From positions 1 through 28,948 of the IMG/VR virus record IMGVR_UViG_3300027782_005853: 28,948 nucleotides of DNA; one strand, given 5' to 3'. The notes under the pieces are model-generated. The model ran no database searches. It was not told where the DNA came from and saw only the letters and a list, made by a program, of their open reading frames with translations. The stretch comes from a virus. Below, piece after piece: positions 1 through 28,948 of the stretch (its first letter is position 1; each line of letters begins with the position of its first letter). Position numbers and translations under genes: made by a program.

Positions 1-70
1 GTAGATGTCAAGAAGTTGTCTATTGATGATTACAATCTTCCTTCGATTAGAAACTTATAAGGAGTTTATT

Positions 71-358
71 ATGAAGTCTTTAATTTTGTCTTTGGTTGTG
101 TTTTTAGGTATTAGTAGTGTTGTGGAGGCACAGTTCATTGTTGTTTATCCACAGGTAAGACATTACAACAATTACAATTATGGTTATAATTACAACTACA
201 ATTATAACAATTATGGTTACAATTATAATTATGGTTATAATTCAAATTATGGATACAACAATAACAATTGGAACAGGTATGTGACACCGAGTGGATACAG
301 GCCATTTGTTAATCCATATTTTCAGATGGCCACACAGGGAATTGGTAGGGCTTGGTAG
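71..358 (+). CDS. Secreted Tyr/Asn/Gly-rich repeat protein with MATQGI tail
   Basis: A 95-residue protein of unknown function that is probably exported. Residues 1-20 form a clear signal peptide: Lys2, then a hydrophobic stretch, then VEA before Gln21, the likely signal peptidase I site. Residues about 33-75 are low complexity, made almost only of Tyr, Asn and Gly in NYNYGYN-like repeats. The last 17 residues are not low complexity and hold NPYFQMATQGIG, nearly the same as the tail of the GGGFGQ-repeat protein at 12875-13609. I chose the ATG at 71 because AAGGAG lies six bases before it; the frame is open further upstream but has no such signal. The composition suggests a fibrous, sticky or surface-associated protein, which is inference. 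Confidence 0.8.
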   Translation: MKSLILSLVVFLGISSVVEAQFIVVYPQVRHYNNYNYGYNYNYNYNNYGYNYNYGYNSNYGYNNNNWNRYVTPSGYRPFVNPYFQMATQGIGRAW

Positions 359-452
359 TTTATAATAAATATTTTTATTTTTAATAAAAAGATCGAGAAT
401 AAAACATTCATTACGATGATCTATCGTGTTGATAAATTACGAATTTTATTTT

Positions 453-1166
453 TTACTTGCTAAACATCTTGCTTAACCAACCTTGCTTTGGCATTACAGC
501 AGGAGCGTCTTTTTTATTTGGCATTTCAGCAGGAGCATCTTGTTTGTTTTGCATTACAGCAGGATCATTTTTTTGAACAGGAGCTTCAGGTTTATTAGCT
601 TCAGGTGTGTTATTGGCTAACCATTCGTCTAATACTTTTTCGATGTCTGTTAATGGATCGATAATGTGTTTAGTAAGTTTTTCCACATAATCACGCTTCA
701 CTAAATTTCCTGCATCTGTATTGCCCCTCTGTGTATTAAAGTTATATAAAGTAGTCGTCACAGGAAAATACGCACTACTAAATAGCTTATTAGTAGCATC
801 ACGAATAGAAATTAAACTTTCGTTTTTAGATGCATCAGACAAAGAATCCCAGTCGCTTAAAAACATTTCATGAGCTGATTTTAGCAAATCGATTGTGTAT
901 TGTAAATTTTCCTGTTGTTTTTGATCACCATATCCAGAAAAAGCTAAAAATTTTAGACTAGGATATGAATGAATATTTAATTTTTCATCATCAGATCCTA
1001 TTAATTTAATTATATGATCTCTTATCGTTTTGACTTCTTGCCACATCTGAGTTTTTGCCGCATCCATATGAGTTTTAATGGCCGAAGTAATCCTAACTTC
1101 TCTATAAAATGATTCATCACGACTTTCAAGGAACTTATCGAAACTAAACTTATTGAAATTTTTCAT
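453..1166 (-). CDS. Tagged helical protein with C-terminal DAPAVMPNK repeats (paralogue A)
   Basis: A 237-residue protein of no recognised family. The first 25 residues, MKNFNKFSFDKFLESRD onward, differ at only three positions from the next gene upstream (1225-1773). They contain the F-x-x-F-L-E form of the capsid-targeting-like tag found across this window. The middle is predicted mostly helical by eye. A second region shared with the paralogue lies near residues 168-182 (KHIIDPLTDIEKVLDEWL). Residues about 190-228 carry roughly three copies of a [KN]-x-D-[AP]-A-x-M-x-[NK]-K repeat, encoded by 30-bp tandem repeats, before a short basic end. The start has a weak AAAGG signal and a TATATAAA box about 28 bases upstream. 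A role as an internal virion protein is inferred only from the tag. Confidence 0.75.
   Translation of the reverse strand: MKNFNKFSFDKFLESRDESFYREVRITSAIKTHMDAAKTQMWQEVKTIRDHIIKLIGSDDEKLNIHSYPSLKFLAFSGYGDQKQQENLQYTIDLLKSAHEMFLSDWDSLSDASKNESLISIRDATNKLFSSAYFPVTTTLYNFNTQRGNTDAGNLVKRDYVEKLTKHIIDPLTDIEKVLDEWLANNTPEANKPEAPVQKNDPAVMQNKQDAPAEMPNKKDAPAVMPKQGWLSKMFSK
491..580 (-). repeat. 30-bp tandem repeat, about three copies
   Basis: Three consecutive units beginning GCATT(A/T)CAGCAGGA on the plus strand, spaced 30 bp apart, lie in the 3' end of the gene at 453-1166. They encode its Pro/Ala/Lys-rich C-terminal repeats. The unit is a whole number of codons, so copy number can change without breaking the frame. 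Confidence 0.75.
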
Positions 1167-1212
1167 GGTACGCCTTTAATATAACGATTTATTTTATATA
1201 TGATTGATTTTT
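1097..1212 (-). repeat. Duplicated promoter plus tag cassette, copy 1
   Basis: This stretch covers the upstream region, start codon and first 23 codons or so of the gene at 453-1166. It aligns almost base for base with 1704-1820, the same part of the neighbouring paralogue, including the TATATAAA box, the ATATTAAAGG-like leader and the tag codons. The reading frames diverge strongly beyond it. Confidence 0.8.
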
Positions 1213-1224
1213 CTTATTTTGTTG

Positions 1225-1773
1225 TTATTTTTCCATCTCGGCAGCAGCTTTTAGTTGCTCCTCGATTCTTTCTAGTGGGTCAATAATTAAATGTCTAATA
1301 TATTTCCAATGCATTGGAGATTCTATACTGTTCATTTCTGGGTAAACTAAAATAGGAGGTGGATCTTTTTGTACATGCTCGACAAGCATATCGATTCTGT
1401 CAAATACTACATCAGTTTTAACAAAACTATTAGATTCGGAGGTAATAGGGTTGGTTTTTGTATACGATTCTATGAGAGAAATAGTATTTATTATTTGAGA
1501 AGAATACAACAACGAATGATCCTTGCCTCTGTATTTGTCTCTTGGGTTTATCGAACTACCATTTTCGTCAAATAAAGATAACTTTTCTAAATTATCATGC
1601 ATTTTAGAATTTCCTTCTTCGCCTAACAAGAGAGCTATTTGCCCTATCGCCTTTGCGATCTTTATAGGAATGCTATTTCTTGTGTCACGTTCGTATTGTC
1701 TAGCTTCTCTGTAAAATGATTTATCACGACTTTCAAGGAACTTATCGAAACCAAACTTATTGAAATTTTTCAT
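1225..1773 (-). CDS. Tagged helical protein (paralogue B)
   Basis: A 182-residue protein of unknown function, paralogous to the protein at 453-1166. Its first 25 residues (MKNFNKFGFDKFLESRD onward) are nearly identical. A C-terminal segment near residues 161-175 (RHLIIDPLERIEEQLKAAA) matches the other copy's second conserved block. The middle has diverged and the C-terminal repeats are missing. The gene lies on the same strand 58 bases upstream of paralogue A, and each copy has its own promoter-like region, so they look like a tandem duplication followed by divergence. The N-terminal F-x-x-F-L-E fits the tag family discussed in the findings. No catalytic motif is visible. Confidence 0.75.
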   Translation of the reverse strand: MKNFNKFGFDKFLESRDKSFYREARQYERDTRNSIPIKIAKAIGQIALLLGEEGNSKMHDNLEKLSLFDENGSSINPRDKYRGKDHSLLYSSQIINTISLIESYTKTNPITSESNSFVKTDVVFDRIDMLVEHVQKDPPPILVYPEMNSIESPMHWKYIRHLIIDPLERIEEQLKAAAEMEK

Positions 1774-1820
1774 AGTGTACCTTTTAATATAACGATTTAA
1801 TTTATATATGATTGATTTTT
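1704..1820 (-). repeat. Duplicated promoter plus tag cassette, copy 2
   Basis: Second copy of the roughly 116-bp block described at 1097-1212. It holds the start region of the gene at 1225-1773 and the AT-rich sequence upstream. Differences are scattered single bases plus a small change next to the ribosome-binding region. Confidence 0.8.
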
Positions 1821-1845
1821 AAATATTTCGTCACACTTAACCATA

Positions 1846-2322
1846 TTAAATCGAATCAATGATGGTTTTTATTTTTTGACTATCTTTTGTCAAAAGAGAT
1901 TGTAGGCCAAAATGCAAAGGTTGTGGCCAATCTCCGAAATCTACCCATTCGTATCCTTGAGTTTCCCAATTTAATTTTGGTTCAAATTCTTCATCGATTA
2001 TTGCTAAAAAGTTATGATATTTAAATGTTCCTTTTTCGAAGACCGAAAGAGAAATCATTTCGGTGTGTCCGTCATAGCCAGCCTCTTCTTGTACTTCTCT
2101 TTTTGCTGCTTCTTTTGGGATTTCATCGGAATCAATAGCTCCGCCCCACACTCCCCAAGTATTTGGTTCTTGTACATTCCGTGATCTATGTGGCAAGAGT
2201 ATTCTTTTGGTACTTTTGGCCAATATAATGCAACCAGCACCTTGTTTGCCCCAGAAACCAGTAGTAGCTAGTTCCTTACCGTGTTCTGCGTCATTTTCTA
2301 ATAGCCATTGTTTAAAGTTCAT
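1846..2322 (-). CDS. Nudix hydrolase with N-terminal capsid-targeting-like tag
   Basis: A 158-residue Nudix hydrolase. The full Nudix box G-x5-E-x7-REVQEEAGY is present at residues 61-83, with all catalytic Glu and Arg residues. The family hydrolyses nucleoside diphosphates linked to another group, such as dNTPs, ADP-ribose, NAD-like compounds or RNA caps; the substrate cannot be read from sequence. The Nudix fold proper begins near residue 22. It is preceded by MNFKQWLLE, a tag that ends in an L-L-E site and is not part of the fold. The gene starts three bases after the stop of the GNAT-like gene at 2326-2856, which begins with the same eight residues. A packaged Nudix enzyme acting on host nucleotides early in infection is plausible but inferred. 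Confidence 0.9.
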   Translation of the reverse strand: MNFKQWLLENDAEHGKELATTGFWGKQGAGCIILAKSTKRILLPHRSRNVQEPNTWGVWGGAIDSDEIPKEAAKREVQEEAGYDGHTEMISLSVFEKGTFKYHNFLAIIDEEFEPKLNWETQGYEWVDFGDWPQPLHFGLQSLLTKDSQKIKTIIDSI

Positions 2323-2327
2323 GAATT
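2303..2327 (-). repeat. 25-bp tag-coding repeat, copy 1
   Basis: The 25 bases around the start codon of the Nudix gene are identical to 2837-2861 at the start of the GNAT-like gene. They encode MNFKQWL plus the bases just before the ATG. The following protein sequences are unrelated, so the tag-coding DNA itself has been copied. Confidence 0.8.
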
Positions 2328-2856
2328 ATTTATCCATTTTTGTGTATTTATTTATAAATTTTTCGCCTTCTGATGTAGGTGAACTAAAAGATATTTTTGC
2401 ATTAGGATATATTTTTTGCAAAAATTGTATCATTTTTGTATTGATGGTATTTCTTTTATATTTAGGTCTAACAGTCATCATGTCTATATAAATTTCATCT
2501 TCGGTAGTATTACCTTCTAGGATTCCCAAAATGTGTTCAGTGCCATCTTTAGCCCATCGTTTTTTCCATACATCAGTTATTGGTTCCCCGCCATCATAAT
2601 ATGTTGCTTGGGGAACAATAAGCATGGGAATCTGTTCTGCTTTCATTTTTTCAGCAGATTCTTCTGAGTCAAGAAAATAGACCCAAGTTGCCCCTACATG
2701 ATAACGCCAATCCTTATTTTCTGTTCGGAACCAGACAATATTGTTTTTGACATTATCGACATCGACTTCTTTGAGAGGTTTATCATCTGCAAGTACATTT
2801 TTGCCTCGCAGGGAAATAACGGGCATTTCAGATAACAGCCATTGTTTAAAGTTCAT
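2326..2856 (-). CDS. Tagged GNAT-like protein
   Basis: A 176-residue protein. It opens with MNFKQWLLSE, the same tag as the Nudix neighbour, with an L-S-E sequence that would suit a prohead protease. The C-terminal third reads IDMMTVRPKYKRNTINTKMI and then a strand and helix ending GEKFINKY. This order (strand, V-x-P-x-Y/F, helix, strand, helix) resembles motifs A and B of GNAT acetyltransferases. The usual Gly-x-Gly of the acetyl-CoA loop is replaced by RNTIN, so activity is uncertain. The ATG overlaps the stop of the beta-helix acyltransferase gene upstream as ATGA, and the three genes 3377-1846 form one minus-strand unit. A TATATAAA box also lies three bases before the ATG. Confidence 0.65.
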   Translation of the reverse strand: MNFKQWLLSEMPVISLRGKNVLADDKPLKEVDVDNVKNNIVWFRTENKDWRYHVGATWVYFLDSEESAEKMKAEQIPMLIVPQATYYDGGEPITDVWKKRWAKDGTEHILGILEGNTTEDEIYIDMMTVRPKYKRNTINTKMIQFLQKIYPNAKISFSSPTSEGEKFINKYTKMDK

Positions 2857-2861
2857 GAATT
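2837..2861 (-). repeat. 25-bp tag-coding repeat, copy 2
   Basis: Identical to 2303-2327; see that entry. It spans the ATG and first seven codons of the GNAT-like gene and the last codons of the gene upstream. Confidence 0.8.
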
Positions 2862-3377
2862 TATATATGAATGTTTTTCCAAAAACGCATCTATGTGTGC
2901 AAGTAGATCTATATTTTGTTCGACTTTTTCTTTAGGCCAATTCCACCATTGTATTTTCATCAATTTGTCTATTACATTTTGTTCGAATCTATATCTAATA
3001 ATTTTAGCAGGGTTTCCAGCGACAATAGCAAATGGTGGCACATCTTTGGTAACGACTGCTCTAGCACCGACAATAGATCCGTGACCAATAGTAGTACCGC
3101 CAAATATCATTGCTTCTGTACCGATCCAACAATCAGATCCGATTTCGATTGGACCTTTATCTCTTCCTGTTGGGTAGTTTGAATTTGGGTAATGTGATTT
3201 GAAACGGAAGTTACTTACAGTTGGATGATGTATTGAAGCATGGTCAATAGGACCACCGCAAAGAAAGGTGACTCTTCGTGCGATTCCAGAATAGTTTCCA
3301 ACGGTTATTTGTGCGTTTGGAAAATACACGATACAGTCTTGATTTATGACAGAAAGAGTTCCGAGAGTTATTCCCAT
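2853..3377 (-). CDS. Left-handed beta-helix acyltransferase (CatB/Vat-like)
   Basis: A 174-residue hexapeptide-repeat acyltransferase. Imperfect [LIV]-G-x4 repeats run from about residue 20 and are clearest at residues 75-122 (IEIGSDCWIGTEAMIFGG, then TIGHGSIVGARAVVTKDV). They end in the family signature GNPAKIIRYRF. The insertion with HASIHHP near residues 46-52 and the C-terminal helix resemble the xenobiotic/CatB group. These enzymes move acetyl groups from acetyl-CoA to sugars, antibiotics or other small alcohols. Given several sugar genes in the window, O- or N-acetylation of a surface glycan is the likelier role here. The start has AAGGA upstream. The gene is translationally coupled (ATGA) to the tagged gene that follows. 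It has no tag itself. Confidence 0.88.
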   Translation of the reverse strand: MGITLGTLSVINQDCIVYFPNAQITVGNYSGIARRVTFLCGGPIDHASIHHPTVSNFRFKSHYPNSNYPTGRDKGPIEIGSDCWIGTEAMIFGGTTIGHGSIVGARAVVTKDVPPFAIVAGNPAKIIRYRFEQNVIDKLMKIQWWNWPKEKVEQNIDLLAHIDAFLEKHSYINS

Positions 3378-3431
3378 AGTTTTATTCCTTTTTTAAAGTT
3401 TAAAACAATAATGTTATTCGTGCAAGATGTG

Positions 3432-3459
3432 TTGACTTGTATTTTAGGTTTGCTAAACT
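3432..3459 (+). promoter_or_regulatory. Possible sigma70-type promoter
   Basis: TTGACT, 16 bases, then TAAACT. It lies about 70 bases before the preferred start of the gene at 3531 and reads away from the divergent acyltransferase gene. It is read by eye only, and the -10 is imperfect. Confidence 0.4.
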
Positions 3460-3478
3460 CATTAAATGATTACTTTAA

Positions 3479-3509
3479 GCAATGTGTTGTTGCTGCCCAA
3501 TGCGATTTT
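3479..3509 (+). promoter_or_regulatory. Leader element with AATGCGATTT core, copy 1
   Basis: The stretch GCAATGTGTTGTTGCTGCCC followed by AATGCGATTTT lies in the leader of the gene at 3531. It resembles 3922-3948 in the next leader. It contains a small AGCAA/TTGCT stem with a seven-base loop. Function is unknown. Confidence 0.4.
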
Positions 3510-3530
3510 ACAAAAGAAAGAGGCTTTGCC

Positions 3531-3827
3531 ATGGCAACTATTGATCAAGTCATAAAAGAATTACAAGAAATGAAGAGTCAAAAAGGGAATACAGGCGAAA
3601 CAAGAATTATATCTTTTGTTTTTGGAAAAGAAGATTTTCGATTATCTCAAGAAGACTGGGATGAGTATATGGAATCATATTCATTCGTAGGACCCGGAGT
3701 TGATCCTCATCTTCATATAGATATTGAATCTAAAATTGGGAAACACGTTAAAGAACATGTGGATATGGCATCTAAATATAAAGAAAAAACAAAAGAAGAG
3801 TCGAAATATAAAAGAAAAATAAAATAA
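3531..3827 (+). CDS. Small hypothetical acidic/charged protein
   Basis: A 98-residue protein with no recognised family. It starts MATIDQVIKELQEMKSQKG, has a central strand-rich part (IISFVFGKEDFRLSQ) and ends in a strongly charged, Lys/Glu-rich tail that looks helical. The frame is open well upstream, but the ATG at 3531 is preceded by GAAAGAGG at good spacing and the upstream part overlaps promoter-like and repeat sequence, so I use it. A longer form from the ATG at 3411 (138 residues) cannot be excluded. It is transcribed away from the acyltransferase gene. Confidence 0.6.
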   Translation: MATIDQVIKELQEMKSQKGNTGETRIISFVFGKEDFRLSQEDWDEYMESYSFVGPGVDPHLHIDIESKIGKHVKEHVDMASKYKEKTKEESKYKRKIK

Positions 3828-3905
3828 TAACATTCGACTTTACGAATTCATAAATCACATTTACTTAGATTTTAATTTATCGCATTGAGATTAATTAATA
3901 TAAGG

Positions 3906-3952
3906 TTGGAAATCGAATTGAGCAACATGTTGTTACTTAATGCGATTTCCAA
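3906..3952 (+). promoter_or_regulatory. Palindromic element: 10-bp inverted repeat around CAACATGTTG
   Basis: TTGGAAATCG at 3906-3915 is the exact reverse complement of CGATTTCCAA at 3943-3952. Between them, CAACATGTTG at 3923-3932 is itself a perfect palindrome. The right arm also contains AATGCGAT (3939-3946), which could instead pair with ATCGCATT at 3879-3886. It sits about 50 bases before the gene at 4005. It could be an operator, a cruciform or a switching RNA leader; there is no U-tract, so a simple terminator is unlikely. Confidence 0.55.
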
Positions 3953-4004
3953 TTACTTCAAGAGAAATCATTATCGAATAAAAAAATAATTTGGGGAAAT
4001 CATC

Positions 4005-4628
4005 ATGAATATAAATATTGAACCATTCTATTGTCTAATAAAAAAAGAACATCTTTTTGCATATGAAAGTAATTTTGAAGAATACGAATCAGTATTTGTA
4101 TTCGCAGCCAGAAGCGTTGCAAGTAGAGCATTGTTGTTTCATTGTATGACAGAATCTGGAATGCAAAGGGCAAATGTTCCCATTTCTGCTTTAGTTCACA
4201 AGACTGATGCTCCAAAAATAGATTTAGATTACCTTCAACTTTGGAATTGTTTTGGCAATGAGATGAATGTTTGCAAATTCGATTATCTTGTTAATTCTAG
4301 ATGTCAAGTCGCCATGAAAGATAAGTCTAGGTATTGGGCGACTTACATGATGACATTTGATTGGGAAAATAACAATTTTAGTTTGGCTCCTAATGATTAT
4401 AAAAATGCACATTTGTTAAAATTAGATAATGGTTGTTTTGCATTGCAGCCAAACAATAGAATATTTTGGAGAGATTCAAATTTTATAACAAAGCCTCTTG
4501 ATCCAAAATCTATTCCAAAGTATAAAGTCGATAAAGAAATTTTCATATGTGAAAGAAGTGATAGGTGGACAAGTGAAAATACAGATTCTTTTTATTATGA
4601 CATCATAGAAGAAAATGATAATTTATGA
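4005..4628 (+). CDS. Hypothetical protein, 207 aa
   Basis: I do not recognise this protein. It is soluble, of mixed strand and helix, with no signal peptide or membrane segment. Aromatic-rich stretches include SRYWATYMMTFDWENNNF near residue 110. A phrase near residues 53-66 (MQRANVPISALVHK) looks like a conserved core of a phage family, from memory only. TTGGGGAAAT lies before the ATG. The last codons overlap the start of the first HNH endonuclease gene as TTATGA, so the endonuclease is translationally coupled to it. The structured element at 3906-3952 lies in its leader. Confidence 0.7.
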   Translation: MNINIEPFYCLIKKEHLFAYESNFEEYESVFVFAARSVASRALLFHCMTESGMQRANVPISALVHKTDAPKIDLDYLQLWNCFGNEMNVCKFDYLVNSRCQVAMKDKSRYWATYMMTFDWENNNFSLAPNDYKNAHLLKLDNGCFALQPNNRIFWRDSNFITKPLDPKSIPKYKVDKEIFICERSDRWTSENTDSFYYDIIEENDNL

Positions 4629-5173
4629 AAAAACTAAAATCTATAAAAGGCATACCTCTATCTTATATTCAATCTATTTTGAAGATAGATACATCTTCGC
4701 CTTCTGGCTTAAGTTGGCTTCCAAGAGAAGATGTACAATTTAAATATGATAATAAAAACGCTGGATGTAAACATGCCGATCAAAGGAAATATCAAAGCTG
4801 GGATGTATCAATTACTCATAACAATAAAAAGTATAATATAAAATGTAGCAGAGTTATATTGCTGTTGCATAATGGATATCTGACCAAGAACAAGGAAGTT
4901 GATCATAAAGATGGCAATTCTTTAAATAACAAAGTCAATAATCTTAGAGAGTCTACACTTGCACAAAATAAACATAATAGAAAAATATCAAAAAACAACA
5001 CTTCTGGTCATAAAGGTGTTTATTGGAATAAAGCAAGCGGGAAATGGATGGTGAGAATAAATGCAAATGGTAAATCGTATTACTTTGGTACTTATGTCAA
5101 TAAAGAAGATGCAATTAAGGTGGCTATAGCTGCACGAAAGAAACTTCATGGCGAATTCGGGAGAGATGAATGA
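4625..5173 (+). CDS. HNH homing-type endonuclease with AP2 DNA-binding domain (copy 1)
   Basis: A 182-residue free-standing endonuclease. An HNH_3-type core lies at residues 92-118 (VDHKDGN, then NNLREST and QNKHN), giving the metal-binding and catalytic His and Asn residues. An AP2-like domain at residues 125-180 (NTSGHKGVYWNKASGKW, then YFGTY and AARKKLHGEFG) would bind DNA. This pairing is typical of mobile phage endonucleases that cut a recipient genome and spread by repair. The N-terminal block KSIKGIPLSYIQSILK is shared with the next gene and may be a further DNA-binding region. The gene overlaps both neighbours by four bases (ATGA), forming a tight cassette with copy 2. Confidence 0.92.
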   Translation: MKKLKSIKGIPLSYIQSILKIDTSSPSGLSWLPREDVQFKYDNKNAGCKHADQRKYQSWDVSITHNNKKYNIKCSRVILLLHNGYLTKNKEVDHKDGNSLNNKVNNLRESTLAQNKHNRKISKNNTSGHKGVYWNKASGKWMVRINANGKSYYFGTYVNKEDAIKVAIAARKKLHGEFGRDE

Positions 5174-5721
5174 AACTACCTTCCATAAAAGGAATACCTC
5201 TATCTTATATTCAATCTATTTTGAAGGTAGATGCGAATTCGCCTTCTGGATTAACATGGCTTCCTAGAGAAGATACATCATGGAATACTAAACATGCTAA
5301 TAAAAAGGCTGGCAACAAACATATTTCTATTCAAAGATGCTTAAGCTGGAAAATAGGATTCCGTTATCTTGGAAAGTATATGGGTTTCAAATGTAGCAAC
5401 ATCATATTCCTGTTGCGTAACGGATATTTGACCAAAGGCATGTTGGTTCAGCACATTGACCATAATCCATTTAACAATAATCCTGATAACCTTAGAGAAT
5501 GTACACGATCTCAAAATACTCAGTCCAACAAACTAAGAAAAAACAACACTTCTGGACATAAAGGCGTTTATTTGACCAGAGACAAACTCAAATGGTATGT
5601 AATGATAAAATTAAATGGTAAAGCTCATTACTTTGGCACATATCAAAACAAAGAAGATGCTATTAAAGTGTCGATAGAAGCTAGAAATAAAATTCATGGT
5701 ACTTTTGGGAGAATTAAATGA
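5170..5721 (+). CDS. HNH homing-type endonuclease with AP2 domain (copy 2)
   Basis: A 183-residue paralogue of the preceding gene with the same plan. SIKGIPLSYIQSILK is at the N terminus, an HNH core lies around residues 95-117 (HIDHNPFNNNPDNLREC), and an AP2 domain spans about 126-180 (NTSGHKGVYLTRDK, then HYFGTYQNKEDAIKV). The catalytic His and the NN/N residues are kept, so it may be active. Outside the conserved blocks the two copies have diverged, so the duplication is not recent or they have different targets. The stop overlaps a possible 20-codon reading frame (5718-5780) that may be the cut-off end of an interrupted gene. Confidence 0.9.
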   Translation: MKLPSIKGIPLSYIQSILKVDANSPSGLTWLPREDTSWNTKHANKKAGNKHISIQRCLSWKIGFRYLGKYMGFKCSNIIFLLRNGYLTKGMLVQHIDHNPFNNNPDNLRECTRSQNTQSNKLRKNNTSGHKGVYLTRDKLKWYVMIKLNGKAHYFGTYQNKEDAIKVSIEARNKIHGTFGRIK

Positions 5722-5765
5722 TTTATGAATTTAGAAATCCTATGCATAATTTTCAATACACTCCA

Positions 5766-5793
5766 TTGACATTACTTTGAAATTTGTTAATTT
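5766..5793 (+). promoter_or_regulatory. Possible sigma70-type promoter
   Basis: TTGACA, 16 bases, then TAATTT, about 40 bases before the gene at 5832. The -35 matches consensus exactly; the -10 is only fair. Confidence 0.45.
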
Positions 5794-5831
5794 AAAAATC
5801 ATGTTTATTTCTTTCAAACAGAGGATTAAAA

Positions 5832-6332
5832 ATGTCTAAGAAAATCGAATCTCACAACAATCAGATAAAAGAAGGAATGAAAAAAATCCAAGAGATTATT
5901 GAAAAACTTTCATTTGAAGACGGAAATGAAATGGCATTTTTAAATCAATTTATTCCTAATACATTTCCATTTATTTTCTCGGAACTTGAATGTCAGATGC
6001 AAGAACTTAAATCCAAATTATCAAAATTGCAATTAGGATTTTTAATTGAAAAATTAAATGAAAAAACAATTAATTGCCCACATAAAATCGACTACGAAGA
6101 TTTGTCGAAATTAAAAACTGGTGGCAATGATGAGCTTTCGACAACTAAAATGAAAAAGTTACAAGAAAAAATATTAAATGAACTTGGCCAAAAAACATTA
6201 GATGAAATCAAAGATTTAAATTTAACCGACATTGTATCACAAAGAATCATGCGTTGGGTTTTAAGAGGTTGCAATGTTGAACTTGCTTTTAGGAAAATAA
6301 AGTTTGATGAAGAAGTGTATTCTAAAGTATAA
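5832..6332 (+). CDS. Hypothetical helical/coiled-coil protein
   Basis: A 166-residue protein of unknown function. Residues 1-30 (IESHNNQIKEGMKKIQEIIE) and about 50-75 have heptad-like spacing of hydrophobic residues, suggesting coiled coils. Only two or three Cys are present and no catalytic motif is visible. The C-terminal part near residues 130-160 (IVSQRIMRWVLRGCNVELAF) is the least charged and may be a packed core. AGAGG lies before the ATG, and a TTGACA promoter candidate precedes it. The gene ends about 75 bases before a convergent glycosyltransferase gene. Confidence 0.7.
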   Translation: MSKKIESHNNQIKEGMKKIQEIIEKLSFEDGNEMAFLNQFIPNTFPFIFSELECQMQELKSKLSKLQLGFLIEKLNEKTINCPHKIDYEDLSKLKTGGNDELSTTKMKKLQEKILNELGQKTLDEIKDLNLTDIVSQRIMRWVLRGCNVELAFRKIKFDEEVYSKV

Positions 6333-6406
6333 CAATAAAATTATATTTTAAAAACAAGATGCCTTTCATAGCTGATTCGCCATGTGTTGACAATTAAGCA
6401 TATGAA

Positions 6407-7153
6407 TTATTTGTTAAGTGAAATGTTTCTTGCTTCCAAATAATCATATTTCCAATTTGGATTTAAAATTATTTCTCCAATAGGTTCTTTGTTGTTTTTG
6501 ATTTTGTATTCGACATATTGTTTGGCATGTTCGGAAATATTTTCTTTAGACGCACCAAATGAAGAACCATGATAATCTTGAGATGATCCAAATCTGTATA
6601 TGTAAAAAATTTCTTCTTTTTTTATAATTTGATGTATGTTGCCGTATTTACTTGATATTTTTCGGAACAATATTACATCTAAATCGCATTTGTCTGTATC
6701 TGAAACACTATAAAAATCTACATTTTTCCAACAATCTATATCCATGCACAAACTTGAATGATGTAAGTTACTACATTGTACTAAGTTTTTATTAGATTGT
6801 TCGATGAACGCATCTCCAGTGTGGAAAATACCATGTGTGTTTATATTTTTAATAGATAAAGATATTTTCCAAGGAAGATAAATGTCATCATCTTCCCAAA
6901 CAAAAACATATTTTCCTGTACAATAAGAAATACAATCATTAAATTTTTTACTTAATGGTGTTATTCTTTCTTTTGAATTTATTATTTTGACTTCTGGATG
7001 ATCGAATAACAAGGTTTGTTCTGAAAAGTCGTTCAATATGACTAATTCTTTTTCGCCTTCGTAATCTTGTAATAAAAAGCTATGAATTGCTTCTTCGAGT
7101 AATTTAGTTCTACCATATGTGGCACAATAGCAACTTACTTTTGGATTTGTCAT
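6407..7153 (-). CDS. Glycosyltransferase family 2
   Basis: A 248-residue GT-A glycosyltransferase. The N terminus KVSCYCATYGRTKLLEEAI is the typical nucleotide-binding start of GT2 enzymes. LVILNDFSEQ follows near residues 38-46 and the metal-binding acidic motif WEDDDIYLPWK is at residues 86-96. The C-terminal half has a helical region and an EARN end. It would transfer a sugar from an NDP-sugar to a glycan, protein or modified DNA base; the acceptor is unknown. There is no Shine-Dalgarno sequence: the ATG is preceded by TATATATT and then CCACT, the same layout as at 14991. It is one of at least three glycosyltransferases in the window. Confidence 0.88.
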   Translation of the reverse strand: MTNPKVSCYCATYGRTKLLEEAIHSFLLQDYEGEKELVILNDFSEQTLLFDHPEVKIINSKERITPLSKKFNDCISYCTGKYVFVWEDDDIYLPWKISLSIKNINTHGIFHTGDAFIEQSNKNLVQCSNLHHSSLCMDIDCWKNVDFYSVSDTDKCDLDVILFRKISSKYGNIHQIIKKEEIFYIYRFGSSQDYHGSSFGASKENISEHAKQYVEYKIKNNKEPIGEIILNPNWKYDYLEARNISLNK

Positions 7154-7158
7154 AGTGG

Positions 7159-7166
7159 AATATATA
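7159..7166 (-). promoter_or_regulatory. TATA-like box five bases before a start codon
   Basis: TATATATT (minus strand), then CCACT, then the ATG of the GT2 gene. The placement would start transcription at or next to the ATG if this acts like a T4-type late promoter. It is weak on its own; see the finding on leaderless starts. Confidence 0.3.
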
Positions 7167-7176
7167 TGATGTTTAA

Positions 7177-7383
7177 CTATTTTTTGCTTTTAGGCGCTTT
7201 GTGTACATAATAAATAGTTATATTTTCTTTTCCGTACTTTGTTTCGATAATGTGTCGAGCAGAACTAGAAGAGTTCGCCTTGACTGTTTCTTCTGATCTA
7301 GCGAAAGGCTTTTTTATTGCAAAGCTAACTTCGTATTCAGTAAGTTCGATAAAATAAACATATGCTGCTGGCACATCAAACAT
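7177..7383 (-). CDS. Small hypothetical protein, 68 aa
   Basis: A 68-residue protein with a good AAGGAG ribosome-binding site eight bases upstream. It starts MFDVPAAYVYFIELTEYEVS and ends with a basic HKAPKSKK tail. The pattern is alternating strands with a central helix (SSSARHIIETKYG), similar in layout to small phage alpha/beta proteins. I do not recognise a family. It lies between the tRNA and the GT2 gene on the same strand. Confidence 0.65.
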   Translation of the reverse strand: MFDVPAAYVYFIELTEYEVSFAIKKPFARSEETVKANSSSSARHIIETKYGKENITIYYVHKAPKSKK

Positions 7384-7443
7384 AACATCTCCTTGATTGA
7401 TTCTCCTATTTACTATTTAATCACAAATAATTTGAAAGTAAAG

Positions 7444-7515
7444 TGGGGACAACTGGATTCGAACCAGTAACCGAATTTTTATGAGAAATTTGCTCTACCA
7501 TTGAGCTATGCCCCC
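7444..7515 (-). tRNA. tRNA with CAT anticodon (elongator Met or Ile2)
   Basis: A complete 72-base cloverleaf. Acceptor GGGGGCA pairs with TGTCCCC (one G-T), the D-arm is GCTC/GAGC with AATGGTA in the loop, and anticodon stem AATTT/AAATT holds loop CTCATAA. The variable loop has five bases and the T-arm ACTGG/CCAGT holds TTCGAAT. The anticodon is CAT. The G1-C72 pair and the lack of G-C pairs in the anticodon stem argue against an initiator tRNA, so it reads AUG, or AUA if C34 becomes lysidine. The discriminator is A and the genome does not encode the CCA end, so CCA addition is required. Confidence 0.95.
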
Positions 7516-7647
7516 GTGAAAAATCAATATTACTTTAAAGTGAATTTAGAATCAAGATTAATTTTTTTAAATAACACTATTGCGTTTTAAAATAAATTAA
7601 TTAACATTTGGAAAGAGTATCGATTCAATTAAAAAGGATGTTGTGCC

Positions 7648-7950
7648 ATGACGATGACTTATTTGGCTTGTGCTTTTAGTTTATTACTTGGTATGTATTC
7701 CATGCCATTTTCGCTTGCAATGATCAAGCATAATTACAAGATGACAGATCTTACTTTCACGGAAAAAATACAAAACATAATTGTACTTTTTCTAGTAGCA
7801 ACATTCCCATTAATAAACTTCGCTAGTGCTATAGAAATATTTTTATTTAGGTCTTATATCTTTTCTTATATTTCTGGAGCATATGGTTTTATATTTATAA
7901 CATTTTATTTTTTAGATAAGACATTAAGTACTAGCGATTATTTTAGATAA
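7648..7950 (+). CDS. Small integral membrane protein
   Basis: A 100-residue protein with about three membrane segments, near residues 3-24, 43-65 and 70-90. The hydrophilic link between the first two carries HNYKMTDLTFTEK. AAAAGG is about ten bases before the ATG. It ends LSTSDYFR; the coding bases for LSTS are repeated immediately after the stop codon (7950-7967), as if a 27-bp unit had been duplicated. No family is recognised; a holin-like or host-membrane role is possible but not shown. Confidence 0.7.
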   Translation: MTMTYLACAFSLLLGMYSMPFSLAMIKHNYKMTDLTFTEKIQNIIVLFLVATFPLINFASAIEIFLFRSYIFSYISGAYGFIFITFYFLDKTLSTSDYFR

Positions 7951-7967
7951 TTAAGTACTAGCAATTA
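7923..7967 (+). repeat. 27-bp spaced direct repeat across a stop codon
   Basis: ATTAAGTACTAGC(G/A)ATTA occurs at 7923-7940 and 7950-7967 with one mismatch. The first copy is the last codons of the membrane protein gene. The second follows the stop codon and runs into the end of the convergent DUF1003 gene. Confidence 0.7.
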
Positions 7968-8411
7968 ATTTTTTTTATTCATATTAATCTGGTGCGTTTC
8001 GGCTATAAGAGTTTCCATTCTTTTAGTTAGTTCGAGAAGCTCCTTAGATGTTTGAATAGAAGTTTGCATGAGTGCGATGGCAGCTTGATGAAGTTCTTCA
8101 CGATGTTCAGCATCTGAATGCTCCCACTCTTTATCTCTTTCTGCCTGTCTTGTTTGGGCGAGAAGAATAAGAGGAGCAGCGTAAGCAGCTTGAGTGCTAA
8201 ACGCTAGATTTAGTAATATGTATGGGAATGGATCGAATACAACGCCCATAAAGGAGTTCAAGATGATCCATATGAACACAAAAATAGTTTGTATTATAAG
8301 GAATACTGGAGTTCCGAACAGTCGTGCGAATTTTTCGGCAATTGTACCGAAAAAATCTCGCCCAAAAGAATCGTGAATAACAAATTGAGCTTCTTGTTTG
8401 TTGTTTTCCAT
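7965..8411 (-). CDS. DUF1003 family membrane protein
   Basis: A 148-residue DUF1003 protein. The family pattern is clear: FGTPVFLIIQTIFVFIWIIL (first membrane segment, residues about 32-52), then FDPFPYILLNLAFS and TQAAYAAPLILLAQTRQAERD (second segment, about 62-84). A cytoplasmic helical tail follows (HREELHQAAIALMQ and LLELTKRMETL). Length is normal for the family. DUF1003 proteins are common in bacteria and are sometimes proposed to relate to metal or envelope stress, but no firm function is known to me. Its presence in a phage-like genome suggests a gene taken from a host. No Shine-Dalgarno sequence is seen before the ATG. Confidence 0.88.
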   Translation of the reverse strand: MENNKQEAQFVIHDSFGRDFFGTIAEKFARLFGTPVFLIIQTIFVFIWIILNSFMGVVFDPFPYILLNLAFSTQAAYAAPLILLAQTRQAERDKEWEHSDAEHREELHQAAIALMQTSIQTSKELLELTKRMETLIAETHQINMNKKN

Positions 8412-8469
8412 AAAGTATTAATCAATCGAATATTGTAATTTAAAAATAATTTAATAGGAGGTTTTAAAA

Positions 8470-8901
8470 TTGGAAATTAGATTGTTTAGAAAATCAGATT
8501 TAAAAAAAGGATTAATGAATTGTCTTAGTGAATTAGGAGAAATACATTCCGAGGCTAGTGATATTCCTCAAATTTTAAAACATAGAAGCAAATGTGGAAT
8601 TAAAACCTTTGTTGTCGAGGATGATAATAGGATCATAGCAACAGCTAGTTTGTTATTACAATCTAAATTTCGTTACAAAGAAAAATGTGGTTACATTGAA
8701 GATGTTTGTGTGGCCAAGGACTTTCAAAGAAAAGGAATTGGGAAGCTGTTAATAGATTATGTTATTCTTCAAGCCAAACGAGAGCCTTGCTATAAATTAG
8801 TTCTTTTTACTACTGAAGAAAATATTGGATTTTATAAAAACATAGGTTTTTCCCAACAAGAAGCGATTTTTTTTCGCTTAGATTTGAGTAAACAAATATG
8901 A
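8470..8901 (+). CDS. GNAT acetyltransferase, GNA1-like
   Basis: A 143-residue GNAT enzyme. The start is TTG at 8470, chosen because a perfect AGGAGG sits seven bases before it. GYIEDVCVAKDFQRKGIGKLL at residues 74-94 is motif A with the acetyl-CoA loop QRKGIG. Near residues 107-127, CYKLVLFTTEENIGFYKNIG closely resembles glucosamine-6-phosphate N-acetyltransferase (GNA1), which makes GlcNAc-6-phosphate on the way to UDP-GlcNAc. GNA1 is best known from eukaryotes, but related GNATs occur in bacteria and phages, so substrate identity is tentative. It overlaps the AAA ATPase gene by four bases (ATGA). Confidence 0.88.
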   Translation: MEIRLFRKSDLKKGLMNCLSELGEIHSEASDIPQILKHRSKCGIKTFVVEDDNRIIATASLLLQSKFRYKEKCGYIEDVCVAKDFQRKGIGKLLIDYVILQAKREPCYKLVLFTTEENIGFYKNIGFSQQEAIFFRLDLSKQI

Positions 8902-9968
8902 ACTGGATGACACCGATATTAGCGTTGAGTGGAATCGCTGTTGGCATGTGGGCGATCATTAGATATTTGATTTTGGTAGAAATACGAATCGACAACAACA
9001 CATTCAGAACTCTTTATGACATCTGTAAAGATGAAAAGAAATTTATAATTGACGAAGAGTTTTTTACTGAGATAAGACATCCGGTAGTTTACAGAGCTTT
9101 TTGTTTCAATAAAAATTTCCCATGGTTTTACATTAGTCATTACGAGAGGTTACTTCAAGCGGGATTTCAAGGTAAGGATTTAGTCACTTCTATAATGTGT
9201 ACTCGCTGGAATTACAAAAAGATAAAAACTTTTTTAGAAATTAGTCTTAAGCAATTACAAATTAATTTATTCGGCATACCAGTTAGAATAGCAACTCCAT
9301 GGAACACAGATAAAATTGGAGCCATAAAATACGCTAATAATCCTATATTTCCAGAAAGTTTATGGAAAGACTTTGATGATGAGATCGGAAGCGTATTATT
9401 GAAAAATTCCAAAACAGGAGCTATTTTGTATGGCGAACCCGGCAATGGAAAAACTTCTTATGTGAAATACCTTGCAGTTAAACATAATTTACCAATAACA
9501 ATTATAACATTTGTTCCTGAGTTTACGAATATAGACATCATGTTCATGTTTTCTCAGATATCATCAGGTACGATTGTTCTTTTAGAGGACTTTGACAATT
9601 ACTTTGATGGTAGAAAGTGCATCATAGGAGAAGGAAACAACGGAAGTAACAATATGGGAATCAAGTTTACATTTGATGTAATACTTAATTGTTTAGATGG
9701 TGTTTATAATTCTTATGAAAGAGTTGTTTTTATATTGACTGCGAATAACATTGAAAAAATAGATGAAGCATTAAGAAGTAGGCCGAGTAGGTTTAAATAT
9801 GTTAAGTGCTTTTCTAATCCAGATTTGGAATTAAAAACTAAATTAATTGAAGAATGGGCTGAAGCTGCTGGTAATTTAAATTTGGATCAAATTCTTAGAT
9901 TGAAAGAATTCAAACAACTTGGATTTAGCTTAGAAGAATCAAAAAAGAAAATGGATATTAACACATGA
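8898..9968 (+). CDS. Membrane-anchored AAA ATPase, Bcs1-like
   Basis: A 356-residue protein. Residues 4-27 form a single N-terminal membrane anchor. A family-specific middle region follows, then an AAA domain from about residue 150: Walker A GEPGNGKT at 179-186, Walker B TIVLLEDFD at 225-233, LNCLDGV at 263-269, sensor-1 TANN at 281-284 and an arginine segment ALRSRPSRF at 291-299. The anchor, the LNCLDGV box and the TANN-x5-DEAL order match Bcs1-type ATPases. These remodel or move folded proteins across membranes in mitochondria, and their role in bacteria and phages is largely unknown. It is translationally coupled to the GNA1-like gene. Confidence 0.88.
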   Translation: MNWMTPILALSGIAVGMWAIIRYLILVEIRIDNNTFRTLYDICKDEKKFIIDEEFFTEIRHPVVYRAFCFNKNFPWFYISHYERLLQAGFQGKDLVTSIMCTRWNYKKIKTFLEISLKQLQINLFGIPVRIATPWNTDKIGAIKYANNPIFPESLWKDFDDEIGSVLLKNSKTGAILYGEPGNGKTSYVKYLAVKHNLPITIITFVPEFTNIDIMFMFSQISSGTIVLLEDFDNYFDGRKCIIGEGNNGSNNMGIKFTFDVILNCLDGVYNSYERVVFILTANNIEKIDEALRSRPSRFKYVKCFSNPDLELKTKLIEEWAEAAGNLNLDQILRLKEFKQLGFSLEESKKKMDINT

Positions 9969-10059
9969 GTATATTTTCATATTGTTAAATTTTTTATATA
10001 TGATAGTATTCGTTTTATCAGATGCATGTTGCAGCTGAAATTCTCAAGGAGGTATTGTT

Positions 10060-11097
10060 ATGTACGGATTGCTATTTGTTGTCGCTTCTTTGGTAAATGG
10101 AGATGGCTACAAGCTATTGTCTCAAGAGAGACACGATGTACTTGCCTCTCATATACCCGATAGTAAAGATCTTATATTGAATAGAATTAGAAAGTACCCT
10201 AATTTATTAATATATACAAGCAAAGAAATTCCCGAGGCATATCAAGATTGGACAGGAGGATTGCCGGGAATACATTCTCCAAGTTACAATATATCTGCTG
10301 CAAAACCACAAGAAAAATTTGGTAATCCAAATGTGGAATTCCCGTGGGGGCATCCAGCGGGAACAGAATTAGTTCCTAATGATTCAATGTCGTCTTTTAA
10401 GTTTATATTATTGCCAAAAGGCGAATCTATAAAAGTTTACAGGAAGCTACTTGATGGCGATAGAAGATCGTCTTATTTGTGGGAGTTCCCTAAAGGCTCT
10501 ATTGTTGGCGAAGTATTGCAAATATACTACAAAGAGACTCATTACACCTTTGAGATTCGATTGCGTAAAAAAGAAGATGTAAATTGGAAGATTAGTGTGT
10601 ACAGACCATTTTCAAATCTTAAAGAATTTGGTCAATATTGCAAATCAAATGGCGTTGATCTTTATTATAGGGATGAAAGAATATCTCAATCACATCAAAT
10701 ATTCAAAGGAGATGTGGTAACAACATCTTTGGAGAAGATTCCTGATAGTTTAGTCAGAAAGGCATTAAAAGAGACATTCGTGAATGTACTGGGTCAAGAA
10801 TGGCATGGTGACGCACACGCTGCTACTACCAATGCTGATTTTCACATTGTTCCTAAGAATTACCAAGCAGCAACGATAGCCTTGACAAGTAATTCTTGTA
10901 TTAGATGTCACGAATCTGTTTTGAAACATGCTAATGATTTTGATTTTAGGCGTGACTGGTATGGAAGGGTTCGTGGAAGTGATGGGATATTTAGTTTCCA
11001 CCCATTTGATCCATCTTGTATTTCCTATAGTGGAATTTATCAAGGTGAAAAAATTCGTGATGAATTTATAAAAAATGGAATTATAAAAATAGAGTAA
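10060..11097 (+). CDS. Secreted CxxCH (c-type haem) protein
   Basis: A 345-residue protein with a perfect AAGGAGG site. Residues 1-13 are a short hydrophobic start that could be a weak export signal, though no basic residue precedes it. Near the C terminus, CIRCH at 280-284 is a c-type haem attachment motif, followed by DFDFRRDWYGRVRGSDGIFS and HPFDP. The middle (residues about 110-185) looks like a beta-rich domain. One haem motif late in a long protein resembles planctomycete-type extracellular cytochromes more than soluble electron carriers; this is from memory. The axial ligand could be one of several Met or His residues. A strong terminator follows the stop. Haem attachment would rely on host cytochrome c maturation. 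Confidence 0.75.
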   Translation: MYGLLFVVASLVNGDGYKLLSQERHDVLASHIPDSKDLILNRIRKYPNLLIYTSKEIPEAYQDWTGGLPGIHSPSYNISAAKPQEKFGNPNVEFPWGHPAGTELVPNDSMSSFKFILLPKGESIKVYRKLLDGDRRSSYLWEFPKGSIVGEVLQIYYKETHYTFEIRLRKKEDVNWKISVYRPFSNLKEFGQYCKSNGVDLYYRDERISQSHQIFKGDVVTTSLEKIPDSLVRKALKETFVNVLGQEWHGDAHAATTNADFHIVPKNYQAATIALTSNSCIRCHESVLKHANDFDFRRDWYGRVRGSDGIFSFHPFDPSCISYSGIYQGEKIRDEFIKNGIIKIE

Positions 11098-11103
11098 TAA
11101 AAA

Positions 11104-11130
11104 AGCCCCTGATATTCAGGGGCTTTTTTT
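11104..11130. terminator. Strong bidirectional intrinsic terminator
   Basis: AGCCCCTGA, a three-base loop TAT, then TCAGGGGCT followed by seven T. An A-run precedes the stem, so it also has a T-run on the minus strand. It separates the convergent CxxCH gene and EF-hand gene and should end both transcripts. Its GC-rich nine-base-pair stem stands out sharply in this AT-rich window. Confidence 0.93.
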
Positions 11131-11141
11131 ACATAAACATA

Positions 11142-11636
11142 TTATTCTTGTTCTTCTGATTCTATTTTGTCAATCGCCTGTCTTATTCTAGAAATTTGCA
11201 AAGGATCTTTATCCTTTGGCATATTGTTTTTAATGATTCTAAGAATCGACATAAAATGGGATTTATCTTCGTGAGCTAGGTCGATTAATGCGGTGAATAG
11301 TGGTTCTATTTTAGTTGCCAAGTTTGCGCTGCTGATTCCTAAATCAGAGCCAAACTTAGTAACAGTAGTTTCCATTTTCATACAATTTTTCATGCCTTTT
11401 TTCTTATGCTTTTTGGCATGTTCGGTTGCTTTTTTGATTGCTTCTTCTTTAGACATGCCACTAGCCATCATACGACTTGCCAGCACATCAATAAAATCTA
11501 TTTTGCCATCGCCATTTACATCTTGAGCTTTGACTTTTTTCTTTGCTTTCTTGCCTTCGCAAAGATCATAGTATTGATGTTCGGTGATCATACCTGCGAG
11601 GTAAAGACCGTAATTTGCATTTTGTTTATCGTACAT
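11142..11636 (-). CDS. EF-hand protein with basic linker
   Basis: A 164-residue protein. A single EF-hand or dockerin-type calcium loop lies at residues 39-50 (DVNGDGKIDFID), with ligands at positions 1, 3, 5, 9 and 12 (D39, N41, D43, D47, D50). It is flanked by a Lys-rich stretch and by VLASRMMASGMSKEEAIKKA. Residues 65-80 are strongly basic. The C-terminal half (residues about 85-164) looks like a helical bundle. AAAGGA lies before the ATG. Loops of the GDGK-x-DF-x-DV type followed by R-M-x-A-S-G-M occur in some large-phage proteins, so a virion role is possible. Confidence 0.75.
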   Translation of the reverse strand: MYDKQNANYGLYLAGMITEHQYYDLCEGKKAKKKVKAQDVNGDGKIDFIDVLASRMMASGMSKEEAIKKATEHAKKHKKKGMKNCMKMETTVTKFGSDLGISSANLATKIEPLFTALIDLAHEDKSHFMSILRIIKNNMPKDKDPLQISRIRQAIDKIESEEQE

Positions 11637-11737
11637 TTTTGTATTCCTTTTTTAATCTTACTGAATATCAGTTATTACTATATATTATTCGATATTTCAT
11701 TATTTGACTTTTAAATTCATAAAACGTAATATTTACT

Positions 11738-12013
11738 ATGAATTTACAAAAATGGTTTAAAGAATATAAGTCAAATTTATCTTGCACTTACTGCAACGCA
11801 AATCATCCAGCAGTATTAGATTTCCACCACAAAGATCCAAATAAAAAAGAATTTGATATTTATCGTCTTGTCAAAAATAGTTCGAGCAAAAAACTTATTA
11901 TTGAGCTAGAAAAATGCGAACCTATATGTTCTAACTGTCATAGAAAATTACATGCAAAAAAAGGAATATTCAATGCCAATCAAAGATCCTATAGCGAAAA
12001 AAGAATATCATAA
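11738..12013 (+). CDS. Small zinc-dependent HNH endonuclease (copy 1)
   Basis: A 91-residue HNH nuclease. C16-x-x-C19 and C64-x-x-C67-H68 make the zinc site, LDFHH at 27-31 gives the catalytic His pair, and the ...IELEKCEPICSNCHRKLH end is typical. Compared with the next gene it lacks the KDPIAKKEYHKEYHKK leader and ends in a tail, SYSEKRIS, formed where the reading frames overlap. It may be a trimmed duplicate or a minimal active form. The ATG has no clear Shine-Dalgarno sequence. The MNLQKWF start resembles the capsid tag but is part of the HNH family alignment, so I do not count it as a tag. Confidence 0.83.
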   Translation: MNLQKWFKEYKSNLSCTYCNANHPAVLDFHHKDPNKKEFDIYRLVKNSSSKKLIIELEKCEPICSNCHRKLHAKKGIFNANQRSYSEKRIS

Positions 12014-12311
12014 AGAATACCATAAAAAATGGTATATAAAAAATAAAGAAAAGCGTTGTGAACAAATAAAGAATCGTGAAAAATTAATTAGAAAAATGTT
12101 TCAAGAATACAAATCTAAACTATCTTGCTGTAAATGCGGAGAGAACGAAAGCGTAGCTTTAGATTTCCATCATGTTGGAAAAAAAACTGATATATTGAGC
12201 GTCATGGTGCATGATGGATTTTCTTGGGAAAGAATACAGGAAGAAATAAAAAAGTGTATAGTTTTATGTTCTAACTGCCATCGAATAGAACATTATAAAA
12301 ATAAAAATTAG
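11973..12311 (+). CDS. Zinc-dependent HNH endonuclease (copy 2)
   Basis: A 112-residue HNH nuclease. It starts MPIKDPIAKKEYHKEYHKKW, a common opening in this family, with AAAGGA about nine bases upstream, so I prefer ATG 11973 over the in-frame ATG at 11952. C52-x-x-C55 and C99-x-x-C102-H103 bind zinc, and LDFHH at 63-67 is the catalytic region. It is clearly related to copy 1 (EYKSKLSC versus EYKSNLSC) and overlaps its 3' end by 41 bases in another frame. As free-standing nucleases these may be selfish elements; no interrupted gene is obvious around them. Confidence 0.88.
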   Translation: MPIKDPIAKKEYHKEYHKKWYIKNKEKRCEQIKNREKLIRKMFQEYKSKLSCCKCGENESVALDFHHVGKKTDILSVMVHDGFSWERIQEEIKKCIVLCSNCHRIEHYKNKN

Positions 12312-12326
12312 AACAATATATATGAT

Positions 12327-12650
12327 ATGTTATACTTTTATATTATTGCAGCCGTATTTTACACATTCGACATGTTGATAACATTCAATGATGGATTCAG
12401 GAAATCAAATTGGTATTTACCAATGTCAATTACTGGTAATTTATTTGGTTCTATTTGTTGGTTTATGCTTGTAAAGCACTTGGACAACAACGATAGAATA
12501 CTAATTCATAGTGTATATTGGGATTTCATGATTTTGTTAATCGGATACATGTTGCCCTTAATGATTTATCAGTTTCACTTTAACTTTGGTCAAATTATTG
12601 GGATGTCAATGGTTGTGATTGGTTTGTGTTTACTCAAGGCGTTTCATTAA
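12327..12650 (+). CDS. Multi-pass membrane protein, 107 aa
   Basis: A 107-residue protein with about three to four membrane segments (residues about 2-18, 33-50, 68-84 and 88-105). A loop with FRKSNWYLPM sits between the first two. There is no Shine-Dalgarno sequence; AATATATA ends four bases before the ATG. The stop overlaps the start of the zinc-ribbon gene as TAATG, so the two are coupled. Function unknown. Confidence 0.68.
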   Translation: MLYFYIIAAVFYTFDMLITFNDGFRKSNWYLPMSITGNLFGSICWFMLVKHLDNNDRILIHSVYWDFMILLIGYMLPLMIYQFHFNFGQIIGMSMVVIGLCLLKAFH

Positions 12651-12847
12651 TGGAAAATGAATTAAATTTTAAAAATATTACATGTGATGCGTGTGGCTCT
12701 ACATGCAAAAACATCGAATTAGATATATTTGAATATTCTAAATTTGAAAATGTAAGTCAAAACTCTAGAAGATTTTGTTTTGATTGTTCTAAAAAAATAA
12801 ACGAATTTATAAATCAGATGACCAATCTAAACGAATTTAATATATAA
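12650..12847 (+). CDS. Small zinc-ribbon-like protein
   Basis: A 65-residue protein with two CxxC pairs, C12-x-x-C15 and C43-x-x-C46, separated by about 27 residues, as in small zinc ribbons. The start is the ATG at 12650, overlapping the stop of the membrane protein gene (TAATG); a longer frame from 12626 would lie inside that gene. It probably binds zinc and may bind nucleic acid or a protein partner. Family unknown. Confidence 0.62.
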   Translation: MENELNFKNITCDACGSTCKNIELDIFEYSKFENVSQNSRRFCFDCSKKINEFINQMTNLNEFNI

Positions 12848-12874
12848 GTTTTATATATATCGTTAAGAGGTAAC

Positions 12875-13609
12875 ATGAATACAACTTTGTTGTTTTTAAT
12901 CATTTTCGAAATATTATCACAGAAATACAGAGTCATTTTACCGCCAGCACCTCCACAACCACCAGTATTAAACAATACAGTTAAAGCTCAGATAGCAAAT
13001 CAAAACATTAATTTCAATACTGGAAGTAGTATTAGTGGTGGTGGCGGATTTGGTGGTGGTTTCCAACAAAGTACTGGTGGTATTCAAGGAACCGCCCAAT
13101 ACACACAAAATAACACTTCGGGAATGCAAATATCGCAACTGTATCAATTGCCAATCGCTACGCAATTTCAGCAGGGCGGTGGATTCGGTCAGGGCGGTGG
13201 ATTCGGTCAGGGCGGTGGATTCGGTCAGGGCGGTGGATTCGGTCAGGGCGGTGGATTCGGTCAGGGCGGTGGATTCGGTCAGGGTGGTGGATTCGGTCAG
13301 GGTAGTGGATTTGGTCAGGGTAGTGGATTCGGTCAAGGTAGTGGATTCGTTCAAGGAGGTGGATTCGGTCAAGGAGGTGGATTCGGTCAAGGAAGTGGTG
13401 GATTTGGTCAAGGAAGTGGTGGATTTGGTCAAGGAAGTGGTGGATTTGGTCAAGGAAGTGGTGGGTTTGCTAGTGAACAAGCAATAGGAACAAATAATCC
13501 TTTTTATATCATGGCTACGCAAGGTATTATGTCTGGAATTGGTGGTTCAGCGTTTCGAAGTGGTGGTCAGTTTGGTGGTGGTTTCAACAATGGCGGAAAT
13601 GGATTGTGA
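12875..13609 (+). CDS. Secreted GGGFGQ-repeat protein with MATQGI tail
   Basis: A 244-residue low-complexity protein. Residues 3-15 (TTLLFLIIFEILS) form a hydrophobic export signal or anchor, followed by a proline stretch PPAPPQPP. From about residue 100 to 198 there are some fifteen copies of GGGFGQ and its variants GSGFGQ and GSGGFGQ. After the repeats comes NNPFYIMATQGIMSGIGG, matching the tail of the small secreted protein at 71-358, then a short Gly-rich end. AAGAGG precedes the ATG, and a TATATATA box lies about 15 bases before it. Gly/Phe/Gln repeats suggest a flexible, self-associating or adhesive fibre; that is inference. Confidence 0.78.
   Translation: MNTTLLFLIIFEILSQKYRVILPPAPPQPPVLNNTVKAQIANQNINFNTGSSISGGGGFGGGFQQSTGGIQGTAQYTQNNTSGMQISQLYQLPIATQFQQGGGFGQGGGFGQGGGFGQGGGFGQGGGFGQGGGFGQGGGFGQGSGFGQGSGFGQGSGFVQGGGFGQGGGFGQGSGGFGQGSGGFGQGSGGFGQGSGGFASEQAIGTNNPFYIMATQGIMSGIGGSAFRSGGQFGGGFNNGGNGL
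13172..13470 (+). repeat. 18-bp tandem repeat array, about 15 units
   Basis: The unit is GGCGGTGGATTCGGTCAG, identical in the first six copies. It then varies at synonymous and Gly/Ser positions, and ends with 21-bp units that add one Gly codon. The gradient from perfect to degenerate copies suggests recent expansion at the 5' end by slippage or unequal recombination. It is coding, not a CRISPR: there are no spacers. Confidence 0.95.
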
Positions 13610-13629
13610 GTACTATAAAAACACACGGA

Positions 13630-14919
13630 TTAATCACAAACATTAAGACATTTAATCACATTTTTATTTGAGAATCCAGACTTAAATTTGTATTGTTCTA
13701 ATTTTTTCTTTAGTTTTTCAATAACATCAATATCATTTTTACTTTTAATCAAATTATTTCTACAAAATGGATCTTGTAAAGTATTATAAACTTCTAATCT
13801 ATCTCTCTTGTAAAGATTTGAAAAATATTTTGGGTATTTTAAAATCATTTTTTTAAGAACTTTGAATTCATAAGCATCTGCTCCACCTTGTGCGCCTTCG
13901 TATATCGTACTACAATTTTCTATAATACTAAAATTATCATTATGATATGATGCCGTGAAGAAATTATGTTGATTATTGTTAGTTACATTCGTATCTGTCC
14001 ATCCAAATCCATAAAAAGAAGCATATTCTTTAAATAGGTCTTTCTCTCCTTCGAGTAATTTTACAAAACTTTTACCATCCATGTTGGAATTATGAGTGAT
14101 ATTTAAAAGTTCGAGTAATGTAGGCATCATATCTTTAACTGTGACAAAATCAGATTTATTGTCTCCTTGTTTAATTTCATCTGAAACAAAAACAAGCGGA
14201 ACATGCGAACTAAATCTATAACAATTGCCTTTGTAATAAGGGAATGGCATTGTGTTATCACTTGTTATAATAAAAAGCGTATCTTTTAATTTATTGTTAC
14301 GAATAAAGTTTCTAACCATTCCTATAAGATCATCAAATTCTTTAGATGCTAAAATGTATTTTTTATATTCGTTAATGTAATCTATATCATTAATTATTGA
14401 AGGAGGCATTGTCTCATAAGACATATTCAAATCATCTGGGTTTCGATTGTATTCATGTCCATCACGATGTGGAAAGGGAGAATTAAGAAATAATACTTTT
14501 CTTTTTGTCTGATCGTTAAATATATCCTTAAGTTTTCCTAATATTGTTTTTTTATCTAAAAATCCTTCAAATAATTTACATTTAAATTTATTTATTGGTG
14601 CGTAATGAAATGATTTTCCGATAATATAGCTTTCTATATCGTTTTCATTTAAAGTTTCAACCATTGTTTTGCATTTATCTTTTATAATTCCATTTTTAGA
14701 AAAGCCAAGCGCTCCATTATTGAATGGATACATGCCAGTCATCATGACCGATCTCGATGGTTGGCAAACTGATATATTTGTATTATGTTTATGAAATGTA
14801 AATCCTTCGGAGCAACATTCGTTTAAATTAGGATATAATGTTTCGAATAGATCTTTGTATTTAGATTCATATGGATAGCCCATGTCATCAGCACAAAGTA
14901 TTATAATATTTTTATACAT
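13630..14919 (-). CDS. Type I sulfatase
   Basis: A 429-residue arylsulfatase-superfamily enzyme. The metal-binding pair is in LCADDMGYP (residues 9-15). The signature SVCQPSRSVMMTGMYP puts the formylglycine Cys at 52 in C-x-P-S-R. GKSFHYAP near 115, PFPHRDGHEYNR near 150 and IITSDNTMPFPYY near 220 match the Lys, His and Asp-Asn active-site positions of the family. It hydrolyses sulfate esters, probably on a sulfated polysaccharide. It needs a formylglycine-generating enzyme, presumably from the host. No signal peptide is visible, unusual for a sulfatase, so it acts either in the cytoplasm or as part of a particle. No Shine-Dalgarno sequence precedes the ATG. Confidence 0.9.
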   Translation of the reverse strand: MYKNIIILCADDMGYPYESKYKDLFETLYPNLNECCSEGFTFHKHNTNISVCQPSRSVMMTGMYPFNNGALGFSKNGIIKDKCKTMVETLNENDIESYIIGKSFHYAPINKFKCKLFEGFLDKKTILGKLKDIFNDQTKRKVLFLNSPFPHRDGHEYNRNPDDLNMSYETMPPSIINDIDYINEYKKYILASKEFDDLIGMVRNFIRNNKLKDTLFIITSDNTMPFPYYKGNCYRFSSHVPLVFVSDEIKQGDNKSDFVTVKDMMPTLLELLNITHNSNMDGKSFVKLLEGEKDLFKEYASFYGFGWTDTNVTNNNQHNFFTASYHNDNFSIIENCSTIYEGAQGGADAYEFKVLKKMILKYPKYFSNLYKRDRLEVYNTLQDPFCRNNLIKSKNDIDVIEKLKKKLEQYKFKSGFSNKNVIKCLNVCD

Positions 14920-14977
14920 AATGATATCTATTGCATAGAATACTATTATATATTTGATAAAATTTAATTTTAACCCA

Positions 14978-14985
14978 TATAAATA
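14978..14985 (+). promoter_or_regulatory. TATAAATA box five bases before a start codon
   Basis: This is the exact T4 late-promoter octamer, followed by CCATT and then the ATG at 14991. In T4 such a box ends about five bases before the transcription start, which here would fall on the A of the ATG. No Shine-Dalgarno sequence is present. Confidence 0.45.
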
Positions 14986-14990
14986 CCATT

Positions 14991-15224
14991 ATGTACAAAT
15001 TCGAAAACGCCAGTACTCCAAAAAAACTAGAAGAAAAGTTTATTCGATTATGTTCGAAGTGTACAGAGGAACTAGAGTGCAAAGAATTTATAGTTTGCTG
15101 TACTGGAACCGACTATAGTCATTGCGATAAATGTTCAAAAAAAACTAGGAGTTATTATGTCGTTCGAGAATTGGCTGAAAAAAAAAGACACGAACATGTT
15201 TTACGAATTTTTCGTGGAAGCTAA
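14991..15224 (+). CDS. Small zinc-binding protein
   Basis: A 77-residue protein with CxxC pairs C21-x-x-C24 and C45-x-x-C48, plus further Cys at 30, 36 and 37, in the style of a zinc ribbon. The C-terminal part (RSYYVVRELAEKKRHEHVLR) is basic and helical. A tagged mini-gene starts inside it in another frame at 15157. The start is supported only by the TATAAATA box; it may be translated from a leaderless transcript. Confidence 0.6.
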   Translation: MYKFENASTPKKLEEKFIRLCSKCTEELECKEFIVCCTGTDYSHCDKCSKKTRSYYVVRELAEKKRHEHVLRIFRGS

Positions 15225-15312
15225 AAAAGACAAAAAATGGATTCAAAAAGCAGATATCGAAAAAGATAAATTTACTGATAGAAAAATGAGCAAGAAGAAA
15301 CACAAGATGTGA
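15157..15312 (+). CDS. Tagged small basic protein, nested start
   Basis: A 51-residue Lys-rich protein starting MSFENWLKKKD, a clear member of the tag family, with FFVEAKK as a second possible processing point. AKKDKKWIQKA at residues 22-32 resembles the KKWIQKA motif seen in many large-phage proteins. TAGGAG lies five bases before the ATG, a better ribosome-binding site than most genes here have. The first 68 bases overlap the 3' end of the zinc-binding gene in another frame. A small, basic, processed protein would suit a DNA-bound internal head protein; that role is inferred. Confidence 0.72.
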   Translation: MSFENWLKKKDTNMFYEFFVEAKKDKKWIQKADIEKDKFTDRKMSKKKHKM

Positions 15313-15316
15313 GGCA

Positions 15317-15350
15317 ATTAAATCTGTCCAGTTTGGACTAAAAATTTAAT
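15317..15350. terminator. Possible hairpin between convergent genes
   Basis: ATTAAAT, CT, GTCCA, loop GTT, TGGAC, TAAAA, ATTTAAT: an inner five-pair stem and an outer seven-pair AT stem. It sits in the gap between the tagged mini-gene and the convergent gene at 15367. There is no true U-tract, so terminator function is doubtful. Confidence 0.35.
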
Positions 15351-15366
15351 CTGAAAGTCTGTGTTT

Positions 15367-16134
15367 TTAAAAATTACAAGCTCTTTGTTTAGAATTATCG
15401 CTTCTTTCTGTATTGTAATCAACAGCCCCATTTAATGATCCAAATGGAACCCATGTTTTTTCTGGTATTACAAACAAATATTGGTAGTTTTCTTCTAATT
15501 CGAATTTCTTATGTGGATATATCATAATAGCTTCACGATTTTCATCTGTTATCTCGTTCTTTAATGATTGTATGTCACGCCAATCTCTAATTTTTTTATT
15601 ATCGTGTCTTTTTATTTTGATACAAACTCCTCCAGATGATTGTCTGTAAATAAAAACTTGTTTTTCATGATCGCTATAAAATTCAGAAGTTTTTTTGAAT
15701 TCATTTGGATTAAATTCAAAAGGGAATGTTTTTTCTGGAAAAACAAACAAATGATATTGGTTCGCACAATCTAATACCCTTGCTTGAGAAGGGTACAATT
15801 CTATGGCGATTCTGTTTTCTCCAGCTAGTTCGTCTTTTATTTGTTGTAGGTGTTCTATATCAAAAATAGCTTCCTTGTCTTTTCTCTTTATAGACAAATA
15901 AAGGAAGTCTTCAATTTGGTTTTCTTTCAAGTGAATGTAGTGTTTGGCTTGAATGCCATTTTGCAAGTTGACTTGGTATATATCGTTTACCCATACTTGG
16001 CAATCTGTGACTTGTTTGCAAAGTAATTTTGCTTTTGTCTCATCTAAATTAAACCTAGCGATTATTTCGCCAACTATGCTTTTTTTTGTATTTTCGGAAA
16101 AATCAGATCGTGTAAACTTTTTCATATACTTCAC
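15367..16134 (-). CDS. Two-repeat DUF7694-like protein
   Basis: A 255-residue protein made of an N-terminal helical part and two copies of one domain. Copy 1 (residues about 79-140) has LSIKRKDKEAI, LQQIKDELAGENRIAIELYP, ANQYHLFVFPEKTFPF. Copy 2 (about 172-238) has IKIKRHDNKKIRDWRDIQSL, EAIMIYPHKKFE, ENYQYLFVIPEKTWVPFG. The pattern I/L-S-I-K-R-x-D ... W-R-D-x-Q-x-I-K-N-E-L ... E-A-x-x-x-Y-P recalls DUF7694 (identified from memory), which occurs in phages and many bacteria with no known function. AAGGAG is close to the ATG at 16134. A second in-frame ATG three codons on is possible. Confidence 0.72.
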   Translation of the reverse strand: MKYMKKFTRSDFSENTKKSIVGEIIARFNLDETKAKLLCKQVTDCQVWVNDIYQVNLQNGIQAKHYIHLKENQIEDFLYLSIKRKDKEAIFDIEHLQQIKDELAGENRIAIELYPSQARVLDCANQYHLFVFPEKTFPFEFNPNEFKKTSEFYSDHEKQVFIYRQSSGGVCIKIKRHDNKKIRDWRDIQSLKNEITDENREAIMIYPHKKFELEENYQYLFVIPEKTWVPFGSLNGAVDYNTERSDNSKQRACNF

Positions 16135-16151
16135 TCCTTGTGTGTATCTTT

Positions 16152-16179
16152 ACTATATCCATAAATAAATTTTTGTAAA
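16152..16179 (-). promoter_or_regulatory. Possible sigma70-type promoter
   Basis: On the minus strand, TTTACA, 16 bases, then TATAGT, ending about 18 bases before the start at 16134. A second TTGACA lies further upstream near 16189-16194. Confidence 0.45.
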
Positions 16180-16212
16180 GCTATATGATGTCAATATCTA
16201 TAAATATATTAA

Positions 16213-16365
16213 TTAGAACCAGCCTATATCTCCCATAACGACCTTTTTACCGGGAAACATTTCTAATGGAATTTTACTTTTTTTCTTTTTCTTTTCGTTT
16301 ATTATGTTTTTATCTGATTGAATTATAACTTTATTATGTTTTAACCATTCTTTAAATGATATCAT
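16213..16365 (-). CDS. Tagged small basic protein, 50 aa
   Basis: A 50-residue protein starting MISFKEWLKHN, one of the clearest tag matches. Next come KVIIQSDKN, IINE (an I-x-E site), a run KKKKKSK and an end MFPGKKVVMGDIGWF. If cut after IINE it would release a 26-residue, very basic peptide. AAAGGATTAAC precedes the ATG. It follows the tagged gene at 16394-16822 on the same strand, and both share an AAAGGATTAA leader. The mature peptide could bind packaged DNA; this is inferred. Confidence 0.7.
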   Translation of the reverse strand: MISFKEWLKHNKVIIQSDKNIINEKKKKKSKIPLEMFPGKKVVMGDIGWF

Positions 16366-16393
16366 GTTAATCCTTTGAGTGAATTTTTTGATT

Positions 16394-16822
16394 TTATTTA
16401 AAACCCTTGTCGCCTCTTACAAAACGCTTCGCATCTGGTTCTTTGTCTTCTTTGTTTGATTTTTTAATTAATTCTTTCATATATTCTTCGATTTTAGGAA
16501 TGCTAGTTACGATCTTTATTTCGTTGAATTTCAATTCATTAACGAGTTCTGTTTTTAATTTTTCTTTTAGTTTTTCGTGGAACCCCAATTTTGTTTTTAA
16601 CAAAGGTGCCATATCTGGTTTTTTTAAAAGATCACTTTCGATCATTTTAACCGATCTATAAAAGTCAACTAATGTTTCTTTTGTTTCTTTTGAAATCGAC
16701 TTAAGAACTTCAAAAGCACTTTGTATTTTAGGAATGTGTTCTTTTTCCACCACGCCTTGCTCGTACCACTCCATGGCTTCGACTAAATCTCTTTGTTCTA
16801 CATAATTTTTAAATCCAATCAT
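16394..16822 (-). CDS. Tagged helical protein, 142 aa
   Basis: A 142-residue, mostly helical, Lys/Glu-rich protein. It starts MIGFKNYVEQRDLVEAMEWY: F-x-x-Y-V-E matches the tag, and L-V-E at residues 13-15 would be a prohead protease site. The rest has amphipathic helices (KLKEKLKTELVNELK) and a basic end (AKRFVRGDKGFK). AAAAGGATTAATT precedes the ATG. No known fold is recognised. It heads a short minus-strand unit with the 50-residue tagged protein. Confidence 0.72.
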   Translation of the reverse strand: MIGFKNYVEQRDLVEAMEWYEQGVVEKEHIPKIQSAFEVLKSISKETKETLVDFYRSVKMIESDLLKKPDMAPLLKTKLGFHEKLKEKLKTELVNELKFNEIKIVTSIPKIEEYMKELIKKSNKEDKEPDAKRFVRGDKGFK

Positions 16823-16920
16823 AATTAATCCTTTTAAATTATTTATTTTTAAATTTATTGTTTTAAATTTAAATTAATTTATTCTGGTGGTTTTTTCTTA
16901 CCAAATATCTATTATTTTAA

Positions 16921-16949
16921 TTGACAAATTATATGCAAATGAATTAAAT
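16921..16949 (+). promoter_or_regulatory. Possible sigma70-type promoter
   Basis: TTGACA, 17 bases, then TTAAAT, about 32 bases before the nuclease gene at 16982. The 158-base gap between divergent genes is otherwise very AT-rich, with TTTAAATTTAAA palindromes near 16863. Confidence 0.5.
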
Positions 16950-16981
16950 TACGAAAAGGAAACTTTTGTAAAGGATTATTT

Positions 16982-17500
16982 ATGTCTGAATTTGAAAGTA
17001 AAGTAGCTATAGAAACCACGATAACTCTTGATTTGACCGAGCAATTGATATGCAAGGCAATAGCCAATAAGAGATATCAGAACGCAAGAGACATGAATGT
17101 TAAAAACTCTAAAATGGGTGGACAATCTAACGAACAAACCGATCTTGAAGGGATTTCTTCCGAACTGGCATTTTGCAAGTTGTTTAATGTATATCCAGAT
17201 TTAACTGTACAAGTAAGGTCGTCAGCAGAAGGCACAGATGATGGAGACGCTGTTTTACGAGATGGAAGAACGGTAGATGTAAAAAGTACGAAGTACCACA
17301 CAGGAAGGCTTCTTGCGGTTAGATGGAAGAAGCCAAAAGTAGATTTTTTCGCTTTAATGATTGGAAGTTTTCCAACATATACATTTAAAGGATTCATGAA
17401 AAGCGAAGAACTTTTAAAAGAACAAAGAATAGGAAATTTGGGTCATGGAAATGGCTACATAGCAGAACAGCACGAACTCAAGCCATTAGAAACTATATGA
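16982..17500 (+). CDS. PD-(D/E)XK-like nuclease
   Basis: A 172-residue protein. GISSELAFCKLF (Glu61) begins the core. D89 in DDGDAVLRDG and D99-V-K101 in RTVDVKST then give the E...D...D-x-K catalytic layout, followed by strand and helix elements (LAVRWKKPKVDFFALMIG). This is typical of small restriction-like phage nucleases, which may degrade host DNA, resolve branched DNA or trim ends. The N terminus (IETTITLDLTEQL) is strand-rich. AAAGGATTATTT precedes the ATG. It ends exactly where the convergent kinase-like gene ends, with no gap. Confidence 0.78.
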   Translation: MSEFESKVAIETTITLDLTEQLICKAIANKRYQNARDMNVKNSKMGGQSNEQTDLEGISSELAFCKLFNVYPDLTVQVRSSAEGTDDGDAVLRDGRTVDVKSTKYHTGRLLAVRWKKPKVDFFALMIGSFPTYTFKGFMKSEELLKEQRIGNLGHGNGYIAEQHELKPLETI

Positions 17501-17959
17501 TTAATTTTCACACCTTAATTTATTTATTTTAACATCATGCTCGAAATCATCTAACATTTTTTCCAATACATGTTGTGGTATTTTTTTGGTATTCTTAACA
17601 GCAAGTTGTTTTGGTTCCCAAATCCACCCATTGTCTGGCAATTCAATTTTTATTTTATAACCATAGATGTCGCCTAATTTAACATAAGGCTTCATGTCTT
17701 CGGCTTTTATGTTCATGTTATCGATTACAATCGGAGTAATGCCTTTTCGCATTGCCAGTTCAGTTTTGTGTTGATTTTTTTCTTCATAGTTTTTAATTTT
17801 ATCAAAATCATATTCATCAGAAAAATCATCAGTAGAATAGATGACTCCGCCAATACCAAGAGTTTTGGCCTTGTTTGTTCTTCCAGAACCCGGCAGTCCA
17901 CGCATTATAATAAGATGCTTGTCGTGTATGTTTTCAAGCCATGAATAAAATGATTTCAT
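17501..17959 (-). CDS. Tagged P-loop kinase-like protein with altered Walker A
   Basis: A 152-residue protein of the polynucleotide-kinase-like/N4BP2L P-loop group. The tag MKSFYSWLENIHDKH is followed at once by LIIMRGLPGSGRT (Walker A, residues about 16-28), then STDDFSDEYDFD, and PIVIDNMNIKAEDMKPYV near residue 76-93. These match the substrate-binding DDF and the DNxNI/T block of the family. The invariant Walker A Lys is Arg here (AGA codon), which normally spoils ATP binding. Relatives phosphorylate nucleic acid ends or act as small kinases. The leader has AAGGAC and a TATATATA box. The enzyme could be inactive, or changed to bind without catalysis. Confidence 0.82.
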   Translation of the reverse strand: MKSFYSWLENIHDKHLIIMRGLPGSGRTNKAKTLGIGGVIYSTDDFSDEYDFDKIKNYEEKNQHKTELAMRKGITPIVIDNMNIKAEDMKPYVKLGDIYGYKIKIELPDNGWIWEPKQLAVKNTKKIPQHVLEKMLDDFEHDVKINKLRCEN

Positions 17960-18014
17960 ATTTGATGTCCTTAAACACTATATATATTAATCAACTTACA
18001 AAATGAGGTGCAAT

Positions 18015-18368
18015 ATGTCATTTGAAAGTCACACGATATTACAACATACAAATCTCGCAGAAATAATCAAAATAAAAGAATCAAAAGTTTATGATGAAAC
18101 CATGGTTGGCATGATTAATGATGAAATAAATCAAGCATTAGATTCGAATGATAAAAAATTCATAATACTTGATTTCTCAAAAGTTAAATATCTATCGAGT
18201 TCATTTCTTGGTAAAATAATATCGATCAATAAAAAAATAAAAGCCAAAGAAGGTAAGTTGTTTTTGACTGGACTTAACGCTGACATCATGGAAGTGTTTC
18301 AGATAACCAAACTAGAAAAGTTTTTTAATTTTCAATCTAATGTAGAATCTGCCTTGGATAGCATTTAG
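18015..18368 (+). CDS. STAS-domain anti-anti-sigma factor-like protein
   Basis: A 117-residue single STAS domain. The conserved strand-loop ILDFSKVKYLSSSFLGKIIS at residues 51-70 holds the Ser cluster (S61-S63), one of which would be the phosphorylation site of SpoIIAA-type proteins. KLFLTGLNADIMEVFQITKL then completes the fold. Such proteins bind anti-sigma or regulatory kinases and free a sigma factor. The phrase LSS-x-x-LGKII and the EVFQITKLEKFF end resemble planctomycete versions (from memory). ATG 18015 is preferred because GAGG is seven bases before it; the ATG at 18003 lacks one. It is divergent from the tagged kinase gene, with a shared TATATATATT region. Confidence 0.85.
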   Translation: MSFESHTILQHTNLAEIIKIKESKVYDETMVGMINDEINQALDSNDKKFIILDFSKVKYLSSSFLGKIISINKKIKAKEGKLFLTGLNADIMEVFQITKLEKFFNFQSNVESALDSI

Positions 18369-18371
18369 ACA

Positions 18372-18542
18372 TTAGCGAGACGATTTTTTTTGTTTATGAA
18401 ACCAATTTTTAAAATCTAATTCCATTTTTCTTACTTTGGGTGTATTGCTCTTTTTACAATTTAAATCAGACAATGCTCCCCATATTTGGAAGTTTGGATT
18501 GTCTATGTCTTTACATGTTACTATTGATTCTGATTCGTTCAT
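18372..18542 (-). CDS. Small hypothetical protein, 56 aa
   Basis: A 56-residue frame starting MNESESIVTCKDIDNPNF and ending MELDFKNWFHKQKKSSR. There is no Shine-Dalgarno sequence, but a TATATA box ends five bases before the ATG. It fills the gap exactly, ending three bases from the STAS stop. The LDFKNWFHKQ stretch near the end looks like a displaced copy of the tag. It could be non-coding. Confidence 0.42.
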   Translation of the reverse strand: MNESESIVTCKDIDNPNFQIWGALSDLNCKKSNTPKVRKMELDFKNWFHKQKKSSR

Positions 18543-18619
18543 AAAAATATATATTAACTTAAATTTTTTTTAATATATACAATTAGTCAAGACGACGTTT
18601 TTGGGCATGGATGCCCTCT

Positions 18620-19246
18620 TTATACGATCATAACATTTGGATATATCGAAGCTGTTCGCAACAATAGAATCATAGAATCAAAAAAAGAATAAGTGTTTCT
18701 ATTGATGTCTCCATAGAAACTCCAACTTTCATAAAATGTTTTTTTACTTATACATTCCAACAATCCATTTGATGGGTTTCCTATGTAAATATTATTTGGA
18801 GAGAATCCAATTACAACCACATAATGCCATGTGTATCTTCCTGACCTAACAAGGCATATAACTGGTTTGTTTCTGGATATATTATCTTCAAGTAATTGAA
18901 GATTACCTCTAAAAACACTACAAGGAATATGGTGTTTTTTTAATGTGGAAACGATGTTTCGAGGTATTGTCATTCCGTATTTTTCGTTTTTATAAACGAA
19001 CCATTCGGTTTTAGTTTCTGTTCTTATCTCGTCATATACATGAAATACAGAGTAGTAATCTAACACCATAGAAACACAGGCTGGACCACACGATATATCA
19101 TCAGACTGCATTTTGAATGATGAAAAATTTGAAATAAAATGATTTTTTTTAACTATAAGTTTTTCATGTAACGCCACATACAGGCAAAAAATAGCAATTG
19201 CTACAACAAATGTGGTCACAAAAATTTGAATTTTACTTGTTATCAT
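18620..19246 (-). CDS. Membrane-anchored C39-like cysteine peptidase
   Basis: A 208-residue protein. Residues 6-26 are a membrane anchor. FKMQSDDISCGPACVSMVLDYY follows (Gln47 of the oxyanion hole, Cys53 nucleophile). WHYVVVIGF holds His141, and IYIGNPSNG has Asn157 where most family members have Asp. C39 peptidases usually sit at the front of peptide-exporting ABC transporters and cut double-glycine leaders; this one stands alone with a membrane anchor, as in stand-alone C39-like families. I use ATG 19246, which overlaps the 3' end of the upstream membrane gene by 14 bases. It could process a secreted peptide or the host envelope. Confidence 0.78.
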   Translation of the reverse strand: MITSKIQIFVTTFVVAIAIFCLYVALHEKLIVKKNHFISNFSSFKMQSDDISCGPACVSMVLDYYSVFHVYDEIRTETKTEWFVYKNEKYGMTIPRNIVSTLKKHHIPCSVFRGNLQLLEDNISRNKPVICLVRSGRYTWHYVVVIGFSPNNIYIGNPSNGLLECISKKTFYESWSFYGDINRNTYSFFDSMILLLRTASIYPNVMIV

Positions 19247-19481
19247 TGTAATATTTTTTAGATAAAATAAACCAACCGAAATATATGGCCATGCCACCAA
19301 GCAATCTAGCTCCAGCTACTGGCAAAGTAATCCAGAAAACTCCTAATGCCAATGTTACAACAGCCATAACTGTTGAAATCCAAGATGGCAAAAATTTAAT
19401 ATTGAAAACGATCAATGAGATCGGACCAATCAATAGAACAAACATAAAAATAAATGTAACTAAAAGAGCTAAACTTGCCAT
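19233..19481 (-). CDS. Small membrane protein, 82 aa
   Basis: An 82-residue, mostly hydrophobic protein with about three membrane segments (residues about 4-28, 36-55 and 57-74). LIGPISLIVF and LPVAGARLLGGMAIYFGWFI are notable turns. It overlaps the start of the C39-like gene, so the two probably work together or are co-translated. No ribosome-binding site is seen before the ATG. Family not recognised. Confidence 0.65.
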   Translation of the reverse strand: MASLALLVTFIFMFVLLIGPISLIVFNIKFLPSWISTVMAVVTLALGVFWITLPVAGARLLGGMAIYFGWFILSKKYYNDNK

Positions 19482-19533
19482 GTTGTATGTATGTTGAAAA
19501 ATAACAATAAAAGTAAACTAATATAAACACAAC

Positions 19534-20118
19534 ATGTTAAATGAAAAAACTCAATATTTCGATACATCAAAAAAGATTTTAAATCTTATACCAAAAAATG
19601 GTATTATCGCAGAAATTGGCGTGTTGCGTGGCGAATTTTCAAATCAGATCAACATATTGTGCAATCCAAAAAAGTTATTCTTGATAGATTGTTGGGAAGA
19701 GCAAGATGATGAAAAATATTTACTAGACACTTACAATGAAGGCGATGAACAAACACATGAAGAAAACTATATAAATGTTTTAAAGAAATTTATAAACAAA
19801 GATAATGTAAAAATAATAAAAGCCAACTCTGATTTAGCCAGCAAATTATTTGATAGAAATTTTTTCGACATGGTTTATTTAGATGCAAGCAAATACCACG
19901 AAGATGTAACGAGAGATTTAGATTCGTGGTATCCACTTGTCAAATACAGCGGTTTACTATGTTGCAATAATTACGAAAATGTAGAAGAAAAATCAAGCAT
20001 TCAAGTAAATGATGCTGTGAATAAATTTTGCATTAAAAATAATTTGTTTATAACCCACATGACATTTGAAAAAAATTCTTTTTTCGCTATGTCAAAGCCT
20101 AATTTAAAATTATTTTAA
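19534..20118 (+). CDS. Class I SAM-dependent methyltransferase (Methyltransf_24-like)
   Basis: A 194-residue protein. IIAEIGVLRGEFSNQI at residues 24-39 is the SAM-binding glycine motif, LFLIDCWEE near 48-56 the second acidic strand, and FDMVYLDASKYHEDVTRDLD at 111-130 the later motif with conserved His. This order matches small methyltransferases often found in sugar-modification clusters, so O-methylation of a glycan is a fair guess; protein or small-molecule substrates are equally open. There is no Shine-Dalgarno sequence; TATAAACA ends four bases before the ATG. Its end overlaps the convergent gene at 20115 by four bases. Confidence 0.82.
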   Translation: MLNEKTQYFDTSKKILNLIPKNGIIAEIGVLRGEFSNQINILCNPKKLFLIDCWEEQDDEKYLLDTYNEGDEQTHEENYINVLKKFINKDNVKIIKANSDLASKLFDRNFFDMVYLDASKYHEDVTRDLDSWYPLVKYSGLLCCNNYENVEEKSSIQVNDAVNKFCIKNNLFITHMTFEKNSFFAMSKPNLKLF

Positions 20119-20390
20119 CGATTATTGAATTTTTTGTTGATAAACACTTCCGCTTTTACCAAATCTTTTTTGCACATAGATTTACTGAATTTCTTTTTCC
20201 CGAAAATTTCAGAAACGGCAATTAAATCTTTTATGCTTACTGGTCTTGCGAAATTGACACTTTCTTCACCATTAAAAACCCCAATGTAAGCTATGATTTC
20301 ATTATTTTCAGAATTCTTTAATTTAACTAAATCTGAACCCATGCCAACCAAATCAGAAAAATCAGCTTGTTGTTGAATTATGTGACTCAT
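20115..20390 (-). CDS. Small hypothetical protein, 91 aa
   Basis: A 91-residue protein: SDLVKLKNSENNEIIAYIGV, then FARPVSIKDLIAVSEIFGKK, and a basic end. The layout (strand pair, then two helices) suggests a small alpha/beta fold. I recognise no family. A weak GAGG lies 12 bases before the ATG. Its leader, on the minus strand, includes the possible pseudoknot at 20501-20532. Confidence 0.6.
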   Translation of the reverse strand: MSHIIQQQADFSDLVGMGSDLVKLKNSENNEIIAYIGVFNGEESVNFARPVSIKDLIAVSEIFGKKKFSKSMCKKDLVKAEVFINKKFNNR

Positions 20391-20500
20391 CTAAAGAAAA
20401 ACCTCGTTTAATTTGAAAAATCAAAAGTACAAAATTATTCTACTTTCAATTAGGCGACTGTACATGTCAAATTAAATTTTTTGTAGTTATTGTTCAAGAA

Positions 20501-20532
20501 ACCACACTTTGCTGCGGTGGTCGACATGCAGC
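20501..20532 (-). promoter_or_regulatory. Possible H-type pseudoknot in intergenic leader
   Basis: ACCAC (20501-20505) pairs with GTGGT (20517-20521). GCTGC, inside that loop (20511-20515), pairs with GCAGC (20528-20532). The interleaved stems make an H-type pseudoknot on either strand. It lies between two minus-strand genes in a 141-base gap and is much richer in GC than its surroundings. Stems are only five pairs, so chance is possible. Confidence 0.35.
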
Positions 20533-21416
20533 TAAACTAACAATACTGGTTCTAGTTTTCTGCCTATCTTCTTCAAATAAGATCCAGCTAAATTATGCAT
20601 GTAATAAGAAGCGTATGTGCTTGGATTGACACGCAGTAATTCAAAAGGATCTCCGTAGTTGAAACTAGAGTTACTGAACATAAATTTGTGAAAAAATGGA
20701 GGAAATCCGTTCTTGTAATGTATAAAATTAAAATTATCATTATTGTCTCGCATGTGTGATTCGCAATTGGGAAGATAATTCATATAAAGTTCAGATTTAC
20801 TTTTCATAAGAATAATTGCTAACATAATTTTATATGTTTTTTCATGAACCTTATTATTAAATCTATATTGCTTTAACGACACATAAGCTATGTGTTCAAT
20901 CAATGCATTAAAAAAATCTAATTTCATGTTGTTGAAAACAATTACAGCACCCATGCTAATCCAATTATCAGATAAAAAATCATCAGTAACATCAAATATT
21001 TCTTTAAAGTTTGGTATTTCTTCCATGAATTTTTTATAATCAAAATCTAAATTACTGGAAAAAAACACAGAAGGAAATTCGGTCTTAACGCTATCTTCGA
21101 AAGGCTTGTGCAATACAACATCGCTTTCCAAAAGAGCGAAAGATGATTTCAACTCGTTGTTGTCAACAAGGGTTTTTATAGAAAAAAATATATTTGCTTT
21201 TGAGTAGCCAAATTCAAATCCATGATCTGGAATTTGATACATTTGAATTCCCTGAAACGCTGTGTTGAACATATATTTTAAATTATCAGAAAGAGTGTCT
21301 GCAAAAAAAGATAATTTTAAATTACTTGTAAGATTTTTTTGAATAAAACTTTCAATAAGCAATTCGTTTTGCCATTGATAAAATTCATTGATTTTTGATA
21401 CTAATAAATAATCCAT
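20532..21416 (-). CDS. Putative glycosyltransferase with ESD motif
   Basis: A 294-residue protein of the type found in surface-sugar clusters. FGYSKANIFFSIKTLVDNN and then FALLESDVVLHKPF (acidic E97-S98-D99) resemble the donor-binding helix and DxD-like motif of GT-A glycosyltransferases. IHYKNGFPPFFHKF near residue 235 could be the late His motif. The overall family is not one I can name. It is divergent from the epimerase gene across a 32-base gap, and both may be made together for one glycan. No Shine-Dalgarno sequence precedes the ATG. Confidence 0.6.
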   Translation of the reverse strand: MDYLLVSKINEFYQWQNELLIESFIQKNLTSNLKLSFFADTLSDNLKYMFNTAFQGIQMYQIPDHGFEFGYSKANIFFSIKTLVDNNELKSSFALLESDVVLHKPFEDSVKTEFPSVFFSSNLDFDYKKFMEEIPNFKEIFDVTDDFLSDNWISMGAVIVFNNMKLDFFNALIEHIAYVSLKQYRFNNKVHEKTYKIMLAIILMKSKSELYMNYLPNCESHMRDNNDNFNFIHYKNGFPPFFHKFMFSNSSFNYGDPFELLRVNPSTYASYYMHNLAGSYLKKIGRKLEPVLLV

Positions 21417-21428
21417 AAACTATTTTAG

Positions 21429-21436
21429 TATAAATA
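21429..21436 (+). promoter_or_regulatory. TATAAATA box before the epimerase start
   Basis: An exact TATAAATA, six bases before the ATG at 21443 and twelve before the ATG at 21449. If it acts as a late promoter, the transcript would begin at 21443 and be leaderless from there; an AAGGA overlapping the box instead supports 21449. Confidence 0.35.
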
Positions 21437-21448
21437 AGGAAAATGTTT

Positions 21449-22357
21449 ATGAAAATAATAGTAACAGGTGCCTCTGGTTTTATTGGAACGAATTTAGTCA
21501 AATATTTAAAAAATAAAAAAATGCATGTTATTGCCGTTTGCGATTACACTTGTGAATCTAGTGATATCGCAGATGAAGCTATTTTTACTGGTTTAATTGG
21601 ATTAAAAAGTAAATTTTTACTAACAAAAAAGGCAGATGCCATAATTCATATGGCAGCAAACAACGATACCTTATCAGAAGATACCGAACAAATGATAAGA
21701 CACAATTATCTTTCGTCCAAAAAGATGCTTAAATTAGCAAAAAAACTTAATTGCAGTCGATTTATTTACGCATCAAGTATGGCGGTATATGGCAATAAAA
21801 AAGACCAAGAAGACCCTCTTAACATTTACGCTACATCTAAACTAATGTTTGATAATTTCATAAGAGATGAAACTTCGTTTAATGGCGAAAAAGATATAAC
21901 AATAGTTGGTTTGCGATTATGCAATGTTTATGGACCCTATGAATGCATTAAAGAAAGAAGAATGAGCTTTCTTGGAAGAATGCTAAGAAACATGATACTT
22001 AACAAGACGATTGATTTATTCGAAGAAACAGGCAATAAAAGAGATTGGGTCTATGTAGAAGATGTATGTGAAGCGATTTTTAAATCACTTCAAGCAAGCA
22101 AACACGGTATTTACAATATTGGATCTGGAAGTACTATTTCTTTTATTGATTTATTTGAAAAACTAGCTCGTGTTACAAATTACAAAAATAAACCAAAATT
22201 AATCAAAAACAAAAACATCAAATCTTATCAAAACATAGAAACAAATGACATTTCATTAGCCAAAAGTGATCTTGGGTATAAACCTAAGTACAATTTAGAT
22301 AAAGGCATTGAAAAATACTACAAAGAAATTAAAGAGAATTATCCTGCCACTTTTTAG
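21449..22357 (+). CDS. NAD-dependent sugar epimerase/dehydratase (HldD/GalE-like)
   Basis: A 302-residue extended short-chain dehydrogenase. G7-x-x-G10-x-x-G13 in VTGASGFIGTNL binds NAD, DAIIHMAA follows, ASSMAVYG precedes the catalytic Y127-A-T-S-K131, and RLCNVYGPYE and RDWVYVEDVCEAI are family blocks. The R-D-W/F-V-Y-V-x-D-V and NVYGP phrases are closest to ADP-heptose 6-epimerase (HldD) and UDP-sugar 4-epimerases. It would make an activated sugar for the nearby glycosyltransferases. Start 21449 has AAGGA at eight bases; 21443 adds two residues. The 3' end overlaps the convergent tagged nucleotidyltransferase gene by 29 bases. Confidence 0.9.
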   Translation: MKIIVTGASGFIGTNLVKYLKNKKMHVIAVCDYTCESSDIADEAIFTGLIGLKSKFLLTKKADAIIHMAANNDTLSEDTEQMIRHNYLSSKKMLKLAKKLNCSRFIYASSMAVYGNKKDQEDPLNIYATSKLMFDNFIRDETSFNGEKDITIVGLRLCNVYGPYECIKERRMSFLGRMLRNMILNKTIDLFEETGNKRDWVYVEDVCEAIFKSLQASKHGIYNIGSGSTISFIDLFEKLARVTNYKNKPKLIKNKNIKSYQNIETNDISLAKSDLGYKPKYNLDKGIEKYYKEIKENYPATF

Positions 22358-23771
22358 TTGATAAAAATCTTTTTATTCCTTCTACTTCGTCTCCAACTGG
22401 CTTTCTGTTGTGGAAAGGATAATAAATAGGATTGTATTCCATGGATTCATCGTTCTTGGCATCAAAATCTAAATCGTTTTCGTCATGATTGATGAAATTA
22501 TCAAATTTATTGCCATCGTGACCATTGAGATGCATCCAATTTTTAAGTTTGTTTTTAGACAATCCGCATGGAGCATGCTTAAGGTCATAGAACATCATAG
22601 GGTCGTATGAATTTTTTGCCCAATTATGTAATTTAATAAGATGACAAATGTCACCAGCTTCAGTTGACTTATATCCCAAAGACATTAAATCTTGTTTGGC
22701 ATCTTCTGGTTCGGAGTTTTTAAAAATATGAGCCAAACTTAAATGTTTGTCTCTATTTATTTCTGGAATATTTGAATCAAATTTAGAACTTGGGAATAAA
22801 TGTTTTACAATACCTAAACTATGCAAGGTACTTAAAAATTTCTTAGTGTTTACATCTGGATGAGACAAACCTTTTAAAAATTCATCATGTAATATTTTTT
22901 TATCAAATCTTAAATTGTCCATTTTAGAAATAGAATTAATCAATCCTTGATCTGGTTTTTCTCCAAACCTATTTAACATACTAGCATATCTCATAATAAC
23001 ATGAGGATCTTCTTCGATTCTTTTCGACATGTTGTTGTTTATAAAAACAATTCTTTTGTTTTTCAAATCACTTAAACCGCCAAATGGATCTAACAAGTCT
23101 GCGTTATCGCCATCTGAATTATTCAAAGGAATATACATGGAATTAAATGTCAAATCTCTATTCATACCATCTTCTTCAATCGAAGAAGCTGCATTGTTTT
23201 CATCTGGAGAAAGATATTTGCTCTTTGGAGCATTCGATAATGTCGAAACATTAAAGGTTTGTCCTTTAATGTGAACTTGAAATTCTATTTCTTTACCAGA
23301 TTTGTCCCATCTACTTGCGTGAAAGTTCTTGTTGTCGGAATCTTCTGGCAAATCTTCGTATTTACTTCTATTTGATTTAGGAAAGTTTTCTGGTTTTACT
23401 TCTGTAAAATCATGTTCTTCGTCAGATAAAATCATACGGATTTCTGATGGTGTAGCATCAGTAACTATATCATAATTTTTAATTGTCTTATTAGATAGAT
23501 GGTCTCTTACCGCACCACCTGTAAGCCAAATTTTCTTCTTTTTAAGTTGTGGCTCTATTTCGCCTTTATTTTTTTGTATCGTTGTATAGCCGAGTTTGAC
23601 ATTTTTAGAATTATCAAAAGCCTTGATCAAATCTCTCAAATTTGCATGAGAAGACTTGTTGACAGAAAAAGGACCAAAGTCCTTTTCTTTTTGTAATTTA
23701 ATCTTTGAAACTAAAGGTAAATCTCCCTTGGTTTCTTTCAACAAACAATATTTTTTAAAAAAATTCGACAT
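22329..23771 (-). CDS. Tagged CCA-adding/poly(A) polymerase-like nucleotidyltransferase
   Basis: A 480-residue protein. The N terminus, SNFFKKYCLLKETKGD, has an aromatic/aliphatic tag with an L-K-E site. The class II nucleotidyltransferase head follows: WLTGGAVRDHLSNKTIKNYD (residues 82-101), DIVTDATPSEI, FNVSTLS, and MNRDLTFNSMYIP (the R-R-D-x-T-x-N block). A helical neck with DPHVIMRYASMLNRFG and a C-terminal region resembling poly(A) polymerase/CCA enzymes complete it. The usual D-x-D catalytic pair reads N99-Y-D101, so one metal-binding Asp is Asn. Relatives add CCA to tRNAs or A-tails to RNA. GGAGAG precedes the ATG. A packaged RNA-end-modifying enzyme would act on host RNA at entry. Confidence 0.85.
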   Translation of the reverse strand: MSNFFKKYCLLKETKGDLPLVSKIKLQKEKDFGPFSVNKSSHANLRDLIKAFDNSKNVKLGYTTIQKNKGEIEPQLKKKKIWLTGGAVRDHLSNKTIKNYDIVTDATPSEIRMILSDEEHDFTEVKPENFPKSNRSKYEDLPEDSDNKNFHASRWDKSGKEIEFQVHIKGQTFNVSTLSNAPKSKYLSPDENNAASSIEEDGMNRDLTFNSMYIPLNNSDGDNADLLDPFGGLSDLKNKRIVFINNNMSKRIEEDPHVIMRYASMLNRFGEKPDQGLINSISKMDNLRFDKKILHDEFLKGLSHPDVNTKKFLSTLHSLGIVKHLFPSSKFDSNIPEINRDKHLSLAHIFKNSEPEDAKQDLMSLGYKSTEAGDICHLIKLHNWAKNSYDPMMFYDLKHAPCGLSKNKLKNWMHLNGHDGNKFDNFINHDENDLDFDAKNDESMEYNPIYYPFHNRKPVGDEVEGIKRFLSTKKWQDNSL

Positions 23772-23819
23772 AATCTCTCCAGTTGTATAAAACTATTTAG
23801 TACCATGAATCAAAAAATA

Positions 23820-24137
23820 TCAAGGACTTGGAAGTCTTAAAACGTATAGAAGGTAAGCGGATGTTAAAATAACAACAATTTTAAAAGCCCAATCTGCAAT
23901 TCTTGATATAATACTTTCAGTAGAATTTGCCTTGCAACTAATGTCTTTAATCTGTAATTCCAAATCGTGAACCTTATCAATTAAATCATTAATGTTTTGA
24001 TTGATAAGGTTTATTTCCTTTTCTATGTTTTCAATATTTTCATCATTTCTATAAACGATACTACTTATATGACTTATATTGGTCGATAAGTCTGACAACA
24101 AAATGATTTGAGAATCTATATTTTTAGAATTTGTCAT
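23820..24137 (-). CDS. Coiled-coil protein with C-terminal membrane anchor
   Basis: A 105-residue protein. Residues 10-75 show regular heptads rich in Asn, Ile and Leu, a strong coiled coil, followed by a single membrane segment at about 85-101 and a short RLPSP end. The plan (coiled coil then C-terminal anchor, about 100 residues) is like XhlA-type haemolysin/holin helpers, but also like many small phage tail or membrane proteins. It is divergent from the gene at 24180 across 42 bases. Confidence 0.65.
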   Translation of the reverse strand: MTNSKNIDSQIILLSDLSTNISHISSIVYRNDENIENIEKEINLINQNINDLIDKVHDLELQIKDISCKANSTESIISRIADWAFKIVVILTSAYLLYVLRLPSP

Positions 24138-24179
24138 ACTTGTCCATTTCTTTTTAAGCCTTTAACATATATAGGTTAT

Positions 24180-24689
24180 ATGAATCAAGACATACCAGAA
24201 AATGATGAAAAACTTATAAATCAAAACATCGATACAGATATAATCGACCAATTGACAAAAGATGTCGACAATGTTGTACCTCAACTTAACATTGGTATGC
24301 CAGAAAATAACATGTCAGATGTTTCGAACATAGTAAAAGACGAAGAACTTGTCGAAATGTACAAAGACATAATTGGTTACATTAAGGACGATAGATGTCA
24401 AATAGATACTTACATCGATAATTTCGCCAATATGGTTATGAACGATGGCGATGCGACATCATCAACCAAAGAAGCTCTTGTTAATTTGATTAAAATAAAA
24501 AGTGATATGTCCGACAAAATGTCAAAAGTAGCAGATCTAATGACTAGAATTAAATTAAAAGAAAGAGATACCTTTCCTAAATACCTAGCAGCACAACAAA
24601 ACAATACAATTAATATTGGTAATAATGGAAATAATTCGAGAAGATCTTTGATAGAAGCATTAAATAAAGCAAAGACAAAAAAGGAATAA
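24180..24689 (+). CDS. Possible small terminase subunit (T4 gp16-like) or virion protein
   Basis: A 169-residue acidic-then-helical protein. After an acidic N-terminal 55 residues, a helix pair runs from DEELVEMYKDIIGYIKDD to STKEALVNLIKIKSDMSDKM and VADLMTRIKLKERDTFP. This is followed by NNTINIGNNG and a short C-terminal helix RRSLIEAL. This order resembles T4 gp16-type small terminases (helical hairpin, then Asn-rich N-x-x-x-x strand, then a C-terminal helix). Similarity is by layout only, so a portal- or scaffold-related role is also possible. The ATG lacks a Shine-Dalgarno sequence and has TATATAGG just before it. It is four bases from the next gene. Confidence 0.5.
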   Translation: MNQDIPENDEKLINQNIDTDIIDQLTKDVDNVVPQLNIGMPENNMSDVSNIVKDEELVEMYKDIIGYIKDDRCQIDTYIDNFANMVMNDGDATSSTKEALVNLIKIKSDMSDKMSKVADLMTRIKLKERDTFPKYLAAQQNNTINIGNNGNNSRRSLIEALNKAKTKKE

Positions 24690-24693
24690 CAGT

Positions 24694-25995
24694 ATGTCAA
24701 GAAACACTACAACACAATGGTGGATCAACGAACAAGAAATAGATCCAAATGTAAATCAGCCAACGGCAGCTATTGCACCAGATGCAAATGTACAAGATCC
24801 AAATGCTACGATACCACCAGCTGATACCAACCAACAAGTACTCAATCAATCCCCTCCAGAATCCCCAAAAGAAACCGAGGAAGAGGATGTGTCAGAAGAT
24901 CCTAATTCTCCAGACATGCCAGAGGAAACCGAAAAGAATGATGAAAATTTTGAATTATGGAAAGATACATTTTTCAAAGAATCAATCAAAGGTGATGCCA
25001 ACAAGCTAATGGATCTAATTCACAAAATTAGAGACATGGAACTCGATTCTTATCCGAGAAAATTCGTTGAAGATAATCTTCAAATATGTTTTTTAAGACA
25101 AAATGCTAATATTCAAAAAGCTAGTGATAGCATTAGAAAATTGCTTCATCAAGAATTAGACAAAAACAATCCAGCAGTTTCTTTAGTAAACCATATTTCA
25201 CAAACTCTAAAAGAATCAAATGAAATAAATCCTATATTTATAAAAATCAAAGGCTTGCTTGGAATGAAAGCAGATTTACATAGAAAATTTATCGCATCGC
25301 TAATTGGCGGAGTCCAAGTTGGAACTGGCGGTAATCTAGAAGATGTAGTTTATAACGAAAGAGATTTTTCAATCAGAATTTCAACTAGATTTAACGACAA
25401 ATGGGGAAGAGTAGATATCGGCAAATGGTCTATGCGTGAAGATGATCCAAAAAAATTCCTTAGTGATCCAGAAATAAAAAGATTAGAAGACGGAAGTCCA
25501 GAAGAAAAAGATGTCCTTCGAAAAAGAATTTGTCTAGAAGCCTTAGCCGAGTCTTTCAAGAAAAGAGCCTTTATCATCAATGTGGCTAACGAAGACGGCA
25601 CAGTATACACACTCGGATGGGATATATCTAATTGCATTAGAAACGCATACGAAGAAGGCAAACTTATAATTAAGTTGTCTAAATTAGAAAATTCAGAAGC
25701 TATGATTTCAGACGATGGCAGCATAGTTTCATATGTGGATATAAAAATAAAATATGCAAAAGAATCTGGAGAATTGGATGACGAAGGCAATCCTTCACTA
25801 GAAGAACTTGATTTCATGGAAAGAATCGATGGCGTTATGTTTTTAACTGCAAGTTACGATACAGTAAAAGAAGCTGTAAGCAACATGCAGGGGATAATAT
25901 TAAAAGAAGAACCATACAAAGGCAATCCAAGTGATCTTAGATCACTCCAAAGATGCGTTCCAAATTCGAGTGAAATTTTACTCCGTCAATGTTAA
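24694..25995 (+). CDS. Large virion-type protein with acidic Pro-rich N terminus
   Basis: A 433-residue protein, probably structural, of no family I can name. It starts MSRNTTTQWWINEQE, where I-N-E at 11-13 fits the prohead protease rule. Residues about 15-85 are a disordered Pro/Glu/Asn-rich segment. A folded core follows from about 88, with helices (FELWKDTFFKESIKGDANKL) and a strand-rich C-terminal half (DFSIRISTRFNDKWG and others). The AAAGGA at the end of the previous gene serves as its ribosome-binding site. It is followed by two tagged small proteins, making this the most likely virion cluster of the window. Confidence 0.65.
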   Translation: MSRNTTTQWWINEQEIDPNVNQPTAAIAPDANVQDPNATIPPADTNQQVLNQSPPESPKETEEEDVSEDPNSPDMPEETEKNDENFELWKDTFFKESIKGDANKLMDLIHKIRDMELDSYPRKFVEDNLQICFLRQNANIQKASDSIRKLLHQELDKNNPAVSLVNHISQTLKESNEINPIFIKIKGLLGMKADLHRKFIASLIGGVQVGTGGNLEDVVYNERDFSIRISTRFNDKWGRVDIGKWSMREDDPKKFLSDPEIKRLEDGSPEEKDVLRKRICLEALAESFKKRAFIINVANEDGTVYTLGWDISNCIRNAYEEGKLIIKLSKLENSEAMISDDGSIVSYVDIKIKYAKESGELDDEGNPSLEELDFMERIDGVMFLTASYDTVKEAVSNMQGIILKEEPYKGNPSDLRSLQRCVPNSSEILLRQC

Positions 25996-26005
25996 AGGAA
26001 TTTAT

Positions 26006-26485
26006 ATGAGAAATTTTTTAGAATTCGTAGAAAGAAAACAAAGAGAATCACTTAAACATCTTAAGCTAATAGCTAATATGTTAGAAAACGATTTCTCGAT
26101 AAGTAAATTTTTAGAAAACAAAGATCCTTACATATTTGTAAAAGTTCCAAAAGAAAATAAGTCACTTAGTTTTTCTGGATTGAGAATATATGAAATTGGC
26201 GACTGTATGGCGTTTAGAATCCAACAAGATCCCGACACAGAACCATACGGAATGGCCTACTCAATAAAAATCAATGAAATGTTTAATGATTTTATGAGCG
26301 ATATGGACACAGAAGAAGAAGTTATTAAAGAAATTAAAAAATCAATCATCAAAGAAATTAAAAACTTTTTCATCAAAACACAAAAAGCTGAAGAGGACAT
26401 GATAAATAAAGGTGCAGACCAAAAAAATCTTATCATGAAGGCTGGCGGAACAGATTACTCTGGTATGGTTTTAAATAAATATTAA
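26006..26485 (+). CDS. Tagged small virion-type protein
   Basis: A 159-residue protein. It starts MRNFLEFVERKQRESLKHL, with F-x-x-F-V-E as in the tag family. A core of strands follows (SGLRIYEIGDCMAFRIQQD and EPYGMAYSIKINEMF), then a long charged helix (EEVIKEIKKSIIKEIKNFF) and a C-terminal helix. ATG 26006 has AAAGGA six bases upstream; the frame is open further back inside the previous gene, but that part has no start signal. Function unknown; co-directional with the protein at 24694. Confidence 0.72.
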   Translation: MRNFLEFVERKQRESLKHLKLIANMLENDFSISKFLENKDPYIFVKVPKENKSLSFSGLRIYEIGDCMAFRIQQDPDTEPYGMAYSIKINEMFNDFMSDMDTEEEVIKEIKKSIIKEIKNFFIKTQKAEEDMINKGADQKNLIMKAGGTDYSGMVLNKY

Positions 26486-26500
26486 TCATTTGAGGAAAAT

Positions 26501-26752
26501 ATGAAAAGTTTCAAACAATGGAAAAATATAAATGAAAATTGTGGTTGTGGTTGCGGAAGCGATTGCGAATGCAACAACGGTGAAACAAAAGAAGGAATGG
26601 AAACTCACTTGAAAAACCTTCGTATTATCGCACATTATGCTCAGAAAATCCATGAAATGGTCGAAAACGGAGCAGACCTCGAAGAATGGCACCAAAACAA
26701 AATTTCCGTGTGTCGTGCCTATCTTTCAGATATTGGACACGCATTTGACTAA
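26501..26752 (+). CDS. Tagged small protein with Cys-rich linker
   Basis: An 83-residue protein in three parts. The first is the tag MKSFKQWKNINE, with an I-N-E site. The second is a Cys/Gly-rich linker, NCGCGCGSDCEC, at residues 13-24. The third is a helical domain from about residue 32, THLKNLRIIAHYAQKIHEMV and then LEEWHQNKISVCRAYLSDIG. The helical part matches a small family common in large phages (Q/H-L-x-x-I-x-x-Y-A ... L-E-x-W-x-Q-x-K-I ... Y-I-x-D-V/I-x-H), known to me only as hypothetical. Six Cys in the linker could bind metal or cross-link after processing. TTGAGGAAAAT precedes the ATG. Confidence 0.75.
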   Translation: MKSFKQWKNINENCGCGCGSDCECNNGETKEGMETHLKNLRIIAHYAQKIHEMVENGADLEEWHQNKISVCRAYLSDIGHAFD

Positions 26753-26761
26753 GGAAAAATC

Positions 26762-28948
26762 GTGAATCTATTATTGCTATTCCATTCCATTCAAGAAAAT
26801 AGTGGAATGGAAAACTTTGTTCTAGACCTGAAAAGATTTTCAAAATATAAAATAACAATACTGTATCAAAAATCAATTTCATCAAATGTTAAATTAGAAT
26901 TTGATTGCCTTCAAATAGATGAAATCAATGAAATTTTTATAAAAAAATTCGACTGCTTGATTTTCTTTAAGGAATATCGCAAGAAATTCAACCTTACAAA
27001 AAAACACTTTAGTAAAATAAAAAAAATATGTGCAATATACGAACCGATAAGTTTTTCAGATTACTTTGATTCTTATGATTTTCAAATTTGCGAAGGCGTT
27101 ATAACAAATTTTTTAACCAACACAATAAAACTTAACGCTCTAACAGACTTACCTAAATTTCACGCATATACCGGCTTAGATTTCTCTCAACTTCCAGAAA
27201 TAAAAAAAAACACGCAATTTACAGTAGGAGTAATAGCCAAAGACATTTCTAAAATAGAAAAAACAGTAGCTAAAGCCTCTTGTGATTTTATTCATTACCA
27301 AAAAAAAGAGCAAATAAACTTCTACAATCAATCCGATGTTGTAATCATCGAAGATCAAGATGATGTTCAATTTCACATTTGGAAATGCTTACATTACAAC
27401 AAAATATTGATGATTAAAAAAACTCACTTCACTCAAGAATTTATAGACGATTGTAAAAATGGATTTTTTTACAAAACTAAAAAAGATTTATACAAATTGC
27501 TAATCAAAGTGAAAAATAAAAACAATTCAAAAATGATAGAATTTCAAAACGAATCATGCAAAACAGCAAACATAGAACTAAGCATAAACAAATTACAAGA
27601 AAACATAAAATTGATTTTAGGATTCGACAAAACAAACGCAAAAACGACATACTATGATTCTGGAATTGATTTGTCACACGAATCAAATGATGTTTGGCAG
27701 ACAAACGATGCAGCACTTTGTTCGGCACTAGACGAATCGGGAATTAGATTTTTTTCTTGCGTGGATAAAGAAATATTCAAAAATGTAGAAAGCGAATTCG
27801 TTGGAATACTACACAACGATATTAAAGATTACAAAAAATTAGATCCATGCAAAGGTCTTTTTGTTTTTTCAGAATACCTGAAGAAATCAATTGAAAAAAA
27901 CACTACCAATCTTCCAGTAGAAAAAATTTACTATCCAGTAAAACAATATCAAAAGAAATTCTCGTACACCAACTTTATTGCCGATAAAAAAATAGTTTTT
28001 TTACAAAAAAAATATCAACCATTTGTTCAAAAATCTTTCTCGAAAATAATAATCAAATTGACAGAAACAAATATAGTCAAATATGAAAAAATACTAACTA
28101 GTAGCTTGGTGTACTTTAATTTTGATGAATTTATTCAATTAGATTTGTTCTTGGAATGCTTGGAGAGAAACACTCCTATGTTGCTGAAAAGACACCCAAT
28201 AGCAGAAGAATACTTGGGAGAAAGCTATCCTCTTTTTTTCACTAAAAAAGAAGACATAATCGAAATATCCTGCGATCAAGTTCTGGCAGCACATAATCAT
28301 TTGATAAATATAGATAAAGAAAAATTTAGAATACACACGTTTATTAAATCAATTATTGATTCTAAAATATACAAAGAACTTCCAGTAACAAAACCGAAAA
28401 CATTGATGCGTATCACACTCGGAAGAACTAGTAAAAGCGGATACGAAGTTACATTTCATTGCATAAAAAGTCTAATTAAAAATTATGGATACAATGATTT
28501 TGATTATTGCATTTGTCACAACAATATATCAGAAAGAAAATTATTCGAATTAAAAAAAACATTTTCAATCATAGATTCACCGTTAAAATACTATAAACAA
28601 AAAAATTGCGAGCTACCAATTGATGTTAGATTTCCAAAAGGAACAGACGCTACTATTAATCACCGTGTTTCTGCTGGAAGTTTATGGAAATTGTGTCCTG
28701 CTCGTTTGAGACCTAATGCTCATGAAATTATTATCGACAACGACATAGTTTTTTTAAAACAAATACCAGAAATCAATCAGTTTTTAAAAAGCGACTTACC
28801 TCTTGCACTAGAAGATGTGTCGATACATATGGGAATCTACGAATCGATTAACGACTTCGATGATTACTTCGCTTTGAATTCTGGGATCATCGGATTGCCA
28901 CCAAACTTTAAATTTGAGAAAAAACTCTGCTATCTTTGGGATATATGT
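26762..28948 (+). CDS. Giant multi-domain glycosyltransferase, 3' end outside window
   Basis: An open frame of 729 codons to the window edge with no stop. The start is GTG at 26762, nine bases after the previous stop, with AAGGA upstream; no earlier ATG fits. The N-terminal part (residues 1-380) looks like a GT-B-type domain without clear catalytic motifs. Around residues 447-490, SSLVYFNFDEFIQLDLFLEC followed by LERNTPMLLKRHPIAEEYLG is a phrase typical of GT-B donor-binding halves found in phage and giant-virus glycosyltransferases. From about residue 575 a GT-A-like domain begins, with IIDNDIVFLKQI placing a D-x-D at 659-661. Two different glycosyltransferase folds in one protein suggest sequential sugar additions. 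The real length is unknown. Confidence 0.83.
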   Translation, partial: MNLLLLFHSIQENSGMENFVLDLKRFSKYKITILYQKSISSNVKLEFDCLQIDEINEIFIKKFDCLIFFKEYRKKFNLTKKHFSKIKKICAIYEPISFSDYFDSYDFQICEGVITNFLTNTIKLNALTDLPKFHAYTGLDFSQLPEIKKNTQFTVGVIAKDISKIEKTVAKASCDFIHYQKKEQINFYNQSDVVIIEDQDDVQFHIWKCLHYNKILMIKKTHFTQEFIDDCKNGFFYKTKKDLYKLLIKVKNKNNSKMIEFQNESCKTANIELSINKLQENIKLILGFDKTNAKTTYYDSGIDLSHESNDVWQTNDAALCSALDESGIRFFSCVDKEIFKNVESEFVGILHNDIKDYKKLDPCKGLFVFSEYLKKSIEKNTTNLPVEKIYYPVKQYQKKFSYTNFIADKKIVFLQKKYQPFVQKSFSKIIIKLTETNIVKYEKILTSSLVYFNFDEFIQLDLFLECLERNTPMLLKRHPIAEEYLGESYPLFFTKKEDIIEISCDQVLAAHNHLINIDKEKFRIHTFIKSIIDSKIYKELPVTKPKTLMRITLGRTSKSGYEVTFHCIKSLIKNYGYNDFDYCICHNNISERKLFELKKTFSIIDSPLKYYKQKNCELPIDVRFPKGTDATINHRVSAGSLWKLCPARLRPNAHEIIIDNDIVFLKQIPEINQFLKSDLPLALEDVSIHMGIYESINDFDDYFALNSGIIGLPPNFKFEKKLCYLWDIC

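Follow-up and report, generated by a model that had tools for sequence, protein, structure and literature searches.

The window, i.e., the whole stretch of 28,948 nucleotides analysed here, encodes a complete S1 (formylglycine-type) sulfatase without a signal peptide and, as judged from sequence comparison, represents part of the genome of a huge T4-like phage. Homologues of the enzyme are carried by other phage contigs. The best explanation of the sequences is that exported bacterial sulfatases gave rise to this phage branch, from which the export signal is absent. There is an about even chance that the protein acts inside the infected cell, activated by the host, as one of a set of phage enzymes that remodel glycans. 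Algae-rich waters commonly contain sulfated sugars, which also occur on some cell surfaces, and bacterial sulfatases control whether these sugars can be used. Phage control of sugar sulfation, if true, might be a lead to a sulfated receptor or glycan of the virion.

The sulfatase gene and its active site

The sulfatase ORF reads from an ATG at 14919 to a stop codon ending at 13630 (Table 1). No ATG, GTG, or TTG lies 5' of this start codon in the open frame, and the plus strand across the same interval contains many stops. Residues 3-274 of the product match the Pfam Sulfatase model (PF00884) with 85.2 bits vs. a curated cut-off of 25, as expected of the S1 formylglycine-dependent family, and SGSH_C (PF16347) is matched with 43.5 bits. 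An earlier note on this DNA had proposed a complete type I sulfatase here, and the ORF ends and both domain matches bear this out. The GC content of the gene is 27%, the lowest among the ORFs compared; since several neighbours have 27-28%, the composition gives no sign of a recent import from a GC-rich source. The T4 late-promoter pattern TATAAATA does not occur more often than by chance, and in the orientation of the sulfatase it is absent immediately 5' of the gene.

Table 1. Coordinates of the sulfatase, its active-site residues, and other features of the window
Feature	Position	Strand	Remark
S1 (formylglycine-type) sulfatase ORF	13630..14919	minus	429 aa, complete, without signal peptide
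D11-D12, metal ligands	14884..14889	minus	SGSH D31-D32; alignment to SGSH
C52-Q-P-S-R56, formylglycine motif	14752..14766	minus	C52 is the nucleophile precursor; motif scan and alignment
K102-S-F-H105, GKxxH	14605..14616	minus	GKxH in SGSH and most relatives; alignment
H151, probable general acid	14467..14469	minus	SGSH H181; alignment to SGSH
D221-N222, metal ligands	14254..14259	minus	SGSH D273-N274; alignment to SGSH
K230, O-sulfatase sulfate-binding lysine	14230..14232	minus	Arg282 in SGSH; alignment to SGSH
Hexapeptide-repeat acetyltransferase	2853..3377	minus	Glycan context
Family 2 glycosyltransferase	6407..7153	minus	Glycan context
Nucleotide-sugar epimerase/dehydratase	21443..22357	plus	Glycan context
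Small protein, N-terminus MYDKQNANYGLYLAGMITE	11142..11636	minus	Matches gene directly upstream of sulfatase in G013/G017/G018/G021
Left flank, three ORFs	11738..12650	plus	Homologues at 270.7-273.0 kb of LR756511.1
Right flank	15367..28948		ORFs 92-98% identical (one 73%) to IMG/VR contig L005/G001
Core block	20532..26485		Common to 12 IMG/VR contigs, partly to 595-kb phage LR756511.1

Residues were assigned by alignment to human SGSH, using the active-site table of that enzyme as the reference (PMC4014121). The catalytic positions are filled by D11, D12, C52, R56, K102, H105, H151, D221, N222, and K230. The C/S-x-P-S-R signature is represented by Cys52-Gln-Pro-Ser-Arg56, and a degenerate motif scan found CxPSR once in the window and in none of 100 shuffles. 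The metal- and sulfate-binding residues are likewise in place, with one extra residue in the register of K102 and H105. The formylglycine site and the metal ligands (D11, D12, D221, and N222) had both been called intact in the earlier note, and both statements hold. Loss of Cys52 in relatives, which it had named as a refutation, was not seen: the motif is kept in the phage relatives, and all sulfatases of the phage clade have Cys52.

The N-terminus, MYKNIIILCADDMGY, leads directly into the metal-binding strand, and because the protein begins at the first strand of the fold, there is no room for a signal peptide. Its absence was judged by inspection and hydropathy. The best 12-residue hydropathy of the window protein is 1.1, vs. 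2.1 for the sister sulfatase of Persicobacter and 1.5 for that of Novosphingobium; the leader of the Nonomuraea protein was missed by the scan since its called start lies upstream of the leader. By inspection, Sec- or Tat-like leaders are present in these sister bacterial sulfatases and in none of the phage sulfatases. These results, and the lack of an upstream start codon, agree with the earlier observation that no signal peptide is visible.

A structure model based on eight sequences from viral contigs (pLDDT 71, pTM 0.81) is poor at loop 223-238 and at the C-terminus; a first model (pLDDT 50) was too poor and was set aside. SGSH is the best match of the model in Foldseek (E 3e-27) and in VIA-align 2 (Z 34.7, 401 residues, rmsd 3.1). 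With a profile of the phage clade, human SGSH also scores best (158 bits), followed by S1_8A (136 bits). SulfAtlas assigns SGSH to S1_8 (PMC5066984), other members of which take sulfate off the 2-position (PMC12549532). A tentative placement in S1_8 follows these profile and fold rankings, with no SulfAtlas model in the comparison. The PehA and arylsulfatase equivalog models were rejected, with scores far under their cut-offs. Arg282 of SGSH is tied to its N-sulfate substrate, and O-sulfatases have a lysine there (PMC4014121). The phage sulfatases keep a lysine at this position, in a loop poorly placed by the structure model, and for this reason the window protein appears likelier to be a sugar O-sulfatase than a sulfamidase. 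By analogy with S1_8 enzymes, it is predicted to act probably at the 2-O-position.

Phage context of the window

The source record is a linear fragment from IMG/VR. Contig L005 (record G001) matches it from the gene right of the sulfatase through the window end, and continues beyond that point with a DNA end protector and, ~14 kb further, with T4-like baseplate wedge subunits. This contig begins just before the sulfatase, so the sulfatase-bearing stretch has no independent near-identical contig cover. The 22.3-26.5 kb part of the core block is common to LR756511.1 with its neighbours kept, i.e., the shared core genes are in synteny with huge T4-like phages related to LR756511.1. Of the 44 window ORFs, 13 have a match in LR756511.1 and 10 in a 340-kb relative. 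T4-like structural genes lie outside the window, but they are present in the near-identical contig (baseplate wedge) and in the sulfatase-bearing contig G013 (head genes). The match on the left flank is weaker phage evidence, because two of its ORFs (11738-12311) resemble HNH-type genes, which move easily. The genome had been described as phage-like in the earlier note, which the contig that reaches baseplate genes and the core block shared with LR756511.1 corroborate; the host-chromosome context that it named as a refutation was not found.

The window contains several other features. A tRNA-Met(CAT) gene is located at 7443-7515 (minus), and a CCA tRNA nucleotidyltransferase-like gene (22329-23771, minus) is conserved across the phage lineage. 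Tandem repeats of 18-21 nt (13118-13469, plus) encode part of a GGFGQG-rich protein (12875-13609) that is convergent with the sulfatase. The small protein at 11142-11636 has the N-terminus M[FY]DK.N.NY..YLAG.I[ST]E..YYD.CE in common with proteins of contigs G013, G017, G018, and G021, which diverge afterwards. Another short N-terminal peptide, M.F..W[LI].E (e.g., MNFKQWLLE and MKSFYSWLE), is found on unrelated proteins (Nudix, acetyltransferase-like, and kinase-like), namely those at 1846-2322, 2326-2856, and 17501-17959 (all minus) and 26501-26752 (plus), as well as in contigs L051 and L119; a strict regular expression for it matches ~0.1% of shuffled proteins. The peptide appears to resemble the capsid-targeting peptides of T4 internal proteins.

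Sulfatases in other viruses and their origin

When 2.9 million IMG/VR contigs were scanned for the motif, 12 were returned, of which 11 have a PF00884 match. Homologues of the window protein at 30-33% identity are encoded in five contigs (G013, G017, G018, G021, and G016), and as the genes of G013 and G021, and those of G017 and G018, are identical, these represent three distinct proteins. Later IMG/VR scans gave the same five homologues and no others, in line with the earlier remark that sulfatases are rare in phages; the number of homologues is understated, however, because the scans see exact degenerate motifs only. Single-sequence scans of IMG/VR and of genome contigs found no relative, and four-sequence and two-sequence alignments as queries were likewise unsuccessful before the motif pattern was used. 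PF00884 was found neither in LR756511.1 nor in the 12 contigs (mostly fragments) that share the core block. Contig G013 itself is related to LR756511.1, with matches for 32 of its 89 ORFs and a head protein that is 78% identical.

Two further matches, MT835824.1 and MT835799.1, are labelled Bacteriophage sp. in GenBank and originate from human faeces; they were rejected, as the stretches read hold bacterial metabolic genes only. Campylobacter phage A11a, a 174-kb unannotated UNVERIFIED record, has a sulfatase-like gene near 83.1 kb with a CTPAR site, and its product falls outside the phage sulfatase clade.

In a tree of 29 proteins, sampled with neither planctomycete sequences nor S1_8 reference sequences, the window protein and three other phage proteins form one clade (support 100/98). 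Its sister group (support 100/99) and nearest sampled bacterial proteins are the exported sulfatases of Persicobacter, Nonomuraea, and Novosphingobium. GKxxH-type spacing is common to the phage proteins and this sister group, with GKxH in SGSH and most others. The window protein is on a long branch (2.22) and shares only ~30% identity with the other phage proteins. Scanning genomes with the phage profile returned a single weak match, from a deltaproteobacterium, which is placed outside the clade in the tree. For one phage pair, the sulfatases of G013 and G017, a dN/dS of 0.11 reveals purifying selection and hence constraint in phages; the window gene is outside this measurement. No published report of a phage-encoded sulfatase, or of a signal-less sulfatase branch recurrent in huge T4-like phages, was found in the limited library of literature searched.

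Possible roles and comparison with known systems

Searches of the window and of related records revealed neither a formylglycine-generating enzyme (FGE, PF03781) nor the anaerobic maturase anSME (TIGR03942), so the host must activate the sulfatase, which would be inactive in a host without a maturase. If the enzyme is intracellular, it would be made in the host cytoplasm during infection, where host FGE or anSME would convert Cys52 to formylglycine. With the metal held by D11, D12, D221, and N222, the hydrated formylglycine would attack the sulfur and H151 would donate a proton, and sulfate would be removed from a sugar, with a terminal or single residue as the most likely substrate and its 2-position as the site. 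Acting inside the cell beside the other sugar-modifying enzymes of the phage (Table 1), the sulfatase may remodel sulfated sugars or the precursors of glycans, whether of the host or of the phage.

Related phages encode sulfotransferase families. In LR756511.1 (595 kb), PF03567 is found at two places and PF13469 at three (sulfotransferase-family genes at 121.8, 205.5-208.9, 406.3, and 433.6 kb), G002 has one PF13469 gene, and in G016 a PF03567 gene (L051:16226-16804, plus) adjoins the sulfatase convergently; neither family was found in the window or in G013, G017, and G018. A sulfation theme in the phage lineage is suggestive, and the recurrent signal-less sulfatase branch, together with the sulfotransferases of the lineage, suggests phage manipulation of sugar sulfation. 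It is an unlikely, speculative extension that huge phages run their own sugar sulfate cycle, in which sulfotransferases add and the sulfatase removes sulfate and thereby tune a virion, phage-DNA, or host-surface glycan.

The main rival, a tentative possibility, is that the enzyme is part of the virion or lysate and desulfates a host capsule or surface glycan, aiding adsorption or progeny release. Action outside the cell is compatible with the missing signal peptide, because virion proteins and lysis products need none; this absence suits a virion protein and an intracellular enzyme equally well. Among characterised enzymes, the nearest relatives have sulfated polysaccharides, or oligosaccharides from them, as substrates, and in G013 the sulfatase gene lies ~7 kb from the genes for a T4-like major head protein and head protease. 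However, searches of the window protein showed no tail-fibre, trimerisation, or carbohydrate-binding domain; its 429 residues comprise the sulfatase fold alone. It also does not carry the M.F..W[LI].E peptide found on other window proteins, and its gene is placed among variable accessory genes, outside any structural operon.

It is improbable that the sulfatase serves nutrition or signalling, i.e., that it hydrolyses small sulfate esters of the cytosol for their sulfate, sugar, or alcohol in support of infection, as the product of a classical auxiliary metabolic gene. The lack of an export signal would suit this use, one S1_8 enzyme is monosaccharide-specific (PMC12549532), and choline sulfatases are structurally near the model (Z ~28), but the choline-sulfatase model TIGR03417 gives 48.6 bits vs. 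a cut-off of 433, by which that identity was rejected, and the window proteins scanned included none recognisable as part of sulfur assimilation. Slightly more doubtful still is a sulfamidase (N-sulfatase, EC 3.10.1.1) like human SGSH, which is the best match by both sequence profile and fold, but whose Arg282, the residue linked to the N-sulfate substrate (PMC4014121), is replaced by Lys230, and whose GKxH is GKxxH in the window protein. Lastly, it is very improbable, and largely refuted, that the window is host-chromosome DNA or part of a chimera: some phage-labelled records are bacterial (the two from human faeces) and the junction at the sulfatase is without independent cover, but ORFs on both flanks have homologues in LR756511.1 or its kin, and a chimera is unlikely since five other contigs carry sulfatase homologues in phage context.

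An intracellular, host-activated sulfatase, the preferred reading, can be set against several known systems. Human SGSH (PDB 4mhx/4miv; S1_8) has the same fold over nearly the full length, the same catalytic set, the SGSH_C region, and the FPxx[KR]xNxY loop, whereas the window protein is ~20-22% identical to it, shorter, phage-encoded, and without a signal peptide, apart from the two active-site differences mentioned above. The lambda-carrageenan 2-O-sulfatases S1_8A/B/C (PDB 9bb9, 9bbd, and 9bba) are O-sulfatases in the SulfAtlas subfamily of SGSH, but they are periplasmic enzymes of a carrageenan-degrading bacterium, with 16-18% identity to the window protein in structure alignments. The sulfatases of Persicobacter, Nonomuraea, and Novosphingobium, all from plasmid records, have the CxPSR context, the GKxxH-type spacing, and the loop lysine in common with the window protein, but are ~70-95 residues longer and have leaders. 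Virus-encoded proteins with a predicted sulfatase fold are also known from Satyrvirus, Terrestrivirus, Yasminevirus, and Tetraselmis virus 1; these giant viruses have eukaryotic hosts, however, and their proteins are 14-19% identical. The structure library containing them gave no phage protein with a significant match. In Pseudoalteromonas phages, formylglycine-generating enzymes have been reported (PMC10232697), which ties phage genes to sulfatase chemistry, but through the activator rather than the sulfatase. The kind of enzyme is already known; what appears to be new, relative to the literature searched, is a phage branch without an export signal.
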